The position numbers and the translations under genes were made by a program. This document shows positions 1 to 64,000 of a stretch of DNA of 64,000 bases, piece after piece; the first letter of the stretch is position 1; the number at the start of each line of letters is the position of its first letter. This DNA is from Okeania sp. KiyG1. GTDB taxonomy: Bacteria; Cyanobacteriota; Cyanobacteriia; Cyanobacteriales; Microcoleaceae. The stretch spans positions 124,001 to 188,000 of the forward strand of contig NZ_BLZO01000187.1 in assembly GCF_014132355.1 (NCBI RefSeq), in the 5' to 3' direction. A model generated the notes under the pieces. It saw only the letters and a program-made list of their open reading frames with translations, was not told where the DNA came from and did not search any database.

Positions 1-78
1 TTGTTAGGTTTAGGAATTTTCTTAATTATTAGAGATACTGCTAATCTGGAAGGAGTGCGGTCGTTACTCCAAAGATAA
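1..78 (+). CDS. 3' end of an unidentified, probably membrane protein (partial)
   Basis: An open frame runs from the window edge to TAA at 76-78 and gives 25 residues. It begins with a hydrophobic stretch (LLGLGIFLII) and ends in a short polar tail (GVRSLLQR). That pattern suits the last membrane segment and cytoplasmic tail of a membrane protein. It is too short to assign to a family. Repeats begin directly after the stop, which suits a gene end. The frame could also be chance. Confidence 0.4.
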   Translation: MLGLGIFLIIRDTANLEGVRSLLQR

Positions 79-85
79 AAGATAG

Positions 86-102
86 TATCATGTCCGGTTG
101 AA
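86..102. repeat. 17-bp inverted repeat arm, left of nth
   Basis: TATCATGTCCGGTTGAA here is matched by its exact reverse complement at 2106-2122, two kilobases away on the other side of nth. Relatives occur near 426, 7818 and 9045 as ATATCA plus TCCG or GTCYG-type cores. The pair may be the ends of an old element or two solo copies of one repeat family. Confidence 0.6.
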
Positions 103-114
103 TATTTAGGAGAA

Positions 115-195
115 TTTAGAATTTAGAATTCAGAATTTAGAATTTAGAATTCAGAATTTAGAATTTAGAATTTAGAATTTAGAATTTAGAATTCA
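115..195. repeat. Short tandem repeat, TTTAGAA type
   Basis: About eleven copies of a 7-bp unit (TTTAGAA, with TTCAGAA variants) lie in tandem. A second block of the same unit lies at 390-425. The same heptamer in the opposite sense (TTCTAAA) recurs at 6850-6890, 13210-13241 and 18241-18290. Apart from these, the 428-518 element and polypyrimidine tracts just before nth, nothing gene-like was seen in 79-829. Confidence 0.85.
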
Positions 196-425
196 GCAGA
201 AGAAGAACCTATCCCACTATTTTTAACAAGCTTATTTGTTTAAGTAGAATGTGTTGAAAAAGCTGAATTTTTGGTTTTTAACTCTCAAAATATTTAGGAT
301 TTTGAGCAAAAATATTATTAGTGGGATAGGTTCAAAGTTTTTGTTCATAGCGTAAGCGGAACGGAGTTCTATCGCGCAATTAAACGGATTAGAATTTAGA
401 ATTTAGAATTTAGAATTTAGAATTC

Positions 426-518
426 ATATCAAATCCGGTTAAATACCCTCACAATCAATAGCTTAAAACCCTGATTATTACCTTATTGGATCTATGTGTA
501 ATTAGGCGGGTTTGATAT
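426..518. mobile_element. MITE-like element with ATATCAAA ends (~93 bp)
   Basis: The stretch begins ATATCAAATCCGG and ends CGGGTTTGATAT, so its ends are imperfect inverted repeats of about 12 bp. The interior has no open frame. The ends resemble the TATCATGTCCGG arms flanking nth, which suggests one family of small non-autonomous elements. Mobility is inferred only from this end structure. Confidence 0.5.
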
Positions 519-829
519 CAGGAGAAGAAAGTTTTTGTTCATCGCGTAAAGTTCTTGAGTAAACAAGTAAAGATATAGATGGAAAAAGTGGTTGATTTTT
601 CTTTCCTTCCTGCCTCTTCCTTACTTATATAATGTTCGGTAGAAAAGTTATAATCAGGCTCGTAGTTGGGCTTTGCCCTCATATAAGTATTGCAAAGGCT
701 CAAGCCCAACTACAAACAAAAAATTTATTATAAGTAATTATCTTAACTAGATTATTACCTCTTCCTTCTTCCTTCTACTATAAATTATTCCTTCCTTCTT
801 CCCTCTTCCCTCTTCCTTCTTCCTTCCCA

Positions 830-1492
830 ATGGTAACAACTCGTAAATTTTCAGTAAAGCGACAGCGATCGCTCGAAATACTCCTTCGTCTCAAACGTCT
901 ATATCCAGATGCCACCTGTACCCTCAGTTATCAAACCCCAGTACAGTTACTTGTGGCGACTATCCTTTCTGCTCAATGTACAGATGAACGAGTGAATAAA
1001 GTTACACCTTCCCTATTTGAAAAATTCCCGGATGCTGTAGCACTGGCAAATGCAGATATTGAAGAATTAGAAAACCTAGTACGCTCCACAGGATTTTATC
1101 GTAATAAAGCCAAAAATATTAAAGCTGCTTGCCAAATGATAGTTGAAAAGTTCGACTACCAAGTGCCAAAGCAGATGGAGCAAATGTTACAACTACCAGG
1201 AGTAGCAAGGAAAACAGCTAATGTCGTTTTAGCTCATGCCTACGGAATTATTGTAGGAGTAACAGTAGATACTCATGTTAAACGGTTAAGTCAAAGATTG
1301 GGTTTAACAGAACATTCCGATCCAATTAAAATAGAGCGAGATTTAATGCGGTTACTACCTCAACCTGATTGGGAAAATTGGTCAATCAGATTAATTTATC
1401 ATGGCCGGGCAGTTTGTAAGGCCAAAAATCCAGCCTGCGATAAATGTTTATTAGCTGACTTATGTCCTTCGGTCGGAGGAGTAGGGGAGTAG
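830..1492 (+). CDS. nth: Endonuclease III (DNA glycosylase/AP lyase)
   Basis: This is a base-excision repair enzyme that removes oxidised pyrimidines and cleaves the abasic site. Its 220 residues match the family's usual length. A helix-hairpin-helix (LPGVARKTANVVL) carries the catalytic lysine at about 128, and the conserved aspartate of VDTH is at about 147. Four cysteines at about 196, 203, 206 and 212 have the C-x6-C-x2-C-x5-C spacing of the 4Fe-4S cluster. The ATG follows a CTTCCTTCTTCC-type tract with no clear Shine-Dalgarno site. The last residues (GGVGE) and the TAG stop are read from a GGGGAGTA tandem repeat, so the native tail may have been replaced. The gene stands alone. Confidence 0.96.
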   Translation: MVTTRKFSVKRQRSLEILLRLKRLYPDATCTLSYQTPVQLLVATILSAQCTDERVNKVTPSLFEKFPDAVALANADIEELENLVRSTGFYRNKAKNIKAACQMIVEKFDYQVPKQMEQMLQLPGVARKTANVVLAHAYGIIVGVTVDTHVKRLSQRLGLTEHSDPIKIERDLMRLLPQPDWENWSIRLIYHGRAVCKAKNPACDKCLLADLCPSVGGVGE

Positions 1493-1532
1493 GGGAGTAG
1501 GGGAGTAGGGGAGTAGGGGAGTAGGGGAGCGG
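1475..1532. repeat. GGGGAGTA tandem repeat overlapping the 3' end of nth
   Basis: About six copies of an 8-bp unit overlap the last codons and stop of nth. The same unit overlaps the 3' ends of argD (11909-11966) and the GHL10 gene (14627-14675). Its complement lies upstream of the WcaF-like gene's 3' end at 40291-40335. Confidence 0.9.
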
Positions 1533-1809
1533 GGAATAGTAAAATTTCTAGCAATACTAAACGTTTAAGGGTTTAACATCCTCTACTGACTACTAATACC
1601 AACTTTATAAATGTTTGTTACAAATGGTAGGGACGTTGCATAGTCCGTACGAAAGAAGGAAGAAGGAAGAAGGAAGAAGGGGAAAATATTGAAAAAAAGG
1701 GAAAAACGATAGAAATAACTATCTAAAATGAACTGGAGCAGCTATTTTTCAGCATATCCGATCAATACCTACCTTTTTGTAGCATTCTTTTTTAAAATTG
1801 GTATAACTA

Positions 1810-1951
1810 TTAGACATCTGGTAAAAATCAAAAATAAAATCAATTCTTATCCATAAATTATCAATTATTCCCCTCTTGGGAGGGGTTAGGGGTGGGTTCC
1901 CTTTTGCCAGAAGAGCTGTTGCCTGTTGCCTCTTTTCTGGAGATGTCTATT
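1810..1951. mobile_element. MITE-like element, AGACATCTCC family (copy 1)
   Basis: The left end reads TTAGACATCTGG and the right end CTGGAGATGTCTAT, giving inverted terminal repeats. The interior carries an A-rich conserved stretch (AATCAAAAATAAAATCAATT) also present in the copies at 12012, 13036 and 51691. Between the ends is a GGGAGGGGTTAGGGG insert. It has no coding potential. Confidence 0.65.
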
Positions 1952-2105
1952 GACTACTACATTTATAGCAATGTGCGCTGGCATATTTACAAATTGCAGG
2001 AGATGTCCAATAGCTAAAAGTCTTATATTATCGGTTTTTTATTCCCCCAGATGAGCTGTTGCTTTCTGGAGCTGTTGCCTGCGCACAGCGCTATAAGTGA
2101 GGTTG

Positions 2106-2122
2106 TTCAACCGGACATGATA
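2106..2122. repeat. 17-bp inverted repeat arm, right of nth
   Basis: TTCAACCGGACATGATA is the exact reverse complement of 86-102. Together the two arms bracket nth and its repeat-laden flanks. Confidence 0.6.
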
Positions 2123-2231
2123 TAACTCAATGTTTGCCATGCCCGAAAAAATCTATGGTACTATTAGAGATTGGGTAAATACCTTAAAAATTAAAAATAT
2201 CAATTATCTGGAGCAATTACAGAAACTAATC

Positions 2232-2534
2232 ATGGCAAAAAAGAGCATGATCGAGCGTGAGAAAAAACGCAAAAAATTAGTAGAAAAATATGCTGCTAAA
2301 CGTGCAGAACTTAAACTTCAATTTGAAGAAGCAGAAGACTTAGAGGAGAAAATAGAAATCCATCGTCAAATCCAGAGATTACCTCGTAACAGCGCCCCTT
2401 CTCGCGTGCGAAACCGTTGTTGGTTAACTGGGCGTCCAAGAGGTTATTATCGAGACTTTGGACTATCTCGTAACGTTATCCGAGAAATGGCTCACGAAGG
2501 TCTCCTACCAGGAGTTGTTAAATCTAGCTGGTAG
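2232..2534 (+). CDS. rpsN: 30S ribosomal protein S14
   Basis: This is an S14 component of the small ribosomal subunit head. The ATG at 2232 begins [13 protein letters not shown], the normal S14 N-terminus, and gives 100 residues as in bacterial long-form S14. An open frame extends upstream to 2130, but those 34 residues are not family-like. The C-terminal half has the conserved [11 protein letters not shown] and FGLSRN segments. It lacks the CxxC...CxxC zinc motif of short S14, so this is the zinc-independent type. As is common in cyanobacteria, it is a single gene outside the main ribosomal operons. Confidence 0.95.
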
Positions 2535-2600
2535 TTACCAGTTTTGGGTGGGTTTAATTTAGTCGATTATTCAGCCCACCATTAATGCAGTCAGAAGTCC

Positions 2601-2628
2601 GTAGGGGCGAATGGCCATTCGCCCGCAC
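2601..2628. repeat. 28-bp palindrome, GTAGGGGCGAATGG family (copy 1)
   Basis: The half-site GTAGGGGCGAATGG is followed by its near-exact reverse complement, forming a hairpin-capable palindrome in the rpsN spacer. Other copies are at 15064, 16933, 18108, 57741 and 59570. Three of the six lie inside tnpB or tnpB-element sequence. Confidence 0.85.
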
Positions 2629-2796
2629 AGAAGTCAGAAGTGATTTTTGTAATGGGGATGTTGAGTAACCCTACAAAAATATTTCGCCTTAAAAAAGGGG
2701 AAGTTTATATCATGTTTTGATATAACCGCATTCTCTGTCCTAGTATTACGGGGTAATAGCCATTCACCCTGACTCCAGACTCCAGACTCCTTTCAA

Positions 2797-3126
2797 TTAT
2801 TGCCCACAACAGCGCTCTATTCCCAGACTATCTAATAGCAAGTCACTAACAGCATTAGCGATCGCGAACTCTCCGTAAAAACTTTGAGAAAAATCAAAGG
2901 CTTGCATTTCTGTCACAATAGCAATTACCAATGAGCCTAAATCATTTTCTCCTTCCATACGATGGCGAACAAATATTTGAGCCGCTCTTTGAGCAATATC
3001 CTCATTTACTTTTTCCGGGATAAACTCTTGATTAAGCCATTTGTGTAAAGAAGCTCGCAACCATTCCCCTTCCTGTTCGGGGTTTTCTGCTGTGGGTAAA
3101 GTAATTGGTTTTATTGGTTCAGCCAT
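2797..3126 (-). CDS. Conserved hypothetical protein (109 aa)
   Basis: This is a small, acidic, soluble protein with no signal peptide or membrane segment. It reads as a mostly helical single domain. Recognisable stretches are WLRASLHKWLNQEF near residue 25 and FSQSFYGEFAIANAVSDLL near 80, and it ends in CCGQ. I do not recognise a named family, although cyanobacterial genomes carry short proteins of this style. It is divergent from aat, with only 40 bp between the two starts, so a shared promoter region is likely. Function is unknown. Confidence 0.7.
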   Translation of the reverse strand: MAEPIKPITLPTAENPEQEGEWLRASLHKWLNQEFIPEKVNEDIAQRAAQIFVRHRMEGENDLGSLVIAIVTEMQAFDFSQSFYGEFAIANAVSDLLLDSLGIERCCGQ

Positions 3127-3166
3127 GATTCTAAATTTTCTATTATAAATTGTAAATAGTCATTCC

Positions 3167-3748
3167 ATGATAGAATACGATATTAACTCAATCATACAAG
3201 GATATGCTCAAGGCTACTTCCTCATGGCCAATGATGGAGAGAATAGTTTAGAATGGTATGGTAGTCGTAAACGAGCTTTGATTCCTTTGGATGAAAGATT
3301 TCGCTACCCACGGTCCCTACGTCGTGTGATTAATCAAAATCGTTTTACTGTTGCTGTTAATCGGGATTTTGAGGCAGTAGTTGAAGGTTGTGCGGATAGA
3401 GATACAACTTGGATTTCTGGGGAGTTGAAACAGATTTATAAAGCACTGAATTTAGCAGGATGGGCGTATAGTTTTGAGACTTGGCAAGGAGATGAACTTG
3501 CTGGTGGAATTTTGGGTATTGTCATTGGTGGTGGTTTTATTGGAGAGTCAATGTTTTTCAATATTCCAGATGGGTCGAAGGTGGCGATGGTAAAGTTAGT
3601 GGAGCGACTACGAGAGAGAGAGTTTGTGTTTTTTGATGCTCAGATGAATAACCCTCATTTGGAAAGATTTGGAGCTTATACTATCAGCGATAAAAAGTAT
3701 AAAGCACTTTTGAAATTGGCGTTAAGTCGTCGATGTAATTTAATGTAG
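3167..3748 (+). CDS. aat: Leucyl/phenylalanyl-tRNA-protein transferase
   Basis: This enzyme adds Leu or Phe from aminoacyl-tRNA to N-terminal Arg or Lys of proteins, making N-degrons for ClpAP-type proteolysis in the cytoplasm. Its 193 residues suit the short cyanobacterial form. Family signatures are present: GYAQGYFLM near the start, GGFIGESMF in the middle, the [12 protein letters not shown] helix, and [16 protein letters not shown] near the C-terminus. It starts with ATG 40 bp from the divergent hypothetical gene. AATTAATAATT repeats begin about 10 bp after the stop. Confidence 0.93.
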
Positions 3749-3952
3749 GGTGATGTTCAACAATTAATAATTAACAATTAATAATTAATAATTACCTCTT
3801 TTTAATAAAGAAGAGAATTGGCTAAAAGGTTTTTTTCTTCTCTTGGTCGATTGGATATGGCGAGGGGACCTCGCCATCCCTCGACCGCTTTTTTCTCCAT
3901 TAATTTTTCGGTACATTTTGACATACTCTCCGACCTAAAGGTTTCGTCATTG

Positions 3953-5580
3953 AATATATATAGAAGAGATACTCACACCATCAAAGCACCAGAAAAATTA
4001 TCATCCTGTGAAGTACTCAAAAAAGATGTGGCGACACCGAAAAATTTTCACCCCATCAACAGATCGATATTACTCATGTAGAAGCGATGTAGCTAACGCA
4101 CTTGCTCCGCCAACGCTATCTTCACAAATCAAAAAAATCATCATCCTGTGAAGCTCAAAAAAACGGCAAGAATTTTCCCCTTGCATCCCCAAAAAGCGAG
4201 TGTGTAATTCCGAGGTCTCCTCGGAATGAAAGACACACTCAAGACAAATCATGATAGTATGTAATTATTGGGATTTACTCGCCCCTACACATGACTTTTT
4301 ATTCAACCCCAAAACAGCATTTAGCCACTGAATACATATAGAAGGGATGCTCACACCATCAAAACACCAGGAAAAATTATCATCCTGTGAAGCTCACTTA
4401 AAAATTTTTACCCCATCAACAGGCAACAGACATATTTACAACCCCCAATCATCATTTTGTGAAGCTCAAAAAAAACAGCAAGAATTTTCCCCTTGCATCC
4501 CCAAAAAAATCATGATAGTATGTAATTATTGGGGTGTATTCGCCCCTACGCATGACTTTTTATTCAACCCCAAAACAGCATTTAGCCACTGAATACATAT
4601 AGAAGGGATGCTCACACCATCAAAACACCAGGAAAAATTATCATCCTGTGAAGCACTTAAAAAGTAACCACACCGAAAAATTTTCACCCCATCAACAGAT
4701 CGATATTACTCATGTAGAAGCGATGTAGCTAACGCACTTGCTCCGCCAACGCTATATTGGCAACCCCAAAATATCATTTTGTGAAGCTCAAAAAAAACGG
4801 CAAGAATTTTTCCCTTGCATCCCCAAAAAAATCATGATAGTATGTAATTATTGGGATGTACTCGCCTCTACGCATGACTTTTTATTCAACCCCAAAACAG
4901 CATTTAGCCACTGAATACTTATAGAAGGGATACTCAGAAATCAAAACACCAGAAAAATCATCATTCTGTGAAGCTCACTTAAAAAAGAAGTGGCGACACC
5001 GAAAAATTTTCATCCCATCAACAGATAGATATTACTCATGTAGAAGCGATCACTATATTGGCAACCCCAAAATATCATTTTGTGAAGCTCAAAAAAACGG
5101 CAAGAATTTCCCCCTTGCATCCCCAAAAAAACCATGATAGTATGTAATCATTGGGATGTACTCGCCCCTACGCATGACTTTTTATTCAACCCCAAAACAG
5201 CATTTAGCCACTGAATACTTATAGAAGGGATACTCAGAAATCAAAACACCAGAAAAATCATCATTCTGTGAAGCTCACTTAAAAAAGAAGTGGCGACACC
5301 GAAAAATTTTCATCCCATCAACAGATAGATATTACTCATGTAGAAGCGATGTAGCTAACGCACTTGCTCCGCCAACGCTATATTGACAACCCCAAAATAT
5401 CATTTTGTGAAGCTCAAAAAACGGCAAGGGAAAAATCCTTGCATCCCCAAAAAAACCATGATAGTATGTAATTATTAGGATGCACTCGCCCCTACGCATG
5501 ACTTTTTATTCAACCCCAGAACAGCATTTCCCCACCGAATAGATATAGAAGGGATAGTCAGAAACCAAAGCACCAGAAAA
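3953..5580. repeat. Tandem array of five ~260-380 bp units
   Basis: Units begin near 3953, 4331, 4592, 4914, 5214 and (partial) 5538 at GAATA...ATATAGAAGGGAT. Each unit contains ATCATCCTGTGAAGCTCA-type motifs, often twice. It then has a GCAAG...CTTGC stem-loop (4166, 4478, 4800, 5100, 5424), an ATGATAGTATGTAATTATTG box and ATTCAACCCCAAAACAGC. Some units carry an extra block with CTAACGCACTTGCTCCGCC. The open frames found here are short, change between units and look accidental. On the minus strand the stem-loop is followed by a run of T, like an intrinsic terminator. Confidence 0.85.
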
Positions 5581-5798
5581 ATTTTAGCGTTGCTTAAATG
5601 TAAGAGTAAGTAGCTGAAGGTCATTTCAGTTATCAGTTGTAAAATTGAAAAACCTATGTTTTGCATTAATACTTATCAGCAGCCAATTTTTCGGTAATGG
5701 TCGTGCATTGTCCGACAATGTTTGTTATCAGAACAGTAGAAGCATCTTGCTCCCATGCCAGGTATTCCTTTTAGCGGTATACCATTACGCGAGCAGGA

Positions 5799-6650
5799 CT
5801 ACCCATTAATTTTATGTTCAGTAACTAAAGTTAAACTAACCCATTCACCTTTGTCATTGTAAGTACGAATAAGTCGTTGACGAAGGTCAGGTTTAATTAA
5901 CCAACCAGCTTCAAAAAATATAGGTTTTCTCAACTCAACTTTAATCGGCAAAGTAGCAGAAGCACCATCAGGAAGAAGTAAGACTTTTACAGGTTGAGAA
6001 CCTTGGTCGAAGTGCAAAATAGAACCTTCAATTATCGCAGTAGAAGTAATTATTTTCTGATTAGAATTACCAAAAGTAATTTGGTGAAATAATCTACCTG
6101 TATTCTCAATCTTTAACTCCATTTCAGTTGGATAAATATCTGGTTTCCGCAAATCAGGATAAATAGTAATAGCTTCTCCCTGCCACTTTCCTAATAAAGC
6201 ATCTACTGTGAGATTCGTATTTTCTAAAGCATTTGTACCTGCTCGTTTTTCTCTAATTAAAGTTAATGTTTTAAAACTTCCATCCTGGTTAAATAATTCT
6301 ACTAAACGGAGACGACGATTTTGATGAATAAAACCGAACTCAGCACCATTAATTGAAATTGGTGATATTTGAATTGAACCTTGAGAAAAAGCGCCATCTT
6401 CAAAAAACATAATATCTTTGCCAAGGGTTTGATATTCTCTGACTAATTCATTAACTTTTTGCTGAGAACTATCCCCTGAAGAAGTAAAGCGACGAAGAGT
6501 GAGACGAACTGTTTTATTCTGCTCATCCAAACTTTCTAAAATCAGAATACTAGGTGTATCTTCAACTATCTCTCCTTGAGCAGAAATTTGAGTAAATGAG
6601 CCATGCCATTCACCAAGATTTTGTAAAAAATTTTCCCATTGTGTTTTCAT
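5799..6650 (-). CDS. DUF3598 family protein (calycin-like)
   Basis: The protein matches the cyanobacterial DUF3598 pattern. The N-terminus MKTQWENFLQNLGEWHGSF is typical, followed by a beta-rich body. A second WxGE-type motif (LLGKWQGEAITIYPDL) near residue 150 suggests two lipocalin or calycin-like barrels. The C-terminus ends in strands (WLIKPDLRQRLIRTY, SLTLVTEH). The start is placed at the second Met, because the four extra residues upstream are not family-like. DUF3598 proteins are thought to bind small hydrophobic ligands or bilins, but the role is unknown. The stop is near the 3.95-5.6 kb array, and GAAGGAA repeats lie directly upstream of the start. Confidence 0.8.
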   Translation of the reverse strand: MKTQWENFLQNLGEWHGSFTQISAQGEIVEDTPSILILESLDEQNKTVRLTLRRFTSSGDSSQQKVNELVREYQTLGKDIMFFEDGAFSQGSIQISPISINGAEFGFIHQNRRLRLVELFNQDGSFKTLTLIREKRAGTNALENTNLTVDALLGKWQGEAITIYPDLRKPDIYPTEMELKIENTGRLFHQITFGNSNQKIITSTAIIEGSILHFDQGSQPVKVLLLPDGASATLPIKVELRKPIFFEAGWLIKPDLRQRLIRTYNDKGEWVSLTLVTEHKING

Positions 6651-7089
6651 ATTTTCTAACAAATTTATTTATAGAAGAAGGAAGAAGGAAGAGGGAAGAA
6701 GGAAGAAGGAAGAAGGGAAAATTTGACTTTGTATGAATTTTCAGCTTTTGATATAGCAATTTACCGAAATATTGTGGTTTAAAGCGTCCCCTTGATCGGG
6801 GATAATAAATAAAAATTTTCATAATTAGTCAATCCTCTTCTTTTCAAGGAGAGGTAATTCTAAATTCGCGCATTCTAAATTCTAAATTCTGAAATACTAT
6901 ATTTGTGTATAAACCTAGGAAATTATTAAGTTTATTTTTTACTTTTTTCCTCAATAAATCTAGTATTATCTTTTCTTTTGCGAGTTTAATACCCCACCGT
7001 CAACAGGGGTGCTTAAAATTGTTTGCGGTTATAAAACACGAAGTGACCTGTCGGAGACTATTCATAAGCAACTAGACCTTCTGCCTTAT

Positions 7090-7482
7090 TTAATCATAAT
7101 TAATATTTTTCTCATCAAAACTAATTGAACCAGGACCAAAAGAATAAACTATTAACAATCCTCCGATTAATCCAAGATTTTTCATAAAAGCAATTTCCTG
7201 GGAAGGATCTGCAAAAAGATTGTGGAAAATCAGAGTACTTGGAATTAAAAATCCTATTAATAAAAGTGCGCCATAACGAGCTTTATAACCTACTAAAACA
7301 GATAATCCACCTATTAATAAAACAGCAATTGTCGGAAATAAAAGCCAACCAGGAATTCCTGCAGATGCCATATATTGTTGATTACTTGCTGGGTCGAAAA
7401 TTTTACCAATACCTGACTTGATAAAAATCGCAGAGAGGAATATTCTGCCTAAGAGTGAAGTCCACGGTTGTAAATTATTCAT
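7090..7482 (-). CDS. DoxX family membrane protein
   Basis: The 130-residue integral membrane protein has about four hydrophobic segments. The DoxX hallmark LLGRIFLSAIFIKSGIGKI is at residues 10-28, with P-A-S spacing after it. GYKARYGALLLIGFLIPSTLIFHNLF follows, and the end is polar (SFDEKNINYD). DoxX proteins are four-helix quinone- or thiol-linked oxidoreductase-like proteins, and some belong to oxidative-stress complexes. No partner gene is adjacent, since repeat-rich spacers lie on both sides, so the specific role is unknown. Confidence 0.85.
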   Translation of the reverse strand: MNNLQPWTSLLGRIFLSAIFIKSGIGKIFDPASNQQYMASAGIPGWLLFPTIAVLLIGGLSVLVGYKARYGALLLIGFLIPSTLIFHNLFADPSQEIAFMKNLGLIGGLLIVYSFGPGSISFDEKNINYD

Positions 7483-7612
7483 ATTGCTTTGGCTAGTATA
7501 TTTTTTCGTTTACTATTTTATTTGATATTTCCAATATTGATATTTATTTTTTGTAAAACTTCATACAATATATAGGGAATAGGAAATTTAGAAACATCGC
7601 AACAATATTAGG

Positions 7613-7799
7613 GTAAGCATTTCCTGCGGAATGCTGCGCAAACAGCTATTAGCTGTCAGCTCTCAGCTCTGATAAGGAGATTTTAATATATAGACTTTAA
7701 AACTAGCTTTTAGGCGTAAAATTTAATTCTCATTCAATTAGTAAAGCTTTTATCTAGAACTAAAAGCTGATGGCTGATAGCTGACGGCTGAATGCTTAC
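7613..7799. mobile_element. MITE-like element with GTAAGCATT ends (copy 1)
   Basis: The stretch begins GTAAGCATT and ends AATGCTTAC, an exact 9-bp inverted terminal repeat. Inside are GGAATGCTGCGCAAACAGCT near the left end and GCTGATAGCTGACGGCTG near the right end. Similar copies lie at 8171-8396 and, as a bare terminal palindrome, at 50990-51011. Fragments occur at 36390, 14745, 37565 and 38580. It has no coding capacity. Confidence 0.75.
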
Positions 7800-8170
7800 A
7801 TATTAGGAATGATTTATATCATGTCTGTTTGAATACACACTATACAAAATTTAAGGAATAGGGAACAGGGAATAGGAAGAGATTTATCAGAGAAAACATT
7901 TTTATTATGGCTAATTAATGAGACTTGATATTAGGATTGTTATTTGAAGAAGCAAGAAAGAAAAAGTGTCTGGGGATACTAATAAAAATGGCCATTATTT
8001 TACCGATATCAACTTTATAGAATTACAAGAATTGGTTAGGACATTTTTCAATCCTAAAACCCTTTTACAGTTCGCTATTTTCTGTTCCCTAGCCCATAGC
8101 GCTATAGATTTTTTTATCCTTGATACTGTTAATTATCTAACACTAATTATCTAGAGAATATAATATAGTG

Positions 8171-8396
8171 GTAAGCATTTACCAGGGAATGTTGCGCAAA
8201 CAGCTATTAGCATTCAGCAAACAGATTTTAAAAGTACAATATTTAGTAAAGTTAGCTAAAGGCGACCAATTTATTCATAAGTTTGAATTTTCCTTGGAGA
8301 CTAATTCCTCTTGAGCGTGCGATCATCAGTTAATAACTCATAGCTGAAGTTAATAACTCATAGCTGATAGCTGACGGCTGAATGCTGAATGCTTAC
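8171..8396. mobile_element. MITE-like element with GTAAGCATT ends (copy 2)
   Basis: This copy has the same 9-bp inverted ends as 7613-7799, with the GCGCAAACAGCTATTAGC left motif and TAGCTGATAGCTGACGGCTG right motif. The centre differs and carries a GAGCGTGCGATCATC stretch. It lies about 90 bp upstream of the first secreted paralogue and so may form part of its upstream region. Confidence 0.75.
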
Positions 8397-8487
8397 ATAT
8401 AGTGTAGGTTTATTAGAGCTAATATATAAAAAGCTTTAGTCAATCTGATTAAGTACTGATTAAGTATTAATTCACTACATTAAGAAT

Positions 8488-8955
8488 ATGAAAAAAATTG
8501 CTATTTTTATATCTATTGCTACAGTTGTTTTGAGTAACAACCAGGCTTTAGCCGGAGAACATGGCGCTCACTGCCTGAATATTATTAGTGGTGAAATGAA
8601 ACAGTGTAGAGTTATTATCTCAGACCGAAATAATAGCCTAGAAATGAATTTTAAATCTGAAAAATTTCAAGATGTTAATATGAAGTTGAGAGGTGATCAG
8701 ATTACTGAAATTTCAACTGGTGAATATGCTAAAAAAAGAGCAAAAGAAACTATTGGGGCAAGTTTAGTTCTCGGTCCTTTAGGAGCATTAGTTGGTCTCT
8801 TTGCTAAACAGGATAGGACTCAGTTAGCTATTGAATATGTAGATGTTCAAAACAATAAAAATGTCACGATGATTGATATTCCTACAAAACATAGCGAACC
8901 TCTAATGAAAGATTTAGAAATTTTGACTGGTTTACAAATTCGTAGTTCTGAATAA
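8488..8955 (+). CDS. Secreted protein, tandem paralogue 1 (155 aa)
   Basis: The protein starts with a clear signal peptide (MKKIAIFISIATVVLSN, cleavage probably after ALA near residue 22), so it should be exported to the periplasm or beyond. The mature part has two cysteines (HCLN, KQCR). A beta-rich segment is followed by a hydrophobic Gly-rich stretch (LVLGPLGALVGLF) near residue 95 and a strand-helix end (QLAIEYVDVQ...LEILTGL). The second half resembles PH-like domains that carry a glycine-rich insert, which is my inference only. It is a paralogue of the next gene, and they share EHGAHCLN/THGAHCLN and QITEISTGEYAK/QITELSTGDYAK. Function is unknown. Confidence 0.8.
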   Translation: MKKIAIFISIATVVLSNNQALAGEHGAHCLNIISGEMKQCRVIISDRNNSLEMNFKSEKFQDVNMKLRGDQITEISTGEYAKKRAKETIGASLVLGPLGALVGLFAKQDRTQLAIEYVDVQNNKNVTMIDIPTKHSEPLMKDLEILTGLQIRSSE

Positions 8956-9143
8956 GATCAAATCTCAAAAACTTTGTTGGGGTTTGTAGACTGGGAGGGG
9001 CAACTTTTCAGTATCTATTTCTTCCTTCTCTCCTAGATAACTAATATCATGTCCGTTTAATAACGTGATAAAAAACTTTCTTCTTCTCTTCCTTCTTTCT
9101 TCCTCCTGACTCCTGACTCCTGACTCCTCCTTTGTTAATTAGT

Positions 9144-9617
9144 ATGGCTAAAATTATGCAAAAACAATTAATTGCTTTTGTCTCTATTGCTTCATTATTT
9201 ATTCCAGCTAATATTGCCTTAGCTAGAACTCATGGCGCTCATTGTTTAAATAATAATAATGGGGAGTTAAATCAATGCAAAGTCAACGTAGATATTTCGG
9301 GTAAGCGTCTGGATATAGCATTTGATAAAGAAGAATATCAAGATGCTAACTTTACTTTAAAGAAAGAACAAATTACAGAACTTTCTACAGGAGATTATGC
9401 AAAAACTCAAGTCAGAAAAAGTATTGCTAAAGGTATTCTTTCTCCTGTAGGTGGAATAATTAGTGCTATAGATAAACAAGCTAGGATTCAAATAGCAATT
9501 GTTTATTTGGATGCACAAAATAATGAAAATGTTACCTTGGTTGATATCCCTAGTCGATATGCTTTATTGTTTAGACAAGAACTTGAAACTATGACTGGAT
9601 TAAAAGTTAGCAAATAA
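9144..9617 (+). CDS. Secreted protein, tandem paralogue 2 (157 aa)
   Basis: This is a paralogue of the upstream gene with the same order: signal peptide (LIAFVSIASLFIPANIALA), two cysteines (HCLN, NQCK), QITELSTGDYAK, a hydrophobic Gly/Ile stretch (ILSPVGGIISAI), then IQIAIVYLDAQNNENVTLVDIP. The ATG at 9144 is preferred. A TTG at 9132 and an ATG at 9156 are alternatives, and the signal peptide works with any of them. A CTCCTGACT tandem repeat sits directly upstream. The two proteins have diverged a good deal, so the duplication is old. Function is unknown. Confidence 0.78.
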   Translation: MAKIMQKQLIAFVSIASLFIPANIALARTHGAHCLNNNNGELNQCKVNVDISGKRLDIAFDKEEYQDANFTLKKEQITELSTGDYAKTQVRKSIAKGILSPVGGIISAIDKQARIQIAIVYLDAQNNENVTLVDIPSRYALLFRQELETMTGLKVSK

Positions 9618-10651
9618 GAAGGTGTTCAATAATTAATAATTAATAATTAATTATTACCTCTCCTTGAAAATGGATAGGATTGACGCAAAAGGGAAAATTT
9701 TTTATTCTCTTGGTCGATTGATATGGCTCCGAGACCTCGCCATCCCACCCTACGGGAAGCTCCGCTAACGACCGCTTTTTTATTCTTTAAAGGAGAGGCT
9801 TTAAACCTTAATTATTTGGTAAGGTGATAGGTGATATATTTGATACCAATTTCATAAAATACTGCTACAGTCATGACACAGGGAACAGGGAACAGGGAAA
9901 TAAAAACATAAGAAAAAAGATGAAAAAAGGGTTTAATTTTTATATTTTATCGCATTTAGATTTTTTCTTATAGGAATAAATCACAAATTAAGATGTAACT
10001 ACCTTTTTTGAATTTGGTATTAGGTGGTGAAAAAAAACTTACTTCTGTTTGTTACCGAATAATTATTAATTATTAATTAAATTCAGCTAATTGCCTACCC
10101 TTGGCTGCGCCGCGAGCTGTCGCTCTACAAGGGGGAAAAAAAGAAATAATATTTCCTTATGTTCAATTCCATTTCTGTTACAACCAGAGGTAATTATCCA
10201 TTATCCATTATCCATTATCCATTAATGAATCCCCCTACTCTCCCGTTCAAAAAAGAAAGTTTAAAAGAATCTAAAAAAACAAGGCAAAAGCAATAAAAAT
10301 CAATATGGCGAAAAACTTTAGAGAAAATATTATAGCAGTCGAAGCAAAGGGCGCGGACATATCAAAAGCTTAAAAATCAGACAACGCAAGATTTTTCCTT
10401 CTCCCTTCTTCCTTCTTACCAAAAAACGAGGTCCAAAGCCTACTCTTTTAAGGGGATGAAAAAATATTCAGTTCAGTATTTTCTTGCCTCCGGCTTTAGT
10501 GGTCGGTACTGATAACTGATAACTGATAACTAATAACTGAAATGACTTCTCCCTTCTTCCTTCTGCTATATAAATTAAAAAAACCTACAAATTCCATAAG
10601 TTCTTTTGAAATCAAATTAATATTGAGGTTAATTTTGAGGATTTATGATTT
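9618..10651. other. Gene-free spacer with repeats
   Basis: No credible coding frame was seen. The spacer holds AATTAATAATT repeats (9630-9655, 10060-10080), a fragment of the GGTCGATTGATATGGC...GACCGCTTTTTT repeat (9712-9782) that also occurs at 3845, 37465 and 44595, and a run of TTATCCA units (10197-10225). It also holds tandem CTGATAACTGATAA (10509-10540) and polypyrimidine tracts before argD. Some of it may be leader sequence for argD. Confidence 0.6.
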
Positions 10652-11917
10652 ATGACCCCTGAAACAATAATCAAGCAATCTTTAGGAACAACAGGCGGAT
10701 ATACAACATTTAGTGCTGACAACTTCAACACTTATGTAATGAACACTTACGGGCGTTTTCCCATTGCCCTCGAACATGGTGAAGGTTGTCGTGTTTGGGA
10801 TACCGAAGGAAAAGAATATCTAGATTTTGTGGCCGGAATTGCTACCTGTACCCTCGGTCACGCTCACCCCGTAATGATGGCAACAGTCTCCCAACAAATT
10901 CAACGACTACACCATGTATCCAATCTATACTATATCCCAGTTCAGGGAGAATTAGCACAGTGGTTGACAGAACATTCCTGTGCAGACAAAGCATTTTTCT
11001 GTAATTCTGGAGCAGAAGCTAACGAAGGAGCAATAAAATTAGCCCGCAAATATGCTCACGAAAAATTAGATATTGAAAATCCGATAATTTTGACTGCCAA
11101 TGCTAGTTTCCACGGAAGAACTCTAGCAACTATTACCGCAACAGGGCAACCAAAATATCATAAAGGTTTTAGCCCCTTAATGCCAGGATTTTATTATGTC
11201 CCCTACAATGATATTGCTGCTATAGAAAGCGCGATCGCCGAACTAGACAAAGACAAACGACAAGTTGCAGCTATTATGCTAGAACCACTCCAGGGAGAAG
11301 GAGGGGTTCGCCCTGGTGATGTAGCTTACTTTCAAAGAATTAGAGAAATTTGTGACGAGAAAGGCATTCTTTTAATATTAGATGAAGTACAAGTAGGGAT
11401 GGGTCGTAGTGGCAAACTTTGGGGATATGAAAATCTGGATATTGAGCCAGATATTTTTACTTCCGCTAAAGGACTAGGTGGAGGTATTCCCATCGGAGCA
11501 ATGTTATGTAAATCTCACTGTGATGTTTTTGAACCAGGCAGTCATGCTAGCACTTTTGGTGGAAACCCCTTTGTTTGTTCAGTAGCGCTCGCTGTTTGTC
11601 AAACTTTGGAACAGGAAAATTTGTTGACAAATGTACAGCAGAGAGGCGAACAGTTACGAGTAGGGTTAAATGCTATTGCCACTAAATATCCCGACCTATT
11701 TACCGAAGTGCGCGGTTGGGGTTTGATTAATGGTATGGAGTTGAAAGCAGATGTAGAGTTGACTTCTATTGATATAGTCAAAGCTGCCATGAATGAAGGT
11801 TTATTAATCGTACCTGCGGGTCCGAAAGTATTGCGTTTTGTGCCTCCACTTATTGTAACTGCTGCCGAAGTTACTATAGCTGTGGATGCCTTGGCAAGAG
11901 CGATCGCTAGGGAGTAG
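10652..11917 (+). CDS. argD: Acetylornithine aminotransferase
   Basis: This is a PLP enzyme of arginine synthesis that transfers an amino group from glutamate to N-acetylglutamate semialdehyde. Its 421 residues are normal for a class III aminotransferase. Visible features are the cofactor-phosphate site FCNSGAEANEGA, the aspartate in LLILDEVQVGMGRSG, and the Schiff-base lysine in TSAKGLGGGIPIGA. The substrate motif ASFHGRTLATI and the C-terminal VLRFVPPLIV are also present. It starts with ATG after a TGATTT stretch with no strong ribosome site. The final codons pass through a HIP1 site into GGGAGTA repeats, so the end ARE and the TAG stop are repeat-encoded. Confidence 0.95.
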   Translation: MTPETIIKQSLGTTGGYTTFSADNFNTYVMNTYGRFPIALEHGEGCRVWDTEGKEYLDFVAGIATCTLGHAHPVMMATVSQQIQRLHHVSNLYYIPVQGELAQWLTEHSCADKAFFCNSGAEANEGAIKLARKYAHEKLDIENPIILTANASFHGRTLATITATGQPKYHKGFSPLMPGFYYVPYNDIAAIESAIAELDKDKRQVAAIMLEPLQGEGGVRPGDVAYFQRIREICDEKGILLILDEVQVGMGRSGKLWGYENLDIEPDIFTSAKGLGGGIPIGAMLCKSHCDVFEPGSHASTFGGNPFVCSVALAVCQTLEQENLLTNVQQRGEQLRVGLNAIATKYPDLFTEVRGWGLINGMELKADVELTSIDIVKAAMNEGLLIVPAGPKVLRFVPPLIVTAAEVTIAVDALARAIARE

Positions 11918-11961
11918 GGAAGTAGGGGAGTAGGGAAGTAGGGGAGTAGGGGAGTAGGGGA

Positions 11962-12140
11962 GTAGGGTGTGTGAGCGGAACGAAGTGGAGTATCACGCAC
12001 CATTTTTCCCACTAGACATCTCCAATAATCAAAAATAAAATCAATTATCCCACTGTTATTGATCAATTCTTTTTCCCAACTCCCTCTTTTGGAAGAGATA
12101 TCTAATAGGAGTAGACGTGGGTTACGCTGTCGCTAACGAC
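11962..12140. repeat. ~180-bp direct repeat, left of the toxin-antitoxin pair
   Basis: The stretch starts GTAGGGTGTGTGAGCGG and ends TACGCTGTCGCTAACGAC, and the same ordered sequence recurs at 12986-13178. It contains an AGACATCTCC-family MITE (12012-12107). The two copies bracket the antitoxin-toxin genes and little else. Confidence 0.8.
12012..12107. mobile_element. MITE-like element, AGACATCTCC family (copy 2)
   Basis: The left end is CTAGACATCTCCAATAATC and the right end GGAAGAGATATCTAATAG. The A-rich interior (AAAAATAAAATCAATTATCC) is shared with the copies at 1810, 13036 and 51691. Confidence 0.7.
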
Positions 12141-12236
12141 TGTAAAATCTTTTAATCACTCTTATTATTCAAACATATTATTTTTTAAAATTGGTATTGT
12201 AGAATTATAATATTAAGTAGCTTATGAAATGTAACT

Positions 12237-12494
12237 ATGAATATTACTTTAAATCCAGAACAAGAAAAATTTATTCAATCCCAAATTGCTAAGGGAAAAT
12301 ATACTAACATTCAACAAGCAGTCGATGCAGCTTTAAAGTTGTTAGAAAAACAAGAGATTACTCCTACAGAGTTAGAGAAAAAATCAACTCATCAACTGGA
12401 TAAGTTAGCTGGAACTTGGACAGAAACTGATGAAATTGAATTTTTAGAGAATACTAAGCCTTTTAGAAAGATTGAGACAAATTTATGGAAATAA
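12237..12494 (+). CDS. Antitoxin of a VapBC/ParD-like toxin-antitoxin pair
   Basis: The 85-residue protein has an N-terminal beta-helix-helix segment (MNITLNPEQEKFIQSQIAKGKY, then SxxxxVxxAL as NIQQAVDAALKLLE) typical of ribbon-helix-helix ParD/CopG antitoxins. These dimers bind the operon promoter. The acidic tail (TWTETDEIEFLENTKPF...NLWK) is the likely toxin-binding part. Its last 10 bases overlap the toxin start, as expected for translational coupling. The operator should lie in the short spacer upstream, which also holds a TAGAATTATAATATTAAG stretch. Subfamily (ParD or VapB) is uncertain. Confidence 0.85.
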   Translation: MNITLNPEQEKFIQSQIAKGKYTNIQQAVDAALKLLEKQEITPTELEKKSTHQLDKLAGTWTETDEIEFLENTKPFRKIETNLWK

Positions 12495-12904
12495 AACCGA
12501 TTTTATTAGATACTAATGCTTATACTGCTTTTAAACGTAATGTATCTGATGCAGTAGAAGTTATTAACAATACTCCTTTAATCGGCCTTAATAGTGTTAT
12601 TTTAGGAGAATTATTAGGAGGATTTGCTGTAGGAACGAAAGAAGCGATAAATCGCGATGAATTAAAACTATTTCTGAGTATTGAGAAGGTAAAAGTTTTT
12701 GTTATTGATAATGATACTGCTGAATATTATGCCATGGTTTATCGTAGTTTAAGAACAAAGGGAAACCCTATTCCTACCAATGATATGTGGATTGCATCCA
12801 CAGCATTACAGCATAATTTATCATTGTTTAGTTATGACAAGCATTTTCAAGCTGTAAATGGATTAGTTACAGGTACTTGTTTATCTGATTTGATGGTTAA
12901 ATAA
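12485..12904 (+). CDS. PIN-domain ribonuclease toxin (VapC-like)
   Basis: The 139-residue PIN domain starts with the LLDTNAY signature. Acidic metal ligands are visible at about D9, E42 (VILGELLGG), D100 (PTNDMWIAS) and D118 (SYDKHF), so the Mg2+-dependent RNase site is complete. VapC toxins cut tRNA or rRNA and are held inactive by the partner. It overlaps the antitoxin by 10 bp. The pair is bracketed by ~180-bp direct repeats that contain MITE copies, so it may have arrived or may move as a cassette. The target RNA cannot be inferred. Confidence 0.9.
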   Translation: MEIKPILLDTNAYTAFKRNVSDAVEVINNTPLIGLNSVILGELLGGFAVGTKEAINRDELKLFLSIEKVKVFVIDNDTAEYYAMVYRSLRTKGNPIPTNDMWIASTALQHNLSLFSYDKHFQAVNGLVTGTCLSDLMVK

Positions 12905-12985
12905 GTTTTGAAGAAGAAAGTTTTTCCTAATTAGAAAAGATTTATTTACTAGAGATATGAGCAACTAACTAATTGTTAAACAGTA

Positions 12986-13178
12986 GTAGGGTGTGTGAGC
13001 GGAACGAAGTGGAGTATCACGCACCATTTTTCCCATGAGACATCTCCAATAATCAAAAATAAAATAAATTATCCCACTGTTATTCATAAATTTTTTCTCC
13101 CTGCTCCCTACTTCCTACTCCCTTTTTTGGAGGAGATGTCTAATAGGGGTAGAGGTGCCTTACGCTGTCGCTAACGAC
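12986..13178. repeat. ~190-bp direct repeat, right of the toxin-antitoxin pair
   Basis: This is the partner of 11962-12140 in the same orientation. It includes an AGACATCTCC-family MITE at 13036-13144 with ends GAGACATCTCCAATAATC and GGAGGAGATGTCTAATAG. A third, right-truncated member begins at 13246 (AACATCTCCAATAATC) after TTCTAAA repeats. Confidence 0.8.
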
Positions 13179-13339
13179 ACCCTACTCACTTCTTTTCAAG
13201 GAGAGGTAATTCTAAATTCTAAATTCTAAATTCTAAATTCTTGAAACATCTCCAATAATCAAAAATAAAATTAATTGTCGTACAGAAATCATAAATTATT
13301 GCCACCTACTCCCTACTCCCTACTCCCTACTCCCTAATA

Positions 13340-14638
13340 ATGAATAAAATTAATCATCAATTCAAACAATTAAAAATCTGGCTAGGAATAGGAGTAGCGA
13401 TCGCTTTTCTTTCTATTTCCCTATACGCAATAGTAAGCTCACCAAAATTAGTCACTGCAAAAGCTATACCTGAAAAAAAAGAGGTGCGTGGAGTCTGGAT
13501 AACTAATGTTAGTAGTACCGTATTATTCGCTCCCTGGGGAATAAACCGCGCTCTCCGTCAACTTTCTCAACTCAACTTCAACACTGTTTATCCCGTAACC
13601 TGGAATAGAGGTAACACATTTTATCCCAGTGACCTTGCTCGAAAAGTTACAGGTCAACCTCAAGACCCTACCCTTGCCACATTTCGCCTTGGTGGAGATG
13701 TACTCAGAGAAATATTTACACAGTCGCACCGCCAAGGTTTACGAGTCATCCCTTGGTTTGAATATGGTTTCATGGCACCAATAAATTCTCTGTTAGTCAA
13801 ACGCCATCCCCACTGGGTGACAACCAGTCTTGACAAAAATAGAAATTTTTCCGAAGACATATTTGAATTAGAACTTAAAGACCTGCTCCCAGAATCAGAT
13901 GAACAGTCCTTATTAACAATACTAAAACAGTCTCTCTCTATCAATAATGTTTGGCTTAACCCCATTCACCCCCAAGTACAAAAATTTTTTATCGACCTGG
14001 TATTAGAGGTTGTCAAAACATACGATGTCGATGGAATTCAAATAGACGATCGCTTTGCCATGCCAGTACAATTAGGCTACGATCCAATTACAGTCCGCCT
14101 CTACAGGGAACAACATCAAGGTAAAATGCCACCAGAAGATTTTACAGACCCAGAATGGATGCAGTGGCGGGCAAATCAAATAACCGCTTTAATGGAAAGA
14201 CTTTATAAAGCTGTCAAAGCAGTAAAACCTAATTGTATTGTATCCTTGTCTTCTAATCCTGATGACTTTGCTTATAAATTATATCTGCAAGACTGGCCAA
14301 CTTGGATAAAGCGAGGTATAGTAGACGAATTTGTTTTGCAAGTGTATCGAAATAATTTACCTTCATTTTTAGCAGAATTGGAACAACCAGAGGTAAAATT
14401 GGCCAAAAGTAAAATTCCTTTCAGTATAGGTATTCTCACAGGTACCACGAAAACACCCATAAAAATAGAGCAAATTCAACAACAAGTAAAAGCAGTACGC
14501 GATCGCCACTTTGCAGGAGTATCTTTTTTCTATTGGGAAACCTTGTGGGGTTATATGACTCCAAATTCACCCCAAGAGCGGCGGACTCGTTTCAAGCAAA
14601 TGTTTCCGACCTCCGTATCTCGCCCTAGAGGGGAGTAG
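13340..14638 (+). CDS. GHL10-family glycoside hydrolase-like protein (exported)
   Basis: This is a hypothetical glycosyl hydrolase 10-like (DUF187) protein, a TIM-barrel family thought to act on cell-wall or extracellular glycans. Residues 15-35 form a signal anchor (IWLGIGVAIAFLSISLYAIV), so it is secreted or periplasmic. Family motifs are EVRGVWITNV at the start of the barrel, FNTVYPVTWNRG, RVIPWFEYGFM, the DGIQIDDRFAMP segment with candidate acidic residues, and VSFFYWETLWGY near the end. It begins right after a CTCCCTACT tandem repeat. It ends by reading into the GGGGAGTA repeat, with last residues RPRGE and stop TAG. Confidence 0.88.
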   Translation: MNKINHQFKQLKIWLGIGVAIAFLSISLYAIVSSPKLVTAKAIPEKKEVRGVWITNVSSTVLFAPWGINRALRQLSQLNFNTVYPVTWNRGNTFYPSDLARKVTGQPQDPTLATFRLGGDVLREIFTQSHRQGLRVIPWFEYGFMAPINSLLVKRHPHWVTTSLDKNRNFSEDIFELELKDLLPESDEQSLLTILKQSLSINNVWLNPIHPQVQKFFIDLVLEVVKTYDVDGIQIDDRFAMPVQLGYDPITVRLYREQHQGKMPPEDFTDPEWMQWRANQITALMERLYKAVKAVKPNCIVSLSSNPDDFAYKLYLQDWPTWIKRGIVDEFVLQVYRNNLPSFLAELEQPEVKLAKSKIPFSIGILTGTTKTPIKIEQIQQQVKAVRDRHFAGVSFFYWETLWGYMTPNSPQERRTRFKQMFPTSVSRPRGE

Positions 14639-14776
14639 GGGAGTGGGGAGTGAGGGAGTGGGGGAGTAGGGGGGTAGACCGTAGGTTGGGTTGACGCAGG
14701 AAACCCAACAAATTTAGATAGCTATCAGTATTTTCCGTACCGGAATGCTCTGCAAACAGCACTCAGCTTTCAGTCA

Positions 14777-14964
14777 GTCCAGTAGGGTGCGTTAATGAAA
14801 TGTAACGCACCGTCCCACAGAACGTGGTGCGCGAGGTGTAAAACCGACCATTATTCCAGAAATAGAGTTAGTCCAGTAGGGTGCGTTAATGAAATGTAAC
14901 GCACCATCCCACAGAACGCGGTGCGTGAGGTGTAAAACCGACCATTATTCCAGCAATAGTAACC
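14777..14964. repeat. Tandem duplication of a 94-bp hairpin unit
   Basis: Two almost identical copies start at 14777 and 14871 with GTCCAGTAGGGTGCGTTAA. Each holds the hairpin GGTGCGTTA-ATGAAATG-TAACGCACC and ends near ACCGACCATTATTCCAG. It is non-coding. Upstream, 14739-14770 is a fragment of the GTAAGCATT MITE family. Confidence 0.8.
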
Positions 14965-14997
14965 GTAACATCACACACTCTACTTAATCTTTTGTTT

Positions 14998-15122
14998 TTG
15001 ACATCCTCCCGACGCTGACCTGACGGTACAGCCAGGGATTCCCATCCATCACTCGAACAGACTGTAGGGGCGAACGGCCGTTTGCCCCTACTGAAATGAC
15101 TCAGGGCGGGTTGACACCTCAC
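14998..15122. mobile_element. IS200/IS605-element end remnant with palindrome insertion
   Basis: Read on the minus strand, this matches the element end at 50165-50305. Shared pieces are GTCAACCCGCCCTGA, GATGGATGGGAATCCC and CAGCGTCGGGAGGATGTCA in the same order. Here the 28-bp palindrome of the GTAGGGGCGAATGG family (15064-15091) interrupts the stretch, where the other copy has unrelated bases. No transposase frame remains inside. Confidence 0.7.
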
Positions 15123-15139
15123 TGGAAAATGCTGGCAAA

Positions 15140-15640
15140 GCTAGTGCAACATTTAACCTACTCAAAGCTATATACCTTGAATCTGTATAGCATCACCAGT
15201 TAAAGTGATGGCTGTTGCCCGCAAAGTCTTGTTGTCAAGCAACAAGACGCATAGTTTTTTTAAGGTTTGGAGGCCCGTAGCCTACTCGTTCCCCGCACTG
15301 TGGCGTCTCACAGTCCATTATTTAATGTCGCTTAACATCAGACCATTTATCTTTGGATAAATTTTAGTTCTTGGCCGGGCGGGAGCGTTCGCTTGTTAAA
15401 CAAGTTACTAGCCATAGGAGATTATACTTTATTTAATAGTTTTTGTCAAAGAATTGATTGAGCTTTCGACGAACCCAATTAATGCTACATAACTACATAT
15501 AATAAGCCTTGAAAAGGCTTATAGAGGTTTTTAGTCAACTATTACTCCTCTAACACTTCCTCCGTGTCCGTTTAACTTCTCCGAGTGCCCCTCGGCGACT
15601 TGATTGAACAGTTACAGTAATCTTAACCTTGGTTTTTGGC
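15140..15640. other. Structured non-coding stretch, unidentified
   Basis: No coding frame is evident on either strand. Several strong hairpins lie close together. They are CATCAC/GTGATG at about 15193-15212, GTCTTGTTG-TCAAG-CAACAAGAC at about 15224-15246 followed by a T-run, and ATAAGCCTT-GAA-AAGGCTTAT at about 15500-15520 followed by a short T-run. GC-rich blocks separate them. The clustering next to tnpB elements suggests a structured RNA or element-derived RNA, but I recognise no family. Confidence 0.4.
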
Positions 15641-15774
15641 CAGAGCAATATTTGTATGTTAACAGATTATCTGTAAAACCGCAACATTGATTGGCATTCA
15701 TCCCGACGCTCCCCTACGGGAGAACGCGGGTCTGCTGCCAACATTTTGATCAACTCCCGAAAATTTGTGTCCAT

Positions 15775-17333
15775 TATCGAAAAGCGACGTTGAAGGCCCC
15801 CGTGTTTTAACCGGTGGATGAAAACAAGGGAGTCGTTTAGACTAGACAACTTTAGTTGTCCTGTGCTATTATTATCTGTAATAACTTTTCGGTCTGCCCG
15901 TTTCAAATGTACTGTTGTCAGCAAGTTTTAGTAGGTAAAAATCCTGAATTAATTCCCATTTTAACATTCTTGTGCGAACAGTCTCACAAACTCACTAACA
16001 TGGGCATATATTATGGTCGGCAATTATATTTTAAAGCCAGGATTGGCATGGGCAAATATGACTTGGAAAAAGTCTATAAACACAACTATCATTACAAAGT
16101 TTTATATTCGCTCTTCAGCACAACAAATATTGAGAACAGTAGCTGAATCATTTCGCTCTTATTATGGTCTTATTATTGCCTATAGTCAAGGAAAAATCTC
16201 AGACAGACCAAGGATTCCTAACTACAGAAAAAAAGGGGAATGGCTACAGTTAGTTACCCAATTCATGCATTAAAACTTAAAGGTAATCAAATCAGAGTAC
16301 CATTAGGGAATACTTGTAAGCCCTGGTTTGGTTTGGATTGCTTTTTAATTCCCATGCCTAGTAATCTAGAATTCTCTACTCTCAAAGAACTGAGGCTATT
16401 ACCGAGAAACAAATGTTTTTATTGGGAATTTATCTATGAAAAAGAAGTGGTAATTAAACCCCAATAAAATCAAGAAAATGTATTAGGAATAGACCATGGT
16501 TTAAATAATTGGTTGACCTGTGTATCGAATGTAGGTACAAGCGCGGGTTGTAGATGGGAAACACCCACCCCTATCCCCTCCCGGGAGGGGAACTAAAGGG
16601 GTGGGTTGGTACAACAAACAAGTATCAACTCTTAAAGAAAATCAACCGACTGGATTTTGGTCAAATAAACTAGCTACAATTACAGAAAAGCGTAACCGCC
16701 AAATGCGTAACGGTATAAATAAAGCAGCCAGAATAGTCATTAACCATTGCTTAAAAAAATCTATTGGTACAATTGTTTTGGTTGGAATAAAGGTCAGAAA
16801 AATCAAATAGAATTAGGAAAAAAAGTAATTCTGAGTTTGTACCAATTCCGACAGCTAGACTCAAAGAAAGAATAGCTCAATTATCTGAAGAGTATGGAAT
16901 TGTATTTATAGAAACTGAGGAAAGTTATACTTGTAGGGGCGAATGGCCATTCGCCCCTTCATTTTTAGATGGTGACGATCTACCTAATTATGGTGAGAAA
17001 CCCAATGATTGGAAACCGTCAGGAAAAAGAATAAAGCGATGCAGCGCGGTCTTGGGGGTTCCCCCCATGAGCGACTGCATCAAGAAGCGTGGTTTGTATA
17101 GGAGTGGTAATAATTGTTTTGTGAATGCAGACTGTAAGGTCGCTGCAAATATCATCGCAAAAGTAAGCAGAAAGCTAGGGTTAAACTTAAGCCGACTGTG
17201 TAGGGGCACTTTGACTTGTCCCCAGAGAGTGTATCTTTGGTCAGCGCTCGAAAAAACGAAGCAACATGGATTTATCCTGTTGCGTAGTATCAACTTAGAA
17301 TCCCCGTGACTGACCTCCGGGGAGTAGTCAATA
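15775..17333 (+). mobile_element. Decayed IS200/IS605-type element (tnpB only)
   Basis: The left end (GAAAAGCGACGTTGA ... GATGAAAACAAGGGAGTCG) and the right end (GGGGCAC...CCCCAGAG to CCCC-loop-GGGGAGTAGTCAA) are both repeated at 47040-47331 in an internally deleted relative. This fixes the boundaries to within about ten bases. There is no tnpA-like Y1 transposase frame. The subterminal right-end hairpin followed by AGTAGTCAA is typical of single-strand IS605 elements and overlaps where an omega-RNA would lie. Confidence 0.75.
15907..17309 (+). pseudogene. tnpB pseudogene (RNA-guided nuclease relic)
   Basis: Broken pieces of a TnpB/OrfB protein occur in order in different frames. They include YCCQQVLVGKNPELIPIL, AESFRSYYGLI..GKISDRPRIPNYRKKG, NVLGIDHGLNNWLTCVSN (first RuvC aspartate) and FLDGDDLPNYGEKP..WKPSGKRIKR. 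The last piece, GLYRSGNNCFVNADCKVAANI, contains the terminal catalytic aspartate. Frameshifts and stops occur near 16110, 16260 and 16470-16800. Three different palindromic repeats have been inserted: a GGGAGGGGAACTAAAGGGG block near 16560-16610, the GTAGGGGCGAATGG palindrome at 16933, and a GCGGTCTTGGGGGTTCCCCCC block at about 17044-17090. It is not functional. Confidence 0.88.
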
Positions 17334-17929
17334 AACCATACTATTATCCATCCCATACTAAATCCAAAACTATCGGCTGGGGTTTTTGGTTGCAGTGGGT
17401 ATTTTTCACCGTTGTTGGCTTTTTGGTCAGTTTAATATTTGTAGAAATAGGTGTTAGACCTTATATTGGTGCTTTTTCGGGAGTGATCGGCGGTGGCATC
17501 ATCGGATTGGCCCAATGGTTAGTGCTGAGAAATTATATCTTCCGAAGTAGATGGTGGGTTGTAGTAAATATTGTGACATGGTTATTAATCGGGGCCAGTA
17601 GTTTAGGAGCATTAGGTTGGGTGGCCCCGCGAACAGAACAAATTTTAGTCAGGCTATTTCATGGGTTGATTAATGGAGCTATTGTGGGGGCAATTTTAGG
17701 ATTAGGCCAATGGTTTGTACTCAGGAAGCAAATTTATTGGGAAGAATGGTGGATAATTACTAATATTATTGCTTGGGCTGTAGGTTTATCCCTTGGTTGG
17801 GCAGTGGGTGGATTTATTTATAGGGCGATCGGTCTATTTATTAGTGAAGTAATAGGTCTGTTAGTGACATGGTTGTTTGTAGCTGTTGTTACTGGTATTG
17901 CTTTGGTGCGATTATATTCAGGTCGCTGA
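17306..17929 (+). CDS. Membrane protein whose N-terminus comes from an IS end
   Basis: This is an integral membrane protein of about 200 residues with six or so hydrophobic segments. The repeated motif G-I/L-x-QW-LVLR appears as IGLAQWLVLRNYIF, then LGLGQWFVLRKQIY. Both are followed by a WWxxxNIxxW helix, so the protein is an internal duplication. Families of this style are common in cyanobacteria and have no known function. The GTG start and about the first nine codons lie in the right end of the tnpB element (to 17333). The native start was therefore probably lost or sits at a later TTG near residue 29. Whether it is still expressed is unclear. Confidence 0.7.
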   Translation: MTDLRGVVNKPYYYPSHTKSKTIGWGFWLQWVFFTVVGFLVSLIFVEIGVRPYIGAFSGVIGGGIIGLAQWLVLRNYIFRSRWWVVVNIVTWLLIGASSLGALGWVAPRTEQILVRLFHGLINGAIVGAILGLGQWFVLRKQIYWEEWWIITNIIAWAVGLSLGWAVGGFIYRAIGLFISEVIGLLVTWLFVAVVTGIALVRLYSGR

Positions 17930-18294
17930 AGAATTAACTAGCTATCAGCTACTAGCAGTCAGCGCGGATAGTTCAAATAACGCGCTACATCTAAAAGCTT
18001 GGGTTGAAATTCCCCTTCTAATATCAAATCCTTTGACTACGGTTCCCGAGAAATCGGAGTAATATAATTCCGTCGATCTTTATAAAATGTGTAGGGGCAT
18101 ACAGTGTGTAAGGGCGAATGGCCATTCGCCCCTACAGCTTTTAATAATTAATAATTACCTCTCCTTGAAAACGGATAGGATTGACCAAGAGAAGAAAAAA
18201 AATCCTTTTAACCAATCCTCTTACCCTTATAAGAAGGGGTAATTCTAAATTCTTGAATTCTAAATTCTAAATTCTAAATTCTAAATTCTTGAAT
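17930..18294. other. Spacer upstream of the glycan cluster
   Basis: No gene was seen. It contains a copy of the GTAGGGGCGAATGG palindrome (18108-18135) preceded by a truncated half-copy (18091-18098), then AATTAATAATT units. TTCTAAA tandem repeats run at 18241-18290, right up to the ATG at 18295. Any promoter for the long downstream cluster must lie in or before this repeat. Confidence 0.6.
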
Positions 18295-20097
18295 ATGGTT
18301 CAAACTAATTTCAAAACTGCTAATCAATTGTTACGGGAGGGCAAGCTCGATGATGCTGTAGCTGCTTACCGTGAGGCGATCGCTCTTAATCCTGGTTTTT
18401 CCTATGGTCATCATAATTTGGGGGAGGCTTTAGTTAAGGTGGGGCGGATAGAAGAGGCGATCGCTGCTTTTCGTCAGGCTGTGGCCATAAATCCTCAAGC
18501 TTCCTGGTCTCTCTACAAGTTAGGAGTTTTGTTACGGGGTGAAGGTCAATTTCAGGAGGCTGTGGGTTATTTTCGTCGGGCAGTGGAGCAGAAGACCGAT
18601 GTGCCGGAGTTTTATCTTGGTTTGGGAGCGGTGTTGCTGAAGTTGGGGCAATGGTCGGAGGCAGAGCAGTGTCTTGACAAAGTGGTAAATATGTTGTATC
18701 CAAATGTGGGTAAGTTCCATGGAACGTCCCTACAGACAGAAGCTTATTATTATTTGGGGGCGGCTAAGTCTGGGCAGGAGCAATGGTCTGAGGCGCTGGA
18801 GTTTTATCGTCGGAGTTGGGAGATGAGTCCCGGTGGGGTTGATTGTTGTTTGGGTTTGGCTGAGGCTTTGGGTAAGTTGGGGCAATGGTCGGAGGCGGTG
18901 GAATTTTATCGTCAGGCGGTGGTTTTGTCTGGGGAGTCTGGTGAGGTTTTGTTTGGTTTGGGTCAGGCTTTGGGGCAGTTGGGTAGATGGGAAGAGGCTG
19001 TTGTTGAGTATGGGCGAGCGATTAGTTTGGGTTTTGCTGGCGCTGAGGTGAGGCATCATTTGGGGTATGCTTTGGGGCAGTTGGGTAGATGGGAGGAGGC
19101 TGTTGTTGAGTATCGGTTGGTGGTGGAGGTTAATCCTAAGTCTGCTGTGGTTAGGCATCAGTTGGGGTATGGGTTGATGCAGTTGGGTAGGTGGCGGGAG
19201 GCGGAAGTTGAGTTGCGGAAGGCGGTGGAGTTGCATCCTGGGTCTGCTGTGGTTTGGCAGCAGTTGGGGGACGTTTTGCGGGAGTTGGGGAAGAAGGATG
19301 AGGCGGTTGAGGTTTATCAGAGGGCGATCGCTCAGAACCAAAATTCTTATCAACTTTACCACAATTTGGGAAAAGCCCTCGAGGAGTTGGGGCGTTTTGA
19401 TGAAGCCATTGAGTCTTATCAAGGTGCGCTCAAACTTCAACCGGAGGCGACTGAAACTGTTCTACAACTGAATAGAATCTTGCAACCGGCGGTAAAGTTT
19501 GAGGATGCTGAAAACCTATACCCGAATCTTAAAAATAAGAAGATTATTGTTTACACCTGTAACTTTGGTAATTATGAGTCTATCAAAGAGCCACTAGCTG
19601 TAGACCCTAGAGTTGAATATATTCTGTTTACAGATAACACACATATTAAGTCAGAAATCTGGAATGTTATTCACATTAACGAATTAGCAGAAAATCCGAG
19701 GCGTGCTTCGAGGTTAGCAAAAATTTTACCTCATAAATACTTACCTACACATGACATTAGTGTCTATATAGATTCGAGTTTTACACTCAAAGAAAGTGAT
19801 GTTTATAAAATGGTTAATCAGTGCATGGAAGAAAATGATATTGCACTATATAAACATAGCGAAAGAAACTGCGTTTACGATGAAATTGATTTTTGTGAGC
19901 AGTCAGAACTTAGAAATGTAGATTCGGAAATCTGCTCAAAGGTGCGGTTAAAATATGAATCTATTAACTATCCCCAAAATAATGGTTTGTTTGAAAACGG
20001 ATTTATTTTTAGAAAAATACTTCAAAAATTCAAGATCTTAATGAGTTATGGTGGGATGAGTATTTATCTGGAGCAGAAAGAGATCAGTTTAGTTTAA
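18295..20097 (+). CDS. TPR protein with C-terminal DUF616 glycosyltransferase-like domain
   Basis: About eleven TPR units fill residues 1-400 (typical DEAIESYQGALKLQP, with HIP1 sites encoding the EAIA parts). A DUF616 domain (TOD1/MUCI70-like glycosyltransferase family) starts at about 420: KIIVYTCNFGNYESIKEPL, YILFTDN, RRASRLAKILPH, ISVYIDSSFTL. The TPR half is G-rich on the coding strand, while the DUF616 half is AT-rich like the genes after it, so the fusion looks recent. The frame breaks in the A5 run at 20013-20017. Adding one A continues into NELWWDEYLSGAERDQ, which matches the second DUF616 domain downstream (GELWWDYMETYHAYRDQ). ATG 18295 is preferred over TTG 18289. Confidence 0.85.
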   Translation: MVQTNFKTANQLLREGKLDDAVAAYREAIALNPGFSYGHHNLGEALVKVGRIEEAIAAFRQAVAINPQASWSLYKLGVLLRGEGQFQEAVGYFRRAVEQKTDVPEFYLGLGAVLLKLGQWSEAEQCLDKVVNMLYPNVGKFHGTSLQTEAYYYLGAAKSGQEQWSEALEFYRRSWEMSPGGVDCCLGLAEALGKLGQWSEAVEFYRQAVVLSGESGEVLFGLGQALGQLGRWEEAVVEYGRAISLGFAGAEVRHHLGYALGQLGRWEEAVVEYRLVVEVNPKSAVVRHQLGYGLMQLGRWREAEVELRKAVELHPGSAVVWQQLGDVLRELGKKDEAVEVYQRAIAQNQNSYQLYHNLGKALEELGRFDEAIESYQGALKLQPEATETVLQLNRILQPAVKFEDAENLYPNLKNKKIIVYTCNFGNYESIKEPLAVDPRVEYILFTDNTHIKSEIWNVIHINELAENPRRASRLAKILPHKYLPTHDISVYIDSSFTLKESDVYKMVNQCMEENDIALYKHSERNCVYDEIDFCEQSELRNVDSEICSKVRLKYESINYPQNNGLFENGFIFRKILQKFKILMSYGGMSIYLEQKEISLV

Positions 20098-20318
20098 TGT
20101 ATTGCTTGTACGTTTTAAATATTCAACCAAATTCCATTAAAATTGGTAGACAAATGCGAAAAAATCCATTTGTGAAATGGACAAAACACCAATATAAGGA
20201 TTACAAGGATTACATTGACACCAGTGAGTTTTATATTGTATACATGGACAAATTTCACAACTGGGGAACAACTAGATTGAGAGGAGAGCAAGTATATGAA
20301 CGATTAAAAAATATTTAA
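20097..20318 (+). CDS. C-terminal DUF616 fragment separated by a frameshift
   Basis: The frame continues the DUF616 domain of the preceding gene after a one-base break at 20013-20017. Its YCLYVLNIQPNSIKIGRQMRKN aligns with the same place in the next DUF616 protein (SYVLFKTELNISCVHREVRN). The ATG here is internal and has no ribosome site. At the other end, one extra A in the A6 run at 20306-20311 would join it directly to the next frame (RLKKYLNLQMIPYSKAV). All three frames may be one gene. Confidence 0.7.
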   Translation: MYCLYVLNIQPNSIKIGRQMRKNPFVKWTKHQYKDYKDYIDTSEFYIVYMDKFHNWGTTRLRGEQVYERLKNI

Positions 20319-20326
20319 ACTTACAA

Positions 20327-22432
20327 ATGATTCCCTACTCGAAAGCAGTCAATCTTTACAACAAACATATGCTTTTTTTAAAGATTTATGACTATAACGT
20401 GCTTATTCCAATAATTAAAAATAATAATAAGGTCTATCTTGATATGGTAGACTGTAACTCAAAATATATAAATCCTAAAATACAAATTTTTAAAGGCGTA
20501 GAGTTCGGAATTTTTACAACAAAAAGTTCCCTAGATTTTTATAAAAACCTATTCAAACATCCTGACAAGTGCAAAACAATTTATCATCATTGGGATATTA
20601 CTCTAGAAAAGTTTAAACCTAACGATACGAATACAGTAAAAATAGGTTATTTTGGAGTCCAGCCAAAGGGTTTTCTCTATGGGGAAATTCCAGGAATAGA
20701 TTTTTATGAGGTAACTTCAACGAATTTTGATGATACTCTTAAAAGTAAAATGAGTAACTATAATGTTCAATATGTTGTGAGGCCACTTGAAGAACAAAAA
20801 GAGTTTCCTGCTTTAACTAAGATATCAACGGCAAGTGTTTTTTCTGCTCCTGTGATTTCTTCAAAAACTAATGAAATGGAGTTACTCGGTGAGGATTACC
20901 CTTATTATATTGATGATTTGAATCTGGAGTCAGTTTTAAAAACGATTGAGAAAGTCAAAACTACTTTCCAAAAAGAAGAGTGGAATCGTGCTGTTGATAT
21001 TATGAAGTCTATTAGGGATCAAACATCTATAAATTCCATCGTGGAAGACTATCTTAATGTGTTTCAAAATTTAGAAGAAATTCCCTCTTTTTATACATAC
21101 GCAAAAAGCAAAAAAAGAGCTATATACACAGCCAATATAGGGGGTTACGATCGACCTATTCCTCTCGAACCTGAGCTAACAGAAGGTTGGGATGCTTATT
21201 ATTTTTCAGACAACCCTAATTTTGAATGTCCGGGTTGGAAACATATTTATGTTGACACTGAAAAAATTAGACTAGACTCTAAAGTTGCCTATGCAAGAGA
21301 GATTAAAGCTCGTCCCCATCTACACTTGCCTAATTATGATGTTACACTTTGGATTGATAGTAACTTCACTGTCAAAAGAAAGCTAAATGATTTTTTAAAA
21401 AATCTTCCAGATGAGGATTTTATTGTGACAAAGCATCCTAAAAGAAGCTGTATCTATGAAGAGTTACAACAACCCAGAGTAATTGTTAAAACTGGACAAT
21501 CTATTCTTGATGAAGTTAAAGCCAAGCTTGAAAGACAGTGCTTTCCCAAGAATTTTGGTCTTCAGGAAACCAACTTTCTTTTGAGAAAGAACAGGGAGTC
21601 ATGCAGAATAATAGGGGAGCTTTGGTGGGATTATATGGAGACATATCATGCTTATAGAGATCAGCTTTGGCTGTCTTATGTGCTATTTAAAACAGAGTTA
21701 AATATCAGTTGTGTTCACAGAGAAGTTAGAAATCGATATTTTAATATTAAGGAACATCCTAACCTAGTTACAACAACAAAAAAATATGCTTTAGACTTTG
21801 CGCCTAATAATCAAGCCTATGTGGAAATTCCGCATCAGAAAGGCTTATCATTAACAGGTGACTTAACAGTTGAATTTTGGCTAAATCTCAAGGAATGGCC
21901 TACGACATGGACTAATATTATATCAAAGCAGCTAGACGACCATAGAAATGAGTTCTGTCTCCGGATAAAAAGTACCAAAGTAGGTCAGTTTTATTACACT
22001 TCTGAAAATGAACTTGTGGTGTTAAATTGGAATCCTAAAAATGTTCTAAAATTAAGCTCCTGGACACACATTGCCTGTGTACGAAAAATAGGTGAGTTCC
22101 TAAAAATTTACTTTAATGGGTCACTAATGGCCGAAATCGACACTCCGCAAAAGAGAAAAGCAACAGAGACAGAAGTTCCTATTTTGTTGATGACCAATGC
22201 GCAACATAGTCAGTTTGCTAATGCTCAAATGTGCGATCTTCGTATTTGGCGCAAAGCTTTGAGCAATGAGGAGATTGTAGCTCAAATGAATGAGAATCTT
22301 CGAGGGAATGAAGAGGGTTTAATTGGGTATTGGAAATTTGATTCAGGTGAAGGAAATCAGCTAATTGATATTAACTTATGTTATGACGGCCTCATTCACA
22401 AAGCAACCTGGAAAAACCTTGGTTTTATTTAA
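20327..22432 (+). CDS. Glycosyltransferase-like + DUF616 + LamG multidomain protein
   Basis: The 701 residues fall into three blocks. About 1-250 resembles a GT-B-type glycosyltransferase (KIGYFGVQPKGFLYGEIPG, SVFSAPVISSKTNEMELLGEDYPYY), a moderate-confidence call. About 265-480 is a DUF616 domain (RAIYTANIGGYDRPIPLEP, YYFSDNP, VTLWIDSNFTVKRK, TKHPKRSCIYEE). About 485-700 is a LamG/concanavalin-like lectin domain (YVEIPHQKGLSLTGDLTVEF, WTHIACVRKIGEFLKIYFNG, LRIWRKALSNEEI, LIGYWKFDSGEG). It likely modifies and binds glycans. The ATG lacks a clear ribosome site, which fits the view that it continues from the fragment upstream. The stop at 22430 is followed in the same frame by the next gene. 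Confidence 0.82.
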   Translation: MIPYSKAVNLYNKHMLFLKIYDYNVLIPIIKNNNKVYLDMVDCNSKYINPKIQIFKGVEFGIFTTKSSLDFYKNLFKHPDKCKTIYHHWDITLEKFKPNDTNTVKIGYFGVQPKGFLYGEIPGIDFYEVTSTNFDDTLKSKMSNYNVQYVVRPLEEQKEFPALTKISTASVFSAPVISSKTNEMELLGEDYPYYIDDLNLESVLKTIEKVKTTFQKEEWNRAVDIMKSIRDQTSINSIVEDYLNVFQNLEEIPSFYTYAKSKKRAIYTANIGGYDRPIPLEPELTEGWDAYYFSDNPNFECPGWKHIYVDTEKIRLDSKVAYAREIKARPHLHLPNYDVTLWIDSNFTVKRKLNDFLKNLPDEDFIVTKHPKRSCIYEELQQPRVIVKTGQSILDEVKAKLERQCFPKNFGLQETNFLLRKNRESCRIIGELWWDYMETYHAYRDQLWLSYVLFKTELNISCVHREVRNRYFNIKEHPNLVTTTKKYALDFAPNNQAYVEIPHQKGLSLTGDLTVEFWLNLKEWPTTWTNIISKQLDDHRNEFCLRIKSTKVGQFYYTSENELVVLNWNPKNVLKLSSWTHIACVRKIGEFLKIYFNGSLMAEIDTPQKRKATETEVPILLMTNAQHSQFANAQMCDLRIWRKALSNEEIVAQMNENLRGNEEGLIGYWKFDSGEGNQLIDINLCYDGLIHKATWKNLGFI

Positions 22433-22453
22433 TTAATAATTCAAAAAACAAGC

Positions 22454-23098
22454 ATGAATATCCTAAATTTTCAACAAGAATCTAATCTCAACCGAGCATT
22501 AAACAAACCAACGGCCCAGAGTTCAGTTTATCAACCCGAAAAATATGGTTACAATCCTCATGGTGCTTGTAACGGTCAAAAAACAGGAGAATTTGGCTTT
22601 TGTACTCTGAAAGAAAATAAGCCTTGGTGGCAAATTGACTTACAAGGAAACTATGAGATTTCTGAGATAGAGATTTATAATCGCATAGATTCTTGTCAGG
22701 AACGCGCCTCAACATTAAATGTATTGTTGTCTCAAGATGCGCTAAATTGGGAATTATGTTACTCAAATCCTCAAGAAAATATATTTGGTGGCATTGATGG
22801 GAAACCTCTTATAGTAAATGGTAAAAACAGATTAGCACGTTATATACGATTGCAGTTACGAGATAATGAGTATTTTCATCTGGATGAAGTGGAAATCTAT
22901 GGTATTCCTTTCTCAGCAAAAGGTTCAAACTTCAAATTTAATCAAGATGAAACTACTCTGTCTGCTAACTTTTATGGTGACTTACTAGATGACTTAGAAT
23001 TAGAGAAGCGGTTTGCAGTACAAACTGGATTAAGTTTTTTATCAATGAAGAGTTTAGTTGGCAACCCAAAATCTAAATTATCTAAAAAAACAAATTAA
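22454..23098 (+). CDS. Discoidin (F5/8 type C) domain protein, module 1
   Basis: Residues 10-155 form an F5/8 type C carbohydrate-binding domain: NRALNKPTAQSSVY, WWQIDLQGNYEISEIEIYNR, ASTLNVLLSQDALNWEL, LARYIRLQLRDNEYFHLDEVEIYG. A linker with QDETTLSANFY follows, a motif found after every copy of this domain in the cluster. There is no signal peptide. The frame stops just after an A7 run (23084-23090). One extra A would read on into the fucosyltransferase-like frame that follows (SKKNKLKVLKLLRF). It is near-identical to the domain at 24073-24686. Confidence 0.88.
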   Translation: MNILNFQQESNLNRALNKPTAQSSVYQPEKYGYNPHGACNGQKTGEFGFCTLKENKPWWQIDLQGNYEISEIEIYNRIDSCQERASTLNVLLSQDALNWELCYSNPQENIFGGIDGKPLIVNGKNRLARYIRLQLRDNEYFHLDEVEIYGIPFSAKGSNFKFNQDETTLSANFYGDLLDDLELEKRFAVQTGLSFLSMKSLVGNPKSKLSKKTN

Positions 23099-23101
23099 AG
23101 G

Positions 23102-23378
23102 TATTAAAGTTACTTCGGTTTGTAGATTTTGACCAACTGAACAAAGAGCGCCTGATCTGTGACATTACGGCAATAAGTATTGAAAGAGCCGGAAGATTTG
23201 GTAATAGTATACGGCAATTGTCTCATGCATACCATATTGCTAAATCAATAGGAGTAGATAGAATATATTTACCACAATTTTGGTATATAAAAGAAGGTGA
23301 ATTAACTACACCATCAGGAATACTAATCGTCAATCTCAATCAGCCTAATTTTTTAGGGAAAAAATAGTATTAGAAGGG
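23102..23378 (+). pseudogene. 5' part of a fucosyltransferase-like gene, frameshifted
   Basis: This stretch has no ATG-started frame, but its translation (LLRFVDFDQLNKERLICDITAISIE) is almost identical to the N-terminus of the gene at 24689. Two things separate it from the rest of its domain. The start codon is missing, and a T6 run at 23349-23354 stands where the second copy has T7 (24937-24943). Restoring one T joins it to the frame at 23379. Confidence 0.85.
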
Positions 23379-24686
23379 ATGTTTTTTAATCACAAAACTT
23401 TGGCTCCGCTGTCTAAAACCACTCCAGAACATTATCTAAACATGATTGATTTAATAGGGGCAGGAGCATTTAATTTTCAACACTCTGAACCATTAGGCGA
23501 GCAAGATTTGGTAATACACATACGTTCTGGCGACATTTTCAAAAATAACGTACACTTAGGTTATGGTCAACCACCGTTTTCCTTTTATGCAAAGATAATA
23601 GAACTTCAGAGCTGGCATTCAATTTCGTTGGTTTTTGAAGACAAATCAAATCCCATCATCGATCCACTAATTGATTTTTGCAGGCGACGTTGCTCCCAGG
23701 TGCAGGAAATTAGTGGCGATCTAAAGTCAGATATAGAGTATTTGCTCAGAGCCAGAAAATTAGTAGTTAGTAATGGAACTTTTTGTCCTGCCATTGCATT
23801 AATTTCCAAGAGTTTAAATACAGTTTATTCTTTTGAAAATGAGTTTTCAATCAAGTATAACCCAAACATTTCCCAGATCGTAAGAGTTGTCGATCGACAG
23901 GGTGTTTATAAATCAGAAATCTTAAGCAGCAACTGGCAAAACACTGAATTGCAGCGAAAACTTATGCTTGAGTATCCAACAAATGTGTTGGATTTTGATT
24001 CAGATAACGACCAGCAAATCAAACCTACTAAAAAAACAAACATAGGCAGCATAAACATCGATCAAAATGCCAATACTAACTTAGCACTAAACAAACCAAC
24101 GGTTCAAAGTTCGATTTACGGAGCTGAAAAACATGGTTACGACCCTCATGGTGCGTGTAATGGCAAGAAAACAAGAGCATTTGGCTTTTGTACTATGAAA
24201 GAAGATCGACCTTGGTGGCAGATTGACTTGCAACGAAACTATGAGATTTATGAGATCAAGATTTATAATCGCATGGATTCTTGTCAGGAACGTGCCTCGA
24301 CATTAAATGTGTTGTTGTCTCAAGATGCGCTAAATTGGGAATTATGTTACTCAAATCCTCAAGATAACCTATTTGGTGGGATTGATGGGAAACCTCTTAT
24401 AGTAAATGGTCAAAATCGGTTGGCACGTTATATACGATTGCAGTTACGAGATAATGAGTATTTTCATCTGGATGAAGTGGAAATATATGGTATTCCTTTC
24501 TCAGCAAAAGGTTCAAACTTCAAATTTAATCAAGATGAAACTACCCTGTCTGCTAACTTTTATGGTGACTTACTAGACAACTTAGAATTAGAGAAGCAGT
24601 TTGCAATACAAACTGGATTGAGTTTTTCATCAATGAAAAGCTTAGTTTGCAACCCAAAATCTAAATTATCTAAAAAAACAATTTAG
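23379..24686 (+). CDS. Fucosyltransferase-like domain fused to discoidin domain, module 2
   Basis: Residues 1-180 are the C-terminal part of a GT11/O-fucosyltransferase-like enzyme with the donor-binding motif DLVIHIRSGDIF and the conserved VVSNGTFCPAIALIS. A linker rich in N, Q and K (residues 180-230) leads to an F5/8 type C domain (about 230-390), then the QDETTLSANFY linker. The fusion of enzyme and discoidin domain in one frame here is direct evidence that the modules belong to one polypeptide. The frame stops after an A7 run at 24672-24678. One extra A joins it to the next enzyme (SKKNNLDMLKLLRF). It is about 95 percent or more identical by eye to the next 1.59 kb unit. Confidence 0.85.
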   Translation: MFFNHKTLAPLSKTTPEHYLNMIDLIGAGAFNFQHSEPLGEQDLVIHIRSGDIFKNNVHLGYGQPPFSFYAKIIELQSWHSISLVFEDKSNPIIDPLIDFCRRRCSQVQEISGDLKSDIEYLLRARKLVVSNGTFCPAIALISKSLNTVYSFENEFSIKYNPNISQIVRVVDRQGVYKSEILSSNWQNTELQRKLMLEYPTNVLDFDSDNDQQIKPTKKTNIGSINIDQNANTNLALNKPTVQSSIYGAEKHGYDPHGACNGKKTRAFGFCTMKEDRPWWQIDLQRNYEIYEIKIYNRMDSCQERASTLNVLLSQDALNWELCYSNPQDNLFGGIDGKPLIVNGQNRLARYIRLQLRDNEYFHLDEVEIYGIPFSAKGSNFKFNQDETTLSANFYGDLLDNLELEKQFAIQTGLSFSSMKSLVCNPKSKLSKKTI

Positions 24687-24688
24687 AT

Positions 24689-25507
24689 ATGTTAAAATTA
24701 CTTCGGTTTGTAAACCTTGACCAATTGAACAAAGAACACCTTATACATGATATTACGGCAATAAGTATTGAAAGATCCGGAAGATTTGGTAATAGTATAC
24801 GGCAATTGTCTCATGCATACCATATTGCTAAATCAATAGGAGTAGATAGAATATATTTACCACAATTTTGGTATATAAAAGAAGGTGAATTAACTACACC
24901 ATCAGGAATACTAATCTTCAATCTCAATCAGCCTAATTTTTTTAGGGAAAAAATAGTATTAGAAGGGGTGTTTTGTGATTACAAAACTTTGGCTCCGCTG
25001 TCTAAAACCACTCCAGAACATTATCTAAACATGATTGATTTAATAGGGGCAGGAGCATTTAATTTTCAACACTCTGAACCATTAGGCGAGCAAGATTTAG
25101 TAATACACATACGTTCTGGCGACATTTTCAAAAATAACGTACACTTAGGTTATGGTCAACCACCGTTTTCCTTTTATGCAAAGATAATAGAACTTCAGAG
25201 CTGGCATTCAATTTCGTTGGTTTTTGAAGACAAATCAAATCCCATCATCGATCCACTAATTGATTTTTGCAGGCAACGTTGCTCCCAGGTACAGGAAATT
25301 AGTAGCGATCTAAAGTCAGATATAGAGTATTTGCTTAAAGCAAGAAAATTAGTAGTTAGTAATGGAACTTTTTGTCCTGCCATTGCATTAATTTCAAAGA
25401 GTTTAAATACAGTTTATTCTTTTGAAAATGAGTTTTCAATCAAGTATAACCCAAACATTTCCCAGATCGTAAGAGTTGTCGATCGACAGGGTGTTTATAA
25501 ATCATAA
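24689..25507 (+). CDS. Fucosyltransferase-like glycosyltransferase, intact domain copy
   Basis: The complete 272-residue domain begins MLKLLRFVNLDQLNKEH. It shows ISIERSGRFGNSIRQLSHA (a nucleotide-sugar GT-like N-terminus), DLVIHIRSGDIF (the HxRxGD motif of GT11, GT23 and O-fucosyltransferases) and VVSNGTFCPAIALIS. The start has no ribosome site and lies two bases after the previous stop. It ends at TAA 25505-25507, where the duplicate copy has GAA at 23916, a single G-to-T nonsense change. Reading on would reach the linker and the third discoidin domain. Exact sugar specificity is not deducible. Confidence 0.82.
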   Translation: MLKLLRFVNLDQLNKEHLIHDITAISIERSGRFGNSIRQLSHAYHIAKSIGVDRIYLPQFWYIKEGELTTPSGILIFNLNQPNFFREKIVLEGVFCDYKTLAPLSKTTPEHYLNMIDLIGAGAFNFQHSEPLGEQDLVIHIRSGDIFKNNVHLGYGQPPFSFYAKIIELQSWHSISLVFEDKSNPIIDPLIDFCRQRCSQVQEISSDLKSDIEYLLKARKLVVSNGTFCPAIALISKSLNTVYSFENEFSIKYNPNISQIVRVVDRQGVYKS

Positions 25508-25537
25508 ATCTTAAGCAGCAACTGGCAAAACACTGAA

Positions 25538-26284
25538 TTGCAGCGAAAACTTATGCTTGAGTATCCAACAAATGTGTTGGATTTTGATTCAGATAACGAC
25601 CACCAAATCAAACCTACTAAAAAAACAAACATAGGCAACATGAACATCAATCAAAATACTAATACTAACTTAGCGTTAAACAAACCAACGGCTCAAAGTT
25701 CGGTTTATCAACCTGAAAAACATGGTTACGACCCTCATGGTGCGTGTAATGGCAAGAAAACAGGATCGTTCGGCTTTTGTACTACGAAAGAAGATCGACC
25801 TTGGTGGCAGATTGACTTGCAACGAACCTGCCATATTTCTGAGGTCAAGATTTATAACCGCATAGATTGTTGTCAGGAACGTGCCTCGACATTAAATGTG
25901 TTGTTGTCTCAAGATGCGCTAAATTGGGAATTATGTTACTCAAATCCTCAAGAAAATATATTTGGCAGTATTGATGGGAAACCTCTCACAGTAAATGTGC
26001 AACATCAGGTCGCACGGTTTGTGCGGTTACAATTGCGAGAAAACGATTACCTTCATCTCAATCAAGTAGAAATCTATGGCATTCCTGTCGAAACTGATGG
26101 TTCAGAGCCAGACCATAATCAGGATGAAGCAACTCTATCTGCTAATTTTTATAGTGGTAGTGAAGTAAGTTTACTTCGCTTTTCCCTAGACCCCTCAAAT
26201 AATTTTGTTAATTATAGAGGCCAATTGCGTCAAGACAAATGGTGCGTTATGATGACCAAAGGCAAGCAAAGGGCGTTTTTCTAG
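25538..26284 (+). CDS. Discoidin domain, module 3, frame-broken from FkbM domain
   Basis: The F5/8 type C domain (about residues 45-200: NLALNKPTAQSSVY, WWQIDLQRTCHISEVKIYNR, VARFVRLQLRENDYLHLNQ) is followed by the QDEATLSANFY linker. It then begins an FkbM-type N-terminus (NFVNYRGQLRQDKW). The frame stops at 26284 because of a one-base break near the G3 run at 26271-26273. Adding a G continues into GVFLEIGSTDG of the next frame. The ATG is internal; the frame really continues from the GT upstream across the nonsense codon at 25505. Confidence 0.82.
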   Translation: MQRKLMLEYPTNVLDFDSDNDHQIKPTKKTNIGNMNINQNTNTNLALNKPTAQSSVYQPEKHGYDPHGACNGKKTGSFGFCTTKEDRPWWQIDLQRTCHISEVKIYNRIDCCQERASTLNVLLSQDALNWELCYSNPQENIFGSIDGKPLTVNVQHQVARFVRLQLRENDYLHLNQVEIYGIPVETDGSEPDHNQDEATLSANFYSGSEVSLLRFSLDPSNNFVNYRGQLRQDKWCVMMTKGKQRAFF

Positions 26285-26952
26285 AAATAGGCTCTACGGA
26301 TGGAGTGGGACTCAATAATACTTTTTGCTTAGAAAAAAACTTTTCTTGGTCTGGTATTTGTGTAGAGCCTAATCCAGATTTTTTTCAAAGACTTTGTGTA
26401 AACCGCACTGCTATAACTCTTCCGTATGCTTTTTATAAGCAATCAGGTCAAATAGTAGAATTTGTACCTCATGCTACTTTGGGAACAATTTCAGATTTTT
26501 TATCAACTGATAGTCACGCTTCAGCCAGAGAAAATTTTATTTCTCAAAAGGGCACTATTAAGGTTATAACAGCATGTCCAGAAGATATTTTAAATCTTTA
26601 CAAATTTCCTGAAAATTTTGACTTTCTAAGCTTAGATGTAGAAGGTGCAGAGCTTGATGTTTTGGAATCTTTCAATTTATCTAAATACCGTCCTGCTTTG
26701 GCTTGCATTGAACATAACCATGTTGCTGATAAGCGATTAGCTATTTTTCAACTTCTTTCTAGCCACGGCTACCAGCGTATACAGTGCAGGTTTGATGACT
26801 GGTACTATAACTTGGATATTCTTCAAACTTTGAATCCTGAAATTCCTCTCAGTCACTATCAACAAGTATTAGAGTATTTTTGCACCTATCACAACTGTAA
26901 ATTCGTTGATAAAGTGAGTCTTGATACTGGTAAATTAGCAAAAAAAAAGTAA
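26239..26952 (+). CDS. FkbM-family methyltransferase domain, module 3
   Basis: This is a SAM-dependent methyltransferase of the FkbM type, whose members O-methylate sugars and other small molecules. Motif I is VFLEIGSTDGVGLNNT, acidic motif II is WSGICVEPNP, and the later motif is FDFLSLDVEGAELDVLESF. Residues 1-11 before GVFLEIG are out-of-frame readings of the true N-terminus, which lies in the preceding frame. The end is KLAKKK plus TAA inside an A9 run at 26940-26948. One more A would fuse it through a Ser/Asn/Pro-rich linker to the fourth discoidin domain. Confidence 0.85.
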   Translation: MVRYDDQRQAKGVFLEIGSTDGVGLNNTFCLEKNFSWSGICVEPNPDFFQRLCVNRTAITLPYAFYKQSGQIVEFVPHATLGTISDFLSTDSHASARENFISQKGTIKVITACPEDILNLYKFPENFDFLSLDVEGAELDVLESFNLSKYRPALACIEHNHVADKRLAIFQLLSSHGYQRIQCRFDDWYYNLDILQTLNPEIPLSHYQQVLEYFCTYHNCKFVDKVSLDTGKLAKKK

Positions 26953-27089
26953 ATGATGCAGTAATAATAAATGAAATTAATCCTGACTCAGCTTCACCTC
27001 CAGCCAGCTCAAATTCTACTTTTTCAGATATTAGCAAAGATGGCATCAATCTTAACTCAAACCCCAATATTACTAAGATAAACTTAGCC

Positions 27090-28247
27090 TTGAATAAACC
27101 AACAGCTCAAAGTTCCATTTATCAACCCGATAAATATGGTTACGATCCTCAAGGAGGCTGTAACGGAGAGAAAACAAAAGCATTTAGCTTTTGTACTATG
27201 AAAGAAAATCAACCTTGGTGGCAAATTGACTTGCAAGGAACCTATCACATTTCTGAGATCGAGATTTATAATCGTATGGATTGTTGCCAGGAACGTGCCT
27301 CGACGTTAAATGTATTTTTGTCTCAAGATGCCCTCAATTGGGAATTATGTTACTCAAATCCTCAAGAAAATATATTTGGTGGCACTAATGGGAAATCTCT
27401 TATAGTAGATGGTCAAAACCGACTAGCACGTTATGTGAAATTACAATTGCGGGAAAATGAATATCTTCATCTGGATGAAGTGGAAATCTATGGTATTCCT
27501 TTAAAAGCTAATGGCTCGGATTTCAAATGTAGTCAAGATGAGGAGACTCTATCTTCCAACTTTTATGCTCAAGCCACCAGTTTGTCATTCTGTCCATCTC
27601 CCGAACAAATTAAGCAAATTGCCTTAAAATCATCCCAGGGCATTATTCATGTCGGAGCCCATAAAGGTCAAGAGGCTGAATTTTATGCAACTCATAACAA
27701 GTCAGTAATATGGATTGAAGCTTTACCTAAAGTGTTTCAATTCCTACAAAAAAAGATTGCTAAGTATCCAAGCCAAAAAGCAATTAATGCCTTGGTAACA
27801 GATACTGATGGTAAAGAGTATAAGTTTAATATTTCTAATAATTCTGTTTCTTCCTCTTTATTTGAATTTGGTGATGCTAAAGGTAAGTTATATCCTAGGT
27901 TAACAATGGTCAATTCTGTATATTTAATTGGTAAAACACTCGGCACAATTTATGGCGAATTTAATATAGACGCGAGTGAGTTTGATTTTCTATTGTTGGA
28001 TGTTCAAGGTGCTGAATTAATGGTACTAAAAGGTGCTGAATCTGTTTTGCATAATTTCAAGTATATTCTGACAGAAGTCAGTACAGTCGATATTTATAAA
28101 GACGGAGTATTATGGGATGAGTTAAAAGCTTTTTTAAACAATAAAGGCTTTAAAGAGGTTTTATCTGGTGTTCCAAGGAGGCATTGCGACGTATTATTTG
28201 TGAATGAAACAAAAGAATCAGACAATTTTTATCAGCAATATTCCTAA
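27090..28247 (+). CDS. Discoidin domain fused to FkbM methyltransferase, module 4
   Basis: The first 145 residues are an F5/8 type C domain (NKPTAQSSIY, WWQIDLQGTYHISEIEIYNR, LARYVKLQLRENEYLHLDEVEIYG). The hinge QDEETLSSNFYA and an FkbM methyltransferase (about 170-385) follow. The methyltransferase has GIIHVGAHKGQEAEFYA, VIWIEALP and FDFLLLDVQGAELMVLKGAE. No ATG opens the frame. It is open upstream to 26949 through a linker (DSASPPASSNSTFSD), so it probably continues from the FkbM frame before it via the A9 run. This copy shows a discoidin-FkbM pair in one uninterrupted frame. Confidence 0.87.
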   Translation: MNKPTAQSSIYQPDKYGYDPQGGCNGEKTKAFSFCTMKENQPWWQIDLQGTYHISEIEIYNRMDCCQERASTLNVFLSQDALNWELCYSNPQENIFGGTNGKSLIVDGQNRLARYVKLQLRENEYLHLDEVEIYGIPLKANGSDFKCSQDEETLSSNFYAQATSLSFCPSPEQIKQIALKSSQGIIHVGAHKGQEAEFYATHNKSVIWIEALPKVFQFLQKKIAKYPSQKAINALVTDTDGKEYKFNISNNSVSSSLFEFGDAKGKLYPRLTMVNSVYLIGKTLGTIYGEFNIDASEFDFLLLDVQGAELMVLKGAESVLHNFKYILTEVSTVDIYKDGVLWDELKAFLNNKGFKEVLSGVPRRHCDVLFVNETKESDNFYQQYS

Positions 28248-28396
28248 ATTTGTAGGTAGCAAACACATTCACCAAAACGATATCGCCTATTCAGTCAGTA
28301 AAGCCAAAACTAGGTAAAAAATCAACAGTCTACTTTCTCCTACATCCTGAGAATAATTTTGTAAGATGTTTATTAAGTTTAAAGTAATAAGTAGGT

Positions 28397-29977
28397 ATGA
28401 ACGGCAATAATCTTCAACATACTAATGTTAACTTAGCATTAAACAAACCAACGGCTCAAAGTTCTATTTATAGTCCAGAAAAATATGGTTACGATCCTCA
28501 TGGTGCATGTAATGGCAAGAAAAATGGAAAATTTGGTTTTTCCACTTGTAAAGAAAATCAGCCTTGGTGGCAGATTGACTTGCAAGGAATGTATCAGCTT
28601 TCTGAGATTAAAATTTATAATCGCCTTGATTTTGAAAAACGTGCCTCGGCCTTGAATATCTTATTGTCCCAAGATGCAATGAATTGGGAGTTATGTTATT
28701 CCAATCCTCAAGAGAACCTATTTGGTGGCATTGATGGGAAACCTCTTATAGTAGATGGTCAAAACCGGTTAGCACGTTATGTGAAATTACAATTGCGGGA
28801 AAATGAGCATTTTCATTTAGATGAAGTCGAAATCTATGGCATTCCCTTCAGAGCAGATGCTTCAGAGTTGACACCTAATCAAGATGAAGCGACTCTAGCT
28901 GCAAACTTTTATAGTCAAGCTAGTCTACCCTCCTCTCCTCCTATTATTAAAATGATTATCTCGCGACGGATTGATGGAATAGGCACAAGATTAATGTCTG
29001 TTTTGTCAGCTAGATATGCGTGCCAATACTTTGGTTGCAATCTGTATATAACTTGGCCGAGCATTAAGAGCAGGTATTACTCTTCAAATATCCTTCAAGC
29101 TGACAGTATTGCAGAGATTTTTGATGGGGGAAAAGTATTCAAAGATATTGATGCTCATATACTAAGTGAAGAAGAATTTTCCAAATTAAATACAAGATCG
29201 TTGAGTAACCTTAAAAATGGGTTTAAGCGGAAAGGATACTTTTTTATTTTAAATCAAAATGACATTGAAAATTTTTCCCAGTGTGAATTCCTGACTTACG
29301 ATGAACCTTGGGCAATTCTCCCCTATGGCATTCAATATAAGCAAGTCTATAAAAAAGTCAAAGAATACTGGAAACAATTAAACTGGCATGAGTCTATTGT
29401 TAATAGCATTAAAAATTTTGAAAAGCAAATACATGGTAAGCCTTATGTCGTAGTACACATAAGGCGAGGAGATATTATTGATAGACTTCTGTATGATAAC
29501 ATTAAACTTTTAGATCGGGATATGTCGGCGATATTTGGACGGTTTCTGCCAATTGCAACTGCTGTTAGATTAATCCTAGATTGTGGTTTTAAAGATGTTG
29601 TTCTGTGTTCTGAGTGCCAGGAATCAAGTCAAATAATTGTAAAACGTGTTAATCAATACAGTAATGAATTTAATTTTTATATAACATCTGAGCTTACGCA
29701 ATCTCTTAGTGAAACTCAGGTAGCAACTTTCGATCTTATTATCATGTCTGCTGCTATCAAGATACTTACATCATCCAGCAGTAGTTTTTCAAAGTGTGCA
29801 GAATTTGCTGGCAATGCTCATAGATTCAGCAATGACACAGACTGGGAGAATGTTGCCCAGGAATTAATTGCATACCTTGATAGTAATGATAATGAAATGA
29901 CGGATGAGAGAAAAAGTTTAGTTTATCTTAATATAAGTAAAAAATTCAAAACAAAGAGCTTGCTGATTATTATGTAA
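28397..29977 (+). CDS. Discoidin domain fused to O-fucosyltransferase-like glycosyltransferase, module 5
   Basis: The start is ATG 28397. An F5/8 type C domain spans about residues 8-155, then the hinge QDEATLAANFYSQA. A different fucosyltransferase-like domain (about 180-480) has RRIDGIGTRLMSVLSARYA and VVVHIRRGDIIDR (HxRxGD). It is not a close copy of the module 1 and 2 enzyme. A 150-bp spacer separates it from module 4. Near the end, one extra A in the A6 run at 29939-29944 would replace the odd tail FKTKSLLIIM. The tail would then be IQNKELADYYVSLSKQF...FGR, ending at 30027, which looks more natural. Confidence 0.86.
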   Translation: MNGNNLQHTNVNLALNKPTAQSSIYSPEKYGYDPHGACNGKKNGKFGFSTCKENQPWWQIDLQGMYQLSEIKIYNRLDFEKRASALNILLSQDAMNWELCYSNPQENLFGGIDGKPLIVDGQNRLARYVKLQLRENEHFHLDEVEIYGIPFRADASELTPNQDEATLAANFYSQASLPSSPPIIKMIISRRIDGIGTRLMSVLSARYACQYFGCNLYITWPSIKSRYYSSNILQADSIAEIFDGGKVFKDIDAHILSEEEFSKLNTRSLSNLKNGFKRKGYFFILNQNDIENFSQCEFLTYDEPWAILPYGIQYKQVYKKVKEYWKQLNWHESIVNSIKNFEKQIHGKPYVVVHIRRGDIIDRLLYDNIKLLDRDMSAIFGRFLPIATAVRLILDCGFKDVVLCSECQESSQIIVKRVNQYSNEFNFYITSELTQSLSETQVATFDLIIMSAAIKILTSSSSSFSKCAEFAGNAHRFSNDTDWENVAQELIAYLDSNDNEMTDERKSLVYLNISKKFKTKSLLIIM

Positions 29978-30162
29978 GTCTTTCTAAACAATTTTCATCT
30001 GATACCTTTGCGAGGTTTGGTAGATGAGTTTGGCAAAGTTGAGTAGAGCTTACCTATCTGCCCATTTTCACTTTCAATTGTGAGACACTGAGAAACCTTG
30101 ATTGCGGTAAGCCTCAAGAGCTAATTTACTTTGCTACCTTGTATTTAAGTTTTCTGTAACTG

Positions 30163-31362
30163 TTATTTTCCAACAGCTAGATGCTTTTGGACAAAATTAG
30201 CAAACTGATAGTAATTTTTATGAGTTATGTTATCCATTAAAGTTAAATAATTTTTGGCTTGTATTGGCAATTTATGATAAAGTTCTTGAAACTCTCTACT
30301 TTTTGTAATTTCTACAAATTTTTCCAAGAAAGAAGGACTTATCCCCCATCCAGGTCTAACCCCTTCTCCACGATCTTTGAATATACCAAAAGGGTTTCTA
30401 TGAGGGCTAATATGAATACCGTGAACTGGACGGTAAGAAGCACTTTCAGGAACCATTATGCCTTTTCTGCTCATTATAGTGTACAATAACTGCTCGTCGT
30501 TCATTGTGAGAACTGGCAAATCAGAAACGTCTGGTAAAGGATACTGAACATCCCAACGTGCAAAGTGTAGTCCTGTCAAGTGTGGTATTTCGTTGGAAAG
30601 CGTATGAGATCTAATTACATTGCTAAAGGGTAAATTGTTACATTTAATGTTCTTAATATGTTGTTTTCCTATATTTTCTTCTAAAATCAAAATGTCTATA
30701 TCCCCTATATAAACATAATCGCACTTGTACTTGACCGGAGTTTCAATGAATCGAACCGAGTGTGGCAAAGTGTTGGTGAAATTGTTAGTGCTTCTTAAAT
30801 GAAAACGATTGGGAAAAATTTCGTTTAAAAACTTAATACAATCCCTGTTTTCCTCTATAAATCTATCGCTATCTTCTAAGCAAATTTCAACCCACGCATT
30901 ATGATTGTGGTAAAGAGTAAAGAAAATATATAGGGGGGCAAAATGTTCGTAAGGTTGGTTAGCTGCTGTGAAAAATAAAACGGAGTATGGTTCTTTATTA
31001 ATTGGATCTGCTGTTCTAAAATTCCGTGGCTTTTTCTTATCGCCTCCTAATAAATCTGGACTAATTTGATAAGCTTTCTGGTAATAATCCATAGCTTGGT
31101 CTAGCTGTTTTTTCTCAGCTAGCACCTCTCCTAGATTGTAGTAAAACCAGGCAGAGTTTGGGTTAATCTCTATCGCTCGATGATACGCCTCAACTGCAGC
31201 ATCAGCTTTTCCTTGGCTAGCTAAAGCTTCTCCTAAATAAAAGTAAGCCCAACTAAATTGAGGATTAATTTCTATTGCCTTTCTGTAGCAAGCGATCGCC
31301 TCATCCAACTTCGCAGCTCGCTTCAACTGATTTGCCTGTTTTAAAAGTCTATCACCATTCAT
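30163..31362 (-). CDS. TPR + GT-A-like glycosyltransferase
   Basis: Three TPR units (LDEAIACYRKAIEINPQ and relatives) occupy about residues 5-110. A glycosyltransferase-like domain of about 270 residues follows, with PYSVLFFTAAN, a DxD-type motif (CDYVYIGDIDILIL), LTGLHFARWDVQYP and HISPHRNPFGIF. The layout fits GT8-like or related retaining enzymes acting on surface glycans. ATG 31362 has a GGAGGA box 7 bases upstream. ATG 31413 (AAGGAG at 6 bases) is an equally good alternative, and an open frame extends to 31503. It runs convergent to the discoidin cluster and directly follows the TPR-FkbM gene on the same strand. Confidence 0.82.
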   Translation of the reverse strand: MNGDRLLKQANQLKRAAKLDEAIACYRKAIEINPQFSWAYFYLGEALASQGKADAAVEAYHRAIEINPNSAWFYYNLGEVLAEKKQLDQAMDYYQKAYQISPDLLGGDKKKPRNFRTADPINKEPYSVLFFTAANQPYEHFAPLYIFFTLYHNHNAWVEICLEDSDRFIEENRDCIKFLNEIFPNRFHLRSTNNFTNTLPHSVRFIETPVKYKCDYVYIGDIDILILEENIGKQHIKNIKCNNLPFSNVIRSHTLSNEIPHLTGLHFARWDVQYPLPDVSDLPVLTMNDEQLLYTIMSRKGIMVPESASYRPVHGIHISPHRNPFGIFKDRGEGVRPGWGISPSFLEKFVEITKSREFQELYHKLPIQAKNYLTLMDNITHKNYYQFANFVQKHLAVGK

Positions 31363-31499
31363 ATTTCTTTCCTCCGTGTTAGTGTAGTTATTTGCTATTC
31401 TATCAGAGTTCATAAAATACTCCTTAAATCGAGCTAAATTACCATAATTTGGTAGTTGCCACTTATGTTGACACCACAAACATACTGCAATCTTCCGCC

Positions 31500-32582
31500 T
31501 CAAGCAGAACCTAATAGCTTTCTATTTACCTGAATTGATTTTAAAACATTTTCTCTTATCGTCTTGTAATCGCTTGCTTTTCCATGAATACCCATATCTT
31601 GACTGTCCCACTCTTCAATTTCAATCAAATTTTGAAGTTGGGTGGTTAATCTATCATGCCTTTTCTTAGGAATATTCACTTTCCGCCAATGAAACTCGCA
31701 GTATAGTTTATCAAGGTAACGAACAGTTCTTTCTTGCAGCATCTTTTCAAGGATGTCATATTCTGCACCTTCTACGTCCAACTTTAAGATAATATTAGAA
31801 TAGATTTGGGATACTTGAGAAATAAAGGCAGATAAATCAATACAATCAATAGTCAGTACAGGACAATCTGCATTACTGACCTTTCCATAAAAATCAATTT
31901 TTTTGTCTTTCAATAACGAACTACCATCACCATCTAGAGGATCGACCGTAAATTCAATTTGGCCATCGTATGTGAAAACTGCTTTTTTGATTAACTTTGT
32001 TGGGAGTTCTTTATAGTAATCCCATAGATCGGGGTTAGGTTCAAAAGTAATACAATCATAGTTTAAGTGGGTCATTAAAAACTTGATAGCAGAACATCCG
32101 TCATATCCCCCACAATCAATAAACAAGCATCGTTCTTTTCTTGAAGCTTTATTATTTTGAATGCTATATTTTTCGTCAATAAGACTTAGATAGTTTTTCC
32201 CAAGCAACCTATCTCTTTCTGCCAATACTTGACTTAAGCTTCTCTGTAGTTTCCTAATATTTGGTTGAGTCTCAACAGCCTTTTGTAAATACTCAACAGC
32301 AACTTCTAAATCTCCTTTTTGTGTAAAAACGCTCCCCAAGCTATACAAATATAAAGCTGAGTTAGGGTTGATTTTTAAACTTTCTAAATAGCAAGCGATC
32401 GCCTCATCCAACTTTCCCTGTTTAACAAAAGCATCACCTAAATTAGAATATAACCAAGCAAAATTCGGATTAATTTCAATAGCCTGATGATAAAGAGCGA
32501 TCGCCTCATCCAATCTCCCCGCTCTCTTCAACTGATTAGCCTGCTTCAAAAACTGGCCAGCACTCGTACCTTCATTACCCAT
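31500..32582 (-). CDS. TPR + FkbM methyltransferase
   Basis: Three or four TPR units (LDEAIALYHQAIEINPN, LDEAIACYLESLKINPN, LEVAVEYLQKAVETQPN) lead to an FkbM-type methyltransferase from about residue 155. Its motifs are RCLFIDCGGYDGCSA, YDCITFEPNP and NIILKLDVEGAEYDILEKM, with REFHWRK-like YCEFHWRKVN near the end. The start is placed at the second Met (MGNEGTSAG), because the preceding residues look like spacer. The 5' end and upstream region are duplicated as a fragment at 33397-33535. It forms a probable two-gene unit with the TPR-glycosyltransferase downstream. Confidence 0.83.
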   Translation of the reverse strand: MGNEGTSAGQFLKQANQLKRAGRLDEAIALYHQAIEINPNFAWLYSNLGDAFVKQGKLDEAIACYLESLKINPNSALYLYSLGSVFTQKGDLEVAVEYLQKAVETQPNIRKLQRSLSQVLAERDRLLGKNYLSLIDEKYSIQNNKASRKERCLFIDCGGYDGCSAIKFLMTHLNYDCITFEPNPDLWDYYKELPTKLIKKAVFTYDGQIEFTVDPLDGDGSSLLKDKKIDFYGKVSNADCPVLTIDCIDLSAFISQVSQIYSNIILKLDVEGAEYDILEKMLQERTVRYLDKLYCEFHWRKVNIPKKRHDRLTTQLQNLIEIEEWDSQDMGIHGKASDYKTIRENVLKSIQVNRKLLGSA

Positions 32583-32774
32583 AACAACCCAACCAATAAA
32601 TCTACTCAAAAACATCATTCTATCCCAAAAATTACCGTTTCATCTCAGTCAAAGAAACTTTCTTATTTCAGGAATAGAGAATAGGGCATAGTCTTTAACT
32701 TCCATTATTTTTAATTTACTAAAATTTTAAAATGCTATATGATAGAAAGTTAATAGAAAAAATTAGCTCTATAC

Positions 32775-32945
32775 ATGACTAAAAAAGAGGAAAATCGTCA
32801 CTCTGCCACCAATAAAGAACAATGTAAAAAAATGGCAAAGTTGAACGGGTGGAAACTAATTAGAATAGAAGAAACAAAAGACAAAATACTCAAAGTCGAT
32901 TGTATTTTTGAAGGTGAACAAACAACTTTCACGGAGGAAAAATAA
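32775..32945 (+). CDS. Small hypothetical protein (56 aa)
   Basis: The ATG-TAA frame encodes a very charged protein. It has an N-terminal polar stretch (MTKKEENRHSATNKEQ), then KLNGWKLIRIEETKDKILKVDCIFEGEQTTF, which looks like a small beta-rich domain. A GGAGGA box for the next gene overlaps its last codons, and the next ATG starts two bases after its stop. The two are therefore almost certainly one operon. No family is recognised. Confidence 0.65.
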   Translation: MTKKEENRHSATNKEQCKKMAKLNGWKLIRIEETKDKILKVDCIFEGEQTTFTEEK

Positions 32946-32947
32946 AA

Positions 32948-33334
32948 ATGAGTGAAACATGGATAATCTTTATTGCTGAACCAGACCAACCCGGATGGGA
33001 AAATCGCAAACTACCAATGGGTGGCTTAACAGACATTTTAGACGAACAATGGGATTACACCAGCACAGGAGCAAAGCCTAAAATAGGCGATCGCCTCAGA
33101 CAATTTTTGCAAGTAGAAGAATTCATCGACCCCAAATTCCCTGGAAGTTCTACCCACGTTAGAGAAGGAGACTGGGTAATAAGTAGAGTAGAAGAGTACC
33201 TTCCTGGTGGGGACGATAGCTCGAAAAAAGCAATAATCCTGTGTTATTGTCGCCTCGATCCCATCATTTCTCCCTTGGAACCCTTATCAAGGGCAAGCCA
33301 GGAGATAGAGAGTGTGGGAGGTTTAGGCAGATAA
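32948..33334 (+). CDS. Conserved hypothetical protein (128 aa)
   Basis: This soluble protein has no membrane segment or signal peptide. Visible stretches are TWIIFIAEPDQPGWENRKLPMGG, WDYTSTGAKPKIGDRLRQFL and THVREGDWVISRVEEYLPG. A strong ribosome site (GGAGGAAAAATAAAAATG) decides the start. It is coupled to the 56-residue gene upstream. The pair is bracketed by the true and duplicated 5' ends of the TPR-FkbM gene. The Ser/Glu/Gly-rich tail may be variable. Function is unknown. Confidence 0.75.
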   Translation: MSETWIIFIAEPDQPGWENRKLPMGGLTDILDEQWDYTSTGAKPKIGDRLRQFLQVEEFIDPKFPGSSTHVREGDWVISRVEEYLPGGDDSSKKAIILCYCRLDPIISPLEPLSRASQEIESVGGLGR

Positions 33335-33396
33335 AGATCCTAAATCAATATTTTGCAGCTACAAACTAAAGAGCAATGTAGCTGCCGAACTTGCTC

Positions 33397-33535
33397 CGCC
33401 CTCTTCAACTGATTAGCCTGCTTCAACAACTGACCAGCACTCATACCCTCATTACCCATAACAACCCAACCATAAATCTACTCAAAAATATTATTCTACC
33501 CCAAAAATTCCCGTTTCATCTCAGCCAAAGAAACT
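33397..33535. repeat. Duplicated fragment of the TPR-FkbM gene 5' end
   Basis: The sequence matches about 32510-32650 in the same orientation. It starts at CTCTTCAACTGATTAGCCTG, passes ACCAGCACTC, CATTACCCATAACAACCC and CCCGTTTCATCTCAG, and stops at AAAGAAACT. On the minus strand it still encodes NQLKRA-type residues but leads nowhere. It is a dead partial copy. Confidence 0.85.
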
Positions 33536-33734
33536 ATTATCTGCAAAAAAGTTAAAAATTAAACAACACAATCTAATTCTAGCCATAAAATTTCAGCTAA
33601 AATCAATAATAATAGGATTTTCATCATTAAACTTAACTCTCAGTCATTTAGTTGGCAGTAGGGGAGCAGGGGAGTAGGGGAGATTAAAGTCTTGAAGTAA
33701 TTATAGAAATTATCAAAAACAGGAAATTAAACTA

Positions 33735-34292
33735 ATGACAACAAGCAAAATTCGTTTGTGGACAGTAGCAGAGTATCATCAAATGATAGATTGTGGTATT
33801 CTGACACCAGAATCCTATGTCGAACTATTAGAAGGTCGTATTGTCGAAATTAATCCCCAACGTGCCCCTCATGCTGCAACAACTCAACGGACATCAGATT
33901 ATTTAAAATCTCAATTAACTCAAGAAGCTCATATTAGGATGCATTTACCAGTTACATTATTAACTTCAGAACCAGAACCGGATATTGCGGTAGTTCAGAT
34001 CGACCCGAAAGCTTATGGCGTTCACCACCCTACTCCAGAGGAAATATTCTTTTTAATCGAAATTTCTGACACTACCTTGAGAATAGATCGACAAGAAAAA
34101 GCACTTATTTATGCTCGGGCAAATATTCCCGAATATTGGGTTTTAGATGTAAGCGATCGCCAAGCTTATATATATCGTCATCCTACACAAGAAGGTTATA
34201 AATCTGAAACTGTTTTGTCCGATAGCGGGAAGATCGAACCCTTGAATTTTCCATCAGTTTCTTTATCCCTGACAGAAATGTTTTTGCCTTGA
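33735..34292 (+). CDS. Uma2-family (DUF820) endonuclease-like protein
   Basis: This 185-residue PD-(D/E)xK-fold protein belongs to the family that is greatly expanded in cyanobacteria. Typical parts are MIDCGILTPESYVELLEGRIVEINP (E of the active core), SEPEPDIAVVQ (D), IFFLIEISDTTLRIDR (E and S) and ARANIPEYWVLDVSDRQAYIYRHP (the catalytic-lysine segment is replaced by EKALIYA earlier). The biological target is unknown, and many members look associated with mobile elements. It converges with a second, divergent member on the other strand. Confidence 0.9.
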   Translation: MTTSKIRLWTVAEYHQMIDCGILTPESYVELLEGRIVEINPQRAPHAATTQRTSDYLKSQLTQEAHIRMHLPVTLLTSEPEPDIAVVQIDPKAYGVHHPTPEEIFFLIEISDTTLRIDRQEKALIYARANIPEYWVLDVSDRQAYIYRHPTQEGYKSETVLSDSGKIEPLNFPSVSLSLTEMFLP

Positions 34293-34322
34293 TATTCTGC
34301 TATTGATAATAACTATTCTCAA

Positions 34323-34949
34323 CTACTTCCCCACTTGAAATATTTGTTTTGCACTCAAATTAAGTTCTGGAAAAGTCGGGGAAACTACCACATCTTGACC
34401 TCTAAATAAATTAATCACATATTCACTTTCAACTAAATTATAAACCGAAATAGTTGGTTGCTTCGGGTCTCCAATATAGCGCCGACCTCCTAACCCTAAA
34501 TAATCAACTATCCAATACTCATTTATCCCTAATTTTTCAAACTCTCCCAACTTCATTAAATAATCATCTTGCCAATTGGTACTTACTACTTCTATAGCTA
34601 ATTTAACACTCGTACCTTGAGTAATAGTCGATCGCTTATTCCACATTGGCTCGTTTTCCATAGCATTATCATCCAATACCATCACGTCTGGAATATAAGC
34701 TGATTTATCCGAATCTATGGCTTTAATTAATCCCTGTCGAGGGATAAAAAATGGCAAATTCAGACGCTCAATATAAACTGATAGTTTTGATGCCAGAAAA
34801 CCAGCTACTTTTTCGTGAGTTCCAGTAGGTTGCACTTCAAAAATTTCTCCATTATGTAATTCAAACCGACCATTATCATCAGGATACCAGTCCCAAAATT
34901 CCTCTAAAGTCATTAACTTAATATCTTGTTTTTCTGCGGGAATAAGCAT
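34323..34949 (-). CDS. Uma2-family (DUF820) endonuclease-like protein
   Basis: This is a second Uma2 protein of 208 residues, tail to tail with the first with about 30 bp between them. Motifs are LMTLEEFWDWYPDDNGRFELHNGEIFEVQP, KSAYIPDVMVLDD, VKLAIEVVSTNWQDDYLMKLGEFEKLGINEYWIVDYLG. The ExxS/T...K pattern of the nuclease core looks complete, with D, E-V and K (MKLGEFEK). The two are not recent duplicates. The start ATG is at 34949, following AGGAGTATTTAAG. Confidence 0.9.
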   Translation of the reverse strand: MLIPAEKQDIKLMTLEEFWDWYPDDNGRFELHNGEIFEVQPTGTHEKVAGFLASKLSVYIERLNLPFFIPRQGLIKAIDSDKSAYIPDVMVLDDNAMENEPMWNKRSTITQGTSVKLAIEVVSTNWQDDYLMKLGEFEKLGINEYWIVDYLGLGGRRYIGDPKQPTISVYNLVESEYVINLFRGQDVVVSPTFPELNLSAKQIFQVGK

Positions 34950-35482
34950 CTTAAATACTCCTAATAATTTCTAATTTCGGTTCTAACTCTATCGGGTTGC
35001 ATTGTTAATTAGGGCTTGCTGATTAAATATCAAAGCATTGACTGATATTGGTTTTATGCTTTTTATGCCTTTAATAAAGTATGAGCTTTTCGGTAGCTTA
35101 GGTTAAAAAAGTGAGGATTTTCACCGAAGCAAAAGTTGAAAAATCACTCTGACAATTCTTACTCCTACCTCCTCGCTCATTCCCCGTTCCTCCTGTCTCC
35201 CCCTCCTGGGAGGGGTTAGGGGTGGGTTGTCTCCTACCCCAGCAAAAAGACTTTAATGAAGTTATGTGTAAGTCATTTGAGAGGCTTTTTCCTCAGAAAA
35301 GTGTATTGAAAAATATGTTTTTTTGAATATTCTTACTCCCCACACTCCCCACCCTCCCATCAAGGTTTCAGGAGTTCCTTATAAGGGATACATCATCGGG
35401 GGGCTGGGGGAGATTTTCCGCTGCCTTTTAACTTTTGATTTTTTTTGACTTTTGCCTTTTAACTTTTAACTTTTGACTTTAA
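34950..35482. other. Gene-free spacer, inverted copy of 46.57-46.89 kb
   Basis: No gene was seen. From 35011 (AGGGCTTGCTGATTAAAT) to about 35250 the sequence is a diverged inverted copy of 46570-46893. Shared parts include GCTGATTAAAT, a GAGGAGGTAGGAG box and the GGAGGGGTTAGGGGTGGG block. After 35320, polypyrimidine tracts and ACTTTTGACTTTTGCC repeats lead to the fabG stop. Confidence 0.55.
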
Positions 35483-36250
35483 TTAAGCCATCACCATCCC
35501 CCCATCCACATTAAATACTTGACCTGTAATATAGTTAGCCGCACTATCAGCAGCTAAAAATTTAATCATACCTGCTACTTCTTCTGGTGTACCATAACGA
35601 CCGAGAGGAATAAACTTGATAATTTCCTCAGAATTTTTCAAGTCCTTAGTCATATCAGTCTCTATAAACCCAGGGGCAACCGCATTTGCTGTAATACCAC
35701 GATTAGCAAGTTCTTTTGCTACACTTTTAGTAAAGCCAATAACTCCTGCTTTAGCTGCGCTATAATTAGACTGACCGGGATTACCCATTTGTCCAGTTAC
35801 TGAAGCAATATTAATAATACGACCACTCTTTTGTTTGAGCATAATTTTGCTAACCGCACGGGTACAAAGAAAAACCCCCGTCAAATTTAGGTCTATTACC
35901 GACTGCCAGTCATTGGGTTTCATCCGCAAAAGTAGAGTATCCCGGGTAATACCAGCATTATTAACCAAAATATCAATGCGACTCCATTTTTCCATCACTT
36001 CTTTGACGAGGGTATCAACCTCCTCAGCTTTAGAAACATCTGCTTGAAGTGCCATCCCATTGCCACCCGCAGCAACTATTTCTGCCACTACTTCCACAGC
36101 CGCACCACTAGAGTTAGCATAGTTAACAACTACATTTGCCCCTTCCATTGCTAATGCTAAAGCTGCTGCCCGACCAATTCCTCTAGATGCACCTGTGATT
36201 ATTGCTACTTGTCCCTTCAAACGCTGTAATGTTTCGGGTAATGCCTCCAT
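35483..36250 (-). CDS. fabG: 3-oxoacyl-[acyl-carrier-protein] reductase
   Basis: This NADPH-dependent short-chain dehydrogenase reduces the beta-keto group in fatty acid elongation. Visible are the cofactor loop TGASRGIGRAAAL, DVSK, NNAGITRDTLLLRM, the catalytic serine in INIASVTGQMGN, and the YSAAK pair (Tyr, Lys). The C-terminal YITGQVFNVDGGMVM is also family-typical. About 255 residues is the usual length. The ATG at 36250 has AAAGGA 7 bases upstream and is preferred to the TTG at 36256. It is divergent from the thioredoxin gene across a 240-bp spacer that holds a fragment of the GCGCAAACAGCT repeat. Confidence 0.95.
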   Translation of the reverse strand: MEALPETLQRLKGQVAIITGASRGIGRAAALALAMEGANVVVNYANSSGAAVEVVAEIVAAGGNGMALQADVSKAEEVDTLVKEVMEKWSRIDILVNNAGITRDTLLLRMKPNDWQSVIDLNLTGVFLCTRAVSKIMLKQKSGRIINIASVTGQMGNPGQSNYSAAKAGVIGFTKSVAKELANRGITANAVAPGFIETDMTKDLKNSEEIIKFIPLGRYGTPEEVAGMIKFLAADSAANYITGQVFNVDGGMVMA

Positions 36251-36490
36251 AATCAAATCCTTTCCTATATGGTTTAAACTTATCTATCTTAGGGGATTAT
36301 GGCTTGTTGAGTTAAGCTAATATAGCGCTACGCGCAAGGCAACAGGCAACAGGCAACAGGCAATAGGGGAATACAACAGGGTTTTCCTACGGAATGCTGC
36401 GCAAACAGCTTCTATTCATGTCAAACACCTTAATCCGTAGCGCTATAATTTATAGATTAAGTATAGATTAAGTATATATATTTTCTCAAG

Positions 36491-36808
36491 ATGGCAATTA
36501 AAAAGCAGTTTAATAGTTTTGATGAATTACTCGCTAATTCAGAAATGCCTGTTCTGGTAGATTTTTATGCTACTTGGTGTGGCCCTTGTCAAATGATGGC
36601 CCCTATTCTGGAACAGGTCAATCAAAAAATGAAAGACCGACTGCGGATAGTTAAAATTGATACAGATAAATATCCCCAGTTAGCCTCAAAGTATGGCATT
36701 CAAGCTTTGCCAACTTTGGTCTTGTTTAAAAATGGTCAGGCAGTAGAAAATATAGAAGGGGTTGTACAAACACAACAGTTAGTTGAACGCTTAGATAATA
36801 TTGTCTAA
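36491..36808 (+). CDS. trxA: Thioredoxin
   Basis: This 105-residue thioredoxin is a cytoplasmic dithiol reductant. The active site is FYATWCGPCQM (C30 and C33), the cis-proline lies in IQALPTLVLFKNG, and the hydrophobic core strand is MPVLVDFYA. It is close to m-type thioredoxins of cyanobacteria and chloroplasts, which are fed by ferredoxin- or NADPH-thioredoxin reductase. There is no signal peptide. The ATG follows TTTTCTCAAG with a weak ribosome site. Confidence 0.95.
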   Translation: MAIKKQFNSFDELLANSEMPVLVDFYATWCGPCQMMAPILEQVNQKMKDRLRIVKIDTDKYPQLASKYGIQALPTLVLFKNGQAVENIEGVVQTQQLVERLDNIV

Positions 36809-37030
36809 TTTTAATTAACATAATGTCGGGCAGAATTCCCTTATCCTCTACAGGTTAGCTAAACCGCCCTTGAGCCTCACACCATAATTTTAAAGAGGAG
36901 TGTGAGATGAATCGGCGGCCAATTGAATAGGTTCGATGCCCATTCAATTTGCCAACATCTCAGCATAAGCTTTTGCCCTAGTTGAAAAACTTGTATTATT
37001 ATCTTGCTATAACCCCGGAAATTTTCCACC

Positions 37031-38290
37031 ATGGGGACTGCCTACCAATATAAATTAAGGCCCAATAAAAAACAGTTAGCCATCATAGAAATGTGGTTGG
37101 AATTGTTGCGTCGGCAGTACAACTATCGGTTAGGTGAAAGATTCTCATGGTGGTCAGAAAATCGCTGCCCAGTTAACGCCTGCCCCAAGGTGCATGCCAA
37201 TTCCTCAACTAAGAGACCATCCAGATTATTACTCTCAAAAAAAAGATTTGGTCAATACTAAAGACAAGTTTCCTGACTACAAGTTAATTCATTCTCAGGT
37301 GCTACAAGATTGCATAAAACGGGTAAAACTTGCCTTTGATAGATGGTTGAAAGCCGACAAAAATGGAACTAGATTAGGAAAACCAAGGTTTAATGGAAAA
37401 GGACGTTACCGAATAATTAATAATTAATAATTAATAATTAAATAATTCTGGTTTCAAGGGGATGAAAAAGCGGTCGAGGGATGACTCCGAAACCTGCGCC
37501 ATATCCAATCGACCAAGAGAAAATCAAGTTCAATATTTCAGTCCCTATGCTTGACCTTTGTCATGCTGCGCAAACAGCCAGAGGTACTGATAACTGATAA
37601 CTGATAACTGATAACTGAAATGACTTTATCCCTAGAAGAAAAATCAGTTCCAGCTTTAACAACTAAAGTTGAACCTACATTAAAAAATACTCTGGGAATT
37701 GATATGGGACTGAAGGAATTCTTAGTAACAAGTGAAGGAGAATCAGTCCCCATCCCTCAATACTATCGAAAATCTCAGCAGGGATTAAAGACTCTACAAA
37801 AACGCTTATCCCGTAAAAAGAAAGGTAGCAAAAGATGGTTAAAAGCTGTCAAAGCTTTAGCGAAGCAACATAAAAAGGTTGCCGATCGACGTAAAGATTT
37901 TCATTTCAAAACAGCCAATGAATTATTATTAAAAGCTGAAGTTATTGCCCAGACGCGGAGCGGCGTGCCGTAGGCAAACTTAAATATCAAAGGGCTAGCA
38001 AAGACCCGTTTGAGTAAATCAATTAACGATGCGATTTGGGGGACAATTCCTGTCTATTTTGACTGTCAAAGCTGTTAGCGCAGCTCCGACCCAGGAGGCA
38101 AATGCTGGAGGTGAAAACTATAGCAGTGAACCCCAGAAATACTAGCCAAGATTGCTCAAATTGTGGTGAAAAAGTCCCTAAAGAATTAAACATACGAACT
38201 CATTCTTGTCCGCATTGCGGTGTTGTAATAGACCGCGACTTGTTTGCGCAGCATGACAAACGGAAATGCGGCGATAAATATCAAAAATAG
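37031..38290 (+). pseudogene. tnpB pseudogene invaded by several repeats
   Basis: Pieces of a TnpB nuclease lie in order. They are YQYKLRPNKKQLAIIEMWLELLRRQYNYRLG, a frameshift near 37200, then DLVNTKDKFPDYKLIHSQVLQDC. The rest are [17 protein letters not shown] (first RuvC aspartate), LNIKGLAKTRLSKS, and a zinc finger (CSNC...CPHC) with VIDRD. Insertions break it at about 37405-37620 (AATTAATAATT, a GCGGTCGAGGGATG block and CTGATAACTGATAA repeats), 37952-37978, 38062-38100 and 38240-38275. The glutamate of VEDLNIKG was lost to the second insertion. The likely left end is at 36860-37000, and the right end lies beyond 38290 near GACGGAATACCGG. Confidence 0.88.
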
Positions 38291-38765
38291 GGAGGCAGGG
38301 CCCAGACGTCCTTAAAGCACGCGCTTGCCCGACGGAATACCGGGGCTGGGAAACGAGAGAGCTTACACTATAGCGCCAGCGAGCGTGTGGGAGTATGTCA
38401 CGTTAGTAGAAGATTTATGCTTACATTAGAGGCCAAAATCTGCTAAGATACCAGCTAAGTAGTCGTGTAAAAATAACTTGAACAGTTTTTTTAATGGAAG
38501 CTATATTTCACAATTTATCCCAGATAAAATTTGTACAACTTATTCTTACATGGCTCCTAAGTTGATAATAAAAGGTAATAAAGCTGATAGCTGATAGCTG
38601 ACCGCTGAATGCTTACGTAGAAAGATATTATTTTTAAGTGAAAATTGCTTATTATCAACTATACAAATGTTCATTATTCGCTCTTTAACTACTACTGATG
38701 AGATTACCATATCTAAATTTAATAAATAGTTACGAGCTGATTGAACTTATCAGAAAATAATCAAT
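38291..38765. other. Spacer with tnpB-element right end and MITE fragment
   Basis: No gene was seen. 38291-38400 is the structured right end of the tnpB element (GGGCCCAGACG...GACGGAATACCGGGGCTGGG). 38575-38616 is a right-end fragment of the GTAAGCATT MITE (GCTGATAGCTGACC...AATGCTTAC). The remaining AT-rich 150 bp before pcxA probably holds its promoter. Confidence 0.55.
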
Positions 38766-39845
38766 ATGGCTATTTACTCCTGGAAGCAATTTAAACTCTC
38801 TGTTCTGAGTGCTAATGAGTGGTTTCGACAAACTCCTGAAAGAGCTTTGGATATGGCTTATGATGCTGCTCTCAATATTAAGGCTATGGAAGAAAAACAT
38901 TTTGGAGGCCAAAAGATTTCTTTAGCATCAGCTAGTTATGGTGATAGTGTTAAGTCTTATTTTAATTCTGAATTGAAGCGATATTTAAAAGTTATTCAAA
39001 CTAGATTAGCTGAGTTTAATACCAGTGTTTCAGTTGTAGGTATTTTTGAGAAAAAGAAGTTTGCCGATGGGGAGAATAAACTCAATAAATATTATCAGCA
39101 AGAATTTCAGGACCGACCATCAATTATTTTGGAAAAATTAGAGTTTATTGATGAAGTAGCTAGTCGATATCGTAAACAAACAAAATCTCCAATTCAAAAA
39201 TCTAATTCAATGGTAGAAGTGCCTGATGCTTCACCCTCTTTGGCTATAATATCTAGTCAAGATAATATTAATAATTCTATTAATAATATATCCTCTAATT
39301 CTTCTATAGATACTACAGAAACACTAAAAAGAGATCAACCTGAAACTAGCTTTTTACCCCGTTCATTATTAAGTACTTTCAAAAGAATCAAGAAAGAGTT
39401 AGACCCAGAAGCAGAAGAAGATGTAATTAAAAAATTCAGAAAGTCTAAAGTTAAGACTATTATTTCGGTTAGATTTATTTTACTATTGATTTTGGTGCCT
39501 CTACTAATTCACCAACTATCAAAAATAACTTTTGTGGGTTTTTTAGTTGATCATTTTATGCCAATCTCTAGTCAACAAGAAGAGATTTTTATTAACCATG
39601 ACTTGGAAGAAGAAGCTTTGATGGAGTTGCGTAAATATGAGGAAGAACTCCATTTTCAAATTTATTTAGGCCATGCTCCTGAATTATTCCCAGAATTATA
39701 TGAAGCTGGAAAAGAAGTTTCAGAAATACCCAAGCTTGAAAGAGAAGAATTGATTGAGCATAAAGTAGAAGAAAAAGCTCAAGAAATAGCTTCGGAATAT
39801 AAAAATAGAAGTAATAATGCTATTAAAAATATTTTTGTGACCTGA
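38766..39845 (+). CDS. pcxA: Proton extrusion protein PcxA, N-terminal part (frameshifted)
   Basis: This CemA/Ycf10-family membrane protein is needed for light-induced proton extrusion in cyanobacteria. The start [11 protein letters not shown], then [30 protein letters not shown], is typical. A Ser/Asn-rich variable linker covers about 145-195. The first membrane helix ([18 protein letters not shown]) and the conserved [14 protein letters not shown] and [17 protein letters not shown] segments follow. The frame stops early after a T5 run at 39832-39836. Adding one T continues as [13 protein letters not shown] into the next frame, which holds the remaining membrane helices. Confidence 0.9.
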
Positions 39846-39850
39846 TATCT

Positions 39851-40192
39851 TTGATTTCTTTTGTTGGCATTATTTCTGCTAATAGAAGAGATGTTGAAAT
39901 TTTAAAGTCTTTTATGGATGATGTGATATATGGTCTTAGTGATAGTGCTAAGGCATTTATTCTGATTTTGTTAACAGATATGTTTGTGGGGTTTCACTCC
40001 CCTCATGGTTGGGAGGTGATTTTGGAAAATGTTGCTAAACATTTTGGAGTAGCAGAAAGTAGAGATTTTAATTTCTTATTTATTGCAACTTTTCCAGTGA
40101 TTTTAGATGCTGTTTTTAAGTATTGGATATTCCGTTATTTGAACCGTAGTTCGCCTTCTGCAGTGGCAACTTATAAAAATATGAATGAGTAG
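39851..40192 (+). CDS. pcxA: Proton extrusion protein PcxA, C-terminal part
   Basis: This continues pcxA across the break at 39832-39836. It contains the most conserved part of the family: [66 protein letters not shown] and the C-terminal [12 protein letters not shown]. The TTG start of this frame is not a real start. The full protein would be about 475 residues, slightly longer than usual because of the linker in the first half. AATTAATAATT repeats begin directly after the TAG. Confidence 0.9.
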
Positions 40193-40194
40193 TT

Positions 40195-40357
40195 CAATAA
40201 TTAATAATTAATAATTAATAATTAACAATTAATAATTAATAATTAATAATTAATACTATGTTCAGATGAATAAGTATAATAAATTGGTTCTCCCCTACTC
40301 CCCTACTCCCCTACTCCCCTACTCCCCTACTCCCTCTTTTGGAGGAGATGTCTAATG
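40195..40357. repeat. Short tandem repeats and a MITE right end
   Basis: AATTAATAATT units run at 40195-40255, and CCCCTACT units run at 40291-40335. They lead into GGAGGAGATGTCTAATG (40341-40357), a solo right end of the AGACATCTCC MITE family touching the stop of the acetyltransferase gene. Confidence 0.75.
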
Positions 40358-40927
40358 TTTAATTTCTCTTGGGTAACGAGGTTGACAAGGAGTTCCTAAA
40401 CAAACCTGACCTGCTGGCATATCTTTAAAAACACTACTCCTAGCACCAATAACTGCATTAGCACCAATATTAACCCCTGGAGCAATAAAACAATCTGTAG
40501 CAACCCATGCACCATTACCAATATTAATACTTGCTGTTTGTAAACCAAATGTGTGGTCTTCCATATCATGACTTCCAGTGCAGAGGTAACTTTTTTGAGA
40601 GATAATGCAATGTTTACCTATTTCTATACGGTCAAGACTGTATAAAACTACGTCGTCTCCTATCCAACTATAATCGCCGATCGCTATTTTCCAAGGATAG
40701 GTAAATCTGGCGGTGGGGCGAATTAAAACTCCTTGACCAATTTTTGCCCCAAAGAGATTTAATATTAATCGTCTCACACTATATAAGGGTTGGGGAGTTA
40801 AGGGAAAGGTAATTGCTTGTACGAACCACCACAGTAATACAAACCAACCTGGTTTACCTCGGTCATACCAAGATTGGTTGTATTTACGAAGATCGACCCA
40901 AGATTCTGTTTGTTGGTTATTTGTCAT
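40352..40927 (-). CDS. WcaF-like hexapeptide-repeat acetyltransferase
   Basis: The 191-residue left-handed beta-helix acetyltransferase resembles WcaF-type colanic acid or exopolysaccharide O-acetyltransferases. The N-terminal WYDRGKPGWFVLLWWFVQAITFPLTPQPLYSVRRLIL is typical of the family and may associate with membrane. Hexapeptide turns are visible (IGDYSWIGDDVVLYS, INIGNGAWVATDCFIAPGVNIGANAVIGA) with the catalytic histidine in TGSHDMED. It probably decorates the surface polysaccharides implied by the other glycan genes in the window. Its stop lies inside a MITE right end. Confidence 0.88.
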   Translation of the reverse strand: MTNNQQTESWVDLRKYNQSWYDRGKPGWFVLLWWFVQAITFPLTPQPLYSVRRLILNLFGAKIGQGVLIRPTARFTYPWKIAIGDYSWIGDDVVLYSLDRIEIGKHCIISQKSYLCTGSHDMEDHTFGLQTASINIGNGAWVATDCFIAPGVNIGANAVIGARSSVFKDMPAGQVCLGTPCQPRYPREIKH

Positions 40928-41161
40928 TGGGAGTTAAATTTTTTTAGGCTTGACTTTAATTCAACAATTTTATAGCATTGAGATGTTTATTGTAGATAAA
41001 TAGTCATTTTTATAATCTTACCAAAAGTTGATAATAATATACCATTTTATCTTTCTAAGTATTTTACTACAAAATAGTTAATTTTAAAAGGCTTATTCAA
41101 TTTATTTTGACTGTGTAATAGATTAATGAACTGAGTCAGAAAAAGAGCAAACCTCCAGAAT

Positions 41162-42822
41162 AATTTTATCTATTTGTGTCATTAGTCTTCCACTCTCTCT
41201 GGTGACAAGAATAATTTTTGCTGACTTATTGTTTGTGGGATAGGTAAATAGTTACTTGGGAAAGTTGAGAGAATTTTGGCAAATTTTCCTAGCTCATCTC
41301 TAGGTAGATGAGATGACAACTATATATAGATAAATCAATTTTTTATCCTCGGTTTGACTCTGTGAATATCTGAGGGGGAAAGTCGGACAGAATTTTATCT
41401 ATTTGTGTCATTAGTCTTCCGGTTTCTCTCAGGGCAACAATAATAATTTTTGCTGACTTATTGTTTGTGGGATAGGTAAATAGTTACTTGGGAAAGTTGA
41501 GAGAATTTTGGCAAATTTTCCTAGCTCATCTCTAGGTAGATGAGATGACAACTATATATAGATAAATCAATTTTTTATCCTCGGTTTGACTCTGTGAATA
41601 TCTGAGGGGGAAAGTCGGACAGAATTTTATCTATTTGTGTCATTAGTCTTCCGGTTTCTCTCAGGGCAACAATAATAATTTTTGCTGACTTATTGTTTGT
41701 GGGATAGGTAAATAGTTACTTGGGAAAGTTGAGAGAATTTTGGCAAATTTTCCTAGCTCATCTCTAGGTAGATGAGATGACAACTATATATAGATAAATC
41801 AATTTTTTATCCTCGGTTTGACTCTGTGAATATCTGAGGGGGAAAGTCGGACAGAATTTTATCTATTTGTGTCATTAGTCTTCCGGTTTCTCTCAGGGCA
41901 ACAATAATAATTTTTGCTGACTTATTGTTTGTGGGATAGGTAAATAGTTACTTGGGAAAGTTGAGAGAATTTTGGCAAATTTTCCTAGCTCATCTCTAGG
42001 TAGATGAGATGACAACTATATATAGATAAATCAATTTTTTATCCTCGGTTTGACTCTGTGAATATCTGAGGGGAAAGTCGGACAGAATTTCATCTATTTG
42101 TGTCATTAGTCTTCCGGTTTCTCTGGTGACAATAATAATTTTTGCTGACTTATTGTTTGTGAGATAGGTAAATAGTTACTTGGGAAAAGTTGAGAGAATT
42201 TTGGCAAATTTTCCTAGCTCATCTCTAGGTAGATGAGATGACAACTATATATAGATAAATCAATTTTTTATCCTCGGTTTGACTCTGTGAATATCTGAGG
42301 GGGAAAGTCGGACAGAATTTCATCTATTTGTGTCATTAGTCTTCCGGTTTCTCTGGTGACAATAATAATTTTTGCTGACTTATTGTTTGTGAGATAGGTA
42401 AATAGTTACTTGGGAAAAGTTGAGAGAATTTTGGCAAATTTTCCTAGCTCATCTCTAGGTAGATGAGATGACAACTATATATAGATAAATCAATTTTTTA
42501 TCCTCGGTTTGACTCTGTGAATATCTGAGGGGGAAAGTCGGACAGAATTTCATCTATTTGTGTCATTAGTCTTCCGGTTTCTCTGGTGACAATAATAATT
42601 TTTGCTGACTTATTGTTTGTGAGATAGGTAAATAGTTACTTGGGAAAGTTGAGAGAATTTTGGCAAATTTTCCTAGCTCATCTCTAGGTAGATGAGATGA
42701 CAACTATATATAGATAAATCAATTTTTTATCCTCGGTTTGACTCTGTGAATATCTGAGGGGGAAAGTCGGACAGAATTTCATCTATTTGTGTCATTAGTC
42801 TTCCGGTTTCTCTCAGGGCAAC
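41162..42822. repeat. Array of seven ~230-bp tandem repeats
   Basis: TATTTGTGTCATTAGTCTTCC recurs at 41171, 41400, 41632, 41864, 42095, 42325, 42555 and 42784, a period of 229-232 bp with very few differences. On the minus strand each unit encodes the last residues of a type ISP restriction-modification protein (VALRETGRLMTQID...PPQIFTESNRG, stop). Non-coding sequence follows, including a hairpin (CTCATCT/AGATGAG). The unit nearest the pseudogene is the original gene end, and the others are extra copies. Confidence 0.93.
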
Positions 42823-43810
42823 AATAATTTTTTGATACTGATTAATCTCTTCATCGGATAATTCCTGGTTAGATTTTTTTCTGTCTTTAAGCCATTTATC
42901 TAAAACTTGGTAGCTACCAATTTTAAATTCCCATATTTTTTGACTTACCCCTGTGAAATAACAATTTTTGTTAATCCATATTTTTAACTTGTCGGGTCAT
43001 ATTTAATTTCTTTGACTAGATTTTTACCATCCCCTTGATAATCAATGGTTGTTTTTTCTTCCTGATGGAAAACTGGTAAATTTTTGAGTAAATTTAGATT
43101 AACTAATGCTTCTCCTTAAGTTGTTAATTGTTCAAATAATTGATTATTGCTTGTGAGTGGAAGACGCGGAAAGTCTATTTGTAAAAATTAAACATATCTT
43201 TGTCTATAAGTAGGGGAATGAAATATGGCATAAGCGTAATAAAAGATATTTTCTGGTGTGGAGATATATCCTAATTTTTCTTGGATGGTAGTTAAAAATT
43301 TTGAGGATAAGTTGGCTGTTTTTTCCACAAATAAGTTTGTTTGCCCGCTTTCGGTGTCGGGGTAAATGTAGAGAGGAAAATAATAACTTCTTTCTCTTGA
43401 ATGAATTGAAATCCAGTTTCCATCTCCTATATTTTCAGTCACTAAACAATGTCTAAACCCTACCTCTTTTTATTGGCGGCATAAAATTAACCCTAGATTA
43501 TCTGATTGTAAATGTACCATCACTTCATTCCTCGAATATTCAACAATATTTTGATGATAAAAACAGAATATTTTATCAAAAGGACGATATAAACAAGTAG
43601 TTAAATAACTTTTCCAGTTTGGATTATTAGACAATAACTTTCTATTTACTTCAATTTTCCAATCACGGGTATTTTTAAGATTATATCTATGAGATAGTTG
43701 TTCATCAGTTATGGTTAAATCTCGAAAATCCTGGATTCGTTTGAGAAGAACATTCCTATCAAAATCTATGACAAAATTATCTCTATGAGTTTGTAAATCC
43801 TGTATAGTTA
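42727..43810 (-). pseudogene. Type ISP restriction-modification gene remnant (C-terminal specificity part)
   Basis: Translation of the minus strand gives broken but ordered pieces. They are RIQDFRDLTITDEQLSHRY, WKSYLTTCLYRPFDKIFCFYHQN, WISIHSRERSYYFPLYIYPD and YISTPENIFYYAYAIFHSPTYRQRYV, then LQIDFPRLPLTSN and GSYQVLDKWLKDRKK. The last is EINQYQKIIVALRETGRLMTQID. This is the target-recognition end of type ISP/LlaBIII-like enzymes. Stops near 43478, 43188 and 43120 and frameshifts make it dead. The nuclease, helicase and methyltransferase parts are missing, so only the tail persists. Confidence 0.82.
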
Positions 43811-44194
43811 ATTAGTCGCTTAATGCCTAAAATCGTTAAAAAGCGTTTCAGTCCGGAAATGATGTTTGCGGAGCATTCCAATACGGAAAATGCTGATAGC
43901 CAGTTAATGCTATAAAAATCAAAATAGGGAAGTAGAAAATAGGTTAACTTTCCTTTTTCTACCTCCCTTAAATGTTCGGTTAACTTCAGATTAATTAGCT
44001 AAATTTTGGCACTACTGATTCTAGCTATCAACTCAAGTATGAGGATAAATTTAGAGTTATCGATATATCAGAATCATCAGCATTGACATCCTCCCGATGT
44101 TGCGCTTACGCGACAACATGGGATTCCGTTCTTAGAAACCTATGATTATCTGTAAAAATCTATGATTTTATATAATAAATAATCTGTTCTATTC
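43811..44194. other. Spacer with element end
   Basis: No gene was seen. 43860-43915 resembles the AAATGCT...GCTGATAGC repeats. 44083-44130 is a tnpB-element end (TTGACATCCTCCCGATGTTGCG...GGGATTCC), related to those at 14998 and 50300. Confidence 0.55.
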
Positions 44195-44530
44195 CTGCTT
44201 CAACCTGGCAACGTCGGCGTTATCCAGTCCACAGGCTGTCACGGTCGTTTGCTTTTGCTTTTGCTTTTGCTTCGCAAAGCTGGCGCAACGCAAAGCTGGC
44301 GCAACGCAAAACTGGCGTAACGCAACGCTGACGCGAAACGCGCTAGCGTTGCGGAGCAAACTGACCGCCATAGCTAAATTTAACGCTGCATTCAAGTCTC
44401 GTTCGCGCTAGCGTTGCGGAGCAATCACAGCTAAAATTACAGTGTTCGCAATTGAAGACGCGCTCTGATAAAAACAGAGACTCACGATTCAGTTCCACAC
44501 CTACTGCAAGTCTTAGAACTAGGAAGTAAA
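44195..44530 (-). pseudogene. tnpB 3' remnant interrupted by repeats
   Basis: On the minus strand the zinc-finger end of a TnpB protein survives (LFLSERVFNCEHCNFSCD, then LNAALNLAMAVS and TACGLDNADVARLKQE). The pieces are pushed apart by two copies of CGCTAGCGTTGCGGAGCAA (44340-44361, 44406-44426) and by a TTTGCTTTTGC/GGCGCAACGCAAAGCT repeat cluster at 44250-44330. The element end at 44083-44130 is its likely boundary. It is not functional. Confidence 0.75.
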
Positions 44531-44701
44531 TATTTTTGGATATTTTGCTTGCCGAATAATTAAGGTAAAAAGCCTCTCCTTTAAAGGAGAAACAAGCGGT
44601 CGAGGGATGGCGAGGTCTCGGAGCCATATCCATGAGACTAAAAGAAGAGGTAATTGTTAATTATTAATTATTAATTATTAATTATTAACTTCGCCTAACT
44701 A

Positions 44702-45652
44702 CTAACTACTACTGGCTGAATCTACCTGAGCAACTGACCGAGGTTTAGCAGTTTTTTCTATTTTCTGAACAGTATTTAACTGACCACCACAATCTTTAAG
44801 TTCATAAAGTTTAACGCCTATTTGATACTCATATTGACTCAGTAACCTACCATAAATATATCCTGCTTTACCATCTAAAAATCCTAATTGAATGAAGTAA
44901 AATAAAATAAACCTCAACATCGGTTTAAATGGTAACCTTACCCATATCTTCTTCAGAAAACGTTTACGCTGTACCGCATCCCCAAACAAACTTGCACCAA
45001 TAGTTCCATCATCATCCTGACCAGTCAATATATTATAATGTACTCGTGCCTCCCAATTAGAATAACGATTATGTCTTTCCAACCAGTGAAATAAATCGCG
45101 AAAATCTTCGTGAAGCATATCATTTTTCAGATAGCCTACCTTTCCATTTAAAACAACGTGTTCATGGACTTCATTATCCCCCGTATTGGGAACTCCCTCA
45201 GTTCCTAAATTCTCGTAGCGACCCTCTTTATGCTTAAATAAACGCAGATTCCAATCAGGATATTTACCGCCATAACGAATCCATTTACCTAGAAAAAATA
45301 CTCGTCTATTAAGGTAGTAACCATTGTAATTTTGGTCTTGAATAGCTACAGCAATTTCATCCCATTGCTCAGGAGTAATACGTTCGTCACAATCAACAAT
45401 AAGTACCCACTCATTCCGAAATGGCAGATTTTCTAAAGACCAATTTTTCTTTTTTGGCCATTGACCATTAAAATGAAATTGTACTAAATTTGCTCCATAA
45501 CTTTCTACAATTTCCCCAGAGCGATCGCTGCTTTGAGAATCTACTACAAATATCTCATCTGCTCTTGCAACACTATCTAGACAAGCGGATAAATTTTTTT
45601 CTTCATTCTTAGCCGGGATGAGAACTGAAACTGGTACCTTAGATGATGTCAT
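44702..45652 (-). CDS. Glycosyltransferase family 2
   Basis: The 316-residue GT2 enzyme with a GT-A fold transfers a sugar from a nucleotide-sugar donor. The N-terminal VPVSVLIPAKNEEKNLSACLDS, VVDSQSSDRS and the DxD-type motif VLIVDCDERIT are clear. The acceptor-side helix (HRYSNWEARV) and an amphipathic RLPFKPMLRFILFYFIQLGFLDG segment typical of WaaE/KdtX-like GT2 proteins follow. It probably acts at the membrane in polysaccharide assembly. The C-terminal 40 residues are polar and variable. It stands alone, with element debris on both sides. Confidence 0.9.
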   Translation of the reverse strand: MTSSKVPVSVLIPAKNEEKNLSACLDSVARADEIFVVDSQSSDRSGEIVESYGANLVQFHFNGQWPKKKNWSLENLPFRNEWVLIVDCDERITPEQWDEIAVAIQDQNYNGYYLNRRVFFLGKWIRYGGKYPDWNLRLFKHKEGRYENLGTEGVPNTGDNEVHEHVVLNGKVGYLKNDMLHEDFRDLFHWLERHNRYSNWEARVHYNILTGQDDDGTIGASLFGDAVQRKRFLKKIWVRLPFKPMLRFILFYFIQLGFLDGKAGYIYGRLLSQYEYQIGVKLYELKDCGGQLNTVQKIEKTAKPRSVAQVDSASSS

Positions 45653-47034
45653 AGTTCAGAATTTTATAGATGGGAATTACCTTATTTTATTATCGCTATC
45701 CTCTGAAGGCACTAGGGGTTTTGTATTGAGTTGCCGTGATGTCCTCCCTCGTTATAGCGCTATAACGAGGGCTTCCCTCCCTCACGGAAAAGGGCTTCCT
45801 GTTTTGCTGGCGCAACGCTGCGCGAACAAAGGTTTAGCATCCTCGCGCGCGTCCACTGGCAGCAACGATGAGGCCCACCGCCGTTTTGTACTGTCCAGTT
45901 CTGTACTCACCTAGCTACCTTCAAGATTTTACCTTCTCACGGAAATTACTAGGACTTCTGAGTTGAACCCCATATCTTGAGTTGTCTCGGTTCTGCTTTC
46001 AGGTGCGTATTACCGCTACTCCTAATAACACTAATCATAGCATAATTCTTGTTACTTTGCTGTAGAGATGAGTTTTTTTGCAGGTCGCACCCTCCCATTC
46101 AATCCTATCTCTTACCCATAAGTTTTGAAACCCTTGTGGGGAGAGGGGGAGCAAGGAGCAGGGGAGAAAGGAGAAAGAATCATAGTAGCTAAGTAAAACT
46201 ACTGAAATTTTCAAAAAAAATGTATGGGAAAATACATTTTTCTCCCGAAAAAGCCTAACCAAGACTCACCCATGACTTGTCTATTTTGTCAAGTTTTATA
46301 TTAAGCAAAGATGTGGGTAATGGATAGCGTTAAATCGGAGATTATAACGGGAGGCCCCTCGCGACATTTAGTTGGGTTAGCCTTTTGTTCAATAATTAAT
46401 AATTAAGTAGGGTTTGCTGAAAAAGTCTTAGAGCTGATTTATAAAGTAAATATTAAGAGGCTGAATTTCTTACAGGACACAGGTTTTGCCGATTTTGGAC
46501 CAGTAAACCAGAAATTCCTGAGACCTAGATAGCATAAGAGTTTTAGCTCAGTTTATAAATCAGCTCTGATGGGTGAGGGTAGGAGACAACCCACCCCTGC
46601 CCCTCCCAGGAGGGGAGACAGGAGACAACCCACCCCTAACCCCTCCCAACCCACCCCTAACCCCTCCCAACCCACTCCTAACCCCTCCCAGGAGGGGAGG
46701 GGGAGACAGGAGGAACCGGGAATGAGCGAGGAGGTAGGAGCTAAGTTTTGTCAGAGTGATTTTTCGGCCCAACTATGCCCCTAAAATGCTAACTTTTTGA
46801 CCGTGAAGAGCTGAAAACCAGGCACTGCAATTCGACCCCAAAAAGGCACTTACCTTTATCTGTAAATACTTTTAGATTTAATCAGCAAGCCCTAAGTAGG
46901 TACACATGAAAAAGCCTAACTATATTAAGTTTTGTAAACTAATTCCAAACTACGACCTATAGTTGATTTGAGGGTGAATTTACATTTTGTTACATAGCGA
47001 CAAATTTTAACACCGACCTATTAATTATTAATTA
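45653..47034. other. Repeat-filled spacer
   Basis: No credible gene was seen. Contents are a perfect 24-bp palindrome with half-site CCTCGTTATAGC (45747-45770) next to an element-end-like stretch (GATGTCCTCC...AAGGGCTTCC), and an element fragment GTTAAATCGGAGATTATAACGGGAG (46331-46355) also found at 57460. A GGAGGGGTTAGGGGTGGG block is repeated four times in the inverse sense at 46575-46700. An inverted copy of 35011-35250 spans 46570-46893. Confidence 0.55.
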
Positions 47035-47039
47035 TTACC

Positions 47040-47331
47040 GAAAAGCGACGTTGAGAGCAAGCGTGTTTTAACCGGGGGATGAAAACAAGGGAGTCGTTTA
47101 GACAAGACTTCTTTAGTTGTCCTGTGCTATTATCTGGATATACAAACGTTTAGACAAAAGTAAGCAGAAAGCTAGGTCTAGACTTAAGCCGACTGTGTAG
47201 GGGCACCGCGGAAATTGTCCCCAAAGAATATATCTTTGGTCAGCTAAGGAGTAACGAAGCAACAAGGATTTATCGGTGTTGCGTAGTATCAACTTAGAAT
47301 CCCCTCGGCAAAAGCTGCGGGGAGTAGTCAA
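47040..47331 (+). mobile_element. Internally deleted tnpB element (LE joined to RE)
   Basis: Bases 47040-47130 match the left end of the element at 15775, and 47155-47331 match its right end. All but the final codons of tnpB are gone. The right-end hairpin (CCCCTCGGC...GCGGGG, AGTAGTCAA) is kept. It lies about 10 bp beyond the stop of the next glycosyltransferase. It is a non-autonomous derivative that could have been moved in trans. Confidence 0.82.
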
Positions 47332-47341
47332 CACCTACCAA

Positions 47342-48259
47342 CTACTTCGTAGATATCATTCCCTGAATAGCTGCACCTAGATAGCCTATTTGAGCATAAG
47401 CATAGACAAAATTATCAAAACGTTTAGCCGGGTCTGCTATATTTTTGAGAGACTTATACACACCCCTAATCATTCTCTCACTTCCCTTTCCTAACTGCCT
47501 AAGACCTGCTTGACCAGCTAGTTGTTCGCGATAACATTCGCTAATGCCTTGCCACCAACCTCTTTCAATAAACCAGGCAGGTCTAACCCTTTCAGGAGCT
47601 ACATTATGAGCAACAAGAGCTTCAGGTAAATAAGCCACTTGCCAACCTTGCTTTATTGCTAATTCTGTGGTATGCAACTCTTCATTAGACAATAGCTTTT
47701 TGCCCACTCGACCTAAGTTAGTATCAAAGCCACCAATTTGTTCGAGAAATGTACGACGAATAGAATAATTTAAACCTCTAGGAGTTAAACCAGGCTGATT
47801 AATATAAACTACAGAATCACCAAGGTCATAGTAACCGAGGTTTCCTGATAACTCTGGAGACAACCATTTGGGGGGACTAATTCCTTCTGGCCAAATCAAA
47901 GTAACTTTACCACCAGCGATCGCTAGTTTTTCATTACTTTGAAAAGCTTCTTCCAATACCCTTAACCATTGGGAACTAGCCACAGCATCATCATCAAGAT
48001 AAGCTAAAATTTCCGCACTGGCTGCTTTTGCTCCTGTATTTCTGGCCACAGATAATCCTGTGACTGGCTCATAGACATATTTGAGATTAGGACTAGGGGA
48101 TCTTGCTTCTACTACTTCGCGGGTGCAGTCGGTTGAAGCATTGTCTACTACTACTACTTCAAAGCTACCAGGAAAATCCTGTCCAAGCAGGCTATCTATT
48201 GCAGCTCCTAAGTAATTGTCCCGATTATGAGTACAGATAATAGCAGATATTTGGGCCAT
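47342..48259 (-). CDS. Glycosyltransferase family 2
   Basis: The 305-residue GT2 enzyme has AQISAIICTHNRDNYLGAAIDSL at the N-terminus, VVVDNASTDCT, and the DxD-type AYLDDDA motif. SVARNTGAKAASAEI and the acceptor segment GLNYSIRRTFLEQIGGFDTNLGR follow. Charged amphipathic C-terminal helices suggest peripheral membrane binding. The style resembles glycosyltransferases of cyanobacterial exopolysaccharide (for example hormogonium polysaccharide) loci, but the locus is not intact here. A deleted tnpB element sits just behind its stop. Confidence 0.9.
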   Translation of the reverse strand: MAQISAIICTHNRDNYLGAAIDSLLGQDFPGSFEVVVVDNASTDCTREVVEARSPSPNLKYVYEPVTGLSVARNTGAKAASAEILAYLDDDAVASSQWLRVLEEAFQSNEKLAIAGGKVTLIWPEGISPPKWLSPELSGNLGYYDLGDSVVYINQPGLTPRGLNYSIRRTFLEQIGGFDTNLGRVGKKLLSNEELHTTELAIKQGWQVAYLPEALVAHNVAPERVRPAWFIERGWWQGISECYREQLAGQAGLRQLGKGSERMIRGVYKSLKNIADPAKRFDNFVYAYAQIGYLGAAIQGMISTK

Positions 48260-48366
48260 AGTTAATTGTTACTATTTTACTTTTTTTGTGGTTTTAAGGG
48301 AGGAAAGAAAGAGTGAAATGTCCGTGAGTGGACTTGCCTCAATTGTGGAACTTTTCACGATAGAGA

Positions 48367-49955
48367 GTGCGATTCGTTCAGTCGAAACCAGTAATGGAAG
48401 GATGATTGACATCTGTATAGTAACTAATATTAGTTGAGTAAGGACTTAAAGTCCTATACAGATGATAACTGAGTAACCATGTAGGTGAGAACAAGTATCC
48501 TAGAAAATTCAAGTCCTACTCTCCAAGTGCAGGAGTTAAAGCATATTCCCCTATGGTAGAGAGTGGTCTTCAATCCATAAAGCGGGGGTAAAAGGTCGCT
48601 CATTACACCGAATCTCATGGTCAATGCAGACTGAGCAAGTCCAGATGGATAACGAAAGTGAAGGGACATTTGAACCGTCTAAACGTGAAACTAGCGAAAG
48701 AGATTGATACGCTAGCTGAACCAAAATGGTCATAAACATAGGAATCAACAGAATTCTCTTCTAGTTGATAAGCACCTCCTAAAAAGGCGGAGAGTTCCAT
48801 ATTCCATCAGGAATTTCCCCGCCCGCAACCTCATCAAACAATGGCTAAAGGCAGGATACTTGGATAAAGGACAACACCACGACACTCCCAGCGGTACACC
48901 ACAAGGAGGCACGATTAGCCCTCTTTTAGCAAATATTGGACTACATGGCCTGGAAAACTTCCTCAACCAATTCCAGAAGAACAAAGGTAATTACAAATCC
49001 AATCGATATGGCTTTATTCGGTACGCGGATGATTTCGTCGTAACCGCTACCTGTCGAAAAGACCTTGAAGAAATCCTGCCCCAAATTGAAGAATGGCTAG
49101 CACAAAAGGGACTACAACTGAATAGAGAAAAAACCCGCATCGTACATATAAGCGATGGATTCAACTTCCTAGGGTTTAATCTCAGACAATATCAAGGCAA
49201 GCTTCTGATCAAACCGCAAAAGCAAAAAGTTCTAGAATTCCTACAATTAATTAGGGATTGGCTCTCGACCAACCGGGCGGTCGAACAGAAAATTGTCATT
49301 GAACAACTCAACCCTAAACTTCGCGGTTTGGGGAACTATTATCGTCATGCAGTCAGCAAAGAAGTGTTCAATTAATCTTCGTTCAGAAGTATGGATAGCA
49401 CTTTGGAGATGGGCCAAAAGACGACACCCTAATAAGGGGAAAAGGTGGATTGCGAACCGATACTTTCAAATTCGAGGCAAAGGATGGGAATTTGCTTGTC
49501 AGGTCAAAGACCGAAAAGGAGTTTCAAAAGAAATCATCCTATTTAATATTGCAAGTATCCCCATTGAACGCCATATTAAAGTCAAGGGAACCGCACCCCC
49601 GGACGACCCCAACCTACAAGAATATTGGGCAAAAAGAGCCATGAAATCTGGCAAAACTATCTGGGATAAAGGGTCAAAATATTACAAAATCGCCCAAAAC
49701 CAGAACTGGAAATGCCCAATTTGTGGGGAAAAACTACATAAGGTCGAAGCTCTAGAAACTCACCACATCATAGCTCTGGCGAAAGGTGGTACAGAGGATA
49801 TTGACAATCTTCAACACCTACACAAAATTTGCCATAAAACCATACACAGTGGTAGACGTTCTTTTAAAGCGGAGGCTTGAGCCGGATGATGCGAAGAGTG
49901 TCAAGTCCGGTTCTCAGGGGAGGGAGATACGGTGATGTATGCTCTCTTACCCGAC
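48367..49955 (+). ncRNA. Degraded group II intron
   Basis: The 5' boundary GTGCGATTCG at 48367 and the domain V hairpin starting GAGCCGGATGATGCG at 49879 (pairing with CAAGTCCGGTTC) are recognisable. Domain VI follows to about 49955. A broken reverse transcriptase lies between. A second, partial domain V-like piece (CACGTCCGGTTTTGG) is at about 49961. The flanking sequence downstream resembles the C-terminal codons of a tnpB gene, so the intron may sit in a dead tnpB element. Confidence 0.75.
48789..49880 (+). pseudogene. Group II intron reverse transcriptase/maturase, deleted and frameshifted
   Basis: Only the later RT domains remain. They include WLKAGYLDKGQHHDTPSGTPQGG, ISPLLANIGLHGLENF, the catalytic RYADDFVV motif and LNREKTRIVHI. 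The maturase part (LRGLGNYYRHAVSKEVF) is frameshifted near 49370 to VWIALWRWAKRRHP. A C-terminal HNH nuclease (CPICGEKLHKVEALETHHI..GTEDIDNLQHLHKICH) follows. The first RT motifs (0-3) are missing, replaced by about 170 bp of rearranged sequence after 48690. It is not functional by itself. Confidence 0.85.
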
Positions 49956-49989
49956 AGTCTCACGTCCGGTTTTGGAGAGCAGCGGTTCT

Positions 49990-50305
49990 CGTGAGGGAGT
50001 CGCTGACTTTAATCATAAACGCTGCTGTAAATATTTTAGAAGTTGTTCAACCGAAAACCAAGGTGGAAACAGCAAAAACAAAAGTAGCAGAAACGTCTGT
50101 ACAATTATCACTTTTTAATGAAGTCGCCGAAGGTCAAAGGTCGATTATTTTCGGACGAGGAGACATGGTAAATCATCCCCTAAAAAGGATGTTCGTGTCA
50201 GTGAGTCGTCAACCCGCCCTGAATCTTTCAAGCAGCGATTTGTCTGTTTGATTGATGGATGGGAATCCCGCGCTGTCTCGTAGAGCAGCGTCGGGAGGAT
50301 GTCAA
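49990..50305 (+). mobile_element. 3' remnant of a tnpB element
   Basis: The frame NAAVNILEVVQPKTKVETAK...VQLSLFNEV resembles TnpB C-termini (compare AAINIL...VQLSLF of the tnpB at 57492). It is followed by a right end whose pieces (GTCAACCCGCCCTGAA, GATGGATGGGAATCCC, CAGCGTCGGGAGGATGTCAA) match 14998-15122 inverted. Only the tail of the gene is present. Confidence 0.6.
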
Positions 50306-50351
50306 TATCCTTTATTTTTCAGTTTACACTGGATTATTTGTTTGCATTCCC

Positions 50352-50915
50352 ATGAATTCTCTTCAAGTCACTTCTAAGAAAATAATTTTGGTAACAGGTC
50401 CTGCTCGCTCTGGTAAAAGTGAGTGGGCTGAAAATTTAGCTATGGGTTCTCACAAACAAGTGATTTATATAGCTACCTCTCTAGTTGATGATAAGGATCT
50501 AGAGTGGCAAACTCGAATTGAACAACATCAAAACCGTCGCCCTCGTGATTGGACTACCTTAGAAATACCCGTGGAACTATCAGAAACTTTGACTACTTAT
50601 GCACATGAAGACTGCTGTATTTTGGTAGATTCTTTAGGTACTTGGTTGGCTAATATTTTAGAACAAGATGAACAAGCTTGGAATGAAACTTTAGAAGTTT
50701 TAATTGAAGCTTTATTGAAAGCTACTGGTGATGTTATTTTAGTGGGTGAAGAAACAGGTTGGGGAGTAGTTCCTTCATTTCCTATCGGACGGCTATTTCG
50801 CGATCGCCTTGGTCATCTGATTCGTCGAGTTGGAGTAATTTCTCAGTCTGTTTATCTAGTTACAGGAGGTCATGTTTTGAATCTTAGTGCTTTAGGCACA
50901 CCTCTGAACATTTAA
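50352..50915 (+). CDS. cobU: Adenosylcobinamide kinase/guanylyltransferase
   Basis: This bifunctional enzyme of cobamide (B12 or pseudo-B12) nucleotide-loop assembly phosphorylates adenosylcobinamide and attaches GMP. The P-loop GPARSGKS is at residues 16-23. The second conserved part is WTTLEIPVELSETL, then CCILVDSLGTWLANIL and VILVGEETGWGVVP. The C-terminal segment RLFRDRLGHLIRRV also fits. 187 residues is normal. ATG 50352 is chosen because the frame upstream to 50259 is element sequence. In Pseudomonas nomenclature this is cobP. Confidence 0.93.
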   Translation: MNSLQVTSKKIILVTGPARSGKSEWAENLAMGSHKQVIYIATSLVDDKDLEWQTRIEQHQNRRPRDWTTLEIPVELSETLTTYAHEDCCILVDSLGTWLANILEQDEQAWNETLEVLIEALLKATGDVILVGEETGWGVVPSFPIGRLFRDRLGHLIRRVGVISQSVYLVTGGHVLNLSALGTPLNI

Positions 50916-50989
50916 TTCTTAATTTATTCTAAAGGAATAAAATATTAGACTCACTGCCCCATTTTAATGATGGAAAAGTTAGAATGTAA

Positions 50990-51011
50990 GTAAGCATTAG
51001 GAAATGCTTAC
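50990..51011. repeat. Bare GTAAGCATT/AATGCTTAC terminal palindrome
   Basis: The two 9-bp ends of the GTAAGCATT MITE family stand 4 bases apart with no interior. It sits in the cobU to 51088 spacer, about 75 bp upstream of the next gene. Confidence 0.7.
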
Positions 51012-51087
51012 AGAATTAAGGTAGATGAACGAGGCTATTTATTAGCTTTGAAGTTCTATTAAACGGAAAATATCGGAGCTAAAAGTT

Positions 51088-51537
51088 ATGGCATCCCACG
51101 ATCGAGTCAAACAATATATTGCCTATTGGTTTCAGTTAGGCAAGAAAGTATTAATCAGGAATGGCAAAGCAGCTATAAAACCTCAAGTTGTACTTTTAGG
51201 CGCTCGCTACAGTCAAGATTTTGAATCATGCTGGCAACAAATTTTATCTTCTGAATCGGGAGATTGTTTTTTAGAGGGGACACATCAAACAATTACAGAA
51301 TTATTATCTCCAGAGTGGGAGATTAGTGATTGTGCCCGTTGTTCGATGCCTATCCCATCTCGTGTCAAAGGAATGCCCCCAGATACTTGTCCATGTTTCG
51401 ATTTACCTCACTGGCCTGATAATGAAAAGCCATTGCCGCGATCGCCCATCAATAATAAATCATATTTATTAGGTATTTGTGAGCGGTTATTCAATAAAGA
51501 GGACAATATTACTGCCGATACTGACTTTTCTAAATAG
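51088..51537 (+). CDS. Conserved hypothetical protein with cysteine motif (149 aa)
   Basis: This soluble protein starts MASHDRVKQYIAYWFQLGKKVLI. It has a beta-rich N-terminal half and a central cysteine-rich segment (DCARCSMPIPSRVKGMPPDTCPCFDLP) that could bind a metal with a C-x2-C and a C-x-C pair. I know similar short proteins only as uncharacterised cyanobacterial ones. It has a GGAGC-type ribosome site 13 bases upstream (weak). The last codons run into an AGACATCTCC MITE. Function is unknown. Confidence 0.75.
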   Translation: MASHDRVKQYIAYWFQLGKKVLIRNGKAAIKPQVVLLGARYSQDFESCWQQILSSESGDCFLEGTHQTITELLSPEWEISDCARCSMPIPSRVKGMPPDTCPCFDLPHWPDNEKPLPRSPINNKSYLLGICERLFNKEDNITADTDFSK

Positions 51538-51790
51538 ACATCTCCAGAAAATAAACTTGCCCTTTATTGGTTATAAACTAGAGTGTAATAACTTAAAAAT
51601 CATTTTTCGTGTTTTTTTCCTAAAAATATCTTCCCTGTTCCCTATTCCCTACTTTTACAAAAAGTCTATATCTTTTTCACATCTATGTCTAATAGACATC
51701 TCCAATAATAAAAATCAAATCAATTATTATCCATAAATTATCAATTATTTCTCCCTACTCCCTACTCCCTTTTTTCTGGAGATGTCTAAT
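51532..51790. mobile_element. Two adjacent AGACATCTCC-family MITEs
   Basis: The first runs from ATAGACATCTCC at 51532 to ATGTCTAAT at 51685-51693. The second follows at once, from AATAGACATCTCCAATAAT at 51691 to CTGGAGATGTCTAATAA at 51790. The second has the family's A-rich interior and a CTCCCTACT repeat inside. The first begins in the stop codon of the upstream gene. Confidence 0.75.
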
Positions 51791-52006
51791 AAAAGGAGTT
51801 TATACCATGCATGAAAAAAGAATGTGTTCAAATAATTAAGTACAGTAAAGGCTTTCTGGCCATTTGCTAACCTAGAGCTTCCGCAGTCCGCCCCTACTTT
51901 ACCTAATAATTAATAATTATTAATTAAATAATTCAGCTTTCTAAAAGTTTTATGGCGGGCTAAATTTTATCTTGAGAAAATCTCAAAATTCAAAATCAAA
52001 GTATAC

Positions 52007-54863
52007 TTAATTTTGAGAATCTACTATTAGTTCAGAATCATTATTTGTTTCACCTTGCTCATTAATTAATAATGCTACAGGGAAATGAGTCAATACATCT
52101 CTAATCCATAAAGTATCTTCTCGTTCTCCTTTTAGTTGTTGTTGAGTAATTGCATTTTTCCACACCAAAGAAGAACCTGAAGGTAAACATATTCTAGTCT
52201 CACGCCATACTTGTTCGCCTAAAGGATTTTCTCCTTCATTAACTAATTTAGTTAATAATCTGGGAGCTATAATAATCGCCGTACTATCTCCCCATTTTCT
52301 AGAAAAAGCAACTATATGATCTTTCAAACTACCCATAACAATTAACTTTTGGTAATTTCCTCGTTGAAATAAATCCAAATAATCTCGGCGTGCCTGTAAA
52401 GCTTGGTAAATTAAAAACATTTTAATTTTACCAGTCTCTGGAGTTTGCAAAATTTCCTCAATAAATCCTAAAATATCTGACTCTATTTTTGTCTTAATTT
52501 CCTTCAGAAACTCTGCTCTTTTTTCAAAATCAACAGGACGACGGTTATCAGGGTCAACCAGACTCAAATCCCACAATTCTGTACCTTGATAAATATCAGG
52601 AACTCCAGGAGAAGTAAGTTTCAGAACAGTCTGAGATAAAGAATTAAAAACACCGTAATATTGAACCTTATGTTGTAGAGGTCGGAAAGCTGGTAAAAAT
52701 TCATTATCTTCTGATTTATTAAGTAGATGTTCTACAAACTTAATAAGTGAACTTTCGTAATCATCATCCGGTCTTAACCAACCTGTATTAACTTTTGCTT
52801 CTCGAATTGCTTTAATAATATACTCTTTAATCCTTTCGACAAAAGTTGGATATTCACTTTCATCAACAGGAAAAGCACCTAACAAAGTCTGATATAAAAA
52901 GTATTCATCATTAGGTGCAGGAACATCTAAACCCCCTACACAATCTTTTTGAGGAGCATTAATTTCCTGCCATTTTTGTAGATAACTTTCCCATTCTTCA
53001 GGAATTTCTGATAGTACATTAATTCGCGTTCTGACATCTTCCCCACGTTTTGTATCATGAGTAGAACTTCCACTCATAGTATGAGGCCAATACGCAATAC
53101 GATGTTGATTAAATCCATGAAAATCTTCAACTGAAACTCCAAATTTACTAGGAGTTGAACCAACTTCATTGAGAGAAATAAGTCGATTATAAATATATAA
53201 AACAGTATCTTCTACACCCTTTGCCATTAAGGGTCCAGTAAATTGTTGTAACCGCATCACAAAGTGTAGCCATTTATCTTTATCTTCCTGGTTTAAATGC
53301 TCATCAAATTCTAACAAAAAACTTTTCAATAAAACTCAATTCATTTAAAAGTTCATTGATAAAGAAAGGAATTTTCTCTTTCGTTTTAGCAATTACTCTC
53401 TGAATACATTCTCGATCTGCCTTACTAACTCCTTCTTTACTAACATAAGTCCGATACACCGGAAACACCGACATAACTTCTACTAAAGCAGCTTTCAAGC
53501 CAAAAATAGTAAAATCGCTGGCATATCGATATTTACTAGAAATATCTTTAAGTAAGTGAGCTAAATTATCAATATCTCCGGCTAAATGTTTATTAATAAT
53601 CAGCCTTTGATTTTCATCAGCTAACTGCCCATAGTTAGAAGTACCTTTAATAAACCGAGAATAAATCCGATCGAATTCTTCCTCATTAAAATGGTCACAA
53701 AAAAGACCATTAACATAGTTTAAAAAATCGTAACCTGTAGTTCCTTGAACTGGCCAATTAACAGGTAAATCTTCGCTGGGTTCAAGAATTTTTTCGACAA
53801 CTATATAGGGAGCATTTGCTTTTTCTCTTATTCTGTTTAAATACTGAGCAGGAGAGTACAGTCCATCAATATGATCGATTCTCAAACCTGTAAATTTTTT
53901 CTGTTTTAACATTTCTAAAATTAGAGCATGAGTAGTATTAAATACTTGCTCGTCTTCTACTCTGACCGAAATTAAATCATTTACTGTAAAAAATCGTCGG
54001 TAGTTTAATTCTTCATTACCCACTTTCCAGAAAGATAAGCGAAAGTATTGCTCGGATAATAATTTATCTAATAGGTCAAAACTTTCTGGCTTTCCCGGAA
54101 CCCCGTTAAAAGTCTTTATATTTTCTTCAATGAATTCTTTAATATGTGGATTTTCATTCCATAATTCCCACAACATTCCTTTGATGAAGCTAATTTGATC
54201 ATACCTTTCTCTACCCTCAGATCCAGAAGGGATATATTTTAAACTATAGAGAACTCCTTGTAACTTAACAAAATCCTGATTTTTTCTGCCTAATTTATTT
54301 CTTAATTTGCCGATATTGTAGGTTAAAACTTGAGTATAAGAATCAATTCTAATGGGAAATTGATGGTCATAATAGTTAACAGTTAATCCATTTTGACCAT
54401 AATTAAGTTTTAACTCTCCACTTTCCAAACAATCTCCATAAAATTTACCTAAAAAAGGTGCTAAAACTCTACCTTTGATACCTTCATAAGGATGATTCCA
54501 GTCAATATCAAAATAGTCACGATATTGAGATTCAGGACCATTTTCTAAGACATCTACTAGAATATGATTTTGGCTGCCAAATGCCATGTGATTAGGCACA
54601 ATATCTTGTAGCCATCCCATTTCATTACTTTTGATTTCTGCTGCTAATGCAGTAAATTTTTCTTGGCCTCCTAATTCAGGATTAAGTATATTAGGATTGA
54701 CTACATCATATCCATGTTCGCTACCTGTTTTTGCTTTAAATATAGGAGAAGCATAAATATCAGAAATTCCTAGTTCAGCTAAATATTGAACTATAACTTT
54801 AGCTGATTCAAAGCCAAAATTAGGAGTGAATTGAATTCTATAAGTTGTAATGGGAATTCGCAT
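52007..54863 (-). CDS. treY: Maltooligosyl trehalose synthase (one frame break)
   Basis: This GH13-type enzyme converts the reducing-end alpha-1,4 bond of maltooligosaccharides to alpha,alpha-1,1. The N-terminal PITTYRIQFTPNFGFESA and IVPNHMAF segments are clear. The catalytic aspartate lies in GLRIDHIDGLYSP and the acid in YIVVEKILEPSEDLP. The third acid lies in STHDTKRGEDVR, and PDIYQGTELWDLSLVDPDNRRPVD is also present. The coding sequence is broken at a run of six T (plus strand A6, 53316-53321). Removing one base, or adding two, rejoins FIEKF with LLEFDEHLNQEDKDKW. Together with treZ upstream on the same strand it makes trehalose from glycogen-type glucans, a desiccation and osmotic-stress pathway. 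Confidence 0.92.
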
Positions 54864-55408
54864 AATTAAATAGAGATAATTAAGTGGTGATTAATTGACT
54901 GTTATAGCAGAAGGAAGAAGGAAGAAGGAAGAAGGAAGAAGGAAAAATATTGTGTTATCTTAGTTTTAAGATCTTGATCTATCTGCACCCTTTCCTTCGA
55001 CTGCTATAACAGTTCATATATTTTACCTTTTAACAAATTTTTTTGAGTTCTCAAGCTAGAAGTTTGAGTACTTTTAGATAGGTTCGTTTTATCCTAAATA
55101 AAATTATATAGCGTTTCCCAAAGTCATGAGGTACAGTTATCTTTCTGTCTTTTTATTCCCTGTTCCCTAAAGCCTACAATTTTGTACCTCACGAGTATGG
55201 GAATTGCTATAAACCGATTGATATTAGCTTGAATTTAACAATACAAAACTATGGTTATATTCATTAATTTTTACCACAAATTCATCAACTCACTTCCATT
55301 CCAAGAGGAGAGTTGTCAAAGATAGGTTATATAACTTTAAGTCCCTATAATATCATAACCTTCAATAACTGATTAGATTAGGGTCTTTCTGCCAAACATT
55401 AAATTAGA
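54864..55408. other. treZ-treY spacer with repeats
   Basis: No gene was seen. It contains GAAGGAA repeats (54905-54943) and an inverted-repeat element at 55107-55211. The length makes it doubtful that treY relies on the treZ promoter alone. Confidence 0.6.
55107..55211. mobile_element. MITE-like element with TATAGC...TCCCA ends (~105 bp)
   Basis: The left arm TATAGCGTTTCCCAAAGTCA and the following GAGGTAC are mirrored by GTACCTCACGAGTATGGGA plus TTGCTATA at the right, so about 25 bp pair imperfectly. The interior is pyrimidine-rich and non-coding. It belongs to a third, separate family of small inverted-repeat elements in the window. Confidence 0.65.
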
Positions 55409-57232
55409 CTATCCCTCATAGAGAGCAAAGCTTAAAGGATTAATTGTCAAAGTTTGTCCAGATAATAATTTTTCAGGTAAAACAGCATTTTCTCCCATCC
55501 ATTCTCGATCTGAGGAATTAATTAGCTTTTGCCAATTTCCTGTAGGTAGTTGAGGTTCAAATGTCACAGAATGCTTTTCAAAATTCATCAGACTCAATAC
55601 ACTACTTTTTTCTCCCCACCTGTGAAGCAATAGGACATTTTTATCGGCCAAACTTTGTACTTCTATTTGAGTGGTGTCAAGTTTAGCTAATACTGGAATT
55701 TTTTTCCGTAGTTCAATTAACCGTTGATAAAAAGAACGTAAAATTCCATATTTACCTTCCCTAGATTTTTCCCAATTTAATTTAGAGTCCATAAATACTT
55801 TTTCACCTTGAGGATCGGGTACTTCTCCTGACCAATTGAAAGACTTAAATTCTTCTGCCCTACCTTTTCTCACTGCTTCAACTAAGTTAGGATCTCCATG
55901 ACTAACAAAATACAAAAAAGGATTTTCTTCTCCATACTCTTCTCCCATAAATAACATTGGTACAAATGGAGAAATTAAAACTGCTCCTGCTGCTAATTTT
56001 AATCCTTCAAAATTTACTAAAGCTGATAATCTTTCTCCAATTAACCTATTACCTATTTGGTCGTGGTTTTGAATACAGACTACAAATTTTTCTCCTGCAA
56101 AACCTAGAGTTGAATTACCATGATTTCTCTGACGGTGAGGTGAATATTCTCCAGTATAAACATATCCTTCTTTGTAAGACTTTTTCAGAGATTCTATACT
56201 CTTAAAATCAGAATAATATCCAGAACTTTCTCCTGTTAAAAGACTATGTAAAGAGTGATGAAAATCATCACACCATTGAGCATCGTGACCAAACCCTCCA
56301 TTTTCTTTTGAACGTAAAACTCGCACATCATTTAAGTCACTTTCCGCAATTAAATAACGTTTCCAACTACCATTTTTACTAAACTCTTCTACTCGGTCAG
56401 CTAACTGTTGTAAAAAAGGTTCGGCACTCATGTCATAAATGGCATGAACAGCATCTAAACGTAAACCATCAATATGATATTTATCTAACCAATACAAAGT
56501 ATTTTCAATAAAAAAATTACGGACTTCATTACTATATGCGTCGTCAAAATTAACAGCATTACCCCAAGGAGTATGATATTTATCCGTAAAATAAGGACCA
56601 TAATCCCAGAGATAATTTCCTTCTGGACCAAAATGATTATAAACAACGTCCAAAATTACAGAAATGCCTACTTGATGACAAGCATTGACAAGTTGCTTGA
56701 GACCATCCGGTCCACCATAAGAATCTTGGACACCATAAAGATAAACTCCATCGTAGCCCCAGTTGCGATCGCCTGGAAATTGAGCTACGGGCATTATTTC
56801 TATAACGTTTATCCCTAAATCTTTTAATTCTGGCAACCTCGGAATAATTGCTGCAAAAGTTCCTTCGGGAGAAAAAGTACCGACATGAAGTTCATAGATA
56901 ATCATTTCTGCCAAAGGGATACCTTGCCAAGAAGTATCATTCCAGGTAAATTTTTGATGGTCTACTATTTTTGAGGGACCATGTACTCCTTGAGGTTGCC
57001 AGTTAGAGGCGGGGTCTGGTCGGTCAGTTTCTCCGTCTAGTTGGTAAAAGTATAGAGTTTCCGGTTCAATGTCTTTTGCTTCTCCTTGCCAATATCCCCA
57101 TTCATCTTTTTGCAGACCTATTAACTTTTCTTGAGGATGTACAATATGTACAGCTAACTTTTCTCGTAGAGGTGCCCAAACATTAAATTGGCATTGTTTT
57201 TTTTCTGCTGAATAATGGCTACCAACTCTCAT
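55409..57232 (-). CDS. treZ: Malto-oligosyltrehalose trehalohydrolase
   Basis: This GH13 enzyme of about 607 residues releases trehalose from the product of TreY. An N-terminal beta-sandwich (SHYSAEKKQCQFNVWAPLREKL) precedes the barrel. Regions are visible: MPVAQFPGDRNWGYDGVYLYG, VVYNHFGPEGNYL, the nucleophile in DGLRLDAVHAIYD, the acid in YLIAESDLNDVR, and CIQNHDQIGNR. The family-typical MLFMGEEYGEENPF also lies here. The C-terminal beta domain holds VLSLMNFEKHSV. It is upstream of treY on the same strand with a 545-bp spacer. A 106-bp piece of its coding sequence is duplicated at 57344-57449. Confidence 0.95.
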   Translation of the reverse strand: MRVGSHYSAEKKQCQFNVWAPLREKLAVHIVHPQEKLIGLQKDEWGYWQGEAKDIEPETLYFYQLDGETDRPDPASNWQPQGVHGPSKIVDHQKFTWNDTSWQGIPLAEMIIYELHVGTFSPEGTFAAIIPRLPELKDLGINVIEIMPVAQFPGDRNWGYDGVYLYGVQDSYGGPDGLKQLVNACHQVGISVILDVVYNHFGPEGNYLWDYGPYFTDKYHTPWGNAVNFDDAYSNEVRNFFIENTLYWLDKYHIDGLRLDAVHAIYDMSAEPFLQQLADRVEEFSKNGSWKRYLIAESDLNDVRVLRSKENGGFGHDAQWCDDFHHSLHSLLTGESSGYYSDFKSIESLKKSYKEGYVYTGEYSPHRQRNHGNSTLGFAGEKFVVCIQNHDQIGNRLIGERLSALVNFEGLKLAAGAVLISPFVPMLFMGEEYGEENPFLYFVSHGDPNLVEAVRKGRAEEFKSFNWSGEVPDPQGEKVFMDSKLNWEKSREGKYGILRSFYQRLIELRKKIPVLAKLDTTQIEVQSLADKNVLLLHRWGEKSSVLSLMNFEKHSVTFEPQLPTGNWQKLINSSDREWMGENAVLPEKLLSGQTLTINPLSFALYEG

Positions 57233-57343
57233 AAATTGAAATTTCCTTAGACGGTTAAGTTTTGGATCAAATATTATTTGAGAATATATATTTTTTATGA
57301 TTATTCAAACAATTATAATTGAAATTGATGAAATTGGGTTTTC

Positions 57344-57449
57344 AGTTTCTCCGTCTAATTGATAAAAGTATAGAGTTTCCGGGTCAATGTCTTTTGCTTC
57401 TCCTTGCCAATATCCCCATTCATCTTTTTGCAGACCTATTAATTTTTCG
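57344..57449. repeat. Duplicated internal fragment of treZ
   Basis: The stretch matches 57025-57130 of treZ with few changes (CAGTTTCTCCGTCTA, AGAGTTTCCGG, GCCAATATCCCCATTC, GCAGACCTATTAA). It lies in the same orientation about 320 bp upstream of that segment, between the treZ start and the right end of the tnpB element. It is a dead fragment, probably left by the event that placed the element here. Confidence 0.88.
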
Positions 57450-57491
57450 TGAAGTTCTCTCCCCTTAAATCGGAGATTATAACGGGAGCTT

Positions 57492-58772
57492 CTAGAACAA
57501 AGATAATTGAACCCCAGTTTCAGAAGTTTCTTGTCTCACAGGCTGACCAACGTCTAAGCCTCCACAAGCAGACAAGATGATACCCACCTCGTTTAATGCT
57601 TTATTTAATATGTTAATTGCAGCGTTCTCGTCTCTATCTAAAACCGTTTTACACTTAGGACAAGAATGAGTTCTGACTGATAAAGTTTTAGGTACTTTTT
57701 GACCACAATTACTACAATGCATGTGATGTATTGTGAGGGTGTACGGGCGAATGGCCATTCGCCCCTACTTACATGAACACCGCGTTTTACCGCTACTGCA
57801 TTCAATTTTTCAATAAAAGCTCCCCAGGCTACATCGTAAATTGATTTTGAGAGTTTAGTATTTTTAGCTAAACCTTTTATATTAAGGTCTTCTACAGCAA
57901 TTAAATCATACTCTTTAACTAATTTATGAGCAGTTTTATAGTGGAAATCTTCTCTTTGCCTGGCAATATGTTGATGTAGTCTAGCTATTCTATTTTGTGC
58001 CTTTTTCCAGTTGTTAGAACCAATTTCTTTTCTAGCTGCTTTACTTTGTTTTCTAGCTAAATTAGATTGTGCTTTTCTATAGAAATTTGGAACAGAAACA
58101 GTCTCACCAGTATTAGTAGTTAAAAACTCTTTTAAACCTACATCAATACCTACAGAATTTTTGATATTATCTGTAGGAATTAAACTAGGAACTGACTTAT
58201 CTTCCAAACTAAAACTAATATAATAGCCGTCAGCTTTTTTAGTTATAGTTGCTGTTTTGATAACAAACCTATCTGGAATTGGTCTATGAACTATGACTCG
58301 AATCGCACCAAACCTCCTAGTAATTATTTGTTTTCCATCAAATTTAATTACTGCTTTGGGATGATTGACTCTACTGAAACAAAATGACCTTAACTTTCCT
58401 GATTTTTTAAATCTTGGTCGTCCTCCACGTTTACCAGTTTTATCAGGTATTAGCCAACGCTTCCAGGCTTTATCTAACCTTTGTAAGTTAATTTGTTGAA
58501 CTTCGTATGGAGATTTCTTTATAGTCAGGAAATAGCTTTTTTGTCTGTTTAAGTGCTGATTGCTGAAAATAATAATCTGGCAACTCTTGAATCTCGCCAA
58601 TAGGACATGAAATTAATGAACAACGGTCAACTTGACATCTAGTTCTATTTAACCAATCTAGTCTTTGACCTAAAGCATAATTCCAATGCCGTCGTAATAG
58701 TTCCAGCCAATAATCAATTTTGACTGACTGTTTTGGGGTTAGCTTGATTTTATAGCAATGAGTAATTATCAT
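57492..58772 (-). pseudogene. tnpB, one frameshift and one palindrome insertion
   Basis: This is a nearly complete TnpB. It has the N-terminal CYKIKLTPKQSVKIDYWLEL, first RuvC aspartate VGIDVGLKEFL, glutamate LIAVEDLNIKGLA, zinc finger HCSNCGQK..HSCPKC, and final DRDENAAINIL. The frame breaks near 58510 (one base in FPDYKE/SPYEVQQ). Between GVHVS and the zinc finger lies the 28-bp GTAGGGGCGAATGG-family palindrome (57741-57768), which shifts the frame. It is the youngest-looking tnpB in the window. No tnpA partner is present. Confidence 0.88.
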
Positions 58773-58898
58773 AATTTTTATTATACACTTTACTGCTATT
58801 GTTAATTTCTTAACCCCTTAAACCTAATTACTTTAAAAAAAAATTCTAAATTCCACTTCTTGTATTAGTTACATTATTAAAACCCCAACGTTATAGTT

Positions 58899-59441
58899 AT
58901 GGATATCTCATATGTCAGTACAACGGAAGGAGCCTTTCTCCTAAATATTTCTACAGGTAGATTACGATTTCTACTTAACAGTGGCCGAGTTATCGGTGCG
59001 AAAAAAGTCAAAAGACTTTGGCAGATTCCCCTAAATCAGAGGGGAATGCCAGAAATTACGCCTGGTCGTCGTGGTCCAGAACCAACTTGGAACAAAAATC
59101 AACGCACAGCCAATACTTTTATTCATGTTTTGCGAAAGACCATAGACTATAACCGAGACCATGGAACTTCTCACACAGCAGTCGCCGTCAAAGTAGGAAG
59201 TAAAAAAGATTATTGCCACGCGGTAAAAATTCATGGGCCTTGTCAAATAGTCTATCAACCCCATCAACCTAATAATAGTCAAGCCGGAGGTGCCCGTCTA
59301 TGGATTGAAGTAGAACCGGGAAATATAGTAGAGCGAGTATATTTTAGTAATGGAGATTATGGTCCGCCTCCGGAAGTGCTTCAGCAGCGGGCAAAACAAA
59401 AAAGTCGAAAGGCTAAACGCTGTGTATCTGCAACGTTATAG
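58899..59441 (+). CDS. Helix-turn-helix protein of unknown role (180 aa)
   Basis: Residues 1-45 look like an excisionase or MerR-type winged helix (STTEGAFLLNISTGRLRFLLNSGRV, then KRLWQIPL). This class places DNA-binding domains in small regulators and excisionases. The rest (about 65-160) is a beta-rich domain with AVAVKVGSKKDYCHAVKIHGP and GARLWIEVEPG..VERVYFSNGDYGPPPE, and a basic tail. I do not recognise the C-terminal family. The gene is adjacent to the tnpB element, but no att-like site is visible. A regulatory role is likely but unproven. Confidence 0.72.
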   Translation: MDISYVSTTEGAFLLNISTGRLRFLLNSGRVIGAKKVKRLWQIPLNQRGMPEITPGRRGPEPTWNKNQRTANTFIHVLRKTIDYNRDHGTSHTAVAVKVGSKKDYCHAVKIHGPCQIVYQPHQPNNSQAGGARLWIEVEPGNIVERVYFSNGDYGPPPEVLQQRAKQKSRKAKRCVSATL

Positions 59442-59569
59442 TTTTTGACTACTATATATAGTGTTTTTAGGTGAATTTTGGGAAAGGTGTGGCGATCGCT
59501 CCTCCTTAAGTAGAAATCCTCTTGAGGAAAGATAAGAGGATTAAAGCGGTTTTCATTTTGGTAGAAACA

Positions 59570-59599
59570 GTAGGAGCGAATGGCTATTCGCCTCTGTAG
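59570..59599. repeat. Degenerate GTAGGGGCGAATGG-family palindrome
   Basis: GTAGGAGCGAATGG is followed by the imperfect complement CTATTCGCCTCTGTAG. It sits between the two convergent genes and could act as a bidirectional hairpin. Confidence 0.7.
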
Positions 59600-59614
59600 A
59601 ATAGTGTCTAACAA

Positions 59615-62600
59615 TTAATACTCATCTTCCGCCCATTCTGTAACAGGCAGAATTGAAATAGCAGCACCTGGTTCACTATTGGCAACTGTTTTGAGAGTCT
59701 CTGCCAGCCAGTAGAATAATTCACGGAATTTCAAACTATTGAGCAACTTAGGTGGTGTGTTTAAAGGAGCAATTTCTCCCAAGCTAATCATATCTGCTCC
59801 TTGAACAGCAACTACAAAAAAGTTGAGTTTATTCATTTCTACAGCTTGTCTTATACGCTGTGCCGATTTTTGCCAATTGTCAGTTGGGGGGCTACCTATA
59901 ATCAAAAATACCCAGGGTTTTTTAGAATTCTGATAATTTTCTATTTCCTCTAATGCTAAGTCAATTCCTTTGCCTATGGTAGTTGTACCTTCGGCTTTCA
60001 GGGAAGATGGAACAAATTTATCCATACTGACAAATTCTTGAACTGTTCGTCCGTTACTATTACAGGTAATGATGGCTAACTCTATATTCTGGGATGTGTC
60101 AGTGTTGGGTTCAAATTCTCGTTTAAAAGAAGTAATTCCAGCATTTAAGGAATCTATACGCTGACCATACATTGAACTAGATGTATCCAATAGCAAGACG
60201 ACTGGAATCTTAGGTTTAGCTGATAAACTTTTCTGTTCTTGGTTTTGGGAAAGATAATTTTTTGTGCCTGCAGTGGAAAGTAATGGTGTCGATGTTCCTG
60301 GATTAAGGCGATTTCTCAGTGCTTCTAAATGATCTAATTGCAATAACTGAAAATAATTTGATGTTGGATCTCCAGAACTACTATTGCCACTTCCAGTCAT
60401 CATAATTTGAGGATAATTGATTTCCATTTGAGCCATTGCATCCGCCCATTTTCCTTGTGTTTCTATTTGGGTATAAAGTTCAGGACTAAGAGCATTAACC
60501 CTGGCACGAAAAGCATTTATATCTATTTCAGCAAATTTTTTCCTGCGATTTATTTCATCATCGGTATGCAGTTTATTTGCCTTTACTATTGCCTCCTGTT
60601 CCGCAAAATGAGCTTCGCCTTTCTTTTTAGCAATATATACGTCTGTCTCAGCCTGAGTTCGTTTTTCTAGAGCTTTTGTTTCTTCCTTTGTTTGAACCAG
60701 TTGTTGGTTTATTTCTTCAGTTCGTTTTTTTTCCTCAGCCAACTTAGCCTCTTCTTTAGTTTTGATTTGTTCTTGTTTTAAATCTTCTAATTCTTGCCTG
60801 CGTTTATCTAAATCCTCTGGTAAATCAATTGCATTAATATATGTGCCCTCTCCTTCCACACCATTTTTCTTAAGAACATCCTCAATATAAGCTTGAGCTG
60901 CATCTTGAGAATTAACTATTGTTTCTTGAAACTGAATCGCTGTTTTACCAGTAGCAGCTTGTTTAAAGTGACCTTCAACAACTCCGGTTAATACACGAAC
61001 CACAAGATTTCTAATAGCCGGATATTTCTTAATAGTTTTACCATCATCCATTGTTATTTTTTCTACTTCTGCTACTTGCGCTCCAATTTGGCAAACCATC
61101 TTCGGTGCATTTTCAGGAGCAATACGAATCATCTGGGTAAACTGAACTTGGAATTCACGGCCATCGGATGAAGTTAGCTTCAATATTTTGAGCTTGGCGT
61201 CATAATTCAAAGGATGTTTTTCTTCATCTGACCAATTCAGTATGATTTGAGTAGTTGGCACTAACTGCACTTTTTTAATTCTGGTGTTAATAGGGTAGTC
61301 ACCAACCAGAAGAGGTTTTTTTTCAACCCCCTGGTATCCTCCTGGAACTAATTGGTATGTAGATTTATTCTCATCAACAGATGTATTCTGATTATCATCA
61401 TTTTTGTCATACTTTTTCCCAACATAAGAGATAACAACTCCCACCTCTTCATTCTCAATTCTAGTTATTGGTACTTGTTCAACTTCAACAAACCAAGGAT
61501 TTAGTTTCCATTCTCCTTCTTTGATAACCTCTTCTTGTAATCCTATATATCCTCCTAAATCTAGGAATTTTTGTGCATTTTGATAATTATCATGTCCCTC
61601 AATGATCGGTCCGGCAATTACATCTTTAGGGAGTGTTTTCCCCACATTTGTTGTCACAATACCAATTTTACCAGAGCTAATTTTGTAAATTTTTAGTTTC
61701 TTTGGTTCTTCCTTATATTCATTGGCATTTGCCGTCGTAATGACAGTAAAAAAATCGGTATTTATTTTATAGTCACCTTCACTCAAAATAGCAAGTTGCT
61801 TACCTTTTTGTCCTCCATTTTTCAGAAATGCTTCAGCATCTTGAAAATTATTACATTCCACCACTTTACCTAATGTTTGTTCATCAGACTTAGAAGCTCC
61901 TTCGTTGGCAATTACCAGTCCTATTTCTCCTTGAGGAATCCTAATAATAGGAACTTTACGAATAGTGAATATTTCAGGATTAATGTAATAGGTTCCTGTT
62001 TCTAAAGTAGCAATTTGTTTACCTGCTTGCCCCCCATTATCAAAAAAGGCTTGTGCATCCTGAAAATTATTACAATCAACTTTCTTAGCAAAGTTTTTTC
62101 CCTCTTCTAGAGGCTTTCCATATTTTGTTTCTACTAACCCAATTTCTCCAGGACTAATTGTCGTAGCAGAGACTTTTTTAATCTTAAATATATCCGTGTT
62201 AATGTAATATTTACCTGCTCTTAGAGTAGCAAGTTGTTTACCAGCTTGACCCCCATTATCAAAGAAAGCTTGTGCATCCTGAAAATTATTACAATCAACT
62301 TTCTTAGCAAAGTTTTCTCCCTGTTCTAGAGGCTTTCCATCTTGCGTTTCTACTAAGCCTATTTCTTCTGCAGAAATATAAGTAATAGGAACTTTACAAA
62401 TCCTAAATAGTTCGGTATTAATTTGATAGGTTCCTTCCGTTAAAATAGCAAGTTGGTTACCTCTCTGACCTCCTTTTCGGATAAACTCACTTCCATCCTG
62501 AAAGTCATCACAATCAACCACTTTTTCAAAGCTTTCTCCTGGTTTTAAAGAGACTCCATCTTTAGCTTCTACTAAACCTATTTCTTCTGTTCCAATTGAT

Positions 62601-63246
62601 AATTGTTCGACTGGAGTAATCTTAAATAGGTCAGTATTAATTTTGTAAGTTCCTGGCAGTAAAATATCTATTTGTTTGCCAACTTGACCTCCATTATCAA
62701 AGAAGGCTTGCGCATCCTGAAAATTATTACAATTAACTTTATGACCAAAATTTTTACCAGGTTTTAAAGGAGAGCCATCTTGAGCTTCTACTAATCCTAT
62801 TTGATGGGCTTCAATTCTAGTAACTTTAACTTTCCGACACTTAAACATTTCTGTATTGATTTGATAAGTACCATTGGTTAAAATTGCTCGTTGTTTGCCT
62901 ATTTGACCTCCATTATTAAAAAAGCTTCTATATCTTGAAAGTTATTACAATCAACTACTTTCCCAAAGTTTTGTCCTAGTTCAAGAGGATTACCATCCTT
63001 AGCTTCTACTAATCCAATTTCTTCTTGACTAATACTTATAACTGGTACTCTAGTAATCGTATACTGCCCAGGAAAATATCCAAAATGCGGTCCTGGTTCA
63101 AGAATTTTAGCTTGAATGCCTGGTTCTCCATTCAAAGCAATAATTCGACCAGGAGGAAGGCGAAGGGAAAGATTTCGAGCCCATTTTTTGTTAACTATTC
63201 CAATTTCATTATTTTCAATCAAAATAAATCCAGTCAACTTCGGCAT
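59615..63246 (-). CDS. Repeat-module + SPFH-like + coiled coil + vWA protein (one frame break)
   Basis: The joined frame is about 1210 residues. About nine modules of 60-90 residues come first, each of the form I-x-EIGLVEAKDG...LxPGxxF-KVVDCNNFQDAxAFxxNGGQxGKQ-AIL-GTYxINTxxF. An SPFH/band-7-like region follows (LKILKLTSSDGREFQVQFTQMIRI), then about 100 residues of coiled coil (RRQELEDLKQEQIKTKEEAK onward). A C-terminal vWA domain (PVVLLLDTSSSMYGQRIDSL, the DxSxS metal site) is last. Where vWA proteins of this type usually have TDG-PTD this one has IGSPPTD. The break is an A6 run at 62918-62923, and one extra base restores AFFNNGGQIGKQ, matching the other modules. It has no membrane segment. 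The role is unknown. Confidence 0.85.
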
Positions 63247-63777
63247 TTTAGTTCTCCAAACAAAGAAAATTAGGACATAAGTATTCAGGTGCTGGGGTTG
63301 ACAAATAATTATATCTATGTATTTATCGCTTTCCAGAAACCTTTTAGTCTCATTTATAGATTTTTTTAGTATCCATTAGATACAGTTTTCAGTTCTGAAA
63401 CACTGAATCTGGACAAAATGAAGAATAATGTAACCTCAAGACCTGAGTGCTTACATTAAGACAACACTACCTATGAGCACAATTACGAAAATTAGTATCA
63501 TAATTTTTCCTAGTAAATCCTGCTATAACTAGGGTGAGAATGAAATTTTAAAAAGCTTCTGAGTTTCTGATGAGTTTCCGAGTAATTAGAGTTGAATAAT
63601 TTATAATTTAAGGCTTTGATGGAGTAGTATCTTCATTGAGAAATACTATAAAAGTATCCTCTATCAATGTCTGTGTTTGAGATTTATTTGCCAAAATTAA
63701 AAGAAGTAATAGTAGCCATTATAAGGAAGATGGCTAATTTTCTTAGCATTAGCTGATATTTCATTTTTTGTTATTCA
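63247..63777. other. AT-rich upstream spacer
   Basis: No gene, tandem repeat or hairpin of note was seen. It is the upstream region of the SPFH-vWA gene and the downstream region of the truncated gene at the window edge, so a promoter for the former is expected near 63260-63400. Confidence 0.5.
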
Positions 63778-64000
63778 TTAATAGGCTTGATTTACAAGTT
63801 TAAATAAACGCGGGAAAAGACACTTAAAAGTTTCTTGCCAGCTTCTCCAACTTATTTCGTTAGTATTTTGCTTTGGAAAGCTTAAAGAAGGAAGATGTCC
63901 TGGTTTTGCATTTCTAGAAAAATCCAAGTTATCATACCTTTCGATCCAGCTTCTCCCGTCAGACCAACCTACTCTTGTAGCAAATTTCTCTCGGTAAATT
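63778..64000 (-). CDS. 3' end of an unidentified gene (partial)
   Basis: On the minus strand an open frame enters from the window edge and ends at TAA (63778-63780), giving about 73 residues. It reads naturally: REKFATRVGWSDGRSWIERY, FSRNAKPGHLPSLSFPK, EISWRSWQETFKCLFPRLFKLVNQ. Aromatic and charged residues alternate as in a soluble domain. I do not recognise the family. The rest of the gene lies outside the window. Confidence 0.6.
   Translation of the reverse strand, partial: IYREKFATRVGWSDGRSWIERYDNLDFSRNAKPGHLPSLSFPKQNTNEISWRSWQETFKCLFPRLFKLVNQAY

Follow-up and report, generated by a model that had tools for sequence, protein, structure and literature searches.

The window analysed here, a stretch of 64,000 nucleotides of Okeania sp. 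KiyG1 DNA, carries an array of lectin and enzyme modules bordered by TPR-coding genes. From the left, and on the forward strand, a conserved ORF for a 207-aa membrane-protein-like product (17306..17929; 92-95% DNA identity over 598-824 bp with the G001-G005 loci of congeners) is followed by a TPR-TOD1_MUCI70 (DUF616) glycosyltransferase-like gene (18289..20315; PF04765 E 1.4e-10), which is frame-broken at 20000-20097 in an A-run context; the 5' portion of this gene, which encodes constant TPRs up to aa 350 of the open frame, forms the left anchor of the locus (18243..19321; 90-94% DNA identity in congeners). A 701-aa ORF (20327..22432) comes next, combining a TOD1_MUCI70-like part (PF04765 E 7e-4, below the cut-off) with a lectin-like Laminin_G_3 domain (PF13385 E 1.1e-22), so that the order TPR-DUF616, then DUF616-LamG, described in an earlier note on this DNA, is indeed present.

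The array proper, still on the forward strand, consists of five units: lectin module 1 with its hinge (22454..23098; PF00754 E 4.9e-15), the ORF of which stops just ahead of GT11-like enzyme 1 (23086..24007); lectin module 2 with its hinge (24060..24686), which is in frame with GT11-like enzyme 1 (ORF 23379-24686) and is followed by GT11-like enzyme 2 (24689..25507); lectin module 3 with its hinge (25643..26284; PF00754 E 5.7e-15), which has its own ATG and the ORF of which enters FkbM methyltransferase 1 (26218..26952) out of frame; lectin module 4, hinge and FkbM methyltransferase 2 in a single open frame (26934..28247; PF00754 E 2.2e-13), with no ATG ahead of the lectin; and lectin module 5, hinge and an HxRxGD glycosyltransferase-like domain in an open frame of 526 aa (28397..29977; PF00754 E 1e-11). 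On the reverse strand follow a TPR gene (30163..31503), which matches only TPR families at E<=1e-5 and has a C-terminal domain without family match, and a TPR-FkbM gene (31500..32618; PF05050 E 5.4e-7), the first ~73 aa of which are part of the right anchor (32398..33300; 88-95% DNA identity, in pieces, in G002, G004 and G005). NCBIfam names fall on FkbM and TPR parts only, besides a TafC match of the LamG ORF below the cut-off, and no signal peptide is visible by eye at the N-termini, as the earlier note had also remarked.

The five F5/8 type C domains counted in that note are all recovered (PF00754 E 1.9e-14 to 2.3e-11), and no others are found at E<=0.001 in the 11 Mb genome. The discoidin label is too general, the domains being fucolectin-like: the closest PDB relatives in a profile search are fucolectins (3cqo E 9.9e-21, 2j1r 2.8e-17, 1k12 2e-9), and a plain discoidin/galactose-binding reading was dropped on this ranking. 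The F-type lectin motif is printed as HX24RXDX4[R/K] in a paper that also gives the residues His52, Arg79 and Arg86 (PMC5712786); the spacing of x26 in the array lectins agrees with these residues rather than with the printed motif. The basic His-Arg-Arg triad of F-type lectins is incomplete in the array: the fucose-contacting His of the family is missing in all five modules (Cys in four, Ser in one), while RxD is kept in all five, with the later Arg at +7 in four and at +6 in one; in related genome G014, the His of the triad is kept in 3/3 lectins. Because of the lost His, the array lectins are filed as F-type-lectin-like and not as fucose-binding F-type lectins, and their sugar binding is uncertain. 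Where F-type lectins have a contiguous Cys pair beside the site, a feature absent from some members of the family (PMC5712786), modules 3 and 4 have CC, modules 1 and 2 SC, and module 5 neither. Lectin modules 1 and 2 share 86% of their amino acids. After each of the five lectins stands the hinge [NS]QDE-TL[SA][AS]NFY, the constancy of which had been correctly recognized (as QDE-TLSANFY).

The enzymes had been listed as fucosyltransferase-like (twice), FkbM (twice) and a second HxRxGD glycosyltransferase. The two FkbM domains behind the third and fourth lectins are secure (PF05050 E 2.9e-17 and 1.4e-15; 63.8 and 58.3 bits against a curated cut-off of 22.7), and the HxRxGD glycosyltransferase-like domains lie where they had been placed, i.e. 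behind the first and second lectins and, as a second type, behind the fifth. The GT11-like copy of the window has no Pfam match at E<=0.1, GT11 (PF01531) is touched weakly by two of eight aligned homologues (best E 0.019), and PF10250 is reached below its cut-off (E 0.0045) by the domain behind the fifth lectin. All eight aligned GT11-like sequences share the H, R, G and D of HxRxGD without exception. No PDB relatives of the GT11-like enzymes were found at E<=1, and credible PDB matches of unit 5 are confined to its lectin part. The enzyme part of unit 5 is 63% identical to its G014 counterpart over 328 aa, with a dN/dS of 0.18. Past constraint is suggested for GT11-like enzyme 2 by a dN/dS of 0.19 against G014, and for lectins 1 and 2 by a value of 0.18.

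A single readable layout, as had been described, is not confirmed for units 1-4 (22454-28247), which contain five frame breaks, near 23095, 23350, 24683, 26230 and 26940, and a nonsense TAA at 25505; unit 5 is open, without a break. GT11-like copy 1 is broken twice (~23095 and ~23350), copy 2 is truncated by the TAA ahead of a conserved C-terminal tail kept by homologues, and units 1 and 2 are 93% identical, with private lesions. Units 1-4 resemble the remains of a single former chain, deduced from missing stops and starts; the ATG of lectin 3 speaks against it. That all five units still act together in the strain, as an intact cytoplasmic scaffold or mega-enzyme forming one glycan-modifying assembly, is improbable: some joints are in frame, and relatives have open multi-enzyme frames, including one of 1765 aa in G062 (GT2, GT11-like and TPR parts in the 1209 aa examined), but the six breaks of units 1-4 and the damage to both GT11-like copies do not support an intact large scaffold protein such as the earlier note had envisaged.

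Decay of a former chain is also preferred to two further accounts of the breaks, both of which appear very unlikely. Were they assembly errors in an intact chain, one would point to the several single-base breaks at short runs; yet the TAA is a substitution, two breaks correspond to a 5-nt difference from G014 common to both GT11-like copies, and the PF00005 (ABC) domains of this genome (G000), among the matches listed (of 71), have no internal stops and open-frame lengths as in congeners, so that genome-wide misassembly is unsupported. Were they instead functional, A/T runs switching or correcting the frame of phase-variable or recoded genes, the T6 versus T7 that distinguishes the GT11-like copies, the A9 at the joint between FkbM 1 and lectin 4, and the identical step of all five frame breaks (though two are copies of one event) would fit, as would a slight excess of runs of at least 7 in 22454-28250 (9 observed, 6.1 expected, sd 2.5); the excess vanishes over the whole array (12 observed, 11.9 expected), a nonsense codon is among the lesions, and the difference from G014 that both GT11-like copies have in common is not one of run length. 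Coupling by start-stop overlap at the FkbM 1-lectin 4 joint was rejected, the codon there being GTA.

Between the two constant TPR-coding anchors, the DNA is wholly different in most of the related genomes compared. The flanks mostly retain 88-95% DNA identity in congeneric genomes. On the left, the alignments end within 24 bp (window 19302-19326) in all six copies from five congeners; on the right, the match starts within 3 bp (32398-32401) in three of four copies (G002, G004, G005), and that of G003, at 78% identity, reaches 111 bp further inward, to 32287. Both breakpoints fall inside TPR codons. Where a single contig holds both anchors, as it does in six genomes, the interiors measure 13.1 (13,076 bp in the window), 30.0, 8.9, 9.8, 11.3 and 6.9 kb, and kilobase-scale DNA is common to 2 of 15 interior pairs, a count that leaves out G017, in which the left anchor and right-flank pieces share a contig and the right edge is unplaceable. 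The last 1.2 kb of the window's interior was compared separately from this all-against-all, with G001-G005 only, and its matches of at least 120 bp there are only TPR match ends (31099-31344; in G003 from 32287). G004 and G022 share an interior, the divergence of which is about that of their flanks; simple persistence of an old allele could explain this. As the DNA between the anchors differs, so do the genes it contains and the catalytic end attached to the left anchor: TOD1_MUCI70 follows this anchor in the window, GT4 in G005 and GT2 in G004. Exchange of catalytic ends is claimed for the left anchor only, because in G002, G004 and G005 the gene of the right anchor has a C-terminal part that matched no Pfam family. 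Of 20 ORF stretches scanned in these three genomes, 15 match glycosyltransferases, sulfotransferases, methyltransferases or nucleotide-sugar enzymes. Conserved flanks around non-homologous interiors, by which a hypervariable surface-glycan locus is recognized, are found here. Neither the conserved flanks nor the variable content between them had been mentioned in the earlier note. A plasmid-borne origin was rejected, with just two weak plasmid matches.

The array might, alternatively, consist of ordinary pseudogenes, a tandem duplicate of a horizontally acquired gene rotting in a genome of low coding density, at a locus without special structure. The near-identity and private lesions of units 1 and 2 are what this would leave behind, and in several stretches of this genome just 32-51% is covered by ORFs of at least 200 aa, against 80-92% of two G014 stretches away from its lectin genes. 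The reading is nevertheless rather unlikely, as the corresponding position in relatives is occupied, between common breakpoints, by other glycan genes whose frames are long and open, a pattern not expected from decay alone.

None of five congeners yielded the lectin modules. When related genomes were compared for module order, as the earlier note had proposed, the same module was met with other partners and in other orders, and the idea of a constant lectin and hinge bearing varied enzymes, seen in all five units here, is upheld. G014 encodes TPR-lectin-GT, lectin-FucT and FkbM-lectin-DUF268 fusions, Tychonema TPR-lectin-GT (truncated where the contig ends) and lectin-DUF268 (its lectin likewise truncated by a contig end), and a Trichodesmium MAG sulfotransferase-lectin-FkbM; open enzyme-lectin-enzyme frames reach 923 aa in G014 and 695 aa in the Trichodesmium MAG. 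Lectins of this class are joined not only to GT11-like enzymes but also to a GT10 fucosyltransferase in the Trichodesmium MAG and to a NodZ/FUT8-like one in a Burkholderiales MAG. Trichodesmium MAG_R04 has enzyme-lectin arrays (L032, L033) that resemble the present one in that lectin-tagged genes for GT10 and FkbM stand in tandem (two genes among eight scanned), but differ in having the enzyme first and the lectin last, in separate frames, and no QDE-TLSANFY hinge.

In the lectin tree, lectins attached to FucT do not group by enzyme, nor do those attached to GT, each set being rejected when forced together (p-AU 5.2e-5 and 0.011, respectively). The DUF268 lectins of G014 and Tychonema do group by enzyme, without support (61/72), and the five lectins of the window form a clade without support (47/76). 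The best tree does not unite the three G014 lectins, though a clade of these is not rejected (p-AU 0.094). Among 19 long identical tracts listed, 14 join lectins within one genome; the other five join lectins of different genomes, and the tract signal is therefore partly explained by conserved blocks.

The array is probably (with a probability of about 0.6) an allele, now in decay, of a locus at which modules of surface-glycan enzymes are exchanged in filamentous cyanobacteria related to Tychonema and Trichodesmium. Its interior would be swapped by homologous recombination within the flanks and anchors, while the lectin modules, homogenized through gene conversion between tandem copies, would serve as joints for adding enzymes. 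The chain lectin-GT11-lectin-GT11-lectin-FkbM-lectin-FkbM may once have been a single cytoplasmic protein, in which the lectin would keep a fucose-like glycan in place for the addition of fucosyl, methyl or other groups; the window allele would recently have lost constraint. The structure of the locus is established, and for its biochemical function we infer that it diversifies a polysaccharide of the cell surface (sheath or envelope), with phages or grazers perhaps exerting the pressure. That its enzymes differ between close relatives suggests that the locus helps to reshuffle the outer sugar coat of the cell. More tentatively, it may be a platform for enzyme exchange, in which TPR anchors and lectin-hinge would be kept both as recombination handles and as glycan/protein docking parts, and catalytic modules swapped at fixed junctions, so that one recombination event could re-tool surface-glycan decoration, in a manner resembling the exchange of toxic ends by polymorphic toxins.

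Conserved flanks around differing glycan genes are known from capsule, O-antigen and other cell-surface polysaccharide loci and from cyanobacterial cell-surface genomic islands. The locus described here shares this arrangement, but its edges both cut inside TPR-coding anchor genes, and at least the catalytic end of the left anchor changes. A constant N-terminal part, a sharp junction and a variable C-terminal catalytic module recall polymorphic toxin systems (PMC3482391); the modules here are, however, glycan enzymes, and the variable C-termini scanned were glycan enzymes or without family match, with no toxin domain among them. The claim that no system of this kind has been described is not supported at the level of parts: F-type lectin domains are reported from bacteria, Cyanobacteria included, mostly with other domains, e.g. 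glycoenzymes and methyltransferases (Bishnoi et al., via PMC5712786). The array has the same domain class by profile and the same kind of enzyme association, but differs by its tandem arrangement, constant hinge, swapped enzymes, hypervariable locus and loss of the key His in all five lectins. A literature search found no report of discoidin with FkbM (and glycosyltransferase) and, largely at the level of titles and abstracts, nothing on such a locus.

If the module-exchange reading is correct, surface sugars would be diversified not by the swapping of whole operons but by that of catalytic ends borne on constant modules, and exchange could be watched in large filamentous cyanobacteria at a locus that is defined and whose breakpoints are known. 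A GDP-mannose 4,6-dehydratase, which acts on the way to GDP-fucose, was found in all six genomes searched. The joining of fucolectin-like modules to three different fucosyltransferase-like families would also point to lectin-guided glycan synthesis in bacteria.

The DNA between 16500 and 35500 was searched against five congeners, in which both flanks were found and, among the matches listed, none from ~19326 to 32287. The left anchor, a constant TPR-coding part (18243..19321, forward strand), is present in each of the six genomes of the genus, is present in two of another genus, and was not found in G014 or Tychonema, two genomes with related lectin modules. Its match ends at 19302-19326 in six congeneric copies (two in G001), and that to the right anchor (32398..33300) begins at 32398-32401 in G002, G004 and G005, at 32287, with 78% identity, in G003, and lies on a separate contig in G001. 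The TPR motif LGD.....G..D directly precedes both junctions. In G001 the left TPR anchor occurs twice (contigs C328 and C644), with differing C-terminal parts.

The interior, i.e. the DNA between the anchors, measures 13.1 kb here, 30.0 kb in G005, 8.9 kb in G002, 9.8 kb in G004, 11.3 kb in G003 and 6.9 kb in G022, which belongs to another genus. Long stretches are shared by two of 15 genome pairs, namely G002-G003 (91% over 4.0 kb and more) and G004-G022 (75% over 3.8 kb, 85% over 2.1 kb); the remaining 13 share at most 88 bp, or TPR stretches of up to ~250 bp at 72% once the window's right end is counted. Downstream of the left anchor stands TOD1_MUCI70 here, GT4 in G005 and GT2 in G004; in G002 there is just the short terminal piece of a 417-aa ORF. 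When ORF stretches of G002, G004 and G005 were scanned, 15/20 matched families, including glycosyltransferases, sulfotransferases, methyltransferases, UDP-glucose dehydrogenase and epimerases; the five stretches without a family are the C-terminal parts of three right-anchor genes plus two further ones. What can be considered established is that the glycan-enzyme genes occupy a hypervariable locus whose junctions, in TPR codons, are nearly fixed, and that its allele here is a damaged lectin-tagged array. Interiors would be exchanged by recombination in the anchors, the locus may serve to diversify a surface polysaccharide, and the lectins may be sugar binders. The parts, i.e. lectin-enzyme fusions and variable surface loci, are already known; their combination, in which catalytic ends are swapped on constant modules at two scales, was not found in the literature searched. 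ORFs that by eye resemble IS200/IS605 TnpB or REP-type transposases (L179:14004-15095, L216/L217, L183, L182:2632-3213) occur within or next to the variable interval in several relatives and may aid cassette movement.

The array itself (22454..29977, forward strand) contains five F5/8-type-C domains within 22454-28945, the sole ones detected in the 11 Mb genome (E<=0.001), each followed by the hinge [NS]QDE-TL[SA][AS]NFY. The enzyme after the hinge is a GT11-like HxRxGD domain in units 1 and 2, an FkbM methyltransferase in units 3 and 4, and a further HxRxGD domain in unit 5. On its 5' side lie a TPR-TOD1_MUCI70 ORF and a TOD1_MUCI70-LamG ORF and, 3' on the opposite strand, a TPR ORF and a TPR-FkbM ORF. 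The TPR ORF at 30163-31503 (reverse strand) carries, by eye, a DxD-like motif in an unassigned C-terminal domain, possibly another glycosyltransferase.

Units 1 and 2 align over 1597 bases with 93.1% identity, the later enzyme part being nearly identical, and both shift frame at the lectin/enzyme border (~23095 and ~24683), a joint at which G014 has an uninterrupted frame with 5 nt fewer. Other differences are confined to one copy: GT11-like copy 1 has T6 at ~23350 versus T7 in copy 2, and copy 2 has TAA at 25505 versus GAA in copy 1. Copy 2 ends ahead of the C-terminal tail around a W..N/Q stretch, which is seen by eye in copy 1 and in the GT11-like enzyme of six more distant homologues, and which lies in a different frame in that of G014. 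Further frame breaks are found within 26218-26284 and, close to 26940, at an A9 run. Because, the named lesions aside, enzyme runs into next lectin without a stop at 3/3 joints of units 1-4, and because lectin 4 has no ATG ahead of it and the ATG of lectin 3 is replaced by ATA in lectin 2, we infer that 22454 to 28247 was one former chain; unit 5 has an ATG of its own and an open frame. Sequence error across the whole genome is an unlikely cause of these breaks, since the ABC-transporter domains listed for this genome have no internal stops and frame lengths as in congeners. The dN/dS ratios, of 0.18 between lectins 1 and 2 and of 0.30 and 0.37 for two enzyme parts (16 and 12 changes), indicate that the array was under constraint until recently; against G014, the unit-5 enzyme gives 0.18 and GT11-like copy 2 0.19, both rough values at dS 1.3-1.4.

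A PDB search with a profile built from 11 lectin modules returned fucolectins as top matches (FBP32, 9.9e-21; Streptococcus fucolectin-related, 2.8e-17; 1k12 lectin, 2e-9). In F-type lectins, according to the review PMC5712786, the fucose triad is His52-Arg79-Arg86 and a contiguous Cys pair occupies positions 82-83. Since the window modules retain Arg-x-Asp and the second Arg (and, in two, the Cys pair), with the triad His replaced by Cys or Ser in all of them, they are, as judged from these residues, F-type-lectin-like with an altered site. A loose pattern run over all loci yielded 98 distinct contexts, with His in 82 and Cys in 13, all 13 from cyanobacterial loci; two rows (module 5 included), shifted by one residue, have Ser, and one further row does not come from a lectin. 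His is retained in three lectins of G014.

The target of the lectin-tagged enzymes is probably a fucose-like glycan, mainly because fucosyltransferase-like enzymes of three families are fused to this fucolectin-like domain: GT10 in the Trichodesmium MAG (PF00852, 1.3e-15), a NodZ/FUT8-like enzyme in a Burkholderiales MAG (PF05830, 6.3e-16) and a GT11-like enzyme in an Acetobacteraceae MAG. Additional partners are FkbM (by eye also in Methylobacterium and Solirubrobacterales records), sulfotransferase and DUF268; many other relatives are planctomycete-type proteins, five of which, inspected by eye, have no such enzyme. This genome encodes GDP-mannose 4,6-dehydratase, which GDP-fucose requires, yet the enzyme is not specific to it. 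In Trichodesmium MAG_R04, five (L032:1957-8335) and three (L033:100-4103) tandem enzyme-lectin genes have the reversed domain order, enzyme first, and adjoin a gene like, by eye, the UDP-glucose dehydrogenase of the G005 allele. Locus L154 (G062:C53) covers a portion of a 1765-aa open frame that comprises GT2, GT11-like and TPR parts and, by eye, a sulfotransferase-like end, i.e. a multi-enzyme chain linked by TPRs, not lectins. A 923-aa FkbM-lectin-DUF268 ORF of G014 (L028:9181-11949, reverse strand) contains, by eye, another discoidin-like stretch 5' of the lectin, which no Pfam model fits.

With lectin 3 as query (E<=1e-20), relatives were found in 8/389 genomes of the order, 7/62 of the family and 3/386 of the phylum sample (overlapping samples, each count including this genome), and in none of the five congeners searched; hinge-bearing modules occur here and in G014, Tychonema sp. 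LEGE 06208 and Trichodesmium MAG_R04. In the lectin tree, the lectin of the G014 GT gene is sister to that of the G014 FucT gene (97/95), and constraining FucT lectins or GT lectins together is rejected (p-AU 5.2e-5 and 0.011, respectively). Against a simple by-genome pattern count the clustering of the DUF268 lectins of G014 and Tychonema (61/72) and the lack of support for the clade of the window's five lectins (47/76); three G014 lectins form no clade in the best tree, their monophyly not being rejected (p-AU 0.094). Permutation revealed unusually long identical tracts in 10/45 pairs at all sites and 9/45 at third positions (p<0.02, uncorrected for 45 pairs). As 14 of these 19 results join lectins of one genome, gene conversion among tandem lectins would best account for the tracts, the alternative being that the module was re-used in parallel.

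Elsewhere in the window, the reverse strand of 52007-57232 contains an ORF (52007-53329) without a family match in the domain scan and two ORFs of the alpha-amylase family (53304-54863 and 55409-57232); the best Pfam stretches of these two span only small profile parts, and both are possibly damaged too. A Group II intron match (RF00029, 49877-49955) lies among a string of short ORFs at 48860-50915, which are perhaps pieces of an intron-encoded protein.
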